DNA of 64,000 nt from Burkholderia sp. BCC0322 (GTDB taxonomy: Bacteria; Pseudomonadota; Gammaproteobacteria; Burkholderiales; Burkholderiaceae). The notes under the pieces were generated by a model, which saw nothing but the letters and a program-made list of their open reading frames with translations, did no database searches and had not been told where the DNA came from. Both the position numbers and the translations under genes were made by a program. The stretch lies in assembly GCF_902833045.1 (NCBI RefSeq), contig NZ_CADFDU010000005.1, forward strand, positions 372,583-436,582, in the 5' to 3' direction. Position 1 is the first letter of the stretch, and each line of letters begins with the position of its first letter. This document shows, piece by piece, positions 1 to 64,000 of the stretch.

Positions 1-1
1 G

Positions 2-361
2 CTCGCCATCGTGTTCGCCGTCGGCGCACTGGCGTTCCTGCTGGTCGGCCAGTTCGCGCCGGCCACGTTCCTGTCGCACTTCACGGTCTTCGTGCTGGCC
101 TGCTTCGTCGGCTACATGGTGATCTGGAACGTCACGCCGTCGCTGCATACGCCGCTGATGAGCGTCACCAACGCGATCTCGTCGATCATCGCGATCGGCG
201 CGCTGGTGCAGGTCGCGCCGCCGTTGGGCGACGCGGCGGCGGAGGGCCGTCCGTCAGGACTGATCCTGGGCCTGGCGGTGGGCGCGCTGACGCTCACGGC
301 CGTCAACATGTTCGGCGGTTTCGCGGTGACGCGACGCATGCTGGCGATGTTCCGCAAGTAA
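2..361 (+). CDS. pntA: NAD(P) transhydrogenase alpha subunit, C-terminal membrane part (5' end outside window)
   Basis: This is the membrane domain of the alpha subunit of the proton-translocating transhydrogenase, which uses the proton gradient to transfer hydride from NADH to NADP+. The frame is already open at the window edge. It shows the family core [20 protein letters not shown] followed by [13 protein letters not shown], and further hydrophobic segments up to the stop at 359-361. A GTG at position 11 could act as a start, but the reading frame and a preceding membrane segment continue upstream, so I treat the gene as 5'-truncated. Whether it is a separate pntA2 or the tail of a fused PntA cannot be told from here. 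The Shine-Dalgarno of pntB overlaps its stop codon, so the two are co-transcribed. Confidence 0.9.
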
Positions 362-374
362 GGAGACGACAACC

Positions 375-1787
<1,413 letters not shown>

Positions 1788-1850
1788 CGGGGAGCAGGGC
1801 CGGGTGCGTGCGCGGGTCGAACGACGTCGGCGGATAGTCGGCTGATCGAG

Positions 1851-1866
1851 GCCCGGCACGCCGGGC
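1851..1866. terminator. hairpin 1 downstream of pntB
   Basis: GCCCGGC and GCCGGGC are separated by 2 nt, a perfect 7-bp inverted repeat 64 bp after the pntB stop. No T-run follows, so termination is only a possibility. Confidence 0.35.
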
Positions 1867-1886
1867 ATGCGCATTGGGGAAGGCAC

Positions 1887-1922
1887 GGCAGTGCGAAGCG
1901 GGGTGGTACGTTTCGCACTGCC
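1887..1922. terminator. hairpin 2 downstream of pntB
   Basis: GGCAGTGCGAA pairs perfectly with TTCGCACTGCC across a 14-nt loop. It is the longest stem in the pntB 3' region. There is no clear T-run, so it could be a terminator, an RNA 3'-end stabiliser or a protein-binding dyad. Confidence 0.45.
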
Positions 1923-1943
1923 TGCCGGTAAAAGACAGCGATC

Positions 1944-1969
1944 GATCGTCGGCGTGTAGATCGACGATC
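1944..1969. repeat. hairpin 3 downstream of pntB
   Basis: GATCGTCG and CGACGATC form a perfect 8-bp inverted repeat with a 10-nt loop. The rest of the 1788-2225 gap holds no convincing gene on either strand. Confidence 0.35.
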
Positions 1970-2225
1970 AACGGGCATGATGCCGTTGGCACGGAGGGGC
2001 GCCGCATCGTGGGCGCGACGATCGCCGGTGCTTCGCCGGTTGCCGGAATGGTTCGGGTCGGCCGCTGTCCTTTCCGCCCCAAGGCGCGCACGAACATTTG
2101 ACGAACACCGAGGTCTCGCCTGCCGGCGATACCGTACTTGCCGCGAACGATACCGGCGCCTTTCCTCCCGATGTCACGCAGCCGCGCCTTGTCCATCCCC
2201 GCGACCGCGCCGGCGACGAACCCGT

Positions 2226-2849
2226 CTATCCAGCGAATCCAAGCGCAGCGAAATCAGTGATCCTTGCGTCGCAGGCGTGCGCCAGTGCCGGATCGTGACT
2301 CGAAAAGAAGACCGTACGGTCTGCCGCCAACGTCCTGAACAGATCGATCAGAACCGCACGCGACGCCGCGTCGAGCCCGCTGTCCGGTTCGTCGGCGATC
2401 ACGACGGCGGGCGCGCCCAGCGTCGTCGCCGTCAGGAACAGTTTCTTGCGCGTGCCGAACGACATCTGCTCGAAGCGCTTCTCCAGATGCGGCGCAAGCC
2501 CGAACCGATCCGCCAGCTCGAGCGTGCGGGTGTCGACGACGGTCTTCCTGGCGGCCGCGACGAGACCGAGAAACTCGCGACCGGTCTGGGACGGATACGC
2601 CAGGCAATCGTCGGGCACATACGCCAGCGCGGATTTCGCATCGTGCGGCGCGGTGAGCAGCGAATGGCCGCCGATCCACACCTCGCCTTCGTCCGCGTCG
2701 ATCGCGCCGGCGAGAATGGCGAGCAACGTCGATTTGCCGCTGCCGGTTTCGTCGCACAGCGCCACGCATCCGGCACCGGATGCGTGGCTGAGTCCTTTGA
2801 AGATGACGCGCTTGTCGTAGCGCTTGCCGAGATTGTCGAAGCGGAGCAT
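2226..2849 (-). CDS. orphan ABC transporter ATP-binding protein
   Basis: The 207-residue ABC ATPase would power an unknown transporter, but no permease gene lies beside it. Visible motifs are a Walker A-like DETGSGKST at residues 33-41, a signature-position MSFGTRKK, Walker B VVIADEP and the H-loop SSHD. Two features are unusual: the first glycine of Walker A is Asp33, and the Q-loop position reads YVPDD instead of containing Gln, as in some ABC-2 type ATPases. The ATG has no strong ribosome site. Length fits a compact single ABC domain. The substrate is unknown. Confidence 0.75.
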   Translation of the reverse strand: MLRFDNLGKRYDKRVIFKGLSHASGAGCVALCDETGSGKSTLLAILAGAIDADEGEVWIGGHSLLTAPHDAKSALAYVPDDCLAYPSQTGREFLGLVAAARKTVVDTRTLELADRFGLAPHLEKRFEQMSFGTRKKLFLTATTLGAPAVVIADEPDSGLDAASRAVLIDLFRTLAADRTVFFSSHDPALAHACDARITDFAALGFAG

Positions 2850-3155
2850 GGATCGGTAGTCAAACGAAAATTTGCCGGGCGAGCGTGACCTGGACCACGG
2901 TCAGCAGGGGGCGCGGCGGCACGGATTGTCGGGACGCTTAGCGTTGCGGCGGATAGTGTAATGCGAGGCGCGGTGCGTCCGGGCATACGAAGGTGAACCG
3001 CAAAGTCGCGGCGCGCGCGTCATACGGCTCGGGTATGCTGGATGAATGCCGTCCGGATGACCGACCCGGGCAGCAAAACCGCACACAATCACCGCGATTG
3101 CATCGCAATCACCGGCCACACCGGGCCGATTTCAACTCCGGAGCAGGGACTCGAC
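2850..3155. other. intergenic region between divergent genes
   Basis: This 306-bp gap separates the minus-strand ABC ATPase from the plus-strand TPR-like gene. A frame-continuous ATG at 3042 exists upstream of the chosen TPR start, but the added residues (rich in His, Thr and Gly) look non-coding. No clear promoter could be defined. Confidence 0.4.
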
Positions 3156-3593
3156 ATGGCAGAACTGGACAACGCACTGTACGAACGGATCGGCGCGCTG
3201 AGCGACGCGGGCGATGCATTGATGGAAGACGGCGACTACGCAGGCGCGCTGGCGAAATTCTGGGCGGGATTCGACCTGCTTCCCGAACCCAAGACCCAAT
3301 GGGAAGCCGGAACCTGGTTGATGGCCGCGATCGGCGACGCGAATTTTCTTCAAGCGGACTACGCGGCCGGACGCGACACGCTCGCCCAGTCGATGCATTT
3401 CCCCAACGCGATCGGCAACCCGTTCCTGCACCTGAGGCTCGGTCAGTGCCAGTTCGAACTGGGCGATCTCGACCGCGCGGCCGACGAGCTGATGCGCGCC
3501 TACATGGGCGGCGGGCCGGAACTGTTCGAGGACGAGGACGGCAAGTACCTGCGATTCCTGGCGACGCGGGCGGAAGGCATCGAGACGCCCTGA
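3156..3593 (+). CDS. small TPR-like helical protein
   Basis: The product is about 145 residues. It contains TPR-like pairs such as DAGDALMEDGDYAGALAKFW and, later, RLGQCQFELGDLDRAADELM. These match the small tetratricopeptide-type proteins of unknown role common in Burkholderia and Pseudomonas, probably acting in protein interaction. I chose ATG 3156 because GGAGCAGGG lies just upstream and the TPR-like sequence begins at once; an ATG at 3042 is in frame but adds an unlikely leader. It is acidic and has no signal peptide, so it is probably cytoplasmic. It has no obvious functional partner here. Confidence 0.75.
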   Translation: MAELDNALYERIGALSDAGDALMEDGDYAGALAKFWAGFDLLPEPKTQWEAGTWLMAAIGDANFLQADYAAGRDTLAQSMHFPNAIGNPFLHLRLGQCQFELGDLDRAADELMRAYMGGGPELFEDEDGKYLRFLATRAEGIETP

Positions 3594-3672
3594 CGCGCCG
3601 TTCGTGCCGGCGGCCTGCGTCGCGAGAACGCTGCGACGCCGGGCCTTTTCTCCGCGTGAGCGCGACTTGCCC

Positions 3673-4122
3673 ATGAACCTGACCTTTCCCGTTACCACCC
3701 GATCCGACGCCGAAGCGCTGGTCGCGATCCGCATCGCCGCGATGCGCGACAGCCTCGAACGCATCGGCCGCTTCGATCCCCGGCGTGCGCGCGAACGCTT
3801 TCTCGCGTCGTTCGACCCGGCGCTGTGCCGCTTCATCGAAGCCGACGGGGTGAACGCAGGCTTTTTCGTGGTTCGGCGGCAGGAAGACCACTGGCTGCTC
3901 GATCATCTGTACATCGTGCCCGAGCATCAGGGAAAGGGCATCGGCGCGGCCGTGCTGCGCAGGATCTTTGCCGAAGCGGACGAGATGCGCGTGCCCGTAC
4001 GCGTCGGTGCGTTGCGCGGCAGCGATTCGAACCGCTTCTATGCGCGGCACGGCTTCGTGCAGGCGGACGAAGCGAAGTGGGACATCTTCTACGTGCGCGA
4101 ACCGGGTTCGACGGCGGGGTAG
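3673..4122 (+). CDS. GNAT-family N-acetyltransferase
   Basis: The 149-residue protein carries the acetyl-CoA binding signature of GNAT acetyltransferases: LDHLYIVPEHQGKGIGAAVL (beta4 plus the Q/RxxGxG/A loop), followed by the acceptor-side segment GSDSNRFYARHGF typical of the family. The substrate cannot be predicted. The ATG at 3673 starts the domain directly; an upstream in-frame start at 3604 would add a basic, low-complexity leader. It stands 80 bp after the TPR-like gene and may share its transcript. Confidence 0.85.
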   Translation: MNLTFPVTTRSDAEALVAIRIAAMRDSLERIGRFDPRRARERFLASFDPALCRFIEADGVNAGFFVVRRQEDHWLLDHLYIVPEHQGKGIGAAVLRRIFAEADEMRVPVRVGALRGSDSNRFYARHGFVQADEAKWDIFYVREPGSTAG

Positions 4123-4259
4123 ATCGCATGCGGTAGCGCGCCGCGGTAACGCATCCGCGGCGTGTTCCGGACGAGCGCATCAGCGTTTTCCCGGATATGG
4201 AATGCGCGGTGTATGCCGATGATGCAGAGAGAATATAAATACACGATCCGAGGCCTATC

Positions 4260-5672
4260 ATGACGACATCTGCAACAAACGGACCGAATGCGGTATCGCC
4301 TGAAACGAGCGGGGCGCCGGCGACATCCGACGATGCGGGTGGCGTACCGTCGATCCTGCTGGTCGACGACGAGCCGAGCATGCTGTCGGCGCTCAGGCGC
4401 GTGTTTCGGCCTGCCGGCTACGAGATCCTGACCGCGCAAAGCGGCGAGGCGGCCCTCGAGATACTGGCATCGACCGAAGTCGACCTGATCGTGTCCGACA
4501 TGCGGATGCCGGGCATGAGCGGCGCGGAGTTCCTGGCGCGGGCCCGGGCGCTCTACCCGGACACGATGCGCATCCTGCTGACCGGCTATGCGGAGATCGC
4601 GTCGGTCGTGCAGGCCGTCAACGACGGCGGCGTCTATCGCTACCTGAACAAGCCGTGGGACGATCACGACCTGCTGCTGACTCTCGAACAGGCGCTGGAG
4701 CAGCGGCGCTTGCGGCGTGAAGCGGCCCGGCTCGCCGCGCTGACGGAAGCGCAGAACGAAGCGCTGCGCCGGTTCAACACGGAACTCGAAACGCAGGTTC
4801 GTGCGCGCACCGAAGAGCTCGGCCAGACCGTGATGTTCCTCGAAGCCGCACAACGTGACCTGAAAAGCAGTTTCACCGCGATGGTCCAGGTCTGCGCGAG
4901 CATGATCGAGATGCGCTGCGGGTCCGCCAGCGGCCACGCGATGCGGGTCGGCGAGATTGCGCGGCGGCTCGCGCTGGCCGCCGGGATGAGCGAGCTGCAT
5001 GCACAGGACGTCTATTTCGCGGGGCTGCTGCACGGCATCGGCAAATTGTCGCTGCCGGACGAATTGCTGCACAAGCCGCTCGCGAAGATGACGGCGGAAG
5101 AACACGGCCTGTTCCTGCAGCATCCGCTGCGCGCGCAGATGGTGCTGACGCCGGTCGCGCAACTGCACAAGGTCGCGTCGATCGTGCTGCACCAGTACGA
5201 ACGCTTCAACGGGCGCGGCACGCCGGACGGGCTGGCAGGCGACGCGATCCCGCTCGGCTCGCGGATCGTGGCGATCGCGCGCGATTTCGAAGGGCTGAGG
5301 AATGGCGACATCGGCACGCCGCATTCGGTCGAACAGGCGATCGACGCGTTGCGCTCGCAGGCCGGCGTGCGTTACGACTCGCAGATCGTCGATAGTCTGG
5401 TCGAACTGATGCGGGACCCGGCAGGCCTCGGCATCGCGGCGTCCGTCGCGGAGATCAAGTCCGCGCAGCTGCGCGAAGGGATGCAGCTCGCCGACGATCT
5501 GCGCACGCATCGCGGCGTGCTGCTGATGACCAAGGGCAGCGTGATGTCGGCGCACCAGATCGAACTCGTGCGCCGCTTCGAGACGCGCGAGGGGACGTCG
5601 TTCGACATCCTCGTGCTGGCCGGCCAGGCGGCCGCGAAGCCCGCGCTGAACGCGGGTGCGGCACCGGCCTGA
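4260..5672 (+). CDS. response regulator with degenerate HD-GYP-like output domain
   Basis: This 470-residue cytoplasmic signalling protein has a receiver domain (about 33-150: ILLVDDEP, phosphoacceptor Asp80 in IVSDMRMPG, LNKPW), a coiled coil (about 150-200, QVRARTEELGQ) and an HD-GYP-like domain (about 205-400). HD-GYP enzymes hydrolyse cyclic-di-GMP. Here the HD pair is His258-Gly259 (LLHGIGK), the usual HHE is HQYE at 311, and GYP reads GTP (GRGTPDGL). The fold seems kept but metal ligands are lost, so the domain may be non-catalytic. A TATAAAT box lies 20-30 bp upstream and GAGG precedes the ATG. The MHYT kinase gene follows at 80 bp and is a likely partner. Confidence 0.9.
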   Translation: MTTSATNGPNAVSPETSGAPATSDDAGGVPSILLVDDEPSMLSALRRVFRPAGYEILTAQSGEAALEILASTEVDLIVSDMRMPGMSGAEFLARARALYPDTMRILLTGYAEIASVVQAVNDGGVYRYLNKPWDDHDLLLTLEQALEQRRLRREAARLAALTEAQNEALRRFNTELETQVRARTEELGQTVMFLEAAQRDLKSSFTAMVQVCASMIEMRCGSASGHAMRVGEIARRLALAAGMSELHAQDVYFAGLLHGIGKLSLPDELLHKPLAKMTAEEHGLFLQHPLRAQMVLTPVAQLHKVASIVLHQYERFNGRGTPDGLAGDAIPLGSRIVAIARDFEGLRNGDIGTPHSVEQAIDALRSQAGVRYDSQIVDSLVELMRDPAGLGIAASVAEIKSAQLREGMQLADDLRTHRGVLLMTKGSVMSAHQIELVRRFETREGTSFDILVLAGQAAAKPALNAGAAPA

Positions 5673-5752
5673 GCCCGGCCGCGCGGGCCGATGGCCGCGG
5701 TGCGCGACCGGGCGCCGCGGCAACGCACTCACCTCGATTCGGGCGCTCGATC

Positions 5753-7567
5753 ATGTACGGCACCTACAATCTCCCGCTGGTCCTGCTGTCGCTCGCGATC
5801 GCGACGCTGGCCTCCTATACGACACTCGACCTGGCCGCCTTCATCTCGCTGCTCGACAACCCGAAGCTCAAGCGGGCGTGGCTGGGCGGCGGCGCGGTGG
5901 CGATGGGTGCCGGCATCTGGTCGATGCACTTCGTCGGCATGCTCGCGTTCTCGCTGCCGATTCCGCTCGGCTACGCGTTGCCGGATACGGGGGCCTCGCT
6001 GGCGATTGCGGTGCTCGTGTCGTACTTCGCACTGACTGTCGTCACGCGCGCGCGGCTGGGCTGGCGGCGGCTGCTCGCGGGCGGCGCGCTGATGGGCGGC
6101 GGGATCGCCGGCATGCATTACGCGGGGATGGCCGCGATGCGCATGGAGCCCGGCATTCGCTACGACGCCGTGCTGTTCGCCGCCTCGATCGGCATTGCGG
6201 TGATCGCGTCGACCGCCGCAATGTGGATCGCGCAGGCGCTGCGCGTTCAGCACGCGCGCCATGCGACCGCGCAGCGGGTCGGCGCCGCCTTCGTCATGGG
6301 GATTGCCATCACCGGCATGCACTACACGGCGATGGCGGCCGCCCATTTCGCGCCGGACGCACGGTGCGGAGCCGCGAACGGGGTCGACACGCCGTGGCTC
6401 GCGACGACCGTCGCGCTGTTTACGATGGGCACACTGGTCGTCACGCTGTTGCTGAGCCGATTCGATGCGCGCACAACCTTCCTGCGCGGCATGACCGATA
6501 CGCTCGAGCGGCTCGTGCGGCTGCGAACCGCGGAACTCGAACGCGCGTTGCACCGCTACGAACAGACGACGACGGTACTGCAGCACACGCGCGAGATCAT
6601 GGCGACCGAGATCGACGAGCGCAAGGTCGCGCAGGCACGGCTCGAACAGGAGAAGGATGAGCAGCGGCGTTTGCTGCATGAACTCGAGGACACCCACGAG
6701 CAACTGCTGCAGTCGGAAAAGCTCGCGTCGATCGGTCAGCTCGCGGCCGGTGTCGCGCACGAGATCAACAATCCGATCGGCTTCGTCAGTGCGAACCTCA
6801 ATACGTTGAAGACGTGGGTGCACGGTCTGCTCGACGTGATCGCCGCGCATGAAGCCGCGCTGCCGCAGCTCGACCCGGCCGCGCGCGACGCGCTGGCGGC
6901 GATGGGCCGCGCGGCGGACCTGGACTACGTGCGCGGCGAGATCGAGACCCTGATCGACGAATCGATCGACGGCGCGCTGCGCGTGCGGCGCATCGTGCAG
7001 GACCTGCGCGATTTCTCGCGTCCGGCCAGCGACGAGTGGAGCGTGGTCGATCTTCGCGCGGGCCTCGAAAGCACGCTCAACGTCGTCCACAACGAACTCA
7101 AGTACAAAGCCGACATCGTGCGCGATTACGGTGACGTGCCGCAGGTCGAATGCCTGCCGTCGCAGTTGAACCAGGTGTTCATGAACTTGCTGGTGAACGC
7201 GGCGCACGCGATTCCCGAGCGCGGCGTGATCACGATCCGCACGTCGAGCGACGGCGAGCAGGTGACGATCGCGATCAGCGACACCGGAACGGGCATGACG
7301 CCGGACGTCATCCGGCGCATCTTCGATCCGTTCTTCACGACGAAGCCGGTCGGGCAGGGCACGGGGCTCGGATTGTCGGTATCGCACGGCATCGTCGAGC
7401 GCCATCGCGGCACCATCGACGTGACGAGCGAGCCCGGCCGCGGCACGACGTTCTGCGTGCGAATACCGATCCGGCGCGCCGGCGGCAATGCGAGTGCGGG
7501 TTCGACTGCAACCGCGGCCGTGGCGGAGGCTAGCGCCGATCCAGCAGCGTATCGCCAAGCACGCTGA
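5753..7567 (+). CDS. MHYT-domain sensor histidine kinase
   Basis: The 604-residue inner-membrane kinase starts with a seven-helix MHYT domain (about 1-245) containing the repeats SMHFVGM, GMHYAGM and GMHYTAM, thought to bind a metal and sense a diatomic gas or redox state. A coiled coil (about 250-320) leads to the kinase core: H-box with His336 (AGVAHEINNPIG), N-box (NQVFMNLLVNAAHA), G1 (DTGTGM), F-box (IFDPFFTTK) and G2 (GTGLGLSVSHGI). All kinase motifs are complete. The upstream receiver/HD gene is the obvious phosphotransfer partner. Its last 38 bp overlap the 3' end of the convergent VWA gene. Confidence 0.93.
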   Translation: MYGTYNLPLVLLSLAIATLASYTTLDLAAFISLLDNPKLKRAWLGGGAVAMGAGIWSMHFVGMLAFSLPIPLGYALPDTGASLAIAVLVSYFALTVVTRARLGWRRLLAGGALMGGGIAGMHYAGMAAMRMEPGIRYDAVLFAASIGIAVIASTAAMWIAQALRVQHARHATAQRVGAAFVMGIAITGMHYTAMAAAHFAPDARCGAANGVDTPWLATTVALFTMGTLVVTLLLSRFDARTTFLRGMTDTLERLVRLRTAELERALHRYEQTTTVLQHTREIMATEIDERKVAQARLEQEKDEQRRLLHELEDTHEQLLQSEKLASIGQLAAGVAHEINNPIGFVSANLNTLKTWVHGLLDVIAAHEAALPQLDPAARDALAAMGRAADLDYVRGEIETLIDESIDGALRVRRIVQDLRDFSRPASDEWSVVDLRAGLESTLNVVHNELKYKADIVRDYGDVPQVECLPSQLNQVFMNLLVNAAHAIPERGVITIRTSSDGEQVTIAISDTGTGMTPDVIRRIFDPFFTTKPVGQGTGLGLSVSHGIVERHRGTIDVTSEPGRGTTFCVRIPIRRAGGNASAGSTATAAVAEASADPAAYRQAR

Positions 7568-9233
7568 ACGCCGCGCCCGGCAACGCGTGCAGATGCTCGA
7601 CCACGCTGCTGACCGGATAGAACGCCTCGACCGAATCATCGAGTATCCCGACGCCGATCAGTTCGACGCGCCGCTCGCGCAGCGCGTCGATGCGCGCGCG
7701 CAGGTCGGAGCGCAGGATCGCCGGGTTGCCGTCGCCGGTTGCCGGATAGCCGTCCGACAGCACCATCAGGATCCGCCGCCGCGCGCGCTTCGCCAGCAGC
7801 CGATCGGCGGCCCAGCTCAACGCCTCGCCGTCGGGATTCTCGTGGCCGCATTCGATGCAGGCGAGGCCGCTCGGGTTGTCGGAATCGAACCGCTTGTAGA
7901 CGCGCAGGTCGAGCCGTTCGACGAACCGGTTGTAGCCGAACGTGTCGCGGCCGGCGTCGATCCAGCGCTGGTAGTGCGCGCGCATCGCGGCATCCTCGAC
8001 GGAGCTGTAGCCGAGCACTTCGCACGCGAAGCCGAGCTGCGTCAGCGCATCGCACAGCGCCGCCGCGCACAGCCCGGCTAGTTCGATCTTCCTGCCGGCC
8101 ATCGACCCGCTGCAATCGATCAGCAGGCTGACGGCCGCGTCGCGCCCGGGCGTCGCACGCCGGACGCGGAACGGCGTGCGATAGCCGGGCGCGGTGACGA
8201 GGCGGGCGAGCGACATCCGGTCGAGCTCGCCGCGCTCCTGTTCGCGCTTCCAGCGCGTCTGCTCGTCCACTTTCAACGCACGTTCGAGTTGCCGCTTGAG
8301 CGGCTCGGTCTGTGCGCGGGCCGCACTTCGCAGGCGGTGCCAGCGCGCCGGCTCGCCCTTGCCGGTGAAGTCCGTCACCGTGTCGAACGCGGTGGTCAGC
8401 GGGACCGACAGCAGCGGCCGGTTGTCGGCGGACAGGGGAATCGTGCGGGGCGTTGCATCGCCCGGTGACGGCACCTCGGCTGACGATCCGGTGTCGGCGA
8501 TCGCACCGGCGCTCGATTCGGCCGAAACCGGCGCGCGTGAGTCGTCCGGCGCGCCCTGTCCGTCCGATTCGAATTCCGCAGCGATGCTGTCGCTGTCGAT
8601 CGTGCTGCCCGGATCGGTCGTGAACATCATGTTGTTCGCGCCGGCCGACGCCAGTGCGCGCACGCGTTCGACGATCCGGTGCGCCGCGCGGATGCTGTCG
8701 GCGGTCGATGTCGCCGCACGGGCTTCGTCGACGAGATCGTCCGAAGCCGCCATCGTCGCGTCGAGCGACGGCACGCGCTCGATGGGGGACGGCGGTTCGT
8801 CCCACAGCGCGCGCTCGATGCGCCACATCAGCCGGTCGCGCCACGCCATGCGCGGCCACCGATGGAGCGTGTCGGCGGCCGCCGCGACCCGCATCCGCCG
8901 CAGGAACGTCATCGCGCCGGGATAGATCGAAGCGAGGCGACCGGCCGCGCGCCGATCGTCGATCGCCTGCGCAACGGCCCGCACCGCGGGCGACGCCAGC
9001 GCGGCAACCTCATCGATCGCGCCGAAGCGGGCGCGCGCCGCGTGGAGGTCGACGAGACCGGTGATCGCGTCGTCGTCCACGTCGCCGGCGAGCAGCGTGT
9101 CGGGCAGCACCAGCAGGTCTTGCCGCGCAACCTGCCCGTCGCGCGCGAACCGTACCTCGATGCCGTGCCGTTGCGCGAGCGTGCGGGCCAGCCGGCTCAG
9201 GTGAAGCGAGCGCGCGTCGTCGTCCCGGGCCAT
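7530..9233 (-). CDS. CobT-like VWA-domain protein
   Basis: The 567-residue protein has an N-terminal helical region, an acidic low-complexity middle (about 215-270) and a C-terminal von Willebrand A domain with the MIDAS motif DCSGSM. Distal MIDAS residues are likely in the LMVLSDGYP segment. This layout resembles CobT, the VWA partner of CobS in cobalt chelatase. No cobalamin gene is nearby, so the true role is more likely AAA+/VWA chaperone-type insertion or remodelling of an unknown target. The AAA+ gene ends 4 bp upstream of its start, a clear operon. It overlaps the convergent kinase gene by 38 bp. Confidence 0.85.
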   Translation of the reverse strand: MARDDDARSLHLSRLARTLAQRHGIEVRFARDGQVARQDLLVLPDTLLAGDVDDDAITGLVDLHAARARFGAIDEVAALASPAVRAVAQAIDDRRAAGRLASIYPGAMTFLRRMRVAAAADTLHRWPRMAWRDRLMWRIERALWDEPPSPIERVPSLDATMAASDDLVDEARAATSTADSIRAAHRIVERVRALASAGANNMMFTTDPGSTIDSDSIAAEFESDGQGAPDDSRAPVSAESSAGAIADTGSSAEVPSPGDATPRTIPLSADNRPLLSVPLTTAFDTVTDFTGKGEPARWHRLRSAARAQTEPLKRQLERALKVDEQTRWKREQERGELDRMSLARLVTAPGYRTPFRVRRATPGRDAAVSLLIDCSGSMAGRKIELAGLCAAALCDALTQLGFACEVLGYSSVEDAAMRAHYQRWIDAGRDTFGYNRFVERLDLRVYKRFDSDNPSGLACIECGHENPDGEALSWAADRLLAKRARRRILMVLSDGYPATGDGNPAILRSDLRARIDALRERRVELIGVGILDDSVEAFYPVSSVVEHLHALPGAAFSVLGDTLLDRR

Positions 9234-9237
9234 CCCG

Positions 9238-10440
9238 TCAGGCCTCGACGTCGATGTAGTGGCGGATGATGCTGCGGATCAGGTCGGCGTCTTCCGCGCT
9301 GACCTTCGCATAGATCGTCGGCCCGGCGGCCGATTCGGGGTCGCCGGTGCGCAGCATCAGCTCGGCCCAGTCGATCAGGCGCCGCGTCGAGAACGCGCTG
9401 GCCAGATCCTCGCGGACGAACGCGGCGCGGCAGTCGGCCGCGATTGCCGCGAGCGTGTCGGCCATCGCCGCAGTCATGGCCGCGCCGAACGTGCGCTGCA
9501 GCACGCGCGCCTCGTCGGGGGGCGGCAGGTAGTCGAGGCGGTAGACGCGCCAGCGGTCGAGAAACGCCTCGTTCATCACGTTGGCGCCCTGGTACAGATG
9601 ACGGAACTGCCCCATCGCGCCCGCCGCATTGGCCGTCGCGAACAGCCGGAACGACGGATGCGGGACGACGATCTCGTTGCCTTTTTCCTTCAGCAACAGG
9701 CGGCCGGCCGGTTCGAGCACGGCCGTCAGCACCGCGAGGATCGCCGGTTCCGCGAAGTCGATTTCGTCGACGATGAGCCACAGCCCGTCACGCATCGCGG
9801 TCGGCAGCACGCCGTCGACCCAGATCGTCTCGCCTCCCTTGACGGTCCAGAACCCGACGAAGTCGCCGACCGTCGTCTGCCCGTTCATGTTCGAGCGCAG
9901 CACGCCATGGCCGGCCAGCGCGGCGGCCTGCTCGATGAGGCTCGTCTTGCCGGTGCCGGTGTGGCCGATCAGCAGGATGCGGCGGTTCTCGACGATGTCT
10001 TCCAGCACGTTCGTCGCGCGCGCGGTGAACAGGTAGGCCGGGTTCAGCGGCGGCACGAGCGGCCCGCCCGGGCCGCGCGGCATCGGCACGCTGCCCACCT
10101 GCACGACGTGCGCCGCAGCGCCGGCTGCCGCCGCTCGCGCAGCGTGCGCGCGGCGCAGGTCCGGCATGAACGCGCCGCGATGGGCGGGCGCCGCACGGTC
10201 GCCTGCTTCGCGCCGGACGAAGCCTTCCTGGATCCACTTGTGCAGCTTCGCATCGAGGTTGTCCGCATCGACGACCGTATCGACCGATGTGCTGCCGTCG
10301 GGCCGGTGATGCTGGATGCGGTACAGGTGCGCGCGTTCGGAGCGGCTGACGATCCATTGCCCGGCGGACGGGTCCGCCAGTTGACGATAGACGCCAAGTA
10401 CCGACGGGGCGGACGGCGGGGAATCAGCGGGTGCGTTCAT
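9238..10440 (-). CDS. CobS/MoxR-like AAA+ ATPase
   Basis: The 400-residue ATPase shows Walker A GHTGTGKTS, Walker B LWLIVDEIDFA, a sensor-1-like FRLFATANA and a C-terminal lid helix, the pattern of the MoxR/CobS AAA+ group that works with VWA proteins. The N-terminal ~110 residues are a separate segment (VYRQLADPSAGQW, then KLHKWIQEGFVRR) that may bind the client. ATG 10440 was chosen because coding-like sequence starts there; in-frame codons upstream look non-coding and no strong ribosome site is visible, so the start is uncertain. The VWA gene follows 4 bp later on the same strand. Confidence 0.85.
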   Translation of the reverse strand: MNAPADSPPSAPSVLGVYRQLADPSAGQWIVSRSERAHLYRIQHHRPDGSTSVDTVVDADNLDAKLHKWIQEGFVRREAGDRAAPAHRGAFMPDLRRAHAARAAAAGAAAHVVQVGSVPMPRGPGGPLVPPLNPAYLFTARATNVLEDIVENRRILLIGHTGTGKTSLIEQAAALAGHGVLRSNMNGQTTVGDFVGFWTVKGGETIWVDGVLPTAMRDGLWLIVDEIDFAEPAILAVLTAVLEPAGRLLLKEKGNEIVVPHPSFRLFATANAAGAMGQFRHLYQGANVMNEAFLDRWRVYRLDYLPPPDEARVLQRTFGAAMTAAMADTLAAIAADCRAAFVREDLASAFSTRRLIDWAELMLRTGDPESAAGPTIYAKVSAEDADLIRSIIRHYIDVEA

Positions 10441-10840
10441 GGTGGCGAGCGAGAGTGGGGCGGCCGGCGCTTCATGCCTGCAATGCATCGCGTCGATTGT
10501 AGATTTTTTTGTCGTGTAGGAGGGCATTCGCGCGGGAATCGATTCGCTGCGATCCGGCGCATCGGCCAGCCGGATCAGGCGAGCGCGATGGAGTATGCGT
10601 TGCGGCATGGTTTTTCGGCCCCCTCGGCTTGGCGCCGAACCGCTTTGGTCGCGCCGCTCCAGCGGCAAGGTCGCGGCTCGCGGGCCGTCACGCCTTGATC
10701 AACCGGGGGGAATTTCAGTACCTTAGCGGGCTTGATCGCCGGGTTTCGAGCGCGCGTCCTCGGGCGCGCTCGGCACGACATTCAGTTGCGCGCCGGTCGT
10801 CGAATCCGGCGAAGGAGGGTTGAGCGTGAAGGAGACAGGA
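10441..10840. other. intergenic region between the AAA+ gene and a GNAT gene
   Basis: This is a 400-bp stretch between divergent genes. An AT-rich run (GATTTTTTTGTCG, 10503-10515) could be part of the AAA+ promoter. No supported gene was seen. Confidence 0.4.
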
Positions 10841-11350
10841 ATGGACGAACAGGTGATTCGTCGCGCCAGTGCGCTCGATGCGCCGGCCGTGCTGGGGATC
10901 TTCGATGACGTGATAGCGTGGTTCGTTTCCATCGGCAACGAAGGGCAATGGGGCCGCGAGCCATGGTCGACGCAACCCAGGCGGATTGCGCTCGTGACCG
11001 AAGCCTGTGCGCTGCCCGACGCGTGGGTCGCGGAAGATCGGGACGGTCGCGTCCTGGGCGCATTGATCCTCGGCGAGTCCATGCCCTACGTGCCGCCGGC
11101 GACCGAGCCGGAGATCTATGTGCGCGTGCTGGTGGCGTCGCGCGATGCACGGGCGCGGGGTGTGGGCCGGCGCCTGATGGCCTTCGCGGATGAGCGCGCC
11201 CGGGCGGCCGGCGTGGGGCGCTTGCGGGTGGACTGCTATGGCGGCGGGACGGGCGCCTTGGTGCGCTTCTACGAGTCCTGCGGGTATGAGCGAATTTCAA
11301 CCTTCGACGTGGACGGCTGGCCGGGGCAGTTGTTGGGACGTAGCGTGTGA
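10841..11350 (+). CDS. GNAT-family N-acetyltransferase
   Basis: This acetyltransferase of about 169 residues has YVRVLVASRDARARGVGRRLM (beta4 and the pyrophosphate loop RGVGRR) and a C-terminal ALVRFYESCGYE segment typical of GNAT proteins. ATG 10841 has AAGGAGA six bases upstream. A GTG at 10826, preceded by AAGGAGG, is an alternative that adds five residues. The substrate is unknown and no neighbour suggests one. Confidence 0.82.
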   Translation: MDEQVIRRASALDAPAVLGIFDDVIAWFVSIGNEGQWGREPWSTQPRRIALVTEACALPDAWVAEDRDGRVLGALILGESMPYVPPATEPEIYVRVLVASRDARARGVGRRLMAFADERARAAGVGRLRVDCYGGGTGALVRFYESCGYERISTFDVDGWPGQLLGRSV

Positions 11351-11383
11351 CGGTGCGTGGCCGCGACTTTGCGTGCGGCCCAT

Positions 11384-11550
11384 CAGCCGACGGGCAACTC
11401 GCGGCCCATGAACAGGCCGCCGTACCGGGCGGCAATGGGGCGCTGCCGGTTCCGGCGCATCGTCGATGAAGCGTTTCAGGTCCTGCCGTTCGGCGGCATT
11501 CGCGTGGAAGATCGCCTTGAACGCGGTATTCGGTAGCCGCGAGAAGTAGC
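11384..11550 (-). pseudogene. possible decayed gene fragment
   Basis: On the minus strand two protein-like stretches occur in different frames: one reads SYFSRLPNTAFKAIFHANAA and continues AERQDLKRFIDDA, the other reads IAARYGGLFMGRELPVG and then a stop at 11384. This would suit a frameshifted C-terminal remnant. I do not recognise the family, so the call is tentative. Confidence 0.3.
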
Positions 11551-11581
11551 TGTGACGATCCTACGACGGGTCGAAACCGGG

Positions 11582-12103
11582 CTATTTCGTGTCCGGCCGG
11601 CTCCCGCCGATTTCGATCGACGTTTCCCAGCGGAAATAACCGGATACGGCGCCGTCGCGGTCGAACACGGCGAAATCGGCCGTACACGTGGTGGCACCCG
11701 CGGCCAGCACGTCGCTGCGCCAGTAGTGGTCCTTCATCGGCTGGCACGACGGATGCAGCAGGTCGTCGGCGACCGGCACCGGGGTGGCCGCATCGCGAAC
11801 TTCGGCTTCGATCGGCGTGACGATGCCCGCATCCTTCAGCGCGAACCGGACGAACAGCACGCTGGCTTCGGCGCGCAATGCCAGTGCGGTTTCGCGCAGG
11901 TGCAACTGGTCGCCGGGCGACAGGCCGGTAAAGAGCCGGCTGTCGTTGTGGCCGAGCTGCGCGGTGTCGCCCGGGCTCACCACGTAGAGGTGCCGGCCGT
12001 CGATCACGGTCGGCGCGTCGGGGTCCCGGCTCGCCTCGGGGTAGGCCGACAGCAGCGTGACGGCGTCGACGATCACGAGCACATCGCAACGAAGACCAGG
12101 CAT
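11582..12103 (-). CDS. AidA/PixA-family protein (second copy)
   Basis: The 173-residue protein belongs to the AidA/PixA inclusion-body family: VLVIVDAVTLLSAYP at the N terminus, VIDGRHLYVVSPGD, LHLRETALAL, and C-terminal PMKDHYWRSDVLAAG with YFRWETSIEIGG. It aligns segment by segment with the neighbouring protein encoded at 12169-12672 (for example HYWRSD versus NYYWSSE). In Burkholderia cenocepacia two such genes sit together and are quorum-sensing dependent; AidA is linked to nematode killing. It lies 65 bp downstream of its paralogue, probably in one transcript. The biochemical function is unknown. Confidence 0.85.
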   Translation of the reverse strand: MPGLRCDVLVIVDAVTLLSAYPEASRDPDAPTVIDGRHLYVVSPGDTAQLGHNDSRLFTGLSPGDQLHLRETALALRAEASVLFVRFALKDAGIVTPIEAEVRDAATPVPVADDLLHPSCQPMKDHYWRSDVLAAGATTCTADFAVFDRDGAVSGYFRWETSIEIGGSRPDTK

Positions 12104-12168
12104 GAGCGCTTCCTCCGCAACAAGTGGGTGACGCGGGCAGCCGCCGCGCGGCCGCCCGCCTGCCGCGA

Positions 12169-12672
12169 TCAGTTATGGATCGAGATGAACGGATCCCAGG
12201 AGAAGCAGCCCTGGCTCTGGCAGTTGCGATCGATGATCTGGAACTGGAAGTGATAGGTCACGCGGCCGACCTTCAGGCATTCCGACGACCAGTAGTAGTT
12301 CGCGACCTTTTGGCAGGTCGGCACGTCCGGCTTGCTGGTGTTCGGCACCGGAATCGACGCTTCCGCGACCCGCGGCGTGGGCGTCGAGATCAGTTCGTTG
12401 CCGACGTTGCCGATGAACTTGTAGAACACCACCTGGTTCTCGAAGCCGAGCGACAGGCTCGTTTCGCGCCAGCGGATCAGGTCGCCGACTTGCGCCTTCA
12501 GGTCGAGTTCGCCGCCCGCCTGCCCCGAAACCACGTTGTCCTGGTTGGTGACCATGTACACGTGCTTCCAGTCGATCAGCGTCGGGCTATTCGGATTCTT
12601 GCTGGGATTCGGATATTTTTTGAGAATGGTTTCGGTATCGAAAGAGACGAGCACATCGGTAACGCGTGACAT
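12169..12672 (-). CDS. aidA: AidA-family quorum-sensing-dependent protein
   Basis: The 167-residue protein starts MSRVTDVLVSFDTETILKKY and contains LIDWKHVYMVTNQDN, IRWRETSLSLGFENQVVFYK and a C-terminal NYYWSSECLKVG segment, the pattern of AidA of the B. cepacia complex. AidA is soluble, strongly induced by the CepIR quorum-sensing system and needed for slow killing of Caenorhabditis elegans in B. cenocepacia. The ATG is preceded by a purine-rich GGGAGCTTCT. A LuxR-type box lies about 150 bp upstream (12823-12838). The promoter region is markedly richer in A+T than its surroundings. Confidence 0.88.
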   Translation of the reverse strand: MSRVTDVLVSFDTETILKKYPNPSKNPNSPTLIDWKHVYMVTNQDNVVSGQAGGELDLKAQVGDLIRWRETSLSLGFENQVVFYKFIGNVGNELISTPTPRVAEASIPVPNTSKPDVPTCQKVANYYWSSECLKVGRVTYHFQFQIIDRNCQSQGCFSWDPFISIHN

Positions 12673-12822
12673 AGAAGCTCCCGTTTGAATGAATGGGACT
12701 TATTGTTGCGCGAATTGCTTCGTGCGGCCGCCATCGCCTTGTCCTGCAAGGCTTTGTTCCGATCAAGCCATGTGCAGTCGAGATGGCGAATGCAGGTTAT
12801 CCCGTTCGGTTAATTCCGGAAG

Positions 12823-12838
12823 CTGTAAAAGTAAACAG
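12823..12838 (-). promoter_or_regulatory. putative CepR (LuxR-type) box of aidA
   Basis: CTGTAAAAGTAAACAG is a CTG-N10-CAG dyad with CTGT/ACAG arms, the form of LuxR/CepR binding sites. It lies between the aidA start (12672) and the stop of the gtrA-like gene, so only aidA can be its target. A GATAAC -10-like element lies about 25-30 bp downstream on the minus strand, which would place the box just upstream of -35. Confidence 0.65.
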
Positions 12839-12941
12839 GGTATTTAATATTATTTCAATACGGTAATTTTAAAATTGAAGTCAATCGATTTGATGCATTA
12901 CTAAAATGTTGCGATATTGAACCTCTTAATTGAGCGGCCGC

Positions 12942-13355
12942 TTATTTTCGGGCGGCGGGGAGAGGGATGACTTGCCGGTAGGTCCAGAACCGGTGCAGCA
13001 CGAACGTGGTCGGCGGAACCAGCAGCGCGATCGCGACGATGCTCATCCCGCGGGACACGTCGAGCGCTTCGGCAGCCCGCGCGAGCAGCATCGTTTCGAC
13101 GAAGCCGGCCAGCGTGACCGCGAGAAAGCGCACCGCGTTGCGCGTGCCCACCGTCGACGAGAAGCTCCACAGCGTATTCGCGAGATACGAGAACGCCGTC
13201 GCGCAGAGGAAGGCGATCGCGTTCGCCGTCACCAGCGTTGCATCGAGCCGCGCGAACAGCGCCGCCGCGACCAGCGTGTGGATCGCGGTCGAGCCGAGCC
13301 CGGACACGCCGAAGCGCACGAGCCGCGTGCGTTCGCCATGGAGCAGGCCGATCAT
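12942..13355 (-). CDS. GtrA-family membrane protein (putative lipid-linked sugar flippase)
   Basis: The 137-residue protein has four predicted membrane segments and the GtrA signature start LVRFGVSGLGSTAIHTLV, with NTLWSFSS in the middle and VLHRFWTYR at the end. GtrA proteins are thought to flip bactoprenol-linked glucose across the inner membrane. It follows the GtrB-like gene by 15 bp and is the last gene of the four-gene operon. Confidence 0.87.
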   Translation of the reverse strand: MIGLLHGERTRLVRFGVSGLGSTAIHTLVAAALFARLDATLVTANAIAFLCATAFSYLANTLWSFSSTVGTRNAVRFLAVTLAGFVETMLLARAAEALDVSRGMSIVAIALLVPPTTFVLHRFWTYRQVIPLPAARK

Positions 13356-13370
13356 GGCCGCCGGCGCGCG

Positions 13371-14414
13371 TCAGCGTACGCCGATCCGCGCACGGGCCGG
13401 CTGCGCGCGCCGGCGTGCGGTCTGGCGGCGCGCATCGCGCGCGACCCGGAGGTCGATCACCTTGCTGTGCGCCTGGTAGCGGCGGCGGATCAGGTAGACG
13501 GGCCGTTGCTTCGACTCGTCGTAGATCCGCCCGATGTATTCGCCGACGACACCGATCCCGATGAGCTCGATCCCGCCGATGAACAGCGTGACCGAGATCA
13601 GCGACGCGTAGCCGAGCACCGCATTGCCGAACAGCAAGGTGCGAACGATGATGAACAAGCCGTACAGGAACGAGAGCGCGGCGATGCCGCCGCCGATGTA
13701 GGTCCAGCTGCGCAGCGGCACGGTACTGAAGCTGGTGATGCCTTCCAGCGCGAAATTCCAAAGCTTCCAGCCGGAGAACTTCGAGTGCCCGGCGCTGCGC
13801 GCATCGCGCTGGTATTCGACGATCACGGTCTGGTAGCCGACCCACGCGAACAGCCCCTTCATGAAGCGATGCCGCTCGGGCAGGTTCCGCAGCGCGTTCA
13901 CGACCTTGCGGTCCATCAGCCGGAAGTCGCCGACGTTCTCCGGCAGTTTCACGTCCGACAGCAAGTTGTGCACGCGATAGTAGATCGCGGCCGCCGTGCG
14001 TTTCGCGAACGAATCGCACGCACGGTTGCTGCGCTTCGCGGCGACGACTTCCGCGCCGTCGCGCCAGTGCTCGATCATCACCGGAATCAGGCCAGGCGGA
14101 TCCTGCAGGTCGGCGTCGAGCGGAATCACGGCATCGCCGAGGGCTTCGTCGAGGCCGGCCGTGAGCGCGGCTTCCTTGCCGAAGTTGCGGGTGAGATCGA
14201 TCACGCGCACGCGCCGCTCGCCGGTGCTGATCCGGATCAGCCGTTCGAGCGTGTCGTCGCGGCTGCCGTCGTTCACGCAGACGATTTCAAAACGGATCGC
14301 GTCGATGGACGTCATCAGCGGAATCACGACGTCGAAGAAGCGCTCGACGGCCTCGCCTTCGTTATAGAACGGTACGACCAGCGATACGAGCGGTGTATAG
14401 AGCGATTCCCGCAT
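13371..14414 (-). CDS. GtrB-like bactoprenol glycosyltransferase (GT2)
   Basis: The 347-residue enzyme has a GT-A domain beginning LVSLVVPFYNEGEAVERFF, with VNDGSRDDT, ALTAGLDEAL and the DxD motif PLDADLQDPP. Two C-terminal membrane helices (about 240-310) are followed by GVVGEYIGRIYDESKQRP, typical of GtrB/DPM1-type transferases that load undecaprenyl phosphate with a sugar. The very C terminus (after ~315) is Arg-rich. With the adjacent GtrA-like flippase and two GT-C transferases it forms a complete surface-glycan modification module. Confidence 0.9.
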   Translation of the reverse strand: MRESLYTPLVSLVVPFYNEGEAVERFFDVVIPLMTSIDAIRFEIVCVNDGSRDDTLERLIRISTGERRVRVIDLTRNFGKEAALTAGLDEALGDAVIPLDADLQDPPGLIPVMIEHWRDGAEVVAAKRSNRACDSFAKRTAAAIYYRVHNLLSDVKLPENVGDFRLMDRKVVNALRNLPERHRFMKGLFAWVGYQTVIVEYQRDARSAGHSKFSGWKLWNFALEGITSFSTVPLRSWTYIGGGIAALSFLYGLFIIVRTLLFGNAVLGYASLISVTLFIGGIELIGIGVVGEYIGRIYDESKQRPVYLIRRRYQAHSKVIDLRVARDARRQTARRRAQPARARIGVR

Positions 14415-14439
14415 GATGATTCCCCTTGTGATGTCCGTT

Positions 14440-15819
14440 TCACCGATGCGTGCCGATGGTGGGTCGGCCGGTGCGGCGCAATCCGTACGCCGGGCGGTGG
14501 TGCGTTCTGGCCTGATGGGCGAACGCGGTTTCGGTCGAGTGATCGCGTGCGTCCGGCATCGACGGCACGTCGCGTCGTTCCCGGCCGATCCGGCTGACGA
14601 GCAGCCCCAGCGACGCCAGCGTGACGAGCGGCATGAACTGGAACGACAGATGTGGCACGACCACGAGGCCCGCGAGCGGCGTGAGCCACAGCAGCATCAG
14701 CCATTCGCGATCGAAACGCCGCCAGCCGTGCGTCCACGCATAGCGCGCGTACCACGCGATCACGATGCCGTACCAGGTCAGGTCGTAGTCGTACAGATAG
14801 GGGCTGACGAGCAGGCAGGCGCACGCGAGGGTCGCGGCGCGCAGCGCGTACGAGCATGCGCCGCGCCATGCGTAGACGACGGCGAGCGCCGCGATCGCCG
14901 CGGACAGCAGCTGCAGGCCGCTGGCGACGTAGGCGGGCCAGCCCGCCAGCGCGGCCAGCGCGAACACGGTAGGCATCCGCGTGAGCTTCGCGTGGCCGGT
15001 GCCGACGACCTGGTAGACGTCGTGCATCCCGTGTGCGAATGCGATCCACGAGTCGGTGCCGAACGCGAGCGTGGCGAGCGCGACGCACGCGGCGATCGTC
15101 GCGGCCCACGCGGCCAGCGCGCGCCACTGGCCGGCACACAGCAGCGCGAGCGGGAACAGGATGGCCATCTGCGGCTTCATCATCAACATGCCGAAGCAGA
15201 TTCCGGCCCACACGGGGCGACGATTCAGGAGCAGCAGGCCGAGGCCGCCGAGCGTGGCGGTAAACAGGCTGGTTTGCCCGACGACGATGGTCACGAATGC
15301 GGCGGGGAAGGCCAGCGCGCACAGCCACGCGGTGCCGCGCTGCACGGTCGAATGAATGACGGCGGCGAACAGCGCGTACGTGACGCCCAGCCAGAGCACG
15401 ACCGCCAGCGTGTACGGAAGCCAGCCGAGCGGCATGACCAGCAACAGCATGCTGGGCGGATAGAGCCACAGAAGCACGCCGTCGTCGAGAGTGATTCCCG
15501 GCACGGCGAGTTGCTGGATCGCAAACAGCGCGTTGAAATGCCAGACATCGGCGGCACGCCCGTGCGCGGCGAGCCAGGCCGCGCTCCAGATCGCGGAGAA
15601 ATCCTGCGACAGCGGAACCAGCGAAGCGCCATGCTGCAAGTACAGCCGGGCGATGTAGATGCCGACGCACAGCAGCTCGGCCAGCAACGCCCCGCCGGCA
15701 TAGACGCGCACGCGATCGCGATTGAGCCAGTGAGGGTAACGGCGCGGGCCCGCGATCGGGAGTTCCGGATGGGCATCCATCGCGGGGTGGGCGTGGCGAA
15801 CGGAAAGGGGCGTCTTCAT
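14440..15819 (-). CDS. GT87-type integral membrane glycosyltransferase (second of pair)
   Basis: The 459-residue polytopic protein belongs to the GT87/DUF2029 group of GT-C transferases, which use polyprenyl-linked sugars on the outer face of the membrane. The first-loop acidic site is within DFSAIWSAAWLAAHGRAADV, and LYPPSMLLLVMPLG and GMLMMKPQMAILFP are conserved with its neighbour. Start ATG 15819 overlaps the stop of the upstream gene (ATGA), implying translational coupling. It is probably a terminal transferase working with GtrA/GtrB; the acceptor (LPS, exopolysaccharide or glycoprotein) is unknown. Confidence 0.83.
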   Translation of the reverse strand: MKTPLSVRHAHPAMDAHPELPIAGPRRYPHWLNRDRVRVYAGGALLAELLCVGIYIARLYLQHGASLVPLSQDFSAIWSAAWLAAHGRAADVWHFNALFAIQQLAVPGITLDDGVLLWLYPPSMLLLVMPLGWLPYTLAVVLWLGVTYALFAAVIHSTVQRGTAWLCALAFPAAFVTIVVGQTSLFTATLGGLGLLLLNRRPVWAGICFGMLMMKPQMAILFPLALLCAGQWRALAAWAATIAACVALATLAFGTDSWIAFAHGMHDVYQVVGTGHAKLTRMPTVFALAALAGWPAYVASGLQLLSAAIAALAVVYAWRGACSYALRAATLACACLLVSPYLYDYDLTWYGIVIAWYARYAWTHGWRRFDREWLMLLWLTPLAGLVVVPHLSFQFMPLVTLASLGLLVSRIGRERRDVPSMPDARDHSTETAFAHQARTHHRPAYGLRRTGRPTIGTHR

Positions 15820-17057
15820 CGCGAATTCCGGGGCGAGTGCCGCACCGTGCGGCGAACGACGACGAACAGCACGGCAAGCAGGACGACCGGGCCGATCTGC
15901 GGCAGCTTCATCAACCGGTTCAGCATCTCGAAGATCGGCAGCAGCCAGGCGAGCACGATCACCGCCTGGTCGCCGGGCCGCCAGCCTGCCTCGAAACCAT
16001 GGGCGATCAGGCAGAAGATCGCGATCCCGAGCCAGGTCAGTTCGTAGTGCCACAGATAGGGCGTAGTCAGCAAGGTGGCGACGGAGAGTGCGGCGCCGCG
16101 CAAGCGCATGTCGGGCGTGCGGCGCCACACGTCGACGGTGGCCGCGATGGCGAGCAGGGCGACCGCCGCCTGCGCGGCGAGCGCGACCGGCACCGACATG
16201 CCGGCGAGCCGCAGCGCGGCGAACGGCGTCGGCGACGCGAGCCAGTACGACGGCAGCATGAAATGCTGGTCACGCACCGTCGACACGGCTTCGGCGAGCC
16301 CATGCAGCGCGCCGGCGCCGGTCAGCGCGATCCCGGCCGCCGCGAACAGCGTCGCGCTGATTGCCGCGGCGCCGAACGCGCGCCACGCACGCGCCGCGAT
16401 CAGCGCGAACGGGAACACGACGGCCAGCTGCGGCTTGATCGCGAGCAGCCCGATCAGCACGCCGGCCGCGACCGGGCGCTTGCCGAGCAGATGCAGCGCG
16501 AGTGCGGCGAGGCCGGCGGTCAGGATGCTGTTCTGGCCGAACAGTGCGGACAGGCACACCGCCGAATACGCGATCACGACGAGCGCCGCGGCGCGCGGCA
16601 CCGGAAGATGCGCGCGCAATCCCGACAACCGCGAGATGGCGAACGCGTAGCATAAAAGACTGCCCGCGGAAAAGAGAACGTAAGCGGGCAGGAAAGGCAC
16701 AAGGGCAACCGGCGCGATGAACAGCAACATCGTCGGCGGATAGAGCCAGGGAAGCGGCCGATGCTGCAGATACGCACCGAAGTGCGCGGATTCGGCCTGC
16801 AGGAATGACGAGGCGTCGTAGGCCGATGCGGCATGGCCTTGCAACACGAGATGCGATGCGGTCCAGAACACGGAGAAGTCGATACCCGGGCGAACCGTGT
16901 CGCTCGAGGTAAAACCATTGGACACGACACCCCACACGACCGCCAACGCGACGAAGAGCATCAGCATGATGCAGCTGTACGGAATGATCCGGTCGGCTGT
17001 CAGCCATTGCGCACGGCGCATGGCGCGAACGCGCGTCCAACGATCGGCTGTGTACAT
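15816..17057 (-). CDS. GT87-type integral membrane glycosyltransferase (first of pair)
   Basis: The 413-residue polytopic protein is paralogous to the next gene: DFSVFWTASHLVLQGHAASAY, WLYPPTMLLFIAPVAL and GLLAIKPQLAVVFPFAL line up with its motifs. The same acidic first loop is expected to hold the catalytic Asp. The ATG at 17057 has GGGGAA seven bases upstream and is the first gene of the operon, divergent from the Tad locus about 1 kb away. Specific substrate and acceptor are unknown. Confidence 0.83.
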   Translation of the reverse strand: MYTADRWTRVRAMRRAQWLTADRIIPYSCIMLMLFVALAVVWGVVSNGFTSSDTVRPGIDFSVFWTASHLVLQGHAASAYDASSFLQAESAHFGAYLQHRPLPWLYPPTMLLFIAPVALVPFLPAYVLFSAGSLLCYAFAISRLSGLRAHLPVPRAAALVVIAYSAVCLSALFGQNSILTAGLAALALHLLGKRPVAAGVLIGLLAIKPQLAVVFPFALIAARAWRAFGAAAISATLFAAAGIALTGAGALHGLAEAVSTVRDQHFMLPSYWLASPTPFAALRLAGMSVPVALAAQAAVALLAIAATVDVWRRTPDMRLRGAALSVATLLTTPYLWHYELTWLGIAIFCLIAHGFEAGWRPGDQAVIVLAWLLPIFEMLNRLMKLPQIGPVVLLAVLFVVVRRTVRHSPRNSR

Positions 17058-18110
17058 GATTCCCCGTATGTGTGTAGAGGCTGCCTGGCGTGTCGCAGCC
17101 GTTCGATGTTGTCGTGCCTGCGGATCGAATCGCGCTCAAATGGCGCTGTCCGGTGAATTCATTGTTGAAGAAAAAACCGCGTGATGCAAACCGCTCACTG
17201 AAAGCCGGTATCTGGATTGACCGATGACGCACGTGAAAACCGCGTTTTCCGGGTTGAAAAATCGATGCGGGGGCATTTCATGTTTCTGCTTTGAAACATT
17301 CGGCCATTTTGACCGGCTCCGCATCCTGCCGTCGGCATGACACGCAGGCCGCCTAGCGCGTTCGGGAAAGTCCCGAGTAAAAATTTTTGACCCTTGGCAC
17401 AGCGCGGCGGCGGGCATTTCGGCTTACGACGCTTGCGGGAAAACATATGTCAAATTTGAAACATTTCGCGTATCGGGCCCCCGGCCGCGGAACGCCGGCA
17501 TCGCCGGAACCCTTGATGCGCCTCGATTTCGCTCCGGGTGGCCCGCTCTTTGCGTAAGCGTTGGCACGGCAGTCGACGAGGTGACGATCAGGCGGTTCCG
17601 GCAAAAAAATCAGACGGAACCCGCTTCGGAGTCACCCGCGGAAAGGCAGGCCGGAGCGCATCGGGGAATACGCAGCTCCAGGCCGATCAACCGCACGAGG
17701 TTTCGTCGAGTGACCAATGAGGCCCGGTATCGTCAGGGCAATAAGAAATTGGCATGGCCAAAGACGGGGAATAAAAATGAAAGACCACAGCACATCGCGG
17801 TTCGCAAACCGCGTTAAAGACACATTGCAGCTTTGCGGGGCGTTTCTCTCCCGTTCAACTGGATTCCATGCGTCGAACGGCAGTCGTGCCGTTCAGGTCG
17901 ATCGGATCGCCCGGTTCATCCGGCCGGTCGCACCGTACACGCCTCTCTCGCGCTCTGCCTCACTGATACCCGTTCGCACGGACAGGGGTGTGTATCCCCG
18001 TTCCCGCGGCTGAGCGGCGCGTTCCGATTTTTCGAGTAGTGCCGGTGGTGCCCGTCCCGACGTCCTGGAGGACGACGGGTAATTCATAGCAGTCCGAAAG
18101 GAGATTACTT
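17058..18110. other. 1.05-kb divergent regulatory region between the GT87 operon and the flp locus
   Basis: No supported gene was seen. The part near 17150-17470 is AT-richer than the coding regions. It holds the 11-bp direct repeat TTTGAAACATT at 17290-17300 and 17455-17465; the second copy overlaps the palindrome TCAAATTTGA (17450-17459). These may be regulator sites for the GT operon and/or the pilins. A clear sigma-70 or sigma-54 promoter could not be assigned. Confidence 0.5.
18051..18079 (+). promoter_or_regulatory. leader hairpin upstream of flp1
   Basis: CCCGT and ACGGG enclose an inner CGTCC-TGGA-GGACG stem with a small bulge, 17 bp before the GAAAGGAGAT ribosome site of the first pilin. 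It could act in mRNA stability or translation control. Confidence 0.35.
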
Positions 18111-18302
18111 ATGCGGAGAGTCATCGAAAAGATCGCCTGGTTCGCTCAGGATCAGGGCGGCGTGACGGCCATTGAATACGGCCTGATCGCGGCGCTGATC
18201 GCGCTCGGCATCGTCGCTGCGTTGACGGCGATCGGTACGGACCTGTCGACCGTGTTCAGCAGGATCGCCTCAAGTCTGGACGCGGCGGTAACAGCACTTT
18301 GA
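18111..18302 (+). CDS. flp: Flp-type pilin 1
   Basis: The 63-residue type IVb prepilin has a short leader ending in DQGG, followed by VTAIEYGLIAALIALGIV. This is the Flp signature: cleavage after Gly, Glu at mature position 5 and Tyr at position 6, then one hydrophobic helix. The prepilin peptidase encoded at 18952 would process it, and TadA-TadB-TadC would polymerise it through the secretin. GAAAGGAGAT lies upstream of the ATG. It is the first gene of the pilus locus. Confidence 0.93.
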   Translation: MRRVIEKIAWFAQDQGGVTAIEYGLIAALIALGIVAALTAIGTDLSTVFSRIASSLDAAVTAL

Positions 18303-18442
18303 TGGACGGTACGACGAACGGCGCTTCCGAATCGCTCGTCGGCACCACACGGCATCAACACCCGCTCTCGACGTATCGATGCAAGGTCATCCGACCAGCC
18401 GGCACGCGAGGGCTTTGAAAGTCACCACGCAAGGAGATCATC

Positions 18443-18625
18443 ATGACCAAGTTCATTCAACAAGCCGCCCGTTTCGTTCGCGATGAAGACGGCGTGACCG
18501 CCATCGAATACGGCCTCATCGCCGCACTGATCGCAGTCGGCATCATCGTCGCAGTCACCGCGGTCGGCACGCAACTCAAGACCGTGTTCACCACGATCGC
18601 AGCCGACCTGACCGCGGCCGTTTGA
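18443..18625 (+). CDS. flp: Flp-type pilin 2
   Basis: The 60-residue pilin is paralogous to pilin 1: the leader ends in DEDG and the mature part starts VTAIEYGLIAALIAVGIIVA. Glu5/Tyr6 are kept. The C-terminal tails of the two differ (KTVFTTIAADLTAAV here), so they may be major and alternative subunits. AAGGAG precedes the ATG. Confidence 0.93.
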   Translation: MTKFIQQAARFVRDEDGVTAIEYGLIAALIAVGIIVAVTAVGTQLKTVFTTIAADLTAAV

Positions 18626-18716
18626 GGCCGTTGACAAGCAGAGCGTGCGGACGGCTCGGCCGGTGCAGCGTTCGAGCCGCTCCCACGCATCTGATCACCC
18701 GGTACCGGAGACCATC

Positions 18717-18923
18717 ATGCAAACCAGGGCGCGTATCGCAAGCCTCGGGATCGGCGACGAGCAGGGCATGGCGTCGATCGAGTATGCGTTCCTCGCCGCG
18801 ACGTTGGCCGTCGCGGTGCTGGGCATCGCAGTCACGCTGAAAGGCTCGCTTGCCGATACGTCGGTGGTGATCGCAACGGCCGTCCTGGCCGCCGCGGCCA
18901 CCGCGCTGGCGATGGTTTCCTGA
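18717..18923 (+). CDS. divergent Flp/TadE-like pilin 3
   Basis: The 68-residue protein has a leader ending DEQG, then MASIEYAFLAATLAVAVLGI, keeping the Glu-Tyr pair after a Gly cleavage site. The mature helix is longer and Ala-rich (VLAAAATALAMV) and differs clearly from pilins 1 and 2, so it may be a minor or structural pseudopilin. ATG 18717 was chosen because the prepilin leader starts there; the open frame runs further upstream without a sensible leader. Confidence 0.8.
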   Translation: MQTRARIASLGIGDEQGMASIEYAFLAATLAVAVLGIAVTLKGSLADTSVVIATAVLAAAATALAMVS

Positions 18924-18951
18924 TCCTTCGATTCGCTCCGCGAGGTTCGCC

Positions 18952-19491
18952 ATGTTACCCGTTGCGCCGCCTTACCCGATTCCGTTGTGCGTGACGCTGC
19001 TCGCGGTCGCCGCGGCCGGCACGGACATCGCGGCCCGCCGCATTCCGAATCGCCTCGTCGCGCTCGGCCTCGCCGGTGCGCTGGCCGCCCAGTGCCTGCT
19101 GCACGGCGTCCTGGCAGGCGCGCTCGGCTGGCTCGCCGGCGCGGCGACCGGTTTCGCGCTGCTGCTGCCGTTCTACCTGTTGCGCGGGATGGCGGCCGGC
19201 GACGTGAAGCTGATGCTCGCGATCGGTGCGTGGGTCGGCGCGGAAATGACGTTTTACATCGTGCTGGCCACCTTCGTGGCCGGCGGGATCGGCGCACTCG
19301 CGGCCGTGCTGTTGCGCGGGCGGATGCGCCAGATGTGGGCGAACGTCCGCGCGCTGCTCGCGTGGCACGCGCGAGGCACGCGTGCGGAGGCCGCCGACGG
19401 CCCCGCGGCAATCACGTCGGTCGGCTCGCTGCCGTATGGCGTCGCGATCGCGGTCGGCACGCTGGTCATGCTGTTTGCGTCGTACGCATAA
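18952..19491 (+). CDS. tadV: A24 prepilin peptidase (TadV/CpaA)
   Basis: The 179-residue inner-membrane aspartic protease cleaves Flp prepilin leaders. The two catalytic aspartates are visible: Asp25 in GTDIAARRIPN and Asp84 in the GxGD-type segment AAGDVKLM. Four to six hydrophobic helices are present; no N-terminal methylase domain exists, as in other TadV/CpaA enzymes. It sits between the pilins and the secretin-assembly genes, its usual place. Confidence 0.92.
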   Translation: MLPVAPPYPIPLCVTLLAVAAAGTDIAARRIPNRLVALGLAGALAAQCLLHGVLAGALGWLAGAATGFALLLPFYLLRGMAAGDVKLMLAIGAWVGAEMTFYIVLATFVAGGIGALAAVLLRGRMRQMWANVRALLAWHARGTRAEAADGPAAITSVGSLPYGVAIAVGTLVMLFASYA

Positions 19492-19523
19492 CGCGCCGCG
19501 CCCGCAACGAGGATGGAACGACC

Positions 19524-20924
19524 ATGAACACGACTCATACCGAACCGAGACGCGACGCGCAGGTGGCCCATCTGCCCGATCCGTTGCCGTCGCGGGAGGC
19601 GCCTACGAAGCTGGGCGCGCAACTGCCGGCTGCGCCGCGCTCGCTCGACGAAACGGGACTGAGCAAGACGTTCGTTGCCGGGCTCGTGCTGAAGTCGACG
19701 CTGATGCTCGGCCGCCCGTCGTACGGCGACCTGGTCGAGCGGCACCGCCTGCCGCTCGCGGTACTCGACGACGTCTTCGCGTTCCTCGTGCGCGAGCATC
19801 TCGTCGAGCTCACGCATCGCGGCGCGACCGATCTCGACGTGACGTTCCGCCTGACCGACGCGGGCCGTGTCAGTGCGCTCGAGGAACGGGTGCGCAGCGG
19901 TTACAGCGGGCCCGCGCCGGTGCCGCTCGACGCGTATCTCGCGTGCGTGGCCGCGCATTCGGTGCGCAAGCTGCACATCGGCCAGCACGACGTGTGGGCC
20001 GCCTTCGACGGCATCGTGATCGACACGTCGGTGATCGACGCCGCGGCCGCGGCGCTGAACGCGGGCCGCCCGCTGCTGATCTACGGCCCGGCCGGCAGCG
20101 GCAAGACCTTCCTTGCCGAGCGGCTCGGTTCGCTGATGCACGGCTACGTGCCGGTGCCGCACGCGATCTGCGCGGCCGGCGAAGTGATCCAGGTCTACGA
20201 CCCGCTCGTGCATGTCGACGCGGCATCGCAACCCGGCGGCCAGTCGGTCGATCGCCGCTGGCGCCTGTGCGAGCGGCCGGTCGTGATCTCCGGCGGCGAA
20301 CTGACGCTCGACGAGCTCGACCTGCGCCGCGACGAGGCCGCAGGCTTCTACCAGGCGCCGCCGCACATGAAGGCGAACATGGGCATGTACGTCGTCGACG
20401 ATCTCGGCCGCCAGCGCGTCGAGCCGCGCGACCTGCTCAATCGGTGGCTGCGCCCGCTCGACTGCGGCGTCGATTTCATGACGCTCGAATCCGGCAACCG
20501 CTTCGTGCTGCCGTTCGACGTCTGGCCGGTGTTCTCGAGCAACCTGTCGCCGGAGCAACTGGGCGACGACGCGTTCCTGCGCCGCCTCGGCTCGAAGCTG
20601 CACATCGGGGCGCTGTCGATCGACCACTACCGCGCGGTGTTCGACGCGGCCTGCGCGTCGCTGGGCCTCGTCGCGGCCGGCGATGCATTCGACTACCTGC
20701 TGCATCGGCTGCATCTGCCGACCGGCAAGGCGTTTCTCGCCTGTTTCCCGGCGGACCTGCTGCGTCTCGTCGCCGCCGGCGCGCGTTACCGCGGCGATCC
20801 GCCCGAAGTGACGCACGACGCGCTGTACGACGCATGGGCGAGCTATTTCGGCGCGGCGCCTGAACGGGACGGCTGCCATCCGCCGCCCGTCGAGCGCGGC
20901 GGGCGCACCTACGTCACCGGTTGA
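19524..20924 (+). CDS. AAA ATPase of the Tad locus, unknown role
   Basis: The 466-residue predicted cytoplasmic ATPase has an N-terminal winged-helix-like segment (about 45-115, SKTFVAGLVLKSTLMLGRP) and a P-loop ATPase domain: Walker A IYGPAGSGKTF, Walker B MYVVDDLGRQ, then PVFSSNLSPEQL and an arginine-containing FLRRLGSKLHIG. It is not one of the core Tad ATPases, TadA or TadZ. Its position between tadV and rcpC suggests an accessory regulator or remodeller of pilus assembly. ATG 19524 has GAGGATGGAACG upstream. Confidence 0.75.
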   Translation: MNTTHTEPRRDAQVAHLPDPLPSREAPTKLGAQLPAAPRSLDETGLSKTFVAGLVLKSTLMLGRPSYGDLVERHRLPLAVLDDVFAFLVREHLVELTHRGATDLDVTFRLTDAGRVSALEERVRSGYSGPAPVPLDAYLACVAAHSVRKLHIGQHDVWAAFDGIVIDTSVIDAAAAALNAGRPLLIYGPAGSGKTFLAERLGSLMHGYVPVPHAICAAGEVIQVYDPLVHVDAASQPGGQSVDRRWRLCERPVVISGGELTLDELDLRRDEAAGFYQAPPHMKANMGMYVVDDLGRQRVEPRDLLNRWLRPLDCGVDFMTLESGNRFVLPFDVWPVFSSNLSPEQLGDDAFLRRLGSKLHIGALSIDHYRAVFDAACASLGLVAAGDAFDYLLHRLHLPTGKAFLACFPADLLRLVAAGARYRGDPPEVTHDALYDAWASYFGAAPERDGCHPPPVERGGRTYVTG

Positions 20925-20959
20925 GCCGTTTCTTTCAAGATTCGTCGAGGAGCATTGCC

Positions 20960-21799
20960 ATGAAAAACAGTCGAGCAGTCCTGATGCTGGTCGTCGCGAT
21001 GGTCGCGGGTCTTGCCGCGGTCGTGTTCGCGTCCCACTGGCTGTTGCAGACATCCACGAGCTCGGTCACGCAGGTTGCGGTGGCGGCCACCGACCTGAAC
21101 CTGGGCGAACCGCTCGGGCCGAACCAGATCCGCATGGTGAACTGGCCGTCGGACAGCGTGCCGGCCGGTGCGTTCGCCGACACCAAGGCGCTCGAAGGGC
21201 GCGTGGTCCGCACCAGCCTGTCGCGCGACGAGCCGGTGATCGAATCGAAGCTCGCGCCGGTCGGCACGAAGGGCGGGCTGTCCGCGGTGATCTCGGACGG
21301 CAGCCGCGCGATCACGGTGCGCGTGAACGATGTGGTCGGCGTCGCGGGCTTCGCGCTGCCGGGCAACTACGTCGACGTGATCGTCAACACGCAGGAACAG
21401 CAGGGCAAGACCGACGGGCAGAGCATCTCGAAGATCGTGCTCGAGCACATCCTCGTGCTCGCCGTCGCGCAGCAAGTGAGCCGCGACGACACGGCGCCGA
21501 AGGTCGTCAACGCGGTCACGCTGGAAGTCACGCCCGACCAGGCCGAACGGCTCGACCTCGCGCGCAGTGTCGGCACGCTCTCGCTCGTGCTGCGCAACCA
21601 GGTCGACAAGAAGACGCTGAACACCGACGGTGCGACCAAGCTCACGTTGCTCGGCAAGGAGCCCGCACCCGAAGCGCCGCCGGCGCCGGCCCATGTGCGG
21701 ACGGTACGCGTGCATGTCGCATCGCACGCGGCGCCGGAAGGACGGCGCGACTGCGTCGGCGTGCTGACGGGCGTGAGGGGCAGCGTCGAATGCTTCTGA
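20960..21799 (+). CDS. rcpC: Flp pilus assembly protein RcpC/CpaB
   Basis: The 279-residue protein has one N-terminal membrane anchor (about 8-28) and an SAF-type domain (VAVAATDLNLGEPLGPNQIR, GRVVRTSLSRDEPV, LPGNYVDVIV), the layout of RcpC/CpaB, which acts in the periplasm at the secretin. The C-terminal 45 residues are Pro/Ala-rich and variable. GTCGAGGAG precedes the ATG at 20960. Confidence 0.88.
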   Translation: MKNSRAVLMLVVAMVAGLAAVVFASHWLLQTSTSSVTQVAVAATDLNLGEPLGPNQIRMVNWPSDSVPAGAFADTKALEGRVVRTSLSRDEPVIESKLAPVGTKGGLSAVISDGSRAITVRVNDVVGVAGFALPGNYVDVIVNTQEQQGKTDGQSISKIVLEHILVLAVAQQVSRDDTAPKVVNAVTLEVTPDQAERLDLARSVGTLSLVLRNQVDKKTLNTDGATKLTLLGKEPAPEAPPAPAHVRTVRVHVASHAAPEGRRDCVGVLTGVRGSVECF

Positions 21800-21903
21800 C
21801 GCAGACACACTCATCCAGACAAACAGATCGGCCGTCGGTGAGACACGGTGGCCTTGGAAGTCGATAACCGGCGCAGCGCCGGACTCTCGGGGGATCAGAC
21901 GAA

Positions 21904-23820
21904 ATGAAGCTCAAACCGCAATGCACAGGTACCGGGCCGCTGCGTACACGCGTCGCACGGGGCACGATGATGGCCGCGATCCTCTGTTTCGGATGGCTGA
22001 CCGTCTATGGCGCACTGGCCCAGGAAGGCGTCGAAGCGGGCGCGCTGACGAAGGGCGGCGCCGGCGCGCCGGCCACCATCGGCAAGGGGCCGATGCAGAT
22101 GACGATCAGCATGGGGCCGGTCGCGGCCGCCGCGCCCGCGGCGTCGGCGGGGCCGCTGCACGGGCCGAACTGCGTCGGTGCAGTGCGGGATTCGACCAGT
22201 GTCAGCGTGCCGCTCGGCAAGTCGCTGCTGGTGCCGATGCCGGAGCCGGTCCGCAATCGGACGATCGGCAATCCGGCCGTCGCACAGGCCACGATGGTGT
22301 CGCCACAGACGCTGTACATCCTCGGGCTGTCGGTCGGCACGACGAACATGATCGTGCAGGGCAGAAGCGGTGCTTGCCGCGTGATCGACGTGGCGGTCGG
22401 CGCGGATGCCGGCGGCCTGCAGGCGTCGCTGCAGCAGCTGATGCCGAACGAGCGCGATATCCGCGTGACGACCGCGGCCGGCACGATCGTGCTGTCGGGT
22501 ACCGTGTCGAGCTCGCAGGCCGCGCAGCAGGCCGTGCAGATCGCCCATGCCTACGGCGACAGCGCCGGCGACCCGGCCGCGGCCGGCAAGTCGGGCGGCG
22601 CGGGCGTGCTGAACATGCTGGCCGTCACGTCGCCGCAGCAGGTGATGCTCGAGGTGAAGGTGGCCGAAGTGTCGAAGACGCTGATGAACCAGATGGGCAG
22701 CGCGCTCAACATCCAGGGCGGGTTCGGTTCGTGGAGCGGCGCGCTGGTCAGCAACCTGCTCGCGGGCGTCGCAAGCGGAGTCGCGTTCAGCAAGTCGAAC
22801 AACAAGCCGTTCAACCTCGCGGCCGACGCGCAGAACACCGACAACCTGGTCAAGATCCTCGCGGAGCCGAATCTCGTGACGATCAGCGGCCAGGAAGCGA
22901 CGTTCCTCGCCGGCGGCAAGATCTTCATCCCGATCCCGCAGAGCAGCGGCAACGGCACGTCGTCGATCACGCTGCAGGAAGAGGAATTCGGCGTCGCGCT
23001 GAAGTTCACGCCGACCGTGCTGGCGAACGGGCGGATCAGCCTGAAGGTGGCGCCGGAAGTGTCGGAACTGTCGCAGACGGGGGTCACGCTGAGTGCGACC
23101 AACATCGGCGGCACGTCGATCCTGCCGCTGATCACGACGCGGCGCGCCTCGACGACGGTCCAGATGAGCGACGGCGAATCGTTCGCGATCGGTGGACTGA
23201 TCAAGGACAACGTGACGGGCGCGCTGAAGGCGATCCCGGGCGTGGGCGAAGTGCCGGTGCTCGGCGCGCTGTTCCGCAGCACGTCGTTCCAGCAGGACCG
23301 CACCGAGCTGATCTTCCTGATCACGCCGCACCTCGTGAAGCCGCTGCAGACCGCCGACGTGCCGTTGCCGACCGACAGCTTCTCGAAGCCGAACGAAGCC
23401 GACGTGTATGCGACGGGCAACATGGAAGGCCGTGGCGGGGTTCGCAAGCCGGGCGCACAGCCGTCGAACGGCGCAGCAGCAGCCCCGCAGGCGCCGGCTC
23501 AAGCGCCCGCACCGACGCCGCAATCGGAAGCGCCGACCGGCCCGACCGCCGCGCTGCCCGTACCGCGTGCGCCGCAAGGTGCGGACGCGCAGCCGCCGGT
23601 ACCGGCCGAGCCGCAGAAGGCGCCCGCGCCGGTGGCGGCCACCGTGTCGCAATCCGACGCGGCCCGCATCGCGCACGTCGAAGCCGCCGCCGCGCGCCTT
23701 GCGGCGGCCGGCCCCGACGCGCCGGCCCGGCCGGCTGCACCGGTGCGACCGAAGCGCCGGATTCCGGCGGGTGCCGACGCGCAGATCGCACGGTCCGAAT
23801 CCGCGTCCACCGATCGTTGA
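21904..23820 (+). CDS. rcpA: Tad pilus secretin RcpA/CpaC
   Basis: The 638-residue outer-membrane secretin forms the pilus exit pore. A signal peptide ends near ALAQEG (about 40). It is followed by a pilus/BON-type domain (SVPLGKSLLVPMPEPV, IRVTTAAGTIVLSGTVSS) and the secretin core (MLEVKVAEVSKTLMNQMGS, then VKILAEPNLVTISGQEATFL, VPVLGALFRSTSFQ, ELIFLITPHLV). The last ~150 residues are a Pro/Ala/Gln-rich, probably disordered tail longer than usual. It follows rcpC by about 100 bp. Confidence 0.93.
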   Translation: MKLKPQCTGTGPLRTRVARGTMMAAILCFGWLTVYGALAQEGVEAGALTKGGAGAPATIGKGPMQMTISMGPVAAAAPAASAGPLHGPNCVGAVRDSTSVSVPLGKSLLVPMPEPVRNRTIGNPAVAQATMVSPQTLYILGLSVGTTNMIVQGRSGACRVIDVAVGADAGGLQASLQQLMPNERDIRVTTAAGTIVLSGTVSSSQAAQQAVQIAHAYGDSAGDPAAAGKSGGAGVLNMLAVTSPQQVMLEVKVAEVSKTLMNQMGSALNIQGGFGSWSGALVSNLLAGVASGVAFSKSNNKPFNLAADAQNTDNLVKILAEPNLVTISGQEATFLAGGKIFIPIPQSSGNGTSSITLQEEEFGVALKFTPTVLANGRISLKVAPEVSELSQTGVTLSATNIGGTSILPLITTRRASTTVQMSDGESFAIGGLIKDNVTGALKAIPGVGEVPVLGALFRSTSFQQDRTELIFLITPHLVKPLQTADVPLPTDSFSKPNEADVYATGNMEGRGGVRKPGAQPSNGAAAAPQAPAQAPAPTPQSEAPTGPTAALPVPRAPQGADAQPPVPAEPQKAPAPVAATVSQSDAARIAHVEAAAARLAAAGPDAPARPAAPVRPKRRIPAGADAQIARSESASTDR

Positions 23821-23841
23821 TGCCATCCCAAGGGGACCCTC

Positions 23842-24138
23842 ATGAAATCCGCCTACCTCGTATTCGTGCGCCGCGCGGCGCTCGCCGCACCGCTTGCCTT
23901 CGCGCTTGCCGGCTGCATGTCGTCCACCCCGGTGTGGGACACCCGCTTCGGCGATTCGGTCCGCACCGTGATGAAGGCCCAGATCATCGATCCGCATGCC
24001 GCCGAACACGCGGCCGCGACGACGCTGGTCGACGGCAATGCGGCTGCTTCGGCGCTCGACAACTACGACAAGTCGTTCAAGCAGATCGATCCGCCCGCCA
24101 ATGCGTTCGTGATCGGGGTCGGCAAGGCCACCCAGTAA
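23842..24138 (+). CDS. small Tad-locus lipoprotein
   Basis: The 98-residue protein has a lipobox ending LAGC (Cys25), so it should be lipidated. The mature part (DTRFGDSVRTVMKAQIIDPH) resembles small lipoproteins encoded beside Tad secretins and may act as a pilotin or secretin-stabilising factor. AAGGGGAC is placed upstream of the ATG. It directly follows the secretin gene by 21 bp. Confidence 0.8.
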   Translation: MKSAYLVFVRRAALAAPLAFALAGCMSSTPVWDTRFGDSVRTVMKAQIIDPHAAEHAAATTLVDGNAAASALDNYDKSFKQIDPPANAFVIGVGKATQ

Positions 24139-24163
24139 CGACGGCACGCTCAGGGAGAACGCC

Positions 24164-24334
24164 ATGAACGGCGCAGCTCGTTATCCGCAAGCCGTGCGTC
24201 GCAGCCGGCATCGCCAGCGCGGTGCCGTCGCGATCGTCGCCGGTCTCGCATTGCCCGCGACGATGCCGCCGTTCACGACCACACTGCCGCGCGAAAGCCT
24301 GACCTCCGCGACCGGCGGCGCCCACTGCAATTGA
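24164..24334 (+). pseudogene. truncated TadG/TadE-like gene remnant
   Basis: A 56-codon frame with a good start (AGGGAGAACGCC before ATG) reads RRSRHRQRGAVAIVAGLALP. This is the typical N terminus of TadG/TadE-like pseudopilins (RRQRGAVAI plus hydrophobic helix), but the helix breaks off after LALPATMPP and a stop follows. The position between lipoprotein and tadZ is where TadG-type genes often sit. It is either a decayed gene or a very short surviving peptide. Confidence 0.6.
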
Positions 24335-24356
24335 TCGAACAGGCGAGGCACACGAC

Positions 24357-25565
24357 ATGATCAATATTCTCGTAGCTTCCGACGACACCGCACGCCTCTC
24401 GCAGATCGCGCGCCTCGTGGCCGACTGCGGACGCTATCGCGCCACACGCGCGAACGGCCGCCCGTCGCAGATCGAACATCGCACCGACGGGCTCGACGCG
24501 TTCGACATCCTGCTGGTCGACGGCACGTCGCTCGACGCATCCGAGCTGGCGGCGATCGAGCGGATCTGTCGCGCTCACGCCGGGCTGACCTGCATCCTGA
24601 CGATGGCGGATACCTCGCCGCACGTGCTGCTCGACGCGATGCGCGCGGGCGCCCGCGACGTGCTGCAGTGGCCGCTCGACACGCAGGCGCTCGGCAATGC
24701 GCTCGAACGCGCGGCCGCGCAAAGCACGCGGCGCGACACCGACGATACGCGGATCATGTCGTTCATGTCGTGCAAGGGCGGGTCCGGCACGAGCTTCGCG
24801 GCCAGCAATGTCGCATTCGAGATCGCGGAGGGCTTCAAGCGCCGCGTGCTGCTGATCGACCTGAACCAGCAGTTCGCCGACGCGGCCTTTCTCGTCAGCG
24901 ATGAAACGCCGCCGTCGACGCTGCCGCAGCTGTGCGCGCAGATCGAGCGGCTCGACAGCGCGTTCCTCGATGCGAGCGTCGCGCACGTGACGGAGAACTT
25001 CCATGTGCTCGCGGGCGCAGGCGACCCGGTCAAGGCTGCGGAGATGCGCGAAGACGCGCTCGAATGGATCCTGGGCGTTGCCGCGCCGCGCTACGACTTC
25101 GTGATCTTCGACATTGGCGTTGGCGTCAATCGGCTGTCGATGGTTGCGCTGGATCGCAGCGACCAGATCGAGCTCGTGATGCAGCCCACGATGCCGCACG
25201 TGCGCGCCGGCCGCCGGCTGCTGGAGATTCTCGTGTCGCTCGGCTACTCGACCGACCAGATGCGGCTCCTCCTGAACCGTGCGACGCGCACGAGCGACCG
25301 GACCCGCACCGCGCTCGAGGAAGTGCTCGGCCTGAAGGCCGCCTGCACGATTCCCGACGACGCCGACACCGTGCTCGAAGCGATCAACCAGGGCCATCCG
25401 GTGTCGCGGCTCGCACGCGGCGCGGCGGTCACGCGTGCGCTGCAGGGTTACGCGAAACAGCTCGTCGACGGGGAGGTGCGCGCGGGACACGGCGCCGTGC
25501 GCGGCGAGCCGCTGATGTCCAGGTTGTTCGGCCGCAAGGTCACGCCGAAGCTCAAGTCCATGTAA
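24357..25565 (+). CDS. tadZ: pilus localisation ATPase TadZ/CpaE
   Basis: The 402-residue protein has an atypical receiver-like N-terminal domain (about 1-125, ILVASDDTARLSQI, ILLVDGTSLD) and a MinD/ParA-type ATPase domain with the deviant Walker A FMSCKGGSGTSF (Thr then Ser in place of the usual K[ST]T), VLLIDLNQQFADAA and DFVIFDIG. TadZ proteins localise the pilus machine to a cell pole or focus. It is followed by tadA after 19 bp. Confidence 0.9.
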   Translation: MINILVASDDTARLSQIARLVADCGRYRATRANGRPSQIEHRTDGLDAFDILLVDGTSLDASELAAIERICRAHAGLTCILTMADTSPHVLLDAMRAGARDVLQWPLDTQALGNALERAAAQSTRRDTDDTRIMSFMSCKGGSGTSFAASNVAFEIAEGFKRRVLLIDLNQQFADAAFLVSDETPPSTLPQLCAQIERLDSAFLDASVAHVTENFHVLAGAGDPVKAAEMREDALEWILGVAAPRYDFVIFDIGVGVNRLSMVALDRSDQIELVMQPTMPHVRAGRRLLEILVSLGYSTDQMRLLLNRATRTSDRTRTALEEVLGLKAACTIPDDADTVLEAINQGHPVSRLARGAAVTRALQGYAKQLVDGEVRAGHGAVRGEPLMSRLFGRKVTPKLKSM

Positions 25566-25584
25566 TTCTTTCGGGGAATCGATC

Positions 25585-26952
25585 ATGTCATTGCGCGAAC
25601 AGATGTCGTTGCACCGGGCCCCGCCGCTGGCGACGGGCAGCGAACCGGCCGGCCCGGCTCATTCGTCGTTGCGCGACGCGTACCAGAAACTGCGTCGCGA
25701 GATTCACCTGGCCGTGCTCGAGCGCGTCGAGCTGGAGCGCCTGTCGCGGATGCAGCAGGATCAGGTCCGGCAGGAAATCGCCGCGCTGATCTCGCGCATC
25801 CTCGACGACGAACGGATGCCTGCGAACGATATCGAGCGGCGACAGCTCGCGATCGACGTGTATGACGAGATGTTCGGCTTCGGTCCGCTCGAAGTGCTGC
25901 TGCGCGACCCCGGCATTTCCGACATCCTCGTGAACACGTACCGGCAGGTCTATGTCGAGCGCAGCGGCCAGCTCGAACTGACCGACGTGACGTTCTACGA
26001 CGACGCGCACCTGATGAAGGTGATCGAGAAGATCGTGTCGCGTGTCGGGCGCCGCATCGACGAATCGAGCCCGATGGTCGATGCGCGGCTGCCGGACGGC
26101 TCGCGTGTGAACGCGATCATCCCGCCGTCGGCGATCGACGGGCCGCTGATGTCGATTCGCCGCTTCGCGGTCAACCCGCTGAAGATGGACGACCTCGTGC
26201 GCTACCACAGCCTGACGCCGCCGATGGCCGAACTGCTCGACGCGCTGTCGCGCGCGAAGGTGAACGTGCTGGTATCGGGGGGCACCGGCAGCGGCAAGAC
26301 GACGCTGCTCAACATCCTGTCGGGCTTCATTCCGCGCAACGAGCGGATCGTGACGATCGAGGATGCCGCCGAGCTGCAACTGCAGCAGCCGCACGTGCTG
26401 CGGCTCGAAACGCGCCCGCCGAACATCGAGGGCAAGGGCGAGATCACGCAGCGCACCCTGGTGCGCAACGCGCTGCGGATGCGTCCGGACCGGATCATCC
26501 TCGGCGAAGTGCGTGGCGCGGAAGCGCTCGACATGCTGAACGCGATGAACACCGGCCACGAAGGCTCGCTCGCGACGATCCACGCGAACACGCCGCGCGA
26601 TGCGCTGACGCGGCTCGAGAACATGATCAGCACCTCCGGCCTGGCGCTGCCGCCGAAGACGATGCGCCAGCAGATCGCGTCGGCGATCTCGGTGGTCGTG
26701 CAGGCGGCGCGGCTGACCGACGGCAAGCGCAAGATCGTCAGTATCCAGGAGCTGACCGGGATGGAAGGCGACATCATCAACATGCAGGAGATCTTCACGT
26801 TCAAGCGCACGGGCGTGGACCGCGACGGTACGGTGCGCGGCCACTTCTGCGCGACGGGGGTGCGGCCGAAGTTCGTCGAGCGGCTGCAGGCGTTCGGCAT
26901 CAACCTGCCGGATGCGCTCTACGATCCGTCGCAGCGTTACGAGACGAACTGA
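25585..26952 (+). CDS. tadA: Tad pilus motor ATPase TadA/CpaF
   Basis: The 455-residue hexameric secretion ATPase powers Flp pilus assembly. It carries an N-terminal helical region, Walker A GGTGSGKT (232-239), an Asp-box-like [17 protein letters not shown], Walker [16 protein letters not shown] and the His box [17 protein letters not shown]. All motifs are intact. The ATG follows GGGGAATCGATC closely after tadZ. It partners with TadB and TadC, encoded next. Confidence 0.95.
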
Positions 26953-26985
26953 CGACATGGCGCCGTTTGCTGCCGGGGAGGCCGC

Positions 26986-27963
26986 ATGAACACGATCTTT
27001 TACGCCTTTTTGATTCTCACGTTCGTCGCGGTCGTGCTGGCGATCGAAGGCGCGTATCAATGGTGGAACGCGCGGCACGGCGCCGCCGCGCGCCGGATCG
27101 AGTCGCGGATTCGCGCGATGTCGGCCGGCGGCAACGTGCAGCAGGAGCGGCTGTCGATCCTGAAGAAGCGGATGCTCGACGAGTCGAAGCCGTTCGATCA
27201 GTGGCTGCTGCGCGTGCCGCGCGTGCATGCGCTCGATCTCCTGATCCAGCAATCGGGCCTCGACTGGACGCTGCCGAAGCTGATGGCGCTCAGCGCGGTG
27301 TTCGCGGCGCTCGCGTGGCTGGCGTTGAGCTTCGCCACGTTGCCGCAACTGGCCGCGCTGCCGATCGCGCTGTTTGCAGGCTGCCTGCCGACGATGTACG
27401 TGATGCGCAGCCGCAGGCGGCGCATGCGCAAGCTCGAACGGCAGTTGCCGGACATTTGCGACATGATTTCGCGCGCGCTGCGTTCCGGTCATTCGTTCAC
27501 GAGCACGCTCGGGATGGTGAGCGAAGAGTTTCCCGATCCGATGGGCGGCGAGTTCCGGATCACGTTCGACGAGGTCAACTACGGCGTGTCGCTGCACGAC
27601 GCGCTGATGAACTTCGCGACACGCGTGCCGGTGCAGGATCTGCGCTACTTCGTGATCGCGGTGCTGATCCAGCGCGAGACCGGCGGCAACCTGGCCGAGC
27701 TGCTCGACAGCATCTCCGCGCTGATCCGCGAGCGCTTCAAGCTGTTCGACAAGGTGCGCGTGCTGTCGGCGGAAGGGCGGCTGTCGGCGTGGATTCTCGG
27801 GCTGCTGCCGTTCGGGACCGCGGGGGCGATCGCGCTGCTCAACCGCGAGTTCCTGTCGGTGCTCTGGGAGGATCCGGCGGGGATCAGGATGATCGGCGTG
27901 ATGCTGGTGTCGATGGTCTTTGGTCTGCTCTGGATCCGCCGGATTGTCCGGATTCGCGTCTGA
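26986..27963 (+). CDS. tadB: inner-membrane platform protein TadB
   Basis: The 325-residue T2SF/GspF-type protein has an N-terminal anchor (about 3-20), helices near 95-135 and two C-terminal helices (about 265-320). The cytoplasmic GspF domain contains the typical LPDICDMISRALRSGHSF and VLIQRETGGNLAELLDSIS. It anchors the TadA motor in the inner membrane together with TadC. Confidence 0.92.
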   Translation: MNTIFYAFLILTFVAVVLAIEGAYQWWNARHGAAARRIESRIRAMSAGGNVQQERLSILKKRMLDESKPFDQWLLRVPRVHALDLLIQQSGLDWTLPKLMALSAVFAALAWLALSFATLPQLAALPIALFAGCLPTMYVMRSRRRRMRKLERQLPDICDMISRALRSGHSFTSTLGMVSEEFPDPMGGEFRITFDEVNYGVSLHDALMNFATRVPVQDLRYFVIAVLIQRETGGNLAELLDSISALIRERFKLFDKVRVLSAEGRLSAWILGLLPFGTAGAIALLNREFLSVLWEDPAGIRMIGVMLVSMVFGLLWIRRIVRIRV

Positions 27964-27999
27964 CGCGCCAATCGAATCACGAACCGTTGCGAGGCTGTC

Positions 28000-28962
28000 A
28001 TGCCAAACCTGAGCGTAGTCCACGCCGTGATGCTGGTCGGCTTGTTCCTCTTCGTGGCCGGCGGCGTGCTCGTCGCGATGCTGCTGTTCGCGCCGCGCAA
28101 TATCCAGCGCCGCATCCAGCAGGCCGGCGGCGCCGGCGTGGCCTCCGGCGACGGCGACGACATGGCGTCGCGCTGGGTCGCGAAGCTGGTGGAGCTGTCG
28201 ACCCCGATCTCGAAGCTGTCGGTGCCGAAGGAGGGCTGGGAGAGTTCGCCGCTGCGCGTCCGGCTCATGAATGCCGGCTGGCGCAACCCGAGCGCGGCCG
28301 CGCTGTATTTCACCGCCAAGACGGTACTCGCGCTCGCGTTGCCGTGCGCGGCGCTGCTGGTGCTGATCACGACCCGGCTCGGGGACGAGCGCGCGATCCT
28401 GTCGGTGATCCTCGTCGTGCTGGCCGGGTTCGGCTATTACATCCCGAACATCGTGCTGTCGCAGCGGATCAAGGTGCGCCAGCAGAAGATCTTCGAGGAT
28501 TTCCCGGACGCCCTCGACCTGCTTACCGTGTGCGTCGAAGCGGGGTTGGGGCTCGACGCCGCGCTGATGAAGGTGAGCGAGGAACTGCGTTTCAGCAGCG
28601 AGGTGGTCTCGAGCGAATTCGACCTGATGCTGCTCGAGATGCGCTCCGGCTTCGCGAAGGAGGCGGCGCTGCGCAATCTCGCGCTGCGTACCGGCACGGA
28701 AGACATCGAGTCGTTCTGCACGATGCTGATCCAGGCCGACCGGTTCGGCACGAGCATCAGCGAATCGCTGCGCGTGCTGTCGGACTTGCTGCGCACGCGG
28801 CGCCGTATGCGCGCGGAGGAGCGGGCCGCGAAGATCGCGCTGAAGCTGCTGTTCCCGCTGATCTTCTGCATCTTCCCGTCGCTGATGCTGGTGCTGCTCG
28901 GGCCGGCGATGATTCACGTCTATCGCGTGCTGCTGCCGACCTTCGTCGGGATGTCGCCGTGA
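28000..28962 (+). CDS. tadC: inner-membrane platform protein TadC
   Basis: The 320-residue GspF-type protein is related to TadB: N-terminal helix (about 8-28), paired helices near 107-150, the FPDALDLLTVCVEAGLGLDA and MLIQADRFGTSISESLRVLS segments and C-terminal helices. It is the last pilus gene here; no tadD, tadE, tadF or full tadG follows, so the locus is a reduced one. Confidence 0.92.
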   Translation: MPNLSVVHAVMLVGLFLFVAGGVLVAMLLFAPRNIQRRIQQAGGAGVASGDGDDMASRWVAKLVELSTPISKLSVPKEGWESSPLRVRLMNAGWRNPSAAALYFTAKTVLALALPCAALLVLITTRLGDERAILSVILVVLAGFGYYIPNIVLSQRIKVRQQKIFEDFPDALDLLTVCVEAGLGLDAALMKVSEELRFSSEVVSSEFDLMLLEMRSGFAKEAALRNLALRTGTEDIESFCTMLIQADRFGTSISESLRVLSDLLRTRRRMRAEERAAKIALKLLFPLIFCIFPSLMLVLLGPAMIHVYRVLLPTFVGMSP

Positions 28963-29024
28963 GCGGCGAGCCGGCGTCATGCCGGGATCGGCGGGATCGT
29001 CTGAATCGTCGATAAAGGTTCTGC

Positions 29025-29055
29025 GTGCCGGACGGCCGCTCCCGCCGGCCGGCAC
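29025..29055 (+). terminator. possible terminator after tadC
   Basis: GTGCCGG (29025-29031) pairs with CCGGCAC (29049-29055), with further GC pairing inside. It is 62 bp after the tadC stop. No T-run follows. Confidence 0.4.
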
Positions 29056-29202
29056 GGTAACGGGCTTCATGGAAGCGCCCTCGCCAGGCGGCGCCGCGAG
29101 ACAGGTCGACCATAGCGGCGTCAAGGCATCCTGGACCCATGGTCGGCCATGGAACTAGCCGTAGTCCACCGCCTGATCGGCTGCCCCCTACTGCTAACCT
29201 GA

Positions 29203-29225
29203 ATGCCGGCGACGTTTGCCGGCAT
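29203..29225. repeat. perfect inverted repeat upstream of the SPFH operon
   Basis: ATGCCGGC and GCCGGCAT are separated by GACGTTT. It could be a stem-loop or an operator about 470-490 bp upstream of the SPFH/P-type ATPase operon. Confidence 0.35.
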
Positions 29226-29692
29226 CGCGTTGTGCGCGATGACCCGGCAGTCACGGGTCGCAATCGGCGCTCCAGCGCCTCCCGAACGCAAGCGTTGCGA
29301 CGACGGGATCGGCGCCGCGCGATAACCTGAACGCTGCCGGCAACGGTCCCGACGCGCCGCGTCGGCGCTTCGGGATCGACAAGGCCGCCTCTGACCCGTT
29401 GTGCAACGGCGAGCGTATCCGCATCGCGTTCGTGCCGATCTCCGGCCGCGTGCTGGAGATCGGGCCGGCTACGTAACGGCATCTGATCTGAATCCGGGAG
29501 GATTCGCGGCGCGGGCGGTGGAAGGACGCATGGCCCGCCATGCGCCGGAAAAATCCGATCCGCACGATTGTTTCGCCGGTCACGTCAATTGCATCGATAC
29601 CTTGAGTTTCATCATCCAGCGCGCTACATTGCCGCTCGCAGATTTCCGCATGGACTCCTGCTCATCTTGTAATGCGTACGTAAGGAACCCCG

Positions 29693-31588
29693 ATGGGGCA
29701 ACAGGCGGAAGGCAACGACGACATTCCCGGCAACCCGACCGGCCGCGACGCGCTCGCGCCGGTCGCAGGGGCCGCCGCATTGCTGGTCGTCGCGCTCGGC
29801 ACGCTGGGCGCCGTCGACGTTCTGCCCGCGGATCTGCGCTGGTGCGCGCCGCTCGCCAGCGCATGGTGCAACGTGCTCGTCGTCGCGATCGGCGTGCTGC
29901 TCGCCCACCGTGCGCGCCGCCCTCTCCCGGAAGGGACGGCCATCACGCTGATCGGCGACTGGCTGCGTAGCGCGTTCAGCCGCAAGCAGGAGCCGGAGCA
30001 CGACGACAACCCGTGGCCGGCGATCGTCGCCGCGATCGACTGGCGGCCATGGGCCGTCGCCGCCGGCGGCGTGCTCTCCGTCGCGCTGGCCGCGCTCGCG
30101 TGGCAGCCGCCGTCGCCCGCGATGCTGGTGCGCGCGATGGCGGCGCCCGAACCCACGCTCGCGGCCGGCGCGGCCTGCATCGTCCTCGCCTTTCTGACGC
30201 TCGTCGCCGAGCGCCATCATGCGGCGGCGGCCAGCGGTTCGGCGGTGTCCGCGTCACTCAAGCGGGTGCTGCGCGTCGCGCTCGCCACCGCGCTCGCGGG
30301 TGCGCTCGCCGCCGCCTGGTTCGCGTTCCGGCACCGCACCGCAGACTGGCTCGTGCATGCGGTCGCGCTGCTCAATGCAGCCGTCGCCGCGGAACTGGCG
30401 CTGCGCGGCGTGCTGACGTGGTTTGCGGTGCCGCGCGGCGCCGTCGTGCCGACCAGCGCGATCGCCGGGCTGCTGAGCCGGCGCCCGTCGCCGTTCGCGT
30501 CGCTCGGCGCGGAGCTGCGCCATCGTTATGGCATCGATCTGCGGCAGAGCTGGGGCTGGCGCAGCTTCGTGCGGCTGCTGCCTGCCGCGCTCGCCGCCAC
30601 CGCCGCGTGTGCATGGCTGCTCACCGCCGTCGTCGTGCTGAACCCGGAGCAGCGCGCCGTCTATGAACGGTTCGGCGCGCCGGTCGCGGTCTGGCAGCCG
30701 GGCCTGCACGTCGGTCTGCCCTGGCCGTTCGGGCGCGCGCGCATCGTCGACAACGGCGCGGTGCACCAGGTCGCGATCGCGGGCAGCGCGAATGACGGCA
30801 GCGCCGATACGTCGCCCGTGCCGGCCGACGGCCCGACCCCCGAACGCCTCGACCGTCTGTGGGATGTGCCGCACCCGTGGGAAACCACGCAGGTGATCGC
30901 CGGCGCGAACGGCGACCGCCAGAACTTCCAGATCGTCAACGCCGACGTGCGGGTCGACTACCGTCTCGGCCTGACCGATGCCGATGCGCGCGCGGCGCTC
31001 TATCGGACGATCGACCCGGAAAGCACGGTGCGCACGAGCGCCAATCGCGAACTCGTGCACTACCTCGCATCGCATACGCTCGAATCGCTGCTGGAAACGA
31101 ACCAGGCCGCGATGGCCGACCAGCTGAAGCGCGCGATCCAGCAGCAGCTCGACCGGCTGCAAAGCGGGGTCGACGTGATCGCGGTCGTGATCGAGAGCGT
31201 GCATCCGCCGACCGGTGCGGCCGCCGCCTTCCACGACGTGCAGGCCGCGCAGATCCGCGCGCAGGGCAGCGTCGCGCAGGCGCGCGGCTTCGCGGCCGGC
31301 CTGCTCGGCAACGCGCAGCAGCAGGCGCTCGAACGGGTCGCGCACGCCGAGGCGCAGGCCGGCGACACGGTGTCGTCGGCGCGCGTGCAGCAGATCGATT
31401 TCGACGCCGACCTGGTCGCGTACCGGCTCGGTGGCCCCGCGTTTCCGTTCGAGTACTACCTCGACCGGCTGCAGCGTGGGTTGAGTAACGCGCGCATGAC
31501 GATCATCGACGACCGGCTTGCCGACGGCACGCGGGCGACCGTCGATCTTCGCAACACCCCTGCCGGCGATCTGGCCGGCATCCATTGA
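29693..31588 (+). CDS. multi-spanning SPFH-domain protein (HflK-like)
   Basis: The 631-residue protein has about seven hydrophobic segments in the first 312 residues, far more than HflK, then an SPFH/prohibitin domain (about 313-560) beginning VVVLNPEQRAVYERFGAP and containing NADVRVDYRL and IDVIAV-type strands, and an Ala/Gln-rich helical tail (QGSVAQARGFAAGLL). SPFH proteins build membrane microdomains and scaffold other membrane proteins. AAGGAACCCCG precedes the ATG. It is the first gene of a four-gene operon ending in a heavy-metal ATPase; a proteolysis partner such as FtsH is not encoded nearby. Confidence 0.85.
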   Translation: MGQQAEGNDDIPGNPTGRDALAPVAGAAALLVVALGTLGAVDVLPADLRWCAPLASAWCNVLVVAIGVLLAHRARRPLPEGTAITLIGDWLRSAFSRKQEPEHDDNPWPAIVAAIDWRPWAVAAGGVLSVALAALAWQPPSPAMLVRAMAAPEPTLAAGAACIVLAFLTLVAERHHAAAASGSAVSASLKRVLRVALATALAGALAAAWFAFRHRTADWLVHAVALLNAAVAAELALRGVLTWFAVPRGAVVPTSAIAGLLSRRPSPFASLGAELRHRYGIDLRQSWGWRSFVRLLPAALAATAACAWLLTAVVVLNPEQRAVYERFGAPVAVWQPGLHVGLPWPFGRARIVDNGAVHQVAIAGSANDGSADTSPVPADGPTPERLDRLWDVPHPWETTQVIAGANGDRQNFQIVNADVRVDYRLGLTDADARAALYRTIDPESTVRTSANRELVHYLASHTLESLLETNQAAMADQLKRAIQQQLDRLQSGVDVIAVVIESVHPPTGAAAAFHDVQAAQIRAQGSVAQARGFAAGLLGNAQQQALERVAHAEAQAGDTVSSARVQQIDFDADLVAYRLGGPAFPFEYYLDRLQRGLSNARMTIIDDRLADGTRATVDLRNTPAGDLAGIH

Positions 31589-31681
31589 CATGTCTCGGCG
31601 TTATCCGCGCGGGCGGCGCAGCACGGCGGCAGGCCGTGCCGCCGCCCCGCACGCGGGCGACGCCGCACCCGGGGCGACATC

Positions 31682-32725
31682 GTGAGTCTGTTTCATTCGC
31701 ACGCGCATGATCATGCGCACCACGGCCATGGCCATGACCACCATCATCACGCGCATCACGGTGCACCGCAGCCGCCCGGCGCGTTTCGCCTGCGCGTCGC
31801 GATCGCGCTGCTGTGCGTGCTCGTCGCGCTCGCGGTCGCAAGCTTCGTGCAGGTACGCGCCGGCGAGGCCTCGGTCGTCACGCGGTTCGGGCGGCCCGTG
31901 CGCGTGCTGCTCGAACCCGGGCTCGCGTGGCGGCTGCCTGCGCCGATCGATGCGGTGACGCCCGTCGACCTGCGCCTGCACACCACGTCGAGCGGCCTGC
32001 AGGACGTCGGCACCCGCGACGGGCTGCGCATCATCGTCGAGGCTTACGTCGCGTGGCGCGTGCCGGCCGATGCGCGCGACATCGGGCGTTTCATGCGGGC
32101 GGTCGGCAACGAGCCGGACGAAGCGGCGCGGCAGATCCGCTCGCTCGTCGGCTCCGCCTTGCAGACGACGTCGGCCGGGTACGATCTCGCGTCGCTCGTG
32201 AACACCGATCCGGCCCAGGTGAAGATCGGCGAATTCGAGGACGCGCTGCGCCGGCAGATCGACGCGCAGCTCTATGCGGCATACGGCGTGCGGGTCGCCC
32301 AGGTCGGGCTCGAGCGGCTCACGCTGCCGGCCGTCACGCTTGCCGCGACGGTCGACCGGATGAGCGCCGAACGCGAGACCGTAGCCGCGCAGCGTACCGC
32401 GGACGGCAATCGCGAGGCCGCGCAGATCCGCTCGGACGCCGAGCGCGACGCGCGCATCGCACTGGCCGACGCGAACGTGAAAGCGGCCGGCATCGAAGCG
32501 CAATCGCGCAAGGACGCGGCCGACATCTACGGCAAGAGCTATGCGGGTAACCCGCACCTGTACACGATGCTGCGTTCGCTCGACACGCTGAACGCGGTGG
32601 TCGGCACCAATACGAACCTGATCCTGCGCACCGACGCCGCGCCGTTCCGCGTGCTCGTGCAGGGCCCGGGCGACGCGTCGGGGCAGGCAGCACCCGCGCC
32701 CAACGCGCACAAGGCCAGGCGATGA
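31682..32725 (+). CDS. SPFH-domain protein (HflC-like) with histidine-rich N terminus
   Basis: The 347-residue protein begins with a tail holding 14 His between residues 5 and 26 (HSHAHDHAHH, then HDHHHHAHH), a likely metal-binding patch on the cytoplasmic side. One membrane helix (about 36-58) follows, then an SPFH domain (VRAGEASVVTRFGRPVRVLL, GLRIIVEAYVAWRV, AYGVRVAQVGLERLTLP) and a charged coiled coil (SAERETVAAQRTADGNREAA). The start is GTG 31682 with a weak purine-rich site. Its TGA overlaps the next ATG (ATGA), so translation is coupled. Confidence 0.86.
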   Translation: MSLFHSHAHDHAHHGHGHDHHHHAHHGAPQPPGAFRLRVAIALLCVLVALAVASFVQVRAGEASVVTRFGRPVRVLLEPGLAWRLPAPIDAVTPVDLRLHTTSSGLQDVGTRDGLRIIVEAYVAWRVPADARDIGRFMRAVGNEPDEAARQIRSLVGSALQTTSAGYDLASLVNTDPAQVKIGEFEDALRRQIDAQLYAAYGVRVAQVGLERLTLPAVTLAATVDRMSAERETVAAQRTADGNREAAQIRSDAERDARIALADANVKAAGIEAQSRKDAADIYGKSYAGNPHLYTMLRSLDTLNAVVGTNTNLILRTDAAPFRVLVQGPGDASGQAAPAPNAHKARR

Positions 32726-33765
32726 GCGAACCGTCCGCACCGCCGCTCGGGCCGGGCGCGCAGGCCGTGCGCCTGTCGTTCTGGTTCGTCGCCGCGCTCG
32801 CGGTGCTCGCCGCGTGCGCGTGGGCCGGCTCGAACATCCGGCGGATTCCGGCGGACAGCCGCGCGGTCGTGATGCGCTTCGGCGCGCTCGTGCGCACCCA
32901 GGACGCCGGGCTCGTGCTCGCCTGGCCGCAGCCGTTCGAATCGGTCCTGCTCGTGCCGGGCGCCGCGCGCGTGCTCGAACAGCGGATCCGCTCGCTCGAT
33001 CGCGATCCGCGGGCGCTCGCGCCGTCCGCGCAGGGTGTCGCGCGGCTGCCCGACGCGCTGGCCGGTTCCGGCTACGTGCTGACCGGCGACGGCGGCGCGG
33101 TCGCGTTGAGCGCGGTGCTCTATTACCGGGTCAGCGATCCGTACGCGTACGTGCTGCAGCGGGACCGTCTCGACGCGGCGCTCGAGCGGATCGTCTCCGC
33201 GTCGGCCGTCGAGGTCGCGGCGAGCCGCGATCTCGACGCGATCCTGGTCGCGCGCCCCGAGCAACTGGCCGCCGACCGGCAGATGGCCGCGCGTCGCGAA
33301 CGCTTGCGCGGCGATCTCGCCGATGCGATCGCGCGGCACCTGCGCGCACTCGACGCGGCGCACGCGGGGCTCGGCGTCGAAGTCGCGCGCGTCGACGTGC
33401 AGCCCGCGTTTCCCGGTGCGGCCGCCGATGCGTTCAACGCGGTGCTGACGTCACTGCAGGTCGCCGAGCGGACCATCGCCGAAGCGCGCACCGCCGCCGA
33501 ACAGCGGCGGCAGGACGCCCAGCAGGATGCCGACCGGATCGTCCAGGACGCGCAGGCTCACGCGGCCGAACGCGTCGCCACCGCGCAGACCGACACGCTG
33601 GAAATCCGGCAACTCGATGCGACGCTGCGCGAGAACGGCGATCCGGGGCTGCTGGCGCGGCTGTATCGCGATCGCGTGCAGCGCGTGCTGTCGAAAGCCG
33701 GGCGCGTGACGACGATCGATCCGCACGACACCTCGAACCTGATCCTGCCCGGAACCGCCCGATGA
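32722..33765 (+). CDS. SPFH-domain protein (HflK-like), third of operon
   Basis: The 347-residue protein has one N-terminal membrane helix (about 17-36), an SPFH domain (IPADSRAVVMRFGALVRTQD, VALSAVLYYRVSDPYAYV) and a long Ala/Gln/Arg coiled coil (TIAEARTAAEQRRQDAQQDA) typical of HflK-type oligomers. It overlaps both neighbours by 4 bp (ATGA), so the three SPFH/ATPase genes 2-4 form a translationally coupled set. It is most likely a structural partner of the His-rich protein. Confidence 0.86.
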   Translation: MSEPSAPPLGPGAQAVRLSFWFVAALAVLAACAWAGSNIRRIPADSRAVVMRFGALVRTQDAGLVLAWPQPFESVLLVPGAARVLEQRIRSLDRDPRALAPSAQGVARLPDALAGSGYVLTGDGGAVALSAVLYYRVSDPYAYVLQRDRLDAALERIVSASAVEVAASRDLDAILVARPEQLAADRQMAARRERLRGDLADAIARHLRALDAAHAGLGVEVARVDVQPAFPGAAADAFNAVLTSLQVAERTIAEARTAAEQRRQDAQQDADRIVQDAQAHAAERVATAQTDTLEIRQLDATLRENGDPGLLARLYRDRVQRVLSKAGRVTTIDPHDTSNLILPGTAR

Positions 33766-35705
33766 ATTCGTTCGCCGAACCGGCCGTGCAGCCGGACGCC
33801 GCTCCCGCCGGCAACGCGGTCTATGCGCTGTCCTCCGACGAGCGCCGCACGATCACGCGGCAGATTGCGCTGGCGCTGCTCGCGGGCGGCCTGCTCGTGC
33901 TGTCGTTCGCGTGGCGCATGCTGTCCGACGGCGGCGACACGCTTGCGCAACTGCTCGCCGCGCTCGCGTCGCTGATCGTCGCGGGGCCGGTGTTCGCGAG
34001 CGCGTGGCACAGCCTGCGCGCGCCGAGCCTGCACGGCGTGACCGATCGCCTGATCGCGCTCGCGATGCTGGCCGCGTGGGCGATCGGCGACATGACGACG
34101 GCCGCGCTGCTGCCGATCGTGATGACGTTCGGCCATGCGCTCGAAGAGCGCAGCGTGCTCGGTTCGCAGGAAGCGATCCGCGCGCTCGGCCAGTTGACGG
34201 CCGGCCGCGTGCGCCGCATCGACGCCGACGGCAGCGTCGCCGAAGTCGCGTATGACGCGCTGCGTGCGGGCGACCGCATCGAAGTGGTGGCCGGCGCGCG
34301 CATTCCGGTCGACGGCACCGTGGTGGCGGGCACGTCGAGCGTCGACAACGGGCCGATCACCGGAGAATCGGTGCCGCACGACGTTGATTCCGGTAGCACG
34401 GTGTATGGCGGCGCGCTGAATCTCGACGGCGTGCTGCGTATCGAGGTCACCCACACCGGCAAGGATTCGACGCTCGGCAAGATCATCGCGCTGATGCAGC
34501 ACGCGGAGCAGGCGAAACCGCCCGTCACGCAGGTGCTCGAGCGGCACATGGGCGCGTATCTCGCGCTCGTCCTGCTGATCGCGGCGATCGTCTGGTTCAC
34601 GTCCGCGAATGCGTCGGCGATGCTCGCGGTCATCGTGGCCGCGTGCCCGTGCGCGCTGGTGCTCGCCGCGCCGTCCACGGCCATTGCCGGGATCGCGGTC
34701 GGCGCGCGGCACGGCATCCTGTTTCGCAATGCCGCGTTCCTCGACAAGATCGCCGAGGTCGATTCGCTCGTGATCGACAAGACGGGCACGCTCACCCGCG
34801 GGGAATTGCAGGTCCGGCAGGTGTGGCTGCAGCCCGGTGTCGACGGCGCGCAGGCGCGTGCGCTGGCCGCGCGGCTGGGCGAAAGCAGCGCGCACCCGGC
34901 GAGCCGGGCGCTCGTTCGCGATGCCGCCGCGTTCGGTCTCACCGGCGGCGCCGTCGCGCCGTTCGAACGCACGCGGGAATTGCGCGGGCTCGGCGTCGTC
35001 GCCGACACGCCGGACGGCACGGCCGTGCTGGGTCGTCCGGCGCTGCTGGCCGACCACGTCGGAGGTTTGCCTGCCGCCCCGGAAGGATTCGACGGGCCGC
35101 TCGTCGGCCTCGCGCTCGGCGGGCGGCTGCTCGCATGGTTCGGGTTCGCCGACACGATGAGGCCCGACGCGCGCGAAGCGCTCGCCGAGTTGCGGACACT
35201 GGGCCTGGCGCGGCAGACGCTGCTGACGGGCGACCTCGAACGCGTCGCCGGCAAAGTCGCGGCCGAGACGGGCATCGATACGGTAGTCGCGCAGGCGCTG
35301 CCGCACGACAAGCTCGACTACGTGATGCGCGAGATCGGTGCGGGCCTGCATCCGCTCGTCGTCGGCGACGGGCTGAACGACGTGCTGGCGATCAAGGCCG
35401 GCTCGACGAGCATCGCGATGGGCGAGCGCGGCGTCGACATCGCGATTGCGTCGGCCGATGTCGTGCTGCTGGGCGACGACCTGAAGCGGATTCCGACCTG
35501 CATCCGCCTTGGCCGCCAATGCCGGCGCACCGCGACCACCAACGCGGCGATCGGCCTCGCGTGGACGCTCGCGGTGATCGCGCTCGCCGCGACCGGGATG
35601 CTCGGCGCGGTGTGGGCGGCGATCCTGCACAACGTCGGCACGTTCATCGTGATCGCGAATGCAGGGCGGCTGTTGCGGATCGACGAGGACGTTCGCGGCG
35701 CGTGA
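33762..35705 (+). CDS. P1B-type heavy-metal-transporting ATPase
   Basis: The 647-residue P-type ATPase shows TGES (actuator), the membrane metal site Cys295-Pro-Cys297 (ACPCALVLAAPSTA), DKTGTLTRGE with phosphorylated Asp339, the HP motif His378-Pro379 of P1B pumps, and GDGLNDVLAIK. It lacks an N-terminal HMA or His-rich domain. The last membrane pair reads ILHNVGTFIVIANAGRLL; ZntA-type pumps have an Asp in this region, so the metal may differ from Zn/Cd/Pb. Its start overlaps the SPFH stop by ATGA. The operon suggests that the SPFH proteins organise, feed or regulate this pump. Confidence 0.9.
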   Translation: MNSFAEPAVQPDAAPAGNAVYALSSDERRTITRQIALALLAGGLLVLSFAWRMLSDGGDTLAQLLAALASLIVAGPVFASAWHSLRAPSLHGVTDRLIALAMLAAWAIGDMTTAALLPIVMTFGHALEERSVLGSQEAIRALGQLTAGRVRRIDADGSVAEVAYDALRAGDRIEVVAGARIPVDGTVVAGTSSVDNGPITGESVPHDVDSGSTVYGGALNLDGVLRIEVTHTGKDSTLGKIIALMQHAEQAKPPVTQVLERHMGAYLALVLLIAAIVWFTSANASAMLAVIVAACPCALVLAAPSTAIAGIAVGARHGILFRNAAFLDKIAEVDSLVIDKTGTLTRGELQVRQVWLQPGVDGAQARALAARLGESSAHPASRALVRDAAAFGLTGGAVAPFERTRELRGLGVVADTPDGTAVLGRPALLADHVGGLPAAPEGFDGPLVGLALGGRLLAWFGFADTMRPDAREALAELRTLGLARQTLLTGDLERVAGKVAAETGIDTVVAQALPHDKLDYVMREIGAGLHPLVVGDGLNDVLAIKAGSTSIAMGERGVDIAIASADVVLLGDDLKRIPTCIRLGRQCRRTATTNAAIGLAWTLAVIALAATGMLGAVWAAILHNVGTFIVIANAGRLLRIDEDVRGA

Positions 35706-35729
35706 GCGGACGCCAGGGTCGAACGGCCG

Positions 35730-36686
35730 TCACTGAAAGTGATGCACATACCGCAGCACCAGCCGCGTGCCCTGCGGCCGGTTCCGCGCATAGGTCTCGA
35801 AATAGGCGTTGAACATCAGGTGATCGTGCGGCGAGACGCTGTACATGGCCCCCGGGCCGATCGCGAACACGGCCTCCCGCGTGCCCGGCACGTCCTGCCC
35901 GTTTTCCTTCATGTCGGTGGTCTGGCGCAGCCAGTAGCCGTTGAGCCCCAGCCGCAGGCCGGGGCGCACTTCATACTCGGTCGCGAAGTTCGCGTGGATA
36001 GCCTGGCCGGCCTGCGTCGACGTCACGTCCGGGCCGAGCGACGTGGCCGGCTGGTGGTTGGTCGCGTTCCACAAGTAATGCAGCCGCCACGACACGGTCC
36101 ACTTGGGCGTGAGCCACAGCGTCGCCGCCCAGTACGGATCGAACGACCAGAAATGGCTGCCGGGATTGATCGCGCGCGACGGGTCGTACGCGCCGGTCGG
36201 CGCGATGAACTGGAATTCGACGCGCTGCGCGAAGCGCGGGCCTTGCGCGCCCATCACCGGGTCGAACTGGATGAACGGGCCGATCAGCAGGTCGCCGAAG
36301 CCCGCACGCGCATTCAGCGCGACATGGCCGATGCCGTCGTCGGTTCGCGCGGACGCGATCCACGGCAGGATCACGTCGAGTCCGGGATGCATGCCCGCGA
36401 ATGTCAGCGGCGACTGATAGACGAGCTGGCTGAGCCCCGCGAACAGGTCGATGTCCTGCTTCGGCAGCCCGACCTTGTTGCCCGCGTTGTCGTTGACGCG
36501 GCTGGCCGTGTGGGCCTGCAGGTACTGCGTGCCGTACCAGCCGGAGCCGGCCGGCGGCATCCCGTCGAGGAAGCTGGTCATGCCGAGGTTGACCGCCGGC
36601 AGGTCGGCTGCGCCGGCAGGCGCGCCGGCGGACATGCCGGCGATCGTGAGGCCTGCGACGACGAGTACGCGAGAGCCGAATTTCAT
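35730..36686 (-). CDS. MetA-type outer-membrane protein of an aromatic-degradation operon
   Basis: The protein of about 318 residues has a signal peptide (VAGLTIAGMSAGAPAGA) and then beta-strand-rich sequence with many aromatic residues and an aromatic-ending C terminus (LVLRYVHHFQ). It fits the Phenol_MetA_deg family of outer-membrane proteins often encoded with aromatic catabolic genes and thought to import hydrophobic substrates. ATG 36686 has AGGAGGT seven bases upstream; a GTG at 36695 overlaps that ribosome site and is unlikely. It is the last gene of the indole-type operon. Confidence 0.8.
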   Translation of the reverse strand: MKFGSRVLVVAGLTIAGMSAGAPAGAADLPAVNLGMTSFLDGMPPAGSGWYGTQYLQAHTASRVNDNAGNKVGLPKQDIDLFAGLSQLVYQSPLTFAGMHPGLDVILPWIASARTDDGIGHVALNARAGFGDLLIGPFIQFDPVMGAQGPRFAQRVEFQFIAPTGAYDPSRAINPGSHFWSFDPYWAATLWLTPKWTVSWRLHYLWNATNHQPATSLGPDVTSTQAGQAIHANFATEYEVRPGLRLGLNGYWLRQTTDMKENGQDVPGTREAVFAIGPGAMYSVSPHDHLMFNAYFETYARNRPQGTRLVLRYVHHFQ

Positions 36687-36722
36687 GTTCACCACCTCCT
36701 GGGTATTTATTTGTATAACTAA

Positions 36723-37250
36723 TCAAACGGCGCGAAAAAGATCGGGGTGGTCGGCGATCGCGCGATACTGGCCCGCATGGAACACCAGCGGCGCACGGCC
36801 GAACGCGTCGAACTGCTCGATCTGGCCGATGAAGAGCAGGTGATCGCCGCCTTCGTAATGACCGACGTTGCGGCACACGAAGCGCGCGCTTGCGCCGTCG
36901 AGGCAGGGCACGCCGCCGGTTTCCGAATCCACGTGAAGCACGCCGTCGAACTTGTCGGCGCAGGGCGTCGCGAAACGGCGTGACAGGGCTATCTGGTCGT
37001 GCGCGAGGATGTTGATCGCGAAATGGGTGGCCGCGACGAAATCCGGGCGGCTCGGCGCGACCTTGCGCAGGCTCCACAGCACGAGCGGCGGATCGAGCGA
37101 CAGCGACGAGAACGAATTGGCGGTGAGGCCCACCTTGCGTCCGTCGGCCGCGCACGTGGTGATCACGGTCACGCCGGTCGGGAATTGCCCGAACGCGGCG
37201 CGCAACTGCATCGGGTCGAGGGCCGGGCGATCGGTAGCGGTCGTTTCCAT
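36723..37250 (-). CDS. iifD: flavin reductase of a two-component monooxygenase
   Basis: The 175-residue protein is a small flavin reductase (HpaC/StyB group): FGQFPTGVTVITT, GLTANSFSSLSLDPPLVLW, HFAINILAHDQIALSRRFA and C-terminal GRAPLVFHAGQYR. It would supply reduced FAD to the oxygenase encoded immediately upstream, whose stop is 5 bp before this start. GGAG precedes the ATG at 37250. The gene symbol follows the indole (iif) clusters and is by analogy. Confidence 0.85.
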   Translation of the reverse strand: METTATDRPALDPMQLRAAFGQFPTGVTVITTCAADGRKVGLTANSFSSLSLDPPLVLWSLRKVAPSRPDFVAATHFAINILAHDQIALSRRFATPCADKFDGVLHVDSETGGVPCLDGASARFVCRNVGHYEGGDHLLFIGQIEQFDAFGRAPLVFHAGQYRAIADHPDLFRAV

Positions 37251-37255
37251 GCCGG

Positions 37256-38494
37256 TTACTCCACGCGTGCGCCGTGTTCGCGGATCATCGCCGCGCAGGC
37301 CGACGGCTCGAACCACCACGGCGAGAACCGGCGCGGATCGTCGAAGCCGTCGACGATCGCCGCAGCGAGCGAAGGAAGCTGGCCGGCCGCGCCGAGCAGT
37401 TCGAGGATGTGCGGCGGCGGCGGCGTGAGCAGCGAGTTGGTCCAGCGCACGACGTGCTGCGCATAGGCCCAGTAGCCTTCGAACGTCTGCTGCATCCAGT
37501 CTTCGCCGAACGGTGCGGCATCGCGCGCGACGATCGCGTCGAAATAGGCCTTCGCGCATTTCGCGGCGTTGTTCGATCCCTGGCCGGTGATCGGATCGTT
37601 GACGACCACCGCATCGGCCATCCCGAACACCGTCCGGCCCGACGGCAGACGGAAGAACGGCTTGCGCACCGTCGGCGCGAAGCGCCCGGCCAGCGTGCCG
37701 TTCGGATCGGTGAGCTCGACGTCGCGGCAGCGTTCGAATTCCCACGGCACGTACTGCTGCAGGAACGACAGGCTCCGGTCGAGATGCTGCTCGGGCGTCT
37801 TGACGTCGGCCCAGCAGTCGAGCGGGCCGCCCGGAATGCCTTCGAACACCATGATTTCGCACGGGCCCGTCGTGGTCAGCGCGGGGAACACGAAGTACTC
37901 GCCGATGCCGGGCAGCAGGTTGAAGCGCACGCGCGAATACGGCTGGCTCGGCGTCATCCCTTTCACGTAGGTGAGGGCCAGCGCGCGTTGCGGGCGGTCG
38001 AACGCGCTGCGCACGTCGTCGCGGCCGAGCAGGTTGACGATCTCGCCCTTGCCGGCCGCGAGCAGCACGAGGTCGTGGCTGCGCGCCAGTGCCTCGAGTT
38101 CGGGTACGCCGATGTCGTCAATGCGCACGTCCGCGCCGCGGCGCCGCACGCCGTCGAGCCAGTCGGCCATTTTCACGCGCTGGTCGACCGACTGCGCGTA
38201 GCGGGTCAGCCGCGATGACCAGTCGATCACCTTGCGGCCGTTGCCGTCCGGATGCGGCACCGCGACGCCGATCCCTTCGATGGACGGGCACGATTCCTCC
38301 CACGTGTTCAGGCCGAGGTCGCGCTCGATCTGCAATGACGTGTGGAACATGCACTGGCTCGACATGACCTTGCCGGTGCGGATCTGTTCGGCATCGCGGT
38401 TGGTCGCGAGCGTGACGTGGTAGCCCTGCTCGAGCAGGGCGAAGGCGAGTTGCAGGCCGGACTGGCCGGCGCCGACGATGGCGATGCGTCTCAT
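37256..38494 (-). CDS. iifC: StyA-like FAD-dependent indole/styrene monooxygenase
   Basis: The 412-residue protein matches styrene/indole monooxygenase StyA in length and motifs: dinucleotide fold IAIVGAGQSGLQLAF with GAGQSG at 8-13, CMFHTSLQIERDLGLN, the FAD segment VFGMADAVVVNDPITGQGSNN and a C-terminal WFEPSACAAM. In iif clusters the homologue hydroxylates indole using FADH2 from the flavin reductase, giving an indole-2,3-dihydrodiol. With an SDR and a DLH-type enzyme upstream in the same order, indole is a better guess than styrene. ATG 38494 begins the Rossmann strand. Confidence 0.87.
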   Translation of the reverse strand: MRRIAIVGAGQSGLQLAFALLEQGYHVTLATNRDAEQIRTGKVMSSQCMFHTSLQIERDLGLNTWEESCPSIEGIGVAVPHPDGNGRKVIDWSSRLTRYAQSVDQRVKMADWLDGVRRRGADVRIDDIGVPELEALARSHDLVLLAAGKGEIVNLLGRDDVRSAFDRPQRALALTYVKGMTPSQPYSRVRFNLLPGIGEYFVFPALTTTGPCEIMVFEGIPGGPLDCWADVKTPEQHLDRSLSFLQQYVPWEFERCRDVELTDPNGTLAGRFAPTVRKPFFRLPSGRTVFGMADAVVVNDPITGQGSNNAAKCAKAYFDAIVARDAAPFGEDWMQQTFEGYWAYAQHVVRWTNSLLTPPPPHILELLGAAGQLPSLAAAIVDGFDDPRRFSPWWFEPSACAAMIREHGARVE

Positions 38495-38564
38495 GGATCT
38501 GTCCTCGGTTGGCCGGATGCCGGCCGGAATCGTGTTGATGAAGGGAAGCGGCGGTGAGGCGCGC

Positions 38565-39353
38565 TCACTCCGCCAGGCGCGGAATGGCCGGTACCGCCTG
38601 TTCGGGGCCCATCGCGGCATAGCCGCCGTCCACCGCGTAGTCGGCGCCCGTCACGAAGCTCGCTGCGTCACTGCACAGGAACGTCACGACCTGCGCGACC
38701 TCGGACGGATCGCCGACGCGGCCGAGCAGGTGGAACGGCGCGGCGACGCGATCGGTCTTTGCACGGTCGCCGTGCGTCAACTCGTCCATCACGCGCGACC
38801 ACGTCCAGCCCGGCGACACGGAGTTGACGCGAATGCGGTCGGGTGCAAGATCCATCGCCATGCTGCGCGTGAGCTGGCGGATCGCCGCCTTGGACGTCGG
38901 GTACAGCCAGCGGCCGGTTTGCGCGCACTGGGCCGAGATCGAGCTGAAGTTCACGATCGCGCCGCCGCCGCGCCGGACCATGTGCGGATGCACGGCCTTG
39001 GCGAGCATCGCGGCCGATACGACGTTGACGTCCATCGCGGCGAGCCAGTCGTTGCGGGTCGCCTGGATGCCATTGTCGACGTAGCTGCACGCGAGGTTGA
39101 CGAGCACGTCGATCGCACCGAACCGGTCGGCGATGGCCGATATCGCACGCTCGATCGCGCGATCGTCGGTGATGTCGAGCGCGACGAACATCGCCCGTTC
39201 GCCGAGCGAGGCGGCCGCGCGCGCGCCGTTCTCGGCATCGAGATCGAGGATCGCGACGCACGCACCGGCGCGGCTCAGGTCCTGCGCGACCGCGGCGCCG
39301 ATCAGCGTGGCGCCGCCGGTGACGATCGCGACTTTGCCAGCAAGGGCAGTCAT
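38565..39353 (-). CDS. iifB: short-chain dehydrogenase (IifB-like)
   Basis: The 262-residue SDR has the cofactor motif TGGATLIG (a variant of TGxxxGIG), NLAC in place of NNAG, the catalytic Ser in FSSIS and YPTSK as the Tyr-x-x-x-Lys pair. Family role: oxidises a hydroxyl group with NAD(P)+. In iif clusters the homologue oxidises indole-2,3-dihydrodiol to 3-hydroxyindolin-2-one. It lies between the DLH-NTF2 gene and the monooxygenase gene, all in the same direction. Confidence 0.85.
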   Translation of the reverse strand: MTALAGKVAIVTGGATLIGAAVAQDLSRAGACVAILDLDAENGARAAASLGERAMFVALDITDDRAIERAISAIADRFGAIDVLVNLACSYVDNGIQATRNDWLAAMDVNVVSAAMLAKAVHPHMVRRGGGAIVNFSSISAQCAQTGRWLYPTSKAAIRQLTRSMAMDLAPDRIRVNSVSPGWTWSRVMDELTHGDRAKTDRVAAPFHLLGRVGDPSEVAQVVTFLCSDAASFVTGADYAVDGGYAAMGPEQAVPAIPRLAE

Positions 39354-39393
39354 GGGGTGTCTCCGGAAATCGTTGAGTGAGGGAGGGGCCGCG

Positions 39394-40641
39394 TCAATGC
39401 GCGCCCGTCGACGGCCCGCTGTCCTGCCAGCGGCGCATCAGGCCGTTCGACGGCACGGTTTCGTCGAGCAGCTTGCGGGCCGTCTCGACGCCCGCGACCG
39501 GCAGGCCCGCCGGATCGAGCAGGCCGATCTGCACGAGCACGCTTGCCTGGTCCCAGTAGATATGCTCGTGATAAAGCTTGTCGCCGCGGAATTTGACGAT
39601 CGCGACGAGCGGAATCTCGACGCGCTTGCCGGTCGGCGCGACGCCCGGCAACATCCAGTCGATCTCGGTGGTGTGCGTGAAGCAGAACAGCAGCTCGTCG
39701 ACGATCTGGCTCGCGCCGATCGTGCGCGAGATCGGCGTGATCGTCGTGTCCGGCGGATTGGCATGCACGAAATGATGCGTGTAGAAGCGCTTGAGCTCGT
39801 CGTGGCCGACGCCGCCCGTCAGCGTGGGAATATGGTTGACGTACGGCTCGGCAACCATCGTCGCCATCGTTGCATCGACGTTGCGCGTGTCGAATTCGTG
39901 TTTGAGGTGCGCTTCCCACAGTGTGGACAGGTCGTAGCGCGGGCCGAGCGCGGCGCGGAACGCGGTGATCGCGCGCTGGTGGGCCATGACTGCGGCGGCC
40001 TTGTCGAAATGATCGCCGCCGACGCGCGCGAACGCGTGATCGACGCCCGGATACGCATGCACTTCGACGCCGTCGCGCCCGGCGAGCGCGTCGGCAATGC
40101 GCTGCTGCGCGTCGGGCGGGCAGAAGCGGTCCTGCCCGGCGATCTGCAGCACGAGCCGGCCGTGCAGGTGCGACGCCTCGTCGAGCGCCTGCTCGATGCC
40201 CACGCCGTAGTAGCTGACCGCCGCGGCCACGCCCGGCAGCCGGCACGCGGCGAGATACGCGAGCTTGCCGCCGAGGCAGTAGCCGAGCACGCCGGTTTCG
40301 CCCGTGCATTCCGGCAACTGCCTGAGCACCCCGAGCGCGGCGCCGACGTCCTCGACGCCCTTGTTCTCGTCGTATTCGCGGTACAGGGCCATCGCGCGTT
40401 CGACATCGGCCGCGGCATAACCGAGTTCGGTTCCCGGCGCCTGACGCCAGAACAGGTCGGGCACGAGCACCGTATAGCCTTCCTCCGCGTAGTAGTCGGC
40501 GGCTTCCCGCATCGTCGCGTTCGCGCCGAAGATCTCGTGGCACAGCACGATGCCGGGCCCCTTGCCGGCGGCCGGCGTGCTCAGGTACGCGCGAAACGTG
40601 CCGCCGTCCGGCGACGGAATCTCGATGTGACGTCCTTGCAT
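39394..40641 (-). CDS. iifA: dienelactone-hydrolase-like domain fused to an NTF2-like domain (IifA-like)
   Basis: The 415-residue protein is a two-domain fusion. Residues about 1-240 are a dienelactone hydrolase alpha/beta fold with nucleophile Cys in GYCLGGK, Asp in GQDRFCPPD and His in GVDHAFAR. Residues about 255-400 are an NTF2/SnoaL-like barrel (TLWEAHLKHEFDTRNVDATM, VAIVKFRGDKLYHEHIYWD). In iif/ind clusters the protein at this position helps convert 3-hydroxyindolin-2-one to anthranilate without a cofactor. Which domain does so is not visible. ATG 40641 has GGAGGG upstream. Confidence 0.82.
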   Translation of the reverse strand: MQGRHIEIPSPDGGTFRAYLSTPAAGKGPGIVLCHEIFGANATMREAADYYAEEGYTVLVPDLFWRQAPGTELGYAAADVERAMALYREYDENKGVEDVGAALGVLRQLPECTGETGVLGYCLGGKLAYLAACRLPGVAAAVSYYGVGIEQALDEASHLHGRLVLQIAGQDRFCPPDAQQRIADALAGRDGVEVHAYPGVDHAFARVGGDHFDKAAAVMAHQRAITAFRAALGPRYDLSTLWEAHLKHEFDTRNVDATMATMVAEPYVNHIPTLTGGVGHDELKRFYTHHFVHANPPDTTITPISRTIGASQIVDELLFCFTHTTEIDWMLPGVAPTGKRVEIPLVAIVKFRGDKLYHEHIYWDQASVLVQIGLLDPAGLPVAGVETARKLLDETVPSNGLMRRWQDSGPSTGAH

Positions 40642-40993
40642 GTGTCCCTCCATAGGGTTCATCTCGGTGACAAGCCCAGTATTGGCGGACGAAATGGGCG
40701 TTTCTATCCGCTTTCTTCGGCCGGTATCCGCGAATTCCGGAAACCTGTGGCACCGGCCGCCGCGCGTGGGCCGGCGCGCGGCTGACTGCGGGTATGTGCG
40801 GATGCGGAAGCCCCGCACAGTTTTCTACGATGCGCGAACGGTCCGCTTCTTGCGTTGTTTGCGCGGGACTTGCGTGCTTTGGCGACCGGACTGTCCGGAT
40901 ACTCCGGGCGCTATCCGGATCGTGCGGCGGATGCCCCCATATCGGGAACGCATGCACGACGCGAGTGCAATCGAGCATGACGGGAGAACATCG
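40642..40993. promoter_or_regulatory. divergent control region of the indole-type operon and its AraC regulator
   Basis: The 352-bp region separates iifA-like and the AraC gene and must hold both promoters. Two TCCGGAT repeats at 40894-40900 and 40914-40920 are exactly 20 bp apart, a spacing suited to AraC/XylS binding on one DNA face. No promoter was fixed with confidence. Confidence 0.5.
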
Positions 40994-42019
40994 ATGGCGC
41001 AATTTTCCGGAACAGGCTGGCTGGCCGACACCGCCTGTTTCAATCACGACAACCTGATGCTGCAGTCGAACGACGTGGACGAGGTTCGCACCCGCGTCGC
41101 CGACGTATTCAAGCCGCACCGGCTCACGCCGACCGGCGAATCGCGTGCGCTGCACAGCTGCATGCATCACGCGCGCTGGGGCAACCTGTCGTTGAACCTG
41201 CTCGATTATGGCGGTGGCGTGAGCATCGAGCCGGGGCCGCTCGAGCACTTCTTCCTGTTGCAGATCCCGCTGCGCGGCGACGCGGAAATCGAGTGCGGCT
41301 CGGCGCGTTTCGTGTCGTCGCCGGGCACCGCATCGCTGATCTCGCCGACGCTGTCGCTGAAGATGCGCTGGGGCGACGCGTGCCCGCAAGTGATCCTGCG
41401 CATCGAGCGCGAAGTGATGGAGCGCCACGCCCGGCGGCATTTCGGCGACGACCGCCACGCGCCGGTCGAATTCGAGCCGGAATTCAGCCTGTCATCGTCG
41501 CAGGGGACGTGTCTGACGCAGATGCTGCCGATCCTCGCGGGCGCGATCGCGACGGATGCGCATCCGCTGCGGCACCCGCTCGCCTTCGAGCAGCTCGAAT
41601 CGACGCTGCTCAACCTGCTGCTGCACGGCCACCCGAACAGCGCGCGCAACGGCACGCGACACCTGCCGGTGGCGCTGGCACCGTTCTACGTGCGGCGCGT
41701 CGAGGACTACATCCGCGCCCATCTCGACGAGCCGCTGACGATCGAGCGGCTCGCCGAACTGGCCGGCGTCAGCCCGAGCACGCTGTTCGCCGGCTTTCGC
41801 CAACGCCACGGCATCACGCCGATGGGCTTCGTGCGGCAGATGCGGCTGCAACGTGTGCGCGAGGCGTTGCTGGCCGACGAGTCGCCGGGGCTCGCATCGG
41901 TGACGGACATCGCGCTGAAATGGGGCTTCGCGCACCTCGGGCGGTTCGCGATCGAGTACAAGCGCGCGTTCGGCGAGTCGCCGTCGGCGACGCTCAGGAT
42001 GCGGCGCGTGCGCGCCTAG
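40994..42019 (+). CDS. AraC/XylS-family regulator (IifR-like)
   Basis: The 341-residue regulator has an AraC_binding_2-type N-terminal domain (HHARWGNLSLNLLDYGGGVS, FLLQIPLRGDAEI, as in regulators of aromatic catabolism) and two C-terminal HTH motifs (LTIERLAELAGVSPSTLFAG and ALKWGFAHLGRFAIEYKRAF). Divergent orientation to the iif-like operon suggests that it activates it in response to indole or a product. ATG 40994 has GGGAG upstream; in-frame codons before it look non-coding. Confidence 0.88.
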   Translation: MAQFSGTGWLADTACFNHDNLMLQSNDVDEVRTRVADVFKPHRLTPTGESRALHSCMHHARWGNLSLNLLDYGGGVSIEPGPLEHFFLLQIPLRGDAEIECGSARFVSSPGTASLISPTLSLKMRWGDACPQVILRIEREVMERHARRHFGDDRHAPVEFEPEFSLSSSQGTCLTQMLPILAGAIATDAHPLRHPLAFEQLESTLLNLLLHGHPNSARNGTRHLPVALAPFYVRRVEDYIRAHLDEPLTIERLAELAGVSPSTLFAGFRQRHGITPMGFVRQMRLQRVREALLADESPGLASVTDIALKWGFAHLGRFAIEYKRAFGESPSATLRMRRVRA

Positions 42020-42050
42020 CGGCGCGCGCGGCAACCCACTCGCGGATCGT

Positions 42051-43007
42051 CTACGGCAGCGGCACGCCCCAGGCTGCCGTCACGTTTCCGCCGAGCCGCC
42101 ATTCGGTGAACGGGCGGCGCGACGCGATGATCGCCGGCAGCCGCGCGTCGTGAAAACGCGCGTAGTACGGCTCGACCCAGCTCAGTTCATCGCGGAACGT
42201 CCACGGAAACAGGTCCTGTTTGACCGGCGTGATGGCCGTGAAGCTGGCGGGATCATCGACCGCATGGATGACGAGGTTCGCCAGGCGCCCGATCGCGCCG
42301 TCGTTTTCCCGATAGAGATCGATATGGCGCCGCTGCACGAGTTCCGCAGCGAACACGAGCGGGAGCAGCGCGAACGTGTGATAGTGCAGCGCGCGGTTGC
42401 CGCGTTTGACTTCGCGCGCGAGCGCCCCGTCGGGGCCGATGTCGCGGATGCCCTCGCGTACCCGCAGCAGCCCCGAGTCGACGAGGCTCGAGTTGCCGGT
42501 CACGGTGCCGATGGCGATCAGGTCGAGCCCGGCCCAGTACACGAGGTTGTTGTGCAAATGATTGATCGCCTCCGCATCGCGGGTGGCGATCGCGATGCGT
42601 TCGAGCCACGGATCGATCGCGTCGAACCGCGCGCGGTTCGCGTCGTGCACGTCGCGCGGCATGCGCAGGATCACCATCGCGAAGTCGGTGCCGGCCCACG
42701 AACGCTCGTAGTAGCCCTGATAACCGGTGATTCGGCCCATCAGGGCATCAGCGCGCGCCCAGCTTTCCAGCAGGCTGGCTGCGCACGACCAGTCCCCCTT
42801 GTCAGCCGACGCATTGAGCCGGGCAATGAAATCGCGCATCGGCTTCACGGCGCGCGCATAGCCGGCGGCGTCGTCATAGTAGCCGGGCGGATCGATCGTC
42901 GTGACGGCTGCCGGGATGTCGCAGGCGCGGGCCGGCGACACGGCGGCGAAGAGCAAGCCCACGACGAGCAACGCAGCGGACAGCGGTCGGGTCGGCATGC
43001 GGCGCAT
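42051..43007 (-). CDS. secreted alginate-lyase-family protein with altered active site
   Basis: The 318-residue protein has a signal peptide (LLVVGLLFAAVSPARA) and belongs to the PL5/AlgL alginate lyase family. Two conserved blocks are visible: HNNLVYWAG and RGNRALHYHTFALLPLV. In characterised enzymes the first block is NNHxYW with a catalytic His, but here it is Asn153-Asn154-Leu155. The Arg and Tyr of the second block remain (Arg202, Tyr209). The protein may bind rather than cleave polyuronate, or use another base. GAGGAC precedes ATG 43007. No alginate synthesis genes are nearby. Confidence 0.8.
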   Translation of the reverse strand: MRRMPTRPLSAALLVVGLLFAAVSPARACDIPAAVTTIDPPGYYDDAAGYARAVKPMRDFIARLNASADKGDWSCAASLLESWARADALMGRITGYQGYYERSWAGTDFAMVILRMPRDVHDANRARFDAIDPWLERIAIATRDAEAINHLHNNLVYWAGLDLIAIGTVTGNSSLVDSGLLRVREGIRDIGPDGALAREVKRGNRALHYHTFALLPLVFAAELVQRRHIDLYRENDGAIGRLANLVIHAVDDPASFTAITPVKQDLFPWTFRDELSWVEPYYARFHDARLPAIIASRRPFTEWRLGGNVTAAWGVPLP

Positions 43008-43444
43008 AGCGTCCTCGGTGATGACGGTGGTGTGACAAACAGGGAAGCCGCCCCTCGGCCTGACGACCCCGCGACGTCGGACGCGTGCGGCCGGCAAGAT
43101 GCGGCGAAGCCCGGTGACGCGCGCAGGGCCGTGCAACCTGCAGTCACTCCGGCGGCGCACGTAGTCTAGCGTCCGCGTCTTTCATCCGGCTTGCCTGGCG
43201 AAAGCCGTACGGAACGATGCCGAACCGGCTCCGTTTTCCACGCACCGAACCCCGACGCACTTTTTTAAAGACTGCGTTATGTTCGCCCGGTATCATCGCT
43301 GCGCTCGCGACCGACGCCATGGGCCAGTGCATGCCGACTCGCGCGCAACCAGCATCGCAAAGAAGACAACACAGGGCGGACGCCGACGGTGCGTCGCGCC
43401 GCGATCAGGCCGAATCGGCCGCCAGCACGACGGAGCACGGAACG
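43008..43444. other. divergent region upstream of the TonB-dependent receptor
   Basis: The reading frame of the receptor is open here from 43217, but the residues encoded are low in hydrophobicity and unlike a signal peptide. An AT-rich stretch at 43260-43300 (TTTTTTAAAGACTGCGTTATG) looks promoter-like. No clear Fur box was seen. Confidence 0.4.
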
Positions 43445-45637
43445 ATGGTAACGGGGACGGGTGCGGCGCGACGCGCGAGAGCGATCGCTGCCGGGAGCGC
43501 GTTGTATGTGGCGGCAGCGGGCGGCGCACACGCGCAGGCATCGGGGGCGGCAGCCACGCCGCCGGCCGGCGCGGCTGCGGCCATGCTGCCGACAATCGAC
43601 GTGACGGGAAAGGCTGGCGGCGCGTCGAGCGGGCTCGTCGGGCTGCGCACCACGACCGGCACGAAGACCGACACGCCGGTGGCCGAGATCCCGCAGACGA
43701 TCAATCTCGTGACCGCGCAGCAGATCGAGATGACCGGCGCGACCGACCTGAACCAGGCGCTGCGCTACGTGCCGGGATTCGCGACCTTCGGCGCCGACAG
43801 CCGCACCGACTGGTATGCGGCGCTGCGCGGCTTCACGCCGACGCTGTATGTCGACGGCGTGGCCGCGCCGAATACGGCCATCATCGCGAACTGGCGTGTC
43901 GACCCCGACACGATCGATTCGATCGCCGTGCTGCGCGGGCCGACGTCGGTGCTGTACGGCGCAGGCGAGCCCGGCGCGATCGTCGACGTACACACGAAGC
44001 TCGCCGACGGCGAACGCGTCCGCGAAGCCGGCGTGCAGATCGGCAACGACGCGCGCAAGCAATTCGCGCTCGATGTCGGCGATGCGCTCGACCCGGACGG
44101 CCGCTATGCGTACCGCTTCGTCGGGGTGGCGCGCGACGGCAATGCGGTAACCGGCCCGAACGGCAACCGGCGCGTCGCGCTGGCGCCGTCGTTCCGCTGG
44201 CGGCCGAGCGCCGATACGTCGCTGACGCTCTCGGCGACGTTCCTGCAGGACAGCGGCGATATTTCGTCGAATTTCCTGCCCGCGTCGGGCACGGTGTTGC
44301 CGAACCCGAACGGCCGTCTGTCGCAGGACATCTACATGGGCGCCCCCGGGTTCAACGACTACCGGAAGAAGCAGGGGTCGCTCGGCTATGCGCTGGAGCA
44401 CCGCGTGAATGCCATCTGGTCGCTGCATCAGGACGTGCGCTGGTTGCACCTGTCGCTCGACGACGCGACGGTGTTCGGCAACGGCTTCGTGCCCCGCAGC
44501 ACTACCGACATGATGCGTTTCGCGGGGCTGTTCCAGCTCAACTACAGCCGGCTCGATCTCGACAACCACGCGCAGGCGCGCTTCGGCACGGGGCCGTTCG
44601 AACATACGCTGCTGCTCGGCGCGCAATATGACCGGCAGACGACGACCAACAGCGTGTGGCTCGCGCTCGCGCCGTCGCTCAACCTGTACCACCCCGTCTA
44701 CCGGCCCGTCACGGACGCGATTTTCTCCGGCCCGACGTCGCTTGGCCACGTCGACCAGTACACGGCGATGAACGCGTTCGGTGTGTACGCGCAGGACCAG
44801 ATCCGCTGGAAGCGCTGGACGTTGACGCTCGGCGGCCGCGAGGATTTCGTCAATGAGCGGTTCGACGACCGGACGACCGGCACTCAGGCGCAGCAGGACG
44901 TCAGTGCGTTCTCCGGGCGCGTCGGGCTCACCTATCAGGGTGACGCGGGGCTGTCGCCGTACGTGAGCTATTCGACGTCGTTCGATCCCGTCATCGGCGT
45001 GAGGATGTTTGGCGGCGGCTTGCCTAAGCCGACCCGCGGCAAGCAGACGGAAGCGGGGCTGCGCTGGCAGCCACCCGGCAGGAACCTGATGCTGAGCGCG
45101 GCCGTCTACCGGATCGACCAGACCAGCGTCGTGACGCCGACGCCGGCGAGTCTCGACCCGACCGGCACGACGTCGGTGCAGACCGGCAAGGTGCGCTCGC
45201 GCGGGATCGAGCTGAGCGCGCTCGGCAAGGTCACCCGCGAGTTGTCGGTGGTCGCGTCGTATGTGTATCAGGACGTCAAGAACGTGCAGGCGAACGACGC
45301 ATCGCTGAACCACTGGCCGGTGGCCGTGCCGCTGCCGCGGCAGATGGCGTCGATGTGGGCCGACTGGACCTGGCGTACGGGTGCCCTGGCGGGCCTCGGG
45401 ATCGGCGGCGGCGTGCGCTACCAGAGCGCATCGGCCGGCGCGCCCGACAATTCGTTGACCGTGCCGAGCGTGACGCTGGTGGACCTGGCCCTGCACTACG
45501 AGATGCCGCGCTGGCGGTTCGCGCTGAACGTCGCGAACCTGTTCGACCGGCGCTATGTCAGCGGCTGCCAGTCGTACGCCGTCTGCGTGTTCGGCAACGA
45601 GCGGACCGTGCTGGCCACCGCGAAAACCACCTGGTAA
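43445..45637 (+). CDS. TonB-dependent outer-membrane receptor
   Basis: The protein of about 730 residues has a signal peptide (AIAAGSALYVAAAGGAHA), a plug domain (VAEIPQTINLVTAQQIEMTG, ALRYVPGFATFG, TLYVDGVAAPNTA, DSIAVLRGPTSVLYG with PGAIVDV) and a 22-strand-type barrel ending LATAKTTW. The plug is like that of siderophore receptors (FhuA/FpvA group) and there is no N-terminal signalling domain. ATG 43445 was chosen for the signal peptide and usual length; an upstream in-frame ATG at 43217 would add 76 unlikely residues. The ligand is unknown. It is convergent with a receiver-AraC gene. Confidence 0.85.
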   Translation: MVTGTGAARRARAIAAGSALYVAAAGGAHAQASGAAATPPAGAAAAMLPTIDVTGKAGGASSGLVGLRTTTGTKTDTPVAEIPQTINLVTAQQIEMTGATDLNQALRYVPGFATFGADSRTDWYAALRGFTPTLYVDGVAAPNTAIIANWRVDPDTIDSIAVLRGPTSVLYGAGEPGAIVDVHTKLADGERVREAGVQIGNDARKQFALDVGDALDPDGRYAYRFVGVARDGNAVTGPNGNRRVALAPSFRWRPSADTSLTLSATFLQDSGDISSNFLPASGTVLPNPNGRLSQDIYMGAPGFNDYRKKQGSLGYALEHRVNAIWSLHQDVRWLHLSLDDATVFGNGFVPRSTTDMMRFAGLFQLNYSRLDLDNHAQARFGTGPFEHTLLLGAQYDRQTTTNSVWLALAPSLNLYHPVYRPVTDAIFSGPTSLGHVDQYTAMNAFGVYAQDQIRWKRWTLTLGGREDFVNERFDDRTTGTQAQQDVSAFSGRVGLTYQGDAGLSPYVSYSTSFDPVIGVRMFGGGLPKPTRGKQTEAGLRWQPPGRNLMLSAAVYRIDQTSVVTPTPASLDPTGTTSVQTGKVRSRGIELSALGKVTRELSVVASYVYQDVKNVQANDASLNHWPVAVPLPRQMASMWADWTWRTGALAGLGIGGGVRYQSASAGAPDNSLTVPSVTLVDLALHYEMPRWRFALNVANLFDRRYVSGCQSYAVCVFGNERTVLATAKTTW

Positions 45638-45658
45638 TCGCGAACGCGCGGAACGGTC

Positions 45659-46465
45659 CTACGCGTCGCGTTGGGGCTCCCGACGCGCGGTGCGCTCGCC
45701 GGCATGACGCTGGCGTCGCCACTCGGTCGGCGTGAGGCCGAACCGTTCGCGGAATGCGGTCGCGAAATTCGCCGGCGTGGAAAAACCGATTTCCTTCGCG
45801 ATGCTGGCAATGCTGAGCGACGTCGAGTCCAGCAGATCCTGCGCGATCCGCAGCCGCTCGTGCCGCAGATACTCGAACACCGTCTGGCCGAGATTGTCGC
45901 GAAACGCACGTGACAGCCGCTTTTCGTGGGTGCCGACCGCGCGTGCCAGTTGCTCCACCGTCGGCGGATCGTTCAGCGTCCGTGCCAGGTGGCGGATGGC
46001 CGCGCGCACGATGATGTCGTCGTCCTTGCCGGCCACGAACGGGCTTGCCGTGTCGACCGGCCGCTCGCGCTTCTCCCGTGCGAGCTGCACGCGAATCCGC
46101 GCGAGCACTTCGGCGGGCTCGAACGGCTTGACCACATAGTCGACGCAGCCGATTTCGAACCCTTCGAGGCGTTCGTGCAACGCGCCGGCCACGGTCAGGA
46201 AGATCACCGGAATCGCACACGTCAGCGGATCGGCGGCAAGCAGCCGGCAAGCGGTGAAACCGTCCATCCGCGGCATGCGGACATCCATCAGGATCAGGTC
46301 GGGCATGAGCGCCTGCGCACGCTGGCACGCTTGCAGCCCGTCGGATGCAATGCTGATCCGGCACCCCGTGCCGCGCAGGATGTCGATCAGCAAGCGAAGC
46401 TGGTCGGGCTGATCGTCGACGATCAGGAGATGGGCGTCGCCCAATGCGGAGATCGATGGATGCAT
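45659..46465 (-). CDS. receiver-AraC hybrid response regulator
   Basis: The 268-residue protein fuses a receiver domain (LLIVDDQPDQLRLL, phosphoacceptor Asp in LILMDVRMPRMDG, Lys in YVVKPFEP) to an AraC-type DNA-binding domain (TVEQLARAVGTHEKRLSRAF and SIASIAKEIGFSTPANFATA). No cognate kinase is encoded nearby. It converges on the TonB-dependent receptor with 21 bp between stops, so it may control it or an outside target. ATG 46465 begins the receiver; an in-frame start further upstream adds an Arg/Gln-rich leader. Confidence 0.88.
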   Translation of the reverse strand: MHPSISALGDAHLLIVDDQPDQLRLLIDILRGTGCRISIASDGLQACQRAQALMPDLILMDVRMPRMDGFTACRLLAADPLTCAIPVIFLTVAGALHERLEGFEIGCVDYVVKPFEPAEVLARIRVQLAREKRERPVDTASPFVAGKDDDIIVRAAIRHLARTLNDPPTVEQLARAVGTHEKRLSRAFRDNLGQTVFEYLRHERLRIAQDLLDSTSLSIASIAKEIGFSTPANFATAFRERFGLTPTEWRRQRHAGERTARREPQRDA

Positions 46466-47313
46466 CGTGCACCTGTTCTGGAATGGCTGCTGGCTGCGTT
46501 CCTGCGGGTGGCCGGCCCGGTTCGGATAGTCGTCGGAAGCCGCTCTATGGCGACGCACAAACGCATCGATATTCGGATTTCGCCCAGCTACGCGACAGAC
46601 ATCCGGTCGGCGTAATGCCCGGCATGGCTTGTTTTGATCACGGATCCGGGAAAGGCGCGGAGCGTTGCCGTCGTCGCGTGACGAATAGGGCGCGGCTGCC
46701 GGTACCGATGCGAGGCGAATTGTAGGGGCATATTTAGATTCCTGCCAGAAGCATTGACTCTATTCGCTTCATTCCGATTTTGGGAATCTTCAGCGTGTAT
46801 TGTGGTTTGCATTCGCGGTTTGGCATGCGGAAGCCTGTCCATTTCCGCCATTTTCATTCCCGTCGTCGTGACCAGTCGCGCCGTGCGGTGGCTTTTCGGC
46901 GGAAATTTGCTGCCGGAAATTATCGTTAATCCGCTTCAGCAAAGTATTTATGCGCCAGAAAAAACATCCTGATTAATTTTGGCGGAGAGAAATCGTTTGC
47001 GAGATGAGCGTTTTTAACGTAACGCATTGAATATATTGAATTTTACAATCTATAAAGAATGTCACCTTCAATAATTTTAGATCGTGTCTCATAATTCGTC
47101 CGAACTTTGAAAGCAGGGTTGCACCGAGCAGCACGAGGCACGGTGGGTTGTGACGGATGTTGTGCGATTCGGGTCCGAGGCATCAATCGATGTGTATCCG
47201 GACGCAAGTCCGTCGCGCACAAGTGAAAATCCGGTTGCCGTAGATGAAATAAAAGAAGCGGGGTTGGTCGCGGTCGACGCGACATCAAATCAGGGGTGTT
47301 CATAACGACGGGT

Positions 47314-47378
47314 TGAATCTCCGGATTCAGTCGATGGACGAATTCGTCCATATAAAACGATATGCATTCCTAATGCAT
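47314..47378. repeat. cluster of three inverted repeats (candidate operators)
   Basis: In 65 bp lie TGAATCTCCGGATTCA (47314-47329), the perfect 18-bp palindrome ATGGACGAATTCGTCCAT (47334-47351) and ATGCATT-CCT-AATGCAT (47362-47378). They sit 220-285 bp before the adhesin start. Confidence 0.55.
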
Positions 47379-47412
47379 TGCCTGGATTAACGGAACGGGC
47401 CGTAACACGAAC

Positions 47413-47478
47413 GGCGTGCCCGGGCTTTCGAACGTCCCGTCGCGACGGGCGGACGAGGCGTGTCGCCTTCGGCACGCC
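47413..47478 (+). repeat. nested GC-rich stem in the adhesin leader
   Basis: GGCGTGCC (47413-47420) can pair with GGCACGCC (47471-47478), enclosing the palindrome CCCGTCGCGACGGG (47436-47449). This could be a terminator-like or regulatory RNA structure about 120-185 bp before the adhesin start codon. Confidence 0.4.
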
Positions 47479-47598
47479 CGGGCCGGGCATGGGAGCCGGG
47501 TTCCGCACTGAAGTCGCAATCGTAACGCAGCTGAAGTCTTCAACAAAAAGTAAGTAGTCCGTATTCAAACCAAACGCTACAAAACGGAGCAGAAGACC

Positions 47599-50500
47599 AT
47601 GAAGAGGAAGCAGATTTCGGCGCTGGCCGCCGCCATGTTCACGGGTGCAGGTGTCATGATCGCCGGCGCCGCGCACGCGGACAATTTCGTCGACCGCGGC
47701 AACCCGGACAACGCGCTGAGCGGCCAGTGCATCGACGGCACGAACCCGCTGTGCGTGTCGACCAAGAGCGGGACTTACGTGGCGGTGAGCACGGCAAACG
47801 TCACGATGGGAACGAATGCCAAGGCCGGCGCCAGCGGCATCGCGATCGGCGACCAGTCGAATGCGAGCAGCAAGGGCGGCACCAGCAGCGGCGGCGCGAT
47901 TGCCGTCGGCGTCGGCGCGCAGGCGCTGGCGAACTCGGCCACGGCGATCGGCACGGTAGCCGTCGCGCAAGGCAACACGGCGCTCGCCATCGGTCGCCAG
48001 TCGGCCGCGGTCGGCGATTTCTCGATGGCGCTCGGCAACGTCGCGGATGCGCACGGTACGAGCTCGATCGCGCTTGGCCACTCGGCGCTCGCCAGCGGCG
48101 ATCGCTCGGTTGCGATCGGCGGCGCCAACCCGACGTCGAGCGACGGCGTGTCCAGCGGCGCGGCGTACGACGCGGCGACGCAGACGCGCGCCGGCGGCAC
48201 GCAATCCGTGGCGATCGGCGCAGGCGCGCAGACGAACGACAACAACCAGGTGGCGATCGGCTCGGGCAGCGTTGGCGCGAACAATGGCGGTACGCCGGTG
48301 TTCGGCGGCACGGCCGCGCCGGTTGGCGGCGCGGTGTCGTTCGGCGCGCTCGGCAAGGAGCGCCAGCTCAAGAACGTCGCGGCGGGCGCGGCCGATACGG
48401 ACGCCGTCAATGTCCAGCAGCTGAAGAACGTGAACGGCGCGCTCAGCACGAGCATCGCCAACGTCGACGCACGCGTGACGTCGGTCGGCAATTCGCTGTC
48501 GACCACGATCTCGAACGTCGACCAGCGCGTGACCAGCGTGGGCAACAGCCTCAGCACCAGCATCGTGACGGCAACGAAGAACGTCGTGAAATACACCGAC
48601 GATTCGCATGCGGCGATCGCACTCGACGGCAGCAACGGCACGACGATCAACGGCGTCGCGGCCGGCGTCGCCGATACCGATGCGGTCAACGTCGGCCAGC
48701 TGAAGGGCAGCGTCGCACCGCTGCAGACGTCGATCTCGACGGCGGCATCGAACATCACGAACCTACAGACCAGCGTCGCCGGCATCAACACGTCGCTGAG
48801 CACGGCGACCACCAATATCGGCAACCTGCAGGCAGCCGACGCACGCAACGTGAAGTACGACGGCCAGAGCGGATTCGACTCGGTGACGTTCGCCGGCACG
48901 AACGGCACGACGCTGCACAACGTCGCGGCCGGTGTCGCGAACACCGATGCGGTGAACGTCGGGCAATTGAACGGCGGCCTGTCGTCGCTCAGCACAAGCG
49001 TGACGAACAACATCAACACGACGCTCGGCAATCTGAGCACGTCGATCAACAATCAGATCGGCAACGCGACGAAGAATGCCGTGCAGTACGACGACGATGC
49101 GCACAGCGGCGTGACGCTCGGCGGCAAGGGGGCGCAGTCGCCGGTCGCGCTGCACAACGTGGCGGACGGCATTGCCGCGAGCGACGCGGTGAACGTCGGC
49201 CAGCTCGGCAAGGCCACCGACACGCTCAACCAGTCGATCACGAACGTCGGCAACAGCGTGACGACGCTCGGCAACCAGGTGACGACGAATACGGGCAACA
49301 TCGCCGCGCTCCAGCAGGACGCGCTGCTGTGGAACGCGAACCTCGGTGCGTACGATGCGAGCCACGGCGGCAACGGCCCGCAACGCATCGGTAATGTCGC
49401 AGCCGGTGTCGCGAACACCGATGCGGTGAACGTCGGGCAATTGAACGGCGGCCTGTCGTCGCTCAGCACGAGCGTGACGAACAACATCAACACGACGCTC
49501 GGCAATCTGAGCACGTCGATCAACAACCAGATCGGTAACGCGACGAAGAACGCGGTGCAGTACGACGACGATGCGCACAGCGGCGTGACGCTCGGCGGCA
49601 AGGGGGCGCAGTCGCCGGTCGCGCTGCACAACGTGGCGGACGGCATTGCCGCGAGCGACGCGGTGAACGTCGGCCAGCTCGGCAAGGCCACCGACACGCT
49701 CAACCAGTCGATCACGAACGTCGGCAACAGCGTGACGACGCTCGGCAACCAGGTGACGACGAATACGGGCAACATCGCCGCGCTCCAGCAGGACGCGCTC
49801 CAGTGGAACGCGAACCTCGGCACCTACGACGCGAGCCACGGCGGCAACGGCCCGCAACGCATCGGCAATGTCGCGGCCGGCAAGAACGGAACGGACGCGG
49901 TCAACGTCGACCAGTTGAACGCGGCGGTTCAGAACGGCACGAGCCAGCTCGATGCGCTCGCCGTGAAGTACGACGACGCGAGCAAGAAGCAGGTTTCGCT
50001 CGGCGCAGGTAACGGCGGGAGCCCGGTGCGCCTGACCAACGTCGCGGAAGGCAACGTTGCAGCCGGCAGCACGGACGCGGTGAACGGCGCGCAACTGCGC
50101 CGCGCGACCGACGGCACGGCAGCCGCGCTGGGCGGCGGTGCGACGGCGAATCCGGATGGCTCGATCAGCGCGCCGGCCTATAAAGTCGGCGGCGGTTCGT
50201 TCAACAACGTCGGCGACGCGCTCACGAACCTCGACGGCCGCGTCGGCAGCAACACGACGACGCTCGAGAATCACGAAACGCGCATCGGCAACGCCGAAAC
50301 GAACATCGCCGGCAACACGGCGGCGATCGCCGGACTGCAGCAGGACGCGCTCCAGTTCGACCCGAAGGCCGGCGCATACAATGCGGCGCGCGGCGGGGCG
50401 CCGACGAAGCTGACGAACGTGGCCGACGGCACCATCGCCGCGGGCAGCACGGACGCGGTGAACGGTGGCCAGTTGTCGGGCGTGAAGTCGTCGCTCGAAC

Positions 50501-51687
50501 AGCAGATCACGCAAGTGTCCAACCAGGCGGGCGAGGCCGTGAAGAATGTCGTCAAGTACGATGTCGACACGAGCGGCAACCGGCTGAATTCGGTATCGCT
50601 CATCGGCGGCGACGCGAATGCGGCCGTCGTGCTGAAGAACGTCGCCGCAGGCACCGACGATACGGACGCGGTGAACGTGAAGCAGCTGAAGGGCGTCCAG
50701 TCGAGTCTCAACCAGCTCGGCGCGCTCGCGGTGCAGTACGACGACAGCTCAAAGAGCTCGATCACGCTCGGCGGCGCCGGCGGCACGCGCATCACCAACG
50801 TGCAGGCCGGGACGCTCAGCGCCACCAGCACGGACGCGGTGAACGGTTCGCAGCTCTACGCGACCAACCAGCAGGTCGCGAAGAACACGACCGATATCAC
50901 GAACCTGCAGGGGAACGTGACCAATATCGCGAACGGCAAGGCCGGCCTCGTGCAGCAGCAGGATCCGAACGGCGCGGTCACGGTCGGGAAGGACACCGGC
51001 GGCACCAGCGTGAATTTCTCCGGTACCGCGGGCGACCGCGTGCTGACCGGTGTCGCGGCGGGCGTGAAGGACAACGACGCGGTCAACATGGGCCAGTTCA
51101 ACACGGCGCTGAAGAACGTGGCGGCCAACGACCAGATCCGCGCAGCGGTGACCGATGCGAACACCACGTGGATCGCGCGTGCCGATGCGGGCGCCATCGG
51201 GTCGACGGCAACCGCAACCGGCAAGAACGCGGTGGCGGTCGGCCAGGGCTCCGTCGCCGATCGCGACAATTCGTTCTCGGTCGGCTCGAAGGGCGGCGAG
51301 CGCCAGGTCACGAACGTCGCGGCCGGCACGGCGCCGACCGATGCGGTGAACGTGCAGCAACTGAACGACAACCTGTCGGCCGCGTCGAATCAGGCGAAGG
51401 GCTACACCGACCAGCGCATCGGCCAGGTGTACAACTCGTTCAACGACCTGAAGAAGGACATGTACGGCGGCGTGGCATCGGCAATGGCCGTGGCCGGCCT
51501 GCCGCAACCGACGGGCGCGGGCCGCTCGATGGTCTCGGCGGCGACGTCGAACTATCACGGCCAGCAGGGTTTCGCCGCCGGGTATTCGTACGTGACGGAA
51601 AGTAACCGCTGGGTCGTCAAGGCTTCGGTGACGGGCAACACGCGTTCGGATTTCGGCGCGGTGGTGGGCGCGGGTTACCAGTTCTGA
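47599..51687 (+). CDS. trimeric autotransporter adhesin (YadA/Hia type)
   Basis: The 1362-residue protein has a signal peptide (about 1-27, ending AGAAHA), a YadA-like head with left-handed-roll repeats (TALAIGRQSAAVGDFSMALG, SIALGHSALASGDRSVAIGG), a long stalk with 13 neck/connector motifs containing DAVN (for example NVAAGVANTDAVNVGQL), and a C-terminal trimeric membrane anchor (about 1270-1362, ending VVGAGYQF). Such proteins mediate adhesion, autoaggregation and serum resistance. A 474-bp (158-residue) module is duplicated at 48928-49875. GGAGCAGAAGACC precedes the ATG. It stands alone and ends at a hairpin. Confidence 0.95.
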   Translation: MKRKQISALAAAMFTGAGVMIAGAAHADNFVDRGNPDNALSGQCIDGTNPLCVSTKSGTYVAVSTANVTMGTNAKAGASGIAIGDQSNASSKGGTSSGGAIAVGVGAQALANSATAIGTVAVAQGNTALAIGRQSAAVGDFSMALGNVADAHGTSSIALGHSALASGDRSVAIGGANPTSSDGVSSGAAYDAATQTRAGGTQSVAIGAGAQTNDNNQVAIGSGSVGANNGGTPVFGGTAAPVGGAVSFGALGKERQLKNVAAGAADTDAVNVQQLKNVNGALSTSIANVDARVTSVGNSLSTTISNVDQRVTSVGNSLSTSIVTATKNVVKYTDDSHAAIALDGSNGTTINGVAAGVADTDAVNVGQLKGSVAPLQTSISTAASNITNLQTSVAGINTSLSTATTNIGNLQAADARNVKYDGQSGFDSVTFAGTNGTTLHNVAAGVANTDAVNVGQLNGGLSSLSTSVTNNINTTLGNLSTSINNQIGNATKNAVQYDDDAHSGVTLGGKGAQSPVALHNVADGIAASDAVNVGQLGKATDTLNQSITNVGNSVTTLGNQVTTNTGNIAALQQDALLWNANLGAYDASHGGNGPQRIGNVAAGVANTDAVNVGQLNGGLSSLSTSVTNNINTTLGNLSTSINNQIGNATKNAVQYDDDAHSGVTLGGKGAQSPVALHNVADGIAASDAVNVGQLGKATDTLNQSITNVGNSVTTLGNQVTTNTGNIAALQQDALQWNANLGTYDASHGGNGPQRIGNVAAGKNGTDAVNVDQLNAAVQNGTSQLDALAVKYDDASKKQVSLGAGNGGSPVRLTNVAEGNVAAGSTDAVNGAQLRRATDGTAAALGGGATANPDGSISAPAYKVGGGSFNNVGDALTNLDGRVGSNTTTLENHETRIGNAETNIAGNTAAIAGLQQDALQFDPKAGAYNAARGGAPTKLTNVADGTIAAGSTDAVNGGQLSGVKSSLEQQITQVSNQAGEAVKNVVKYDVDTSGNRLNSVSLIGGDANAAVVLKNVAAGTDDTDAVNVKQLKGVQSSLNQLGALAVQYDDSSKSSITLGGAGGTRITNVQAGTLSATSTDAVNGSQLYATNQQVAKNTTDITNLQGNVTNIANGKAGLVQQQDPNGAVTVGKDTGGTSVNFSGTAGDRVLTGVAAGVKDNDAVNMGQFNTALKNVAANDQIRAAVTDANTTWIARADAGAIGSTATATGKNAVAVGQGSVADRDNSFSVGSKGGERQVTNVAAGTAPTDAVNVQQLNDNLSAASNQAKGYTDQRIGQVYNSFNDLKKDMYGGVASAMAVAGLPQPTGAGRSMVSAATSNYHGQQGFAAGYSYVTESNRWVVKASVTGNTRSDFGAVVGAGYQF
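48928..49875 (+). repeat. tandem 474-bp repeat inside the adhesin gene
   Basis: Copy 1 spans 48928-49401 and copy 2 spans 49402-49875, in frame (158 codons) and nearly identical. Differences are a few silent changes plus QQDALLWNANLGAY versus QQDALQWNANLGTY. The module encodes two neck motifs and the stalk segment between them. Confidence 0.85.
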
Positions 51688-51702
51688 CGTCGTTCTACGC
51701 CA

Positions 51703-51732
51703 GTGCCGGGCAGTGTTTGTGATGCCCGGCAC
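51703..51732 (+). terminator. hairpin after the adhesin gene
   Basis: GTGCCGGGCA and TGCCCGGCAC form a perfect 10-bp stem with a 10-nt loop, 15 bp after the adhesin stop. No long T-run follows. The rest of the gap to 52119 holds no supported gene. Confidence 0.6.
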
Positions 51733-52119
51733 CGGCGGGAAATCCGTGGCCCGGGGTGGACTTGTCTGCCTCGGGCCATCGGCGTCTGATGCGCCGCGAC
51801 GATCGACAGGGTTGCGCCGAGCGCGTCCGGCAGGCCACGCCGCTTGCCCTGCGCGCGAGTCTCACACGGCACACACCGGAAAAATGGCGTCGGCAGGAGG
51901 CGTCGATCGAGGGTGTTCCGGCCAATCCCGACTGAATGCGAGTAGCACGATCCGCCGCGGTCGCAACGTCGCCTCAACCCTCGATTTCACGCGGGTTCGC
52001 GCGCGGTCGAAACATGCGTGCAATGCGAGTTGTCGAATGTGAGCGTCGGCCCGTATTCTGAATTCGTCGGGCGGAACGGCATGGGGCCTCCGCCGATCCA
52101 CGCATGACAGGGACTCGCA
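51733..52119. other. intergenic region upstream of the VOC gene
   Basis: About 390 bp between the adhesin terminator and the VOC gene. Open frames here are arginine- and proline-rich without family features. Nothing supported was seen. Confidence 0.4.
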
Positions 52120-52527
52120 ATGACCGCCATGACGCAAACCATGAAGCTCAATCACCTGAGCTTCCCCTCGGTCGACACACGGGCCACGGCCCGATTCTTC
52201 GAGCGGCACCTCGGCTTCACGATCGCGGGAAGCTGGGAGAAATCCTGGATCCTCAAGCGCCCGGGCTTCGACGTGGTGATCGATCACGTCAGCGACGACG
52301 TCCCGGCATGGCCGACGAATTTCCACGTCGGGTTCGAACTGCCGAGCCTCGATGCCGTTCACACGTTGTTCGAACGCTTCAGGGATGAGGGCGTCGAGAT
52401 GGTGACGGACATCTTCGACAACGGGCGCGGCTCGCGCTTCTTCTGTCGCGCACCGGGCGGCGTGATGTTCGAGCTGAACACGCGCGCGGATGCCGCGCCG
52501 GAATATCGCGGCACGTTCGACGACTGA
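52120..52527 (+). CDS. VOC-family (glyoxalase/dioxygenase fold) protein
   Basis: The 135-residue single-domain protein has the VOC fold pattern: MKLNHLSFPSVDTRATARFF (first metal-ligand His in LNHLSF), FHVGFEL as second strand and GGVMFELNT with the terminal Glu ligand. Members act as lyases, dioxygenases or drug-binding proteins on metal centres. The reaction is unknown. AGGGAC lies upstream of ATG 52120; ATG codons at 52129 and 52141 are possible internal starts. Confidence 0.85.
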   Translation: MTAMTQTMKLNHLSFPSVDTRATARFFERHLGFTIAGSWEKSWILKRPGFDVVIDHVSDDVPAWPTNFHVGFELPSLDAVHTLFERFRDEGVEMVTDIFDNGRGSRFFCRAPGGVMFELNTRADAAPEYRGTFDD

Positions 52528-52536
52528 TGCAGGCAA

Positions 52537-52616
52537 GCGCCGCGCTCGACCGCTGGCGCGGATCAGCGTGTCGATGACTGCGCGGGTGCGAGAGCACCCG
52601 GTGATTTCTGTCCACG
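52537..52616 (-). pseudogene. remnant of a P-loop kinase-like gene C terminus
   Basis: On the minus strand this segment reads WTEITGCSRTRAVIDTLIRAS, nearly the same as the C terminus of the gene at 53558-54088 (WTEITQPSRTRAVIDMLIRAS). The DNA aligns without gaps for about 80 bp with 53547-53626. The rest of the gene is missing, so it is a relic of a duplication. The remaining bases up to 52774 hold the promoter region of the next SDR. Confidence 0.65.
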
Positions 52617-52774
52617 ACCGATCGCGGCAGTACGCGACACGACCGATCCGCACCGTCCGCAACCCGACGGAGGGGCGCCGTTGCGCAGGACTTCAAAAGC
52701 AAGAAACGGAGTGTCTGCCGGCGTACAGTCATCTACATTGCCGTGACCAACTTCACTCACGGGATGTAAAAACC

Positions 52775-53524
52775 ATGCTCTTGCTCGAAGGGAAAGTCGC
52801 CATCGTGACCGGAGCCTCGACCGGCATCGGCCGTGCGATCGCGCTGCTGTTCGCGGCGCACGGCGCGTCAATCGTATTGAGTGCGCGAAGCGAGACCTCG
52901 CTGAATCAGGTTGCCGACGAAATCCGTCGTCAGGGCGGGCAGGCGTGCGCATGCGCCGGCGACGTCGGTCACGTCGATACGCATCGAGGGCTCGTCGCGA
53001 CGGCCCTTCGCGAGTTCGGTGGCCTCGACATCGCGATCAACAACGCGGGAACGGTCGGGCCGCTCAAGCCGCTCGCCGACATCTCGCTCGACGATTGGCA
53101 GCAAACGGTGTCGACCAACCTGACGGCGGCTTTCCTGGGGGCAAGCAACCAGATTCCAGCGATGCTCGAGCGCGGCGGCGGGACGATCGTCTTCACGTCC
53201 AGCTTTGTCGGAACCAGCGTCGGGCTTCCCGGCATGGCCGCGTATGGCGCTTCCAAGGCCGGCTTGATGGGATTGGTGAAGGGCATCACCGCGGACTATG
53301 CGGCACGCGGGATTCGCGCAAACGCACTGTTGCCGGGCGGTGTGGATACCGCGATGGGGGGAGACCGTGAGCAGAAGGCGTGGGCGGCCGGGCTCCACGC
53401 GATGAAGCGTATCGCCCGCCCCGACGAGATCGCATCGGCGGCGTTGTTCCTTGCGAGCCCGATGGCCAGTTTCGTGACCGGCTCGGCGCTGTTCGCCGAC
53501 GGAGGCAATGCGGCCGTGAAGTGA
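52775..53524 (+). CDS. short-chain dehydrogenase/reductase
   Basis: The 249-residue classical SDR has the complete motif set: cofactor loop TGASTGIG, NNAG, catalytic Ser in FTSSF, YGASK and C-terminal PMASFVTGSALFADGG. It should oxidise or reduce a hydroxyl/keto group with NAD(P)(H); the substrate is unknown. ATG 52775 begins directly before the Rossmann fold. It is bracketed by two copies of the C-terminal end of a kinase-like gene in opposite orientation. Confidence 0.88.
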   Translation: MLLLEGKVAIVTGASTGIGRAIALLFAAHGASIVLSARSETSLNQVADEIRRQGGQACACAGDVGHVDTHRGLVATALREFGGLDIAINNAGTVGPLKPLADISLDDWQQTVSTNLTAAFLGASNQIPAMLERGGGTIVFTSSFVGTSVGLPGMAAYGASKAGLMGLVKGITADYAARGIRANALLPGGVDTAMGGDREQKAWAAGLHAMKRIARPDEIASAALFLASPMASFVTGSALFADGGNAAVK

Positions 53525-53557
53525 TGTCCCGTCGGTGCAACAGCGCATGCGCCGCGC

Positions 53558-54088
53558 TCAGCGGCTGGCGCGGATCAGCATGTCGATGACTGCGCGGGTG
53601 CGCGAAGGCTGGGTGATTTCCGTCCAGTGCAGATGCGCGTACTTCGGGTCGTCACGCAGGCCCGCGAACTTGACGCGATTCCTTGCGAACGTGGTGTAAG
53701 ACCACAGCAGCACCGACTCCCGGGAGAATGCCATCCGCAGCGACTCACGGTTTCCGTGCGAAAGCTCGGTGCGCATCAGCCCGCGGCTCAACGTGCGCCA
53801 GAGCACCCGGGAGAATACCGTGCGCCGCCCGAAGTTCAGCCAGATCACGTGGGTGGCGCTCGACCAGAGCACGTCGCGCACGGCACTGTAGTTCCCGTCG
53901 GCGACCCATCGGTCGCCGGCCGTCGCGGCCCGCACGGCGTTCTCGAACTGCTCCGGCGGCACGGCTGTCCAGTCGGGGCCCCAGTAAAGTCGATCCAGCT
54001 CGATGTACGGGCAGCCTGCTGCTGCCGCCAGTGCGCTGGAAAACGTGGATTTTCCCGCTCCGCTGGTTCCAACGACGACGAAGCGCAT
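53558..54088 (-). CDS. adenylate-kinase-like P-loop protein (topology modulation/FlaR type)
   Basis: The 176-residue protein has a Walker A GTSGAGKST at residues 8-16, then YIELDRLYWGPDW, GDRWVADGNYSAVRDVLW, HVIWLNFGRRTVFSRVLWR and an Arg-rich lid. This is the pattern of small AAA/adenylate-kinase-like 'topology modulation' proteins whose true substrate is unknown. ATG 54088 begins the first strand. A second, partial copy of its 3' end lies at 52537-52616. Confidence 0.85.
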   Translation of the reverse strand: MRFVVVGTSGAGKSTFSSALAAAAGCPYIELDRLYWGPDWTAVPPEQFENAVRAATAGDRWVADGNYSAVRDVLWSSATHVIWLNFGRRTVFSRVLWRTLSRGLMRTELSHGNRESLRMAFSRESVLLWSYTTFARNRVKFAGLRDDPKYAHLHWTEITQPSRTRAVIDMLIRASR

Positions 54089-54862
54089 GGTTTTGACCGT
54101 GGTGGAATTTGGAAACCCGCAATTGTGCCCGATGCACGCAGCGGCCGCTCGGCTGCAGCGGTTCGTCAATGAACATCGGCCATGACCCGGCTCGCCTCGC
54201 CAACCCGTCTGCAGTAGTGGGGCGAGCCCGTCGTTCGTCGCCGCGCAGGTCATCTCGAATCCAGCCCCTCTACGCCGGCAAACCGGATCAAAGACAATAC
54301 CCCCCCGTTTGCGCGGACATGCCGATGCGAGAGGACACGAGGTGTACGCGTGCTATCGGCTGTACCACTCAAACCGAAGATTCGTAGAAAGCGCTTTCTC
54401 TTGCGTCGTCCGTCAGGTTTTCACTACGAATTCAAAGGCGCCATCAAAAGCCGGAATCGAATAGGCATTGAAGAGTCGCATCGCCAAACCCGAAAAGGCA
54501 ACAATCAAAATCAGTATTTAATAGTGCAAATAGCAGCTCCGGCCATACTCCGGCCTCACATCGTCCGCCCCGCCCGACCCACGCCACACTCGGCCTAGCC
54601 CCGCCACACCAGGCTTGCCGGGCACATCCCGGCGACGCAACGGCGCCGATACCGCCATCGTGGCCGACGAGATCATTTCAAATTCCTCACCAAACCATGA
54701 CTCGATTAACACCAGCGACAGAAACAATTAATCTGTCAGAAAATATCTTGTAATTATAAAAATGACCTTCTAGCATCCCTCTGCGGTTCGTGACATGTCT
54801 TACATCAAAGTTTGTCCTTGATGCATTCCTCGAACATCACCCATACATAACCGGGGGATTAC
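54089..54862. other. AT-rich region upstream of zmpA
   Basis: 770 bp without a supported gene. Two AT-rich parts (about 54410-54535 and 54680-54850) are likely to contain the zmpA promoter. A LuxR-type box was looked for, because zmpA is quorum-sensing controlled in B. cenocepacia, but no good CTG-N10-CAG site was found. Confidence 0.45.
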
Positions 54863-56560
54863 ATGAAGAAACTGTCTCGTCTGCTGTCCATCACCGCGAT
54901 TACCGTCGCGAGTCTCAGTGCCTTTGCCCAGGCCGGCGACCAGTCGGCCACGGTCGACAAGGCGCTGCTACTGATCCAGCAGAACCCGTCCGCCTTTGGT
55001 CTCGCAGTCGGCGGCACACCACGCGCGCTGAAGTTCGCAGGGTCGCAAGCGAGCGCGCCGACGGATGGCGATCAGTTCCAGGTACGCGACGTGATCGTCG
55101 ATCCCGATGGCACCGAGCACGTGCGCTTCGACCGCTTCTACGCGGGCCTGCCCGTGATCGGTGGTGACGTTGTCGTCCATTCGAGCAAGGGGCAGTTGAA
55201 GCAGGCGAGCGTGACCCAGCTCGCGCCGATCAGTCTCACCGGCACGATCGGCAAGATCGGAGACCGCTCCGTGATCCGCAACGCACCCGACATCGGCGCC
55301 GCCCGGGTCAAGCGCATCGCTGCCGCGCACTTCAACTCGGACGTGCGCCGCGTCAATGATGCGGAACTCGTCGTGTTCGCACGCGACGTGACGCCGACGC
55401 TGGCCTATGCGGTGCGCGTGTACGGCAAGGCGACCGATGCGCATGGCGAAGCCGTGCTGTACTACGTCGATGCGCGCACGGGCGCCGTGCTCGACGCACA
55501 GGACCTGATCAAGACCGCCGCCGCGACCGGCACCGGCCGCTCGTTGTACTACGGCAACCTGACGCTTACCACCGACCAGACGGGCACGAACGCGTACCGA
55601 ATGCTCGATCCGAGCCGCGGCTCCGGCTCGGTCTACGACGGCCGCGGCCTGACCTCGGACGACGTCGAACAGGCGACCGACCTGCCGATCTTCACGAGCA
55701 GCACGAACGTGTGGGGCAACAACACGACCACCGACCGGCAGACCGTCGCCGCAGACATCGATTATGGTCTCGCACTCACTTGGGACTACTACAAGACTGC
55801 GCACAACCGCAATGGCATCTTCAACGACGGCCGCGGCGTGAAGAGCTATGCGCACGTCGTATTCGATACCGGCAGCGGCACGACCGGCGCGAATGCGGCA
55901 TGGCTGTCCTCGCACGTGATGGTGTACGGTGACGGCCAGCCCGGCAGCAGTCTGCCGAAACCGGTCGTTTCGGTGGACGTCGCCGGTCACGAGATGAGCC
56001 ACGGCGTGACCGAGGCCACGGCCAACCTGAACTATTCCGGCGACCCGGGCGGGCTGAACGAGTCGACGTCCGACATTTTCGGCACGCTCGTGAAGTACTA
56101 CGCGAACAACCCGAACGATCCCGGCAACTACGTGATCGGTGCGCGCGTGGTGAGCGGCGGCCTGCGCAAGATGTACAAGCAGGATCTCGACGGACGGTCG
56201 TTCAGCTGCTACCCGTCCGGTGGATTCTCGTGGTCGAATCCGCGCCACAATCCGCATTACACGTCGGGTGTCGGCAATCGCCTGTTCTACCTGCTGGCCG
56301 AAGGCCCGACGGTGCCGTCGACCGATACCGGCCTGACGAAGGCGCAACTGGTGTGCAACGGCGACACGACCTTCAGCGGCCTGGGCCGCGAGAAGGCCGG
56401 CAAGATCTGGTACCGGACGCTGACCGTGTACCTGAACGCCAACTCCAGCTACCCGAACGCGCGACGTGCATCGATCCAGGCGGCGAACGACCTGTATGGC
56501 GTGAATTCGGCCGAAAGCGCAACGGTCGCTCGCGCGTGGAGTGCCGTCGGGGTGAATTGA
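54863..56560 (+). CDS. zmpA: secreted zinc metalloprotease ZmpA (M4, thermolysin-like)
   Basis: The 565-residue preproprotease matches B. cepacia complex ZmpA. Residues 1-24 are the signal peptide (ITAITVASLSAFAQA), followed by an FTP/PepSY-type propeptide to about 218. The mature enzyme probably starts at AAATGTG (residue 219), giving ~347 residues, in line with the 36-kDa ZmpA. Zinc ligands and catalytic residues: His376-Glu377-x-x-His380 (HEMSH), Glu400 in GLNESTSDIFG, and the substrate His in NPHYTSGVGN. It degrades host proteins and is exported by the type II system. CGGGGGA precedes the ATG; a strong hairpin follows the stop. Confidence 0.95.
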   Translation: MKKLSRLLSITAITVASLSAFAQAGDQSATVDKALLLIQQNPSAFGLAVGGTPRALKFAGSQASAPTDGDQFQVRDVIVDPDGTEHVRFDRFYAGLPVIGGDVVVHSSKGQLKQASVTQLAPISLTGTIGKIGDRSVIRNAPDIGAARVKRIAAAHFNSDVRRVNDAELVVFARDVTPTLAYAVRVYGKATDAHGEAVLYYVDARTGAVLDAQDLIKTAAATGTGRSLYYGNLTLTTDQTGTNAYRMLDPSRGSGSVYDGRGLTSDDVEQATDLPIFTSSTNVWGNNTTTDRQTVAADIDYGLALTWDYYKTAHNRNGIFNDGRGVKSYAHVVFDTGSGTTGANAAWLSSHVMVYGDGQPGSSLPKPVVSVDVAGHEMSHGVTEATANLNYSGDPGGLNESTSDIFGTLVKYYANNPNDPGNYVIGARVVSGGLRKMYKQDLDGRSFSCYPSGGFSWSNPRHNPHYTSGVGNRLFYLLAEGPTVPSTDTGLTKAQLVCNGDTTFSGLGREKAGKIWYRTLTVYLNANSSYPNARRASIQAANDLYGVNSAESATVARAWSAVGVN

Positions 56561-56673
56561 TCGAGCTTGCGTGAGTGCGCTGAAGCCCGGAGATCGCGTG
56601 GCGACATTGCGTGTCGCAGGAGGTGGCGCCGATCGATGCCACGCGATACTCGGGCGCATGACGGACCGTTGTT

Positions 56674-56705
56674 GATCGACCGCCTGCGACGGCAGGCGGT
56701 CGATC
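56674..56705 (+). terminator. strong hairpin terminator after zmpA
   Basis: GATCGACCGCCTGC pairs perfectly with GCAGGCGGTCGATC over a 4-nt loop, a 14-bp stem. It lies about 115 bp after the zmpA stop. The T-run is weak, but the stem is the strongest seen in the window. The gap from 56706 to 57166 holds no supported gene. Confidence 0.7.
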
Positions 56706-57166
56706 GTCGGAACCGGCCCGATACACAGACAGATGCCGCCTGTTTCGTTGATTTGCCGTCACGCCGCGTAGAAGGTCAGGCATCAAGCAGCAAGGCGCTG
56801 GTGCTGCGACGACGAATACTTCTTCCTCCCTCGAGATCCGCACCGCGTTCCCCGGCAGTTCTCGACATACCTTAAAAAAACCTGACGATGAACCGCGGCG
56901 GAACCCCGCTGCTTGACCATCGCTCACACCATCCGGTTGATCGGCAAACCATCGGCCGATCCTCCGCTTCCCCATCCCGCGTCGTTCCGGCAAGTTCCCC
57001 GGAAAAATATCTGCCGGGCAATCGTTTGCGCACAGCAGCGTGGCGTTCAGTTTATTCATCGCAAGCCGATATCTTGAAGGCGCGCCTGATCGAAGCGGCA
57101 TTGCCCCCGCCGCGTCGATCAGGATCGGCATCAGCCCATGCGACGGATAGGGGAAGAAAGGTTTTG

Positions 57167-59266
57167 GTGACAGTTTTCGGGTGCATCGTTCATCGGCACA
57201 ATCATTGGCTGGTGTTGCTTGCCGCACTGTTGTGCGGGAGCGGCTCATGGGTCACCGCGCGGCTGTTCCAGCGCGCGGTGAACACCTCCGGCACGCAGCG
57301 GCTCGGCTGGCACGTGCTGACCGCCATTTCGGCCGGCGTGGCGATCTGGTGCACGCACTTCATCGCGATGCTCGGCTTCGACGCCGGCGCGCCCGTGTAC
57401 TTCAACATGCCGCTCACGCTCGTGTCACTGCTCATCGCGGTCGGCGGCAGCACGATCGGTTTCGCGCTGACGACCTGTCGCGTCGTCAAGGTTGCGCCCG
57501 CGCTCGGCGGCGCGGTCGTCGGCGTGGCGATCGTGCTGATGCACTACACCGGCATGCTCGCGTGGCGGGTCGAAGGTATCGTGTCGTGGGACGTCGGCTA
57601 CCTGATCGCGTCGGTGCTGCTGGCCATGACCCTCGCCGCGCTTGCGCTGCACCTCGCGATGCGGCCGTCGCCGCATGCAGTCAACCAGATGGCCGGCGTG
57701 CTGTCGCTCGCGATCCTCGCCTTGCATTTCACCGGGATGTCCGCGCTGCGCATCACGCCGCTGATGCTCGACGGCGCATGGACCGAGGTGAGCGAGCTGC
57801 GTCCGCTGGCGCTGGCGGTCGCGGGCACGTCGCTCGTGATCGTCTGCACGGGGCTCGTGAGCTATGTGATCGACAGCAACGTGCGGGCCGAATCGCTCGA
57901 ACACCTGCGCCAGCTGGCGTTGAGCGACATGCTGACCGGCCTGCCCAACCGGGCCGGCTTCAACGAGCGGCTGGACCTCGAAATCGCGCTTGCGCAAGAG
58001 CGCGGCACGAAGCTCGCGCTGATCGGCATCGACCTGAACCGTTTCAAGGAAATCAACGACCTGCGCGGTCACCACGCCGGCGACGAGGTGCTGCGCATCC
58101 TTGCGCGCCGCATGGCGAACCTGCTGCGCGAAGGCGAATTCGTCGCCCGCATCGGCGGCGACGAATTCGCGGCGCTCTGCCGGATGGACGGCGACACGTG
58201 CCCGACGAGCCTGCTCGAGCGGCTCGAGCAGGCGCTCTACAAGCCGGTCAGGCTGGACGACTACGAGGTCGTGCCGGGTGCGAGCTTCGGTGTCGCCATC
58301 TACCCGGACGACGCCACCACCAAGGCGATCCTCATCAACAACGCGGACCTCGCGATGTACCGCGCCAAGGGCAGCATCGCGCAATCGATCTGCTTCTACG
58401 AGCCGGCGATGGACCTGATCGTCCGCGCGCGCCGCAGCCTCGCGGCCGACCTGCGCCGCGCGGTGGCCGACAACCAGCTGAGCGTCCACTACCAGGTGCA
58501 GACTTCGCTCGCGACCGGCGAGATCCGCGGCTACGAGGCGCTTCTGCGCTGGCAGCATGCGACGCTCGGCACGATTCCGCCCGCCGAGTTCATTCCGCTC
58601 GCTGAGGAAAACGGCGTGATCCTGGACATCGGCGCGTGGGTGCTGCGCGAGGCATGCTCACGGGCCGCCACGTGGGAGCCGCCCTATGCGATCGCGGTGA
58701 ACGTATCGGCCGTGCAGTTCATGCACGCGGACCTGACGGCGCTCGTGACGGACGTGCTCGAAGAAACCTGCCTGCCGGCGTCGCGCCTGCAGCTGGAGTT
58801 GACCGAATCGACGATCTTCGCCGGCCGCGAGCGCGCGCTGGACACGCTTCGGCAGATCAAGGCGCTGGGCGTGAGCATCGCGCTCGACGATTTCGGTACC
58901 GGCTATTCGTCGCTCGATACGCTGCGCTCGTTCCCGTTCGACCGCATCAAGCTCGACCAGTCGTTCGTCGAGGACGCGGAAGCGAAACCGCAGGATCGCG
59001 CGATCATCCGCGCCGTGCTCGCGCTCGGCAAGAGCCTGGGCATTCCGATCCTGGCCGAAGGCATCGAGACGCGCGACCAGCTTGCGCTGCTGGCCGACGA
59101 AGGCTGCGACGAAGCACAGGGCTTCCTGCTCGGCAGGCCGGCACCACTCAACGAAATCGTCGGCAGCGGGCAGATTGCGCTGACCGGCGGCAACCGCGTC
59201 CGCACGCCGGTTCCCGCGTCCGAATCGGCCGTCAGGGCCGATATCGACCCGGGCCCGCTCGGGTAA
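57167..59266 (+). CDS. MHYT-GGDEF-EAL cyclic-di-GMP protein
   Basis: This inner-membrane signalling protein of about 699 residues has an MHYT sensor (about 10-235) with THFIAM, LMHYTGM and LHFTGM, a GGDEF domain with intact IGGDEFAAL and an EAL domain with GYEALLRW, FGTGYSSLD and LAEGIETRDQ. Both cyclase and phosphodiesterase motifs are kept; the inhibitory site before GGDEF is RxxE instead of RxxD. I chose GTG 57167, preceded by AAGAAAGG, because membrane sequence starts there; the open frame extends upstream to 56888 with a non-membrane, low-complexity leader. It pairs with the next gene. Confidence 0.88.
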   Translation: MTVFGCIVHRHNHWLVLLAALLCGSGSWVTARLFQRAVNTSGTQRLGWHVLTAISAGVAIWCTHFIAMLGFDAGAPVYFNMPLTLVSLLIAVGGSTIGFALTTCRVVKVAPALGGAVVGVAIVLMHYTGMLAWRVEGIVSWDVGYLIASVLLAMTLAALALHLAMRPSPHAVNQMAGVLSLAILALHFTGMSALRITPLMLDGAWTEVSELRPLALAVAGTSLVIVCTGLVSYVIDSNVRAESLEHLRQLALSDMLTGLPNRAGFNERLDLEIALAQERGTKLALIGIDLNRFKEINDLRGHHAGDEVLRILARRMANLLREGEFVARIGGDEFAALCRMDGDTCPTSLLERLEQALYKPVRLDDYEVVPGASFGVAIYPDDATTKAILINNADLAMYRAKGSIAQSICFYEPAMDLIVRARRSLAADLRRAVADNQLSVHYQVQTSLATGEIRGYEALLRWQHATLGTIPPAEFIPLAEENGVILDIGAWVLREACSRAATWEPPYAIAVNVSAVQFMHADLTALVTDVLEETCLPASRLQLELTESTIFAGRERALDTLRQIKALGVSIALDDFGTGYSSLDTLRSFPFDRIKLDQSFVEDAEAKPQDRAIIRAVLALGKSLGIPILAEGIETRDQLALLADEGCDEAQGFLLGRPAPLNEIVGSGQIALTGGNRVRTPVPASESAVRADIDPGPLG

Positions 59267-59319
59267 CCCTCGACGCCGGACACGGCAACCCGACGCCGGG
59301 TTGCAGCCGGCAGGCTCAC

Positions 59320-61650
59320 ATGAAAATCCTCTACGCACGGATGGCAAGACTGGCAAGCATCGCGGCGCCGGCCCGGAACCCGGACCTGCTCGCGGCGCAG
59401 TACCGGGTATTCGCCGGCCAGATCCCGGTGTCGTACCTGATCCTCATCTCGAGCACCTGGAGTCTCGCCGTCACGCACCTGGGCAGCGCGCCGTGGTGGC
59501 TGTCGGTCGCGATGCCGGCCGCGATGACGCTCGCGGTGCTCGCGCGGCTGCTGCACTGGCGCCGCACCCGGCTGCTGGAGCCGACGCCGGACAACGTGAT
59601 GCGCGCGCTCACGGTCACGAACTGGCTGGTGATCCCGGTCGTGGTGACGTTCACCACCTGGGCGCTGCTGCTGTTCCCGTACGGTGATGCGTGGCAAAAG
59701 GCCCAGGTCGCGTTCTACATGGCGATCACGGTGATCGGCTACATCTTGAGCCTGATGTACCTGCGCACGGCCGCGCTGATCGTGGCCGTGATCGCCAACG
59801 TCGCGTTCGTCGCGTTCTTTCTGTCGACGCGCCAGCCGACACTCATCGCCACCGCGGTCAACATGGTCTTCGTGTCGGCGGCGCTGATCGCCGTGATCTC
59901 GGTCAACTACCGGGGCTTCCTGCGCACCGTCGATGCGCAGGCCGAATCCCGCCTGCGCGAGCAGGCGCAGACGCGGCTGATGCGGATGATCGACGACATG
60001 CCGGTGGCCGTGATGACGGCCGACCTGGAGACGTTCCGCATCAACTACCTGAACGCGACATCGCGCAACCTGCTGCGCTCGATCGAGCACTTGCTGCCGA
60101 TCCGCGCGGACGATGCGCTTGGCGCGTCGATCGACTTCTTCCACCCGCACCCGCAGCACCAGCGTCGCCTGCTCGCCGATCCGGCGAACCTGCCGCATCG
60201 CGCCCGCATTCCGCTCGGGCCGGAAGTGCTCGACATCCAGGTCTCGGCCGTGCGCGACGCCCAGGGGCGCTACATCGGCCCGATGCTGTCATGGTCGATC
60301 GTCACGCAGCAGGCCGAGGCGGAGGCGCGTATACACCAGCTCGCGCATCACGATTCGCTCACGGGTCTGCCGAACCGCGCAACCTTCCTGGCCGAATTCG
60401 ACGCGAGCCTGCGCCGCTCGGACAAGGTGCTGTCGCTGCTCTTCATCGATCTCGACGGCTTCAAGCTGATCAACGACGCGTGCGGGCATTCGGCGGGCGA
60501 CGAGGTGCTGCGCCAGGTCGCGGAACGCCTGCGCGGGCAGTGCCCCGAGCCGGGGATGATGCTCGGGCGCATCGGCGGCGACGAATTCGCGGTGCTGCTG
60601 CGCGACACCGATGCGAACGGTGCGATGGGCGCGGCCGCGCGGCTCGTCGACACGCTCGTCGCCCCCTATGCGCCGTCGCCCGACCGGCCGTTCCGCATCG
60701 GCGCGTCGATCGGCTGTGTGCTGGCGCCGCATCACGGCGACGACGCCGGCGTGCTGCTGTCGCGCGCGGACATGGCGCTCTATGCGGCCAAGAAAGCCGG
60801 GAAGGGCACATACCGAATGTTCTCGCCGGACATGGAAACGAGCGCGCAGGAGCGGGTCGCGCTCGAATCGAAGCTGCGCGTCGCGCTGGACGAGAACCAG
60901 GGGTTGTACGTGTTCTACCAGCCGATCGTCGATGTCCAGACCCGTCAGATCACGACGCGCGAGGCGCTGCTGCGCTGGCACCACCCGCGCTCCGGCTGGA
61001 TTTCGCCCGGCCTCTTCATTCCGGTGGCCGAGCGCGGCGGCCTGATCGACCGGCTCGGCCGCTTCGTGCTCGTGCAGGCGTGCCGGGAGGCGGCGCGCTG
61101 GCCCGACGGCGCGCGCGTTGCCGTCAACGTGTCGGCGGGGCAGCTCGGCCACGGCACGATCGTGCCGACCTTCGCGGCGGCGCTGTCCGGCGCGGGCCTC
61201 GCGCCCGACCGGCTGGAAATCGAGGTAACGGAAACCGCGTTGCTGCACGACGAGGGCAAGGCCATCGCGGACCTGCGCGCCCTGCGTTCGATGGGCGTGC
61301 GCGTCGCCCTCGATGACTTCGGCACGGGCTTCTCGTCGCTCGCGCATCTGCGCGCGTTTCCGTTCGACAAGATCAAGATCGACGGCAGTTTCGTGCGCGA
61401 TGCGGTCACGCGCCCGGACTGCGCGGCCGTCGTGCGCACGGTGGCCGATCTCGGCAAACGTCTCGGCGTGACGACCGTCGCGGAAGGCGTCGAGACGGAG
61501 GAGCAACTGGCGTGCATCACGGATGCCGGTTGCCGCGAGGTGCAGGGCTTTCTGATCGGCAGACCCGCGCCGGGCGAGCAGGATGCGCCGGCCGTTCGCT
61601 GGATCGAGCGGGCCGCGCTGGCGGCACAGGCCACGGCCAGGCAGGCGTGA
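59320..61650 (+). CDS. membrane PAS-GGDEF-EAL cyclic-di-GMP protein
   Basis: The 776-residue protein has about six membrane helices (about 35-205), a PAS-like domain (about 225-330), a GGDEF domain with RIGGDEFAVLL and an EAL domain with TREALLRWHHP, FGTGFSSLAHL and AEGVETEEQ. Active-site motifs of both enzyme halves are present, so it may make or break cyclic-di-GMP depending on signal. It starts 53 bp after the MHYT-GGDEF-EAL gene and is probably co-transcribed with it. Confidence 0.9.
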   Translation: MKILYARMARLASIAAPARNPDLLAAQYRVFAGQIPVSYLILISSTWSLAVTHLGSAPWWLSVAMPAAMTLAVLARLLHWRRTRLLEPTPDNVMRALTVTNWLVIPVVVTFTTWALLLFPYGDAWQKAQVAFYMAITVIGYILSLMYLRTAALIVAVIANVAFVAFFLSTRQPTLIATAVNMVFVSAALIAVISVNYRGFLRTVDAQAESRLREQAQTRLMRMIDDMPVAVMTADLETFRINYLNATSRNLLRSIEHLLPIRADDALGASIDFFHPHPQHQRRLLADPANLPHRARIPLGPEVLDIQVSAVRDAQGRYIGPMLSWSIVTQQAEAEARIHQLAHHDSLTGLPNRATFLAEFDASLRRSDKVLSLLFIDLDGFKLINDACGHSAGDEVLRQVAERLRGQCPEPGMMLGRIGGDEFAVLLRDTDANGAMGAAARLVDTLVAPYAPSPDRPFRIGASIGCVLAPHHGDDAGVLLSRADMALYAAKKAGKGTYRMFSPDMETSAQERVALESKLRVALDENQGLYVFYQPIVDVQTRQITTREALLRWHHPRSGWISPGLFIPVAERGGLIDRLGRFVLVQACREAARWPDGARVAVNVSAGQLGHGTIVPTFAAALSGAGLAPDRLEIEVTETALLHDEGKAIADLRALRSMGVRVALDDFGTGFSSLAHLRAFPFDKIKIDGSFVRDAVTRPDCAAVVRTVADLGKRLGVTTVAEGVETEEQLACITDAGCREVQGFLIGRPAPGEQDAPAVRWIERAALAAQATARQA

Positions 61651-62294
61651 GCACGAACGAATCGATCGGGTTCCTGAACGAGTGCGAGCGGGCGCGCCGT
61701 TTTATGCTGGGCCCGTGTCAATCACGCACGCTTGCGCGGCGGTGCGAGCACCGCATCGAGTCCGCCAGCGTCCCGCAGGGGCGTGGCCGGTTCGCTCGCA
61801 CTCGGCCTCGGCACGCCGACGCGTGTGGCGTCGACTATCTGCGCCAGAACGACGTGAACACGCCCGATACCGGCGAGTCGTTGTTGCAGCATACCGGGGC
61901 GTATCACAACCTGTTGAGGATGTGGACGGATATTTGATGGGGGATTGAGCGATGAAATCGTGGAATGAACGGCACCAGGATGGATGAGACGGAAATCCAC
62001 CGGGAACGGTAAAAGGTCGGAGGGGCAGAGAGCGATGACGCGTGGCCTTCGACGGTCGCCGAGCGCACTGAACTCGAAGCGTTGCTTCTTGTCCATCATG
62101 AGTTGCCTGCTGCCAGGCCGGTCCATCCGGATCTTGAGGCGCCGCGGCGGGTGGGAAGGGAGGGGGCTGATCGCTGACGCAGCGATGCAATGGCGGGGTG
62201 TCGCGCGCCGCGTCATCGCAGCGACATCTTTCTCGCGTAAATCTATGGTACTTCGCTAGTCGGCGAGGTACCGTTTTCTCAAGGAATACCGACC
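61651..62294. other. intergenic region with no clear gene
   Basis: About 640 bp. Some frames read protein-like for short stretches, for example LLQHTGAYHNLLRMWTDI ending at 61937 on the plus strand, but no start, ribosome site or family could be assigned. These may be gene remnants. A 10-bp hairpin with a T-rich tail is at 62247-62280. Confidence 0.4.
62247..62277 (+). terminator. terminator-like hairpin or leader structure
   Basis: GGTACTTCGC and GCGAGGTACC form a 10-bp stem (one G-U pair) with a 6-nt loop, followed by GTTTTCTC. It looks like an intrinsic terminator, yet it stands only 22 bp before the start of a small gene, so it may be a regulatory leader. Confidence 0.5.
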
Positions 62295-62483
62295 ATGGCG
62301 GCAAAACGTCTTCGCATCAACATGATTACCCGTCGCCAATCGACGTTCGACGGCCGGAATCTCGACACCGAGGCGGCACGTCGCGTCGGCGCGCACGCAC
62401 AGGACGCGATTCCCGCTCATCTGAAAGGCACGCAAGGCGCCGAGGCCGAATGGCTGCCGCGCATGAAGGTCAGCGAGCGGTAA
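62295..62483 (+). CDS. small hypothetical protein
   Basis: The 62-residue predicted protein (start MAAKRLRINMITRRQ) is basic and has no membrane segment. The main support is an AAGGA ribosome site about nine bases before the ATG and a hairpin just upstream. I do not recognise a family. It could be a false gene. Confidence 0.45.
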   Translation: MAAKRLRINMITRRQSTFDGRNLDTEAARRVGAHAQDAIPAHLKGTQGAEAEWLPRMKVSER

Positions 62484-62623
62484 CCCGGTTCCGCCGGACG
62501 AGCCGTTGCGCGACAGCGCCGATCTCGCCGTCCGGCCGGCTCCCCGTTTCGATCCATGCGAAATGCGCCCGCCGGACGGCGAGCGCATGGCGCGCGTGGC
62601 GAACACGTCTCTTTGCCGGCAAA

Positions 62624-63060
62624 TTACTTGCTGGCGGCCAGTTCCGCTGGGTCAACCTTCACGACGGGCCGCAAACCGGTCGCGAGCGGGCGCGCGGCGT
62701 CGGACAATGCGTTCACGTTGCCGCGATTGGCCCGCACGATCAGGCCCGCCACGGCATTCGGCGCACTCATGAACGCGCGTTCGAGCCAGCGGCCAAGATG
62801 ACCGTAGCGGTCGCTGGCGATGAAGAAGCGGTTGTCGAGCGATGCGGCGAGCGCATGCGTGTGATACCCGAAGCACTGGTTGCTCCGGTTTCAGAATCAC
62901 CGCGATCTTGGCCGGATCACGATTCCCGATCGGATAGGTCGCGACATCCTGGCCTTGCGGGTTGCCCGCCAGTCCGCCGGCAACGACGCCCGGCACCTTC
63001 AACGAAACGCCGGCAGCACGATGTGACGGGAATATCGCGGAACATTCGTCAACCGAACCT
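62624..63060 (-). pseudogene. frameshifted gene remnant of unknown family
   Basis: On the minus strand two frames join into one protein-like sequence. The upstream part reads VPGVVAGGLAGNPQGQDVAT and then YPIGNRDPAKIAVILKPEQ; after a 1-nt shift near 62890 the other frame continues QCFGYHTHALAASLDNRFFI, ASDRYGHLGRWLERAF and ends VVKVDPAELAASK at a stop (62624). The smooth junction argues for a single frameshift. I cannot name the family and no good start was found. Confidence 0.5.
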
Positions 63061-63090
63061 GACGCCGTTCCGGCTCGCGCCGTGCGACCG

Positions 63091-63282
63091 TCAGCGCGCG
63101 ATGTCCATCCGGCCGATCTGCACGCGCAACACGCGCGCGAGGGGGTGGCCACCGACATTCAGACAATGGTCGATAGCGTGCGCGAGGCCATCGCAGTGCT
63201 GGAAAATCCAGTCGGCAAGCGAGGGCAAGCGGTTATGCGATACGAGGTGAGCGGCGGTGGGCCAACCAAGACGGCTTACCCT
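63091..63282 (-). pseudogene. open fragment without start codon
   Basis: The frame reads HNRLPSLADWIFQHCDGLAH and then AIDHCLNVGGHPLARVL up to RMDIAR and a stop at 63091. It has a protein-like composition but no start. It is in the same frame as the gene at 63283-63597, separated only by that gene's TAA. It may be a remnant of a longer protein. Confidence 0.35.
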
Positions 63283-63597
63283 TTATGCGTCTTTCAGCCA
63301 GGGCATTTCCACGGGTGACACGACCAGTTGCCGGAATTCGCGTTTCAGATCGAAGATGAACCCGACCAGGATCATGGAGTCGGCGTAAGGAATCGGAAAG
63401 ACATGCGGATTTTCCGGCGTACGCAGGGGGCGCTCGGGGCTGTCCGCCGTGGCCGCGGCGTTCTCGCGAACGCTTTCCAGTTCGTCGGCCATCGCCGGGC
63501 CACTGAGTTTCAGCACACGGCTACGCAGGTCGCTGAAGGGCTCGATGCGCGCAGCGTCTTCGTGGTATTCGGGCACTTCGTAAACGAACCAGGACAT
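63283..63597 (-). CDS. small hypothetical protein
   Basis: The 104-residue protein starts MSWFVYEVPEYHEDAARIEP and has VFPIPYADSMILVGFIFDLK near its C terminus. It is acidic, predicted cytoplasmic and unlike any family I recognise. AGGAGACGAAA directly before the ATG is a good ribosome site, so it is very probably real. Neighbouring sequences on both sides look degraded. Confidence 0.7.
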   Translation of the reverse strand: MSWFVYEVPEYHEDAARIEPFSDLRSRVLKLSGPAMADELESVRENAAATADSPERPLRTPENPHVFPIPYADSMILVGFIFDLKREFRQLVVSPVEMPWLKDA

Positions 63598-63931
63598 TTT
63601 CGTCTCCTATGAGAAGGGGCGCTATTCTAGCGCTACGCGAGGATCCACCGAGAATCGGCCATGTCGGGCGATGGCCGCAGTCGCCGCGAGGCAGTCCGGC
63701 AGGGGCGATTTCTGACGAGACGGGCCGCCGCCGCGGAGCCGGAAGCGCTACTTGCAGACGGTTGAGGATGGCCCACGATGCGCTCCAATCGTGCAAACGG
63801 CCGCCAACATGCCAGCAGTCAAAAACACGACATCTGTAGATAGGGCTGCTGCGTCAAAAAGGTGAGACCGCCAGCGGTATACGAATATTAATTCGCAATC
63901 CGATGCATGCGCCACAACGTTATTCAAGGCG
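63598..63931. other. intergenic region near the right edge
   Basis: No supported gene. Base composition turns AT-richer after 63800. Nothing identified as an insertion sequence end or tRNA. Confidence 0.35.
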
Positions 63932-64000
63932 ATGGAAAAGTACGACCTGGTCGAAGAGGGTTTCGAGCGCGTCGCGTGCGATGCCGATGCCACGATCGGT
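63932..64000 (+). CDS. possible start of a gene running out of the window
   Basis: From ATG 63932 the frame reads MEKYDLVEEGFERVACDADA and stays open to the window edge; the same frame is open upstream to about 63860. The sequence is protein-like, but the ribosome site (AAGG) is too close to the ATG. The true start and family are unknown. Confidence 0.35.
   Translation, partial: MEKYDLVEEGFERVACDADATIG

Follow-up and report, generated by a model that had tools for sequence, protein, structure and literature searches.

Background

The closest described system is the hmtA locus of Pseudomonas aeruginosa, PA2439-PA2434, in which HmtA is PA2435. HmtA is termed a zinc and copper importer in reviews, an activity that is reported and unconfirmed, and its over-expression is said, in a review, to raise intracellular zinc and copper. 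Another review states that all P1B pumps export, and import by such pumps is thus unsettled in these papers. Transcripts of PA2437, PA2438, PA2439 and hmtA were up 14.4-, 10.6-, 9.0- and 5.6-fold, respectively, in a znuA mutant of P. aeruginosa, proteins of the PA2439-PA2435 locus were more abundant in zinc-depleted cells, and Zur with zinc shifted the PA2439 promoter. The P. aeruginosa papers treat PA2437-PA2439 as modulators of FtsH rather than as partners of the pump, and the open-licence literature, searched by title or abstract, yielded no report of SPFH genes as HmtA partners or of a link between CDF and SPFH proteins.

Gene layout

The window, which is the whole stretch of 64,000 nucleotides analysed here, contains a tightly packed operon of three SPFH genes and a gene for a P1B-type ATPase. 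The operon was confirmed in the sequence with the following exact coordinates, and the four genes are called g1 to g4.

29602..29630, plus strand: sigma-70-like promoter upstream of g1 (TTGAGT, 17 nt, TACATT), conserved in alignments
29693..31588, plus strand: g1, polytopic HflK-like SPFH protein of 631 aa, PA2439 position
29738..30415, plus strand: six-helix membrane domain of g1, residues 16-241, predicted CDF (YiiP/ZnT) fold, no conserved CDF metal ligands
30635..31288, plus strand: SPFH domain of g1 by Pfam, residues 315-532, on the probably periplasmic side of the membrane
31682..32725, plus strand: g2, HflC-like SPFH protein of 347 aa, GTG start, PA2438 position
31694..31759, plus strand: His-rich N-terminal tail of g2 in the translation, residues 5-26 with 14 His, probably cytosolic
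32722..33765, plus strand: g3, HflK-like SPFH protein of 347 aa, PA2437 position, Pfam Band_7 at residues 41-258
33762..35705, plus strand: g4, HmtA-type P1B ATPase of 647 aa

Pfam matches in the first three genes were to Band_7 only, with E values of 2e-16 for g1 (residues 315-532), 1.8e-29 for g2, and 2.9e-18 for g3. The placing of three SPFH genes directly before a heavy-metal P-type ATPase, as given in the preliminary description, was borne out by the open reading frames, Pfam, and NCBIfam, and so was the joining of genes 2-4 by ATGA overlaps, which measure 4 nt at both g2-g3 and g3-g4; the spacing between g1 and g2 is 93 nt. An ORF of 963 aa starting at 32814 is a mere upstream extension of g4. 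For the promoter, the upstream regions of five Burkholderia-type and seven Paraburkholderia loci were aligned and the hexamers were chosen by eye.

Conservation of the cassette

In a survey of 107 loci, the order g1-g2-g3-g4 was kept in 105, with hosts among the Burkholderiaceae, Pseudomonadaceae, and Rhizobium and on one Klebsiella plasmid; two cassettes are located on predicted conjugative plasmids. Within these 105 ordered loci, a 4-nt overlap joins g2 to g3 in 86 and g3 to g4 in 90. Because the gene order recurs in distant bacteria, the arrangement is not a matter of chance; a strain-specific oddity was rejected, and the possibility of a pairing confined to this strain, raised earlier as a ground for abandoning the idea, does not hold. 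The pump and g2 were present together in the identical 37 of 248 Pseudomonadaceae genomes and in the identical 10 of 398 Pseudomonadota genomes, 7 of these 10 sharing coordinates with genomes of the first sample. The two genes of each pair lay on one strand and never more than a few kb apart, and at the cut-offs used no genome in either sample (248 and 398 genomes) had g2 without g4 or g4 without g2. This strict coupling of pump and SPFH genes is a new observation, and the four genes are inherited together. The earlier view of the SPFH proteins and pump as one unit is supported by their co-occurrence, by the retained gene order, and by the overlaps; the trio and the pump almost certainly form a functional unit, and the reading as scaffold plus pump is well supported.

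The stretch of 14 His in 22 residues noted earlier at the start of one SPFH protein belongs to g2 and proved to be a family trait, since at least five His precede the first helix of g2 in 106 of the 107 loci when TTG starts are allowed. The single locus without this tail has five His on the tail of the pump instead, and the g4 tail in the window has none. The His tail as a trait of g2, or of the pump in the lone exception, is likewise new.

Relationship of the SPFH proteins to HflK, HflC and CDF transporters

Canonical HflKC identity was rejected because the scores fell below the family cut-offs and the proteins formed separate clades in a tree. The NCBIfam HflK/HflC cut-offs were missed by g1 (74 of 159.4 bits), g2 (111 of 134.4 bits), and g3 (104.1 of 159.4 bits). 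The tree was a quick one of 49 rows in which 12 of the 107 loci were used; it drew warnings about long branches and letter composition, and in it g1, g2, and g3 each occupied a clade of their own outside the canonical HflK and HflC clades (support 98-99; the g1 clade comprised 12 rows with support 99), with g2 grouping with canonical HflC and with g1 and g3 on the HflK side.

FtsH is a zinc protease, and the trio could be additional modulators of FtsH, protecting or clearing membrane proteins, the pump included, in zinc shortage. This would agree with the closest solved relatives by profile, which were HflK for g1 (the only solved relative found for it) and HflC for g2, and with the published annotation of PA2437-PA2439. 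It is, however, at odds not only with the scores below the cut-offs but also with the presence of canonical hflK and hflC in both cassette-bearing genomes checked (G042 and G010), with the way in which g2 tracks one pump subfamily across genomes, and with the N-terminal tails of canonical HflC, which had no His in five of five proteins; such a role is considered very improbable. The absence of ftsH beside these genes, to which the preliminary description had drawn attention, says little, because E. coli hflK-hflC is likewise without an annotated ftsH beside it. A two-motif scan of the window gave one HExxH-like match and no Walker A of the FtsH type.

The membrane domain of g1, fused to an HflK-like SPFH domain, is predicted to have the CDF fold, and this predicted fold without conserved metal ligands in an SPFH protein is new. 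No aspartate or histidine was invariant in helices 2 and 5 among 27 proteins, none of the 27 matched Pfam PF01545 at E up to 1, and no CDF match was found at the sequence level. A plasmid cassette from Aquibium carries a CDF-SPFH fusion adjoining a further two SPFH proteins and a pump of the ZntA type; its proteins were placed outside the g1-g3 clades in the tree, and it does not belong to the cassette family. A search for more fusions of the Aquibium type in 72,556 plasmid records returned, at 80% coverage, one record, which was Aquibium itself. When the Aquibium fusion was used as the query against 289 genomes of the class of genome G396, taken as Alphaproteobacteria, 59 genomes matched (E up to 1e-45), all in the SPFH half only among the at most five candidates scored per genome.

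Ion-site signature of the pump

The g4 protein matches Pfam E1-E2_ATPase and Hydrolase, scores above the thresholds that NCBIfam sets for the heavy-metal and the cadmium-family P-type ATPases, and contains the DKTGT, CP, and HP motifs of the P1B heavy-metal ATPases. Pfam found no HMA metal-binding domain in g4, which agrees with the earlier statement that the pump lacks a metal-binding domain of its own. The following positions were compared with E. coli ZntA across the cassette pumps.

34098..34100, plus strand: Thr113 of g4, at ZntA Glu202 (exit-path residue), T in 107 of 107
34644..34652, plus strand: CPC ion-site motif of g4, residues 295-297, in 107 of 107
35562..35567, plus strand: Trp601-Thr602 of g4, aligned with ZntA Leu692-Lys693, with loss of the built-in counter-ion, both W and T in 107 of 107
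35628..35633, plus strand: His623-Asn624 of g4, at ZntA Asp714-Thr715, in 107 of 107, aligned with 7qbz

Assignment to the ZntA-type P1B-2 exporters was rejected, as E202, K693, and D714 are T, T, and H in all 107 pumps and only CPC is kept. The PIB-4 motifs SPC and HEGxT are also lacking, CPC and HN being present in 107 of 107 and the Thr of HEGxT being kept in 105 of 107. The combination T, CPC, WT, and HN was present in 107 of 107 cassette pumps versus 0 of 12 P1B pumps outside the cassettes, drawn from four genomes; it is the pump's own signature, is described here for the first time, and marks a subclass that can be found in genomes whose annotation calls these genes P-type ATPases and 'protease modulators'.

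Zinc control and direction of transport

By gene order, the cassette corresponds to the P. aeruginosa locus PA2439-PA2435. The comparison was made with genome G169, which was taken as P. aeruginosa group and in which, alone among 20 genomes, the published P. aeruginosa zrm Zur site was found exactly. Its locus consists of HflK-like, HflC-like, and HflK-like SPFH genes (g1-g2-g3), a gap with an extra ORF, and then the HmtA-type P1B gene, whose product is 59% identical to g4. A Zur-type box with at most two mismatches was located upstream in 62 of 76 Pseudomonadaceae loci versus 12 of 1347 control windows, the count of 62 not being blind, as the 13-nt spacing was set after the same sequences had been viewed. 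Genome G042 has the motif at three sites, one of them ahead of the cassette, one next to zigA, and one in the interval that separates folE2 from an amidase-like gene. The Pseudomonas-type box, which may not be the motif of Burkholderia itself, was found in none of 23 Burkholderiaceae loci, and its best match in the window, whose host may also use another motif, had five mismatches; zinc control there is therefore inferred. The palindrome GATACGTAATAACGTATC precedes three alphaproteobacterial-type cassettes and, in one whole genome, was found at one exact place (at the cassette) and at one place with three mismatches; it identifies no regulon because the backward control pattern matched too.

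These boxes, the zinc-depletion induction and zinc-Zur binding reported for P. aeruginosa, and the replacement of the three ZntA residues all argue against the preliminary proposal of an efflux platform, in which SPFH oligomers would cluster an exporting pump and His tails would feed it metal, giving metal resistance. That proposal is favoured by the review statement that every P1B pump exports, by the PacL1-CtpC precedent for such a platform, by the His tails, which are probably cytosolic and so on the side from which an exporter is loaded, and by the two cassettes on predicted conjugative plasmids, as is often the case with resistance genes. Because induction by zinc depletion and Zur binding have been reported in P. 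aeruginosa, efflux was set aside as the main reading; it is probably wrong, and a resistance platform of this kind is judged unlikely. The metal is very likely zinc or copper, and a role in scarcity rather than resistance appears likely.

CcoI-type pumps load oxidases, and export could also serve scarcity if the pump sent zinc or copper to the periplasm for secreted metal enzymes, with the SPFH dome as a loading chamber and the operon switched on when those enzymes starve. Such export would fit the P1B direction rule and zinc-starvation control together, and a PCu(A)C gene is located near one cassette (L010); the Aquibium parallel (L015), outside the cassette family, has both PCu(A)C and SCO genes in its vicinity. 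No PCu(A)C is annotated in three other annotated neighbourhoods, however, and the reported rise of intracellular zinc and copper on HmtA over-expression points the other way, which leaves this explanation quite unlikely.

Proposed mechanism

The four genes probably encode one inner-membrane complex handling scarce zinc, and perhaps copper, in which three SPFH proteins dedicated to an HmtA-type pump organise it. By analogy with HflK/HflC, the N-termini would be cytosolic and the SPFH domains periplasmic, and with this topology the three SPFH proteins would make up a mixed dome, or a ring, around the outer mouth of the pump; the chance that the pump sits inside the dome is put at slightly less than even. 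The CDF-like domain, which has no conserved metal ligands, would be a membrane docking part and not a transporter, and the pump would move metal inward from the dome lumen to the cell. The cytosolic His tails would receive the metal and hold it for hand-over, a receiver function that is evenly balanced between being right and wrong.

A bolder and doubtful version of this mechanism has an inward P1B pump permanently housed in a hetero-SPFH dome gating its periplasmic mouth, anchored by a retired CDF transporter fused to SPFH, with a ring of cytosolic His tails collecting the metal and with the Aquibium cassette as a second origin of the design. If it were true, SPFH cages would be pump housings and not only protease regulators. 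The cassette would also offer a defined SPFH job outside FtsH. Should HmtA-type pumps depend on SPFH partners, assays of the pump without them may mislead, and the direction of transport could be tested directly by expressing the pump with and without the trio.

Comparison with known systems

The likeness to the PacL1-CtpC platforms of mycobacteria drawn in the preliminary description stands in its logic, with a P1B pump beside a scaffold protein that bears a metal-binding motif, and fails in the proteins and conditions: PacL1 belongs to the DUF1490 proteins, acts in resistance to an excess of zinc, and forms foci that need no flotillin. The g1-g3 proteins are SPFH relatives of HflK/HflC with the same likely topology, whereas the cassette departs from HflK/HflC-FtsH in its separate clades, sub-cut-off scores, His tail, CDF-like domain, and a pump as the genetic partner. 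In its predicted membrane-domain fold, g1 resembles the CDF zinc transporters YiiP and ZnT, and it differs from them in that its helices 2 and 5 carry no conserved D or H as metal ligands. Among solved chains, the top profile match of g4 was the PIB-4 ATPase sCoaT (7qbz), in a near tie (7qbz 321, ZntA 4umv 316, and CopA 3j09 313 bits); g4 shares the His at the HEGxT position with this group but has CPC in place of SPC, an N rather than an E following the His, and a T at the position of the exit-path Glu. The P. aeruginosa hmtA locus has an extra small ORF at the PA2436 position, which is absent from the window, and a Zur box, whereas the window is without a box of the Pseudomonas type; in the kinds of genes and their order, according to published lists, the two are the same.

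Gene arrangement in the window

The cassette consists of four genes in the window:

29693-31588, plus strand: g1, Pfam SPFH (Band_7) domain
31682-32725, plus strand: g2, Pfam SPFH (Band_7) domain
32722-33765, plus strand: g3, Pfam SPFH (Band_7) domain
33762-35705, plus strand: g4, Pfam P-type ATPase

The Pfam search of window proteins and the coordinates confirmed the preliminary description of three SPFH genes followed by a P-type ATPase gene, with no HMA metal-binding domain found in g4, and of ATGA overlaps linking genes 2-4, which are present at both the g2/g3 and g3/g4 junctions. The absence of ftsH, which had been regarded as telling, is uninformative because E. coli hflK-hflC likewise has no annotated ftsH alongside. 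Directly upstream of the cassette (24357-28962), a probable Tad pilus cluster encodes two ATPases, one CpaE/MinD-like and one TadA-like, together with two T2SSF proteins. Downstream genes (35730-38620, minus strand, and 40640-42019) matched a putative phenol-degradation (MetA) family and a styrene monooxygenase domain, with a match to the regulator AndR below the cut-off, and are perhaps an aromatic degradation region.

Conservation and co-occurrence

A total of 107 loci were analysed, comprising the window, 6 plasmid loci, 80 loci taken from at least 257 confirmed relatives in a genome scan (record titles Burkholderia, Paraburkholderia, or Pseudomonas), and 20 Pseudomonadaceae regions picked from 37 matches. 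Pump sequences were identical within two locus pairs, which left 105 distinct pumps. The SPFH-SPFH-SPFH-P1B order, for which a neighbourhood search had been proposed, recurs: g1-g2-g3-g4 was complete and in order by script in 105/107 loci. In locus L068, g1 was overlooked by the script and recovered by tblastn; in L019, g1 was not found. Overlaps of 4 nt were present at g2/g3 in 86 and at g3/g4 in 90 of 105 loci. A gap of 483-638 nt separates g3 from g4 in 8/105 loci. In the G169 cassette, a small, apparently secreted ORF (L105:10035-10469; 144 aa, read by eye) separates g3 from the pump, in the place of PA2436; the window has no ORF there.

The plasmid search with g2 matched 68 records; among the 40 matches listed, ten had about 58-96% identity and the rest about 31% or less. 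The same four genes were found in all six loci inspected out of these ten, located on plasmids of Burkholderia ubonensis and Klebsiella aerogenes (both predicted conjugative), Paraburkholderia, and Rhizobium (three plasmids). The Paraburkholderia sprentiae plasmid encodes, upstream of the cassette (L010:1-4235), permeases of metal ABC transporters, a DUF2946 protein, and a PCu(A)C copper chaperone. Near-identical cassettes (g2 96-97%) are present in named Burkholderia records. Within genome G001 and 24 others of its genus, g2 occurred at 96-97% identity in just 5 of 25, the best match in the other 20 being only about 28-31%, and the cassette is therefore accessory there.

Co-occurrence was scored for the best 3-8 candidates per genome, with cut-offs of E up to 1e-60 for g2 and up to 1e-115 for g4. 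Among 248 Pseudomonadaceae genomes, g2 and g4 were found in the same 37, on the same strand and at most 4 kb apart. Among 398 Pseudomonadota genomes, both were found in the same 10, of which 7 share coordinates with genomes of the Pseudomonadaceae sample, so that just 3 are additional. At these cut-offs, neither gene occurred without the other in any genome of either sample. The cassette pump scored 686-1280 bits versus 220-258 bits for the next-best P-type pump (four genomes). That the SPFH genes and the pump form one unit is well supported.

SPFH proteins and the His-rich tail

Twelve of the 107 loci and references, 49 rows in all, were placed in a quick maximum-likelihood tree, for which the program flagged long branches and unusual sequence composition. 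In it, g1, g2, and g3 each formed one clade with support of 98-99; g2 grouped with canonical HflC, and g1 and g3 fell on the HflK side. None of g1-g3 of the window reached the NCBIfam HflK/HflC cut-offs. All four genomes examined have canonical HflK and HflC, and two of them (G042 and G010) carry the cassette.

At least 5 His precede the first membrane helix in 106/107 g2 proteins (median 14), 31/107 g4, 3/105 g1, and 0/107 g3, and five of five canonical HflC proteins had none at the tail position. The sole g2 without the tail belongs to the Klebsiella plasmid cassette, the pump tail of which has 5 His. Given HflC topology and the Arg residues preceding the helix, the g2 tail should be cytosolic. 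With the start taken closest to the upstream stop, g2 begins with TTG in 82/107 and GTG in 14/107 loci. Together these account for 96/107 starts (GTG at window 31682) and may set a low g2 dose.

Zinc regulation and proposed mechanism

The cassette was linked to the PA2439-PA2434/hmtA locus by matching gene kinds and order, with genome G169 (taken as P. aeruginosa group) as comparison. Both the cluster and its response to zinc have already been published, as part of the zinc-starvation response of P. aeruginosa: its RNA rises when znuA is mutated, and a weak Zur site is described (PMC4542158); its proteins are raised by zinc depletion, with 1 of 7 listed p-values <0.05 (preprint, PMC11761036); the three SPFH genes are among Zur-regulon genes increased by N-acetylcysteine (PMC9431628); and Zur binds the PA2439 promoter in a Zn-dependent manner (PMC8531726). 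As counter-evidence, hmtA was not repressed by zinc in the same Zur-binding study, and a review names it as an exception to Zur binding (PMC10393844).

The published 17-nt zrm Zur site was found in 1 of 20 genomes, G169. A 13-nt Zur-type palindrome with at most 2 mismatches was located upstream of g1 in 62/76 Pseudomonadaceae loci versus 12/1347 control windows, a count that was not blind, the spacing having been fixed after first inspection of the sequences. This Pseudomonas-type palindrome occurred in 0/23 Burkholderiaceae loci at the same threshold, although Burkholderia's own Zur motif may differ; Burkholderia and Paraburkholderia have a common TTGAGT-17-TACATT/TAAATT promoter instead. In G042, the exact motif GTTATRNYRTAAC had three places: next to zigA, in the interval separating folE2 from an amidase-like gene, and in front of the cassette; its backward control gave 2 matches. 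The exact motif was not at the cassette in G169 (5 places elsewhere) or G396 (2 elsewhere), and had no place in G010. Control by scarcity is thus supported for Pseudomonas, and we only infer it for the window. A perfect palindrome, GATACGTAATAACGTATC, is located upstream of g1 in two Rhizobium cassettes (L012 and L014) and in L123 of G396, where this is its single exact place, and is absent from L013.

The favoured reading is a complex for scarce zinc, in which a mixed SPFH assembly would house an inward-working pump and His tails would accept metal inside the cell. We infer the transport direction, the SPFH dome, and the receiver role of the tail. Lewinson 2009 is reportedly the source for the Zn and Cu import by HmtA that is cited in reviews, including PMC10393844. 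The efflux platform of SPFH oligomers and pump first suggested is a less likely alternative, as is export in scarcity; both agree with a 2023 review stating that every P1B pump exports (PMC10654040). No paper presenting SPFH genes as pump partners, or a CDF-SPFH link, was found in the literature search of open-licence papers by title, abstract, or passages.

Comparison with known systems

Alignment to E. coli ZntA showed that the phosphorylated Asp and the CPC and HP motifs are kept in all 107 g4 proteins, and that Glu202 is replaced by Thr, Leu692-Lys693 by Trp-Thr, and Asp714-Thr715 by His-Asn, each in 107/107. The comparison set was 16 other P-type ATPases from four cassette-bearing genomes: 12 P1B pumps, of which 4 were ZntA-like (E/K/D) and 8 CopA-like (A/YN/M), and 4 that look KdpB-like by their motifs. 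The cassette signature (T/CPC/WT/HN) was found in none of these and in 4/4 cassette pumps of the same genomes. At the sequence level, the cassette pump is a separate subclass of P1B pumps.

The best solved match to g4 by profile was the PIB-4 pump sCoaT (7qbz; 321 bits), in a near tie with ZntA (316) and CopA (313). The His of sCoaT HEGxT, proposed as a built-in counter-ion, aligns with that of the g4 His-Asn pair, whereas Thr occupies the position of sCoaT Glu120, which overlays ZntA Glu202 and is proposed as an exit-path ligand (PMC8880997). Relative to ZntA, CPC is common to both and E/K/D are replaced by Thr, Thr, and His; these replacements and the sCoaT-like His thus indicate a mixed ion site.

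A parallel arrangement on an Aquibium oceanicum plasmid (L015) has an HflK-HflC-HflK trio, then a PPIase and a pump with ZntA residues, with genes for PCu(A)C and SCO behind them. The leading SPFH protein plainly fuses a Cation_efflux domain (E 4.5e-25) to Band_7 (E 2.9e-20) and carries HSLAD and HSQVD motifs:

L015:6358-7905, NZ_CP018172.1: CDF-SPFH fusion, annotated as HflK only, adjoining two more SPFH genes, the PPIase, and the ZntA-type pump

No second example was found in 72,556 plasmid records (80% coverage) or in 289 genomes taken as Alphaproteobacteria (at most 5 candidates scored per genome), making this the one record so far. In the 49-row tree, the Aquibium trio clusters with canonical HflK/HflC instead of g1-g3, on long branches. 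The Aquibium cassette has an SPFH trio before a P1B pump, as in the window, but differs in its ZntA-type pump and in SPFH proteins that fall outside the g1-g3 clades.
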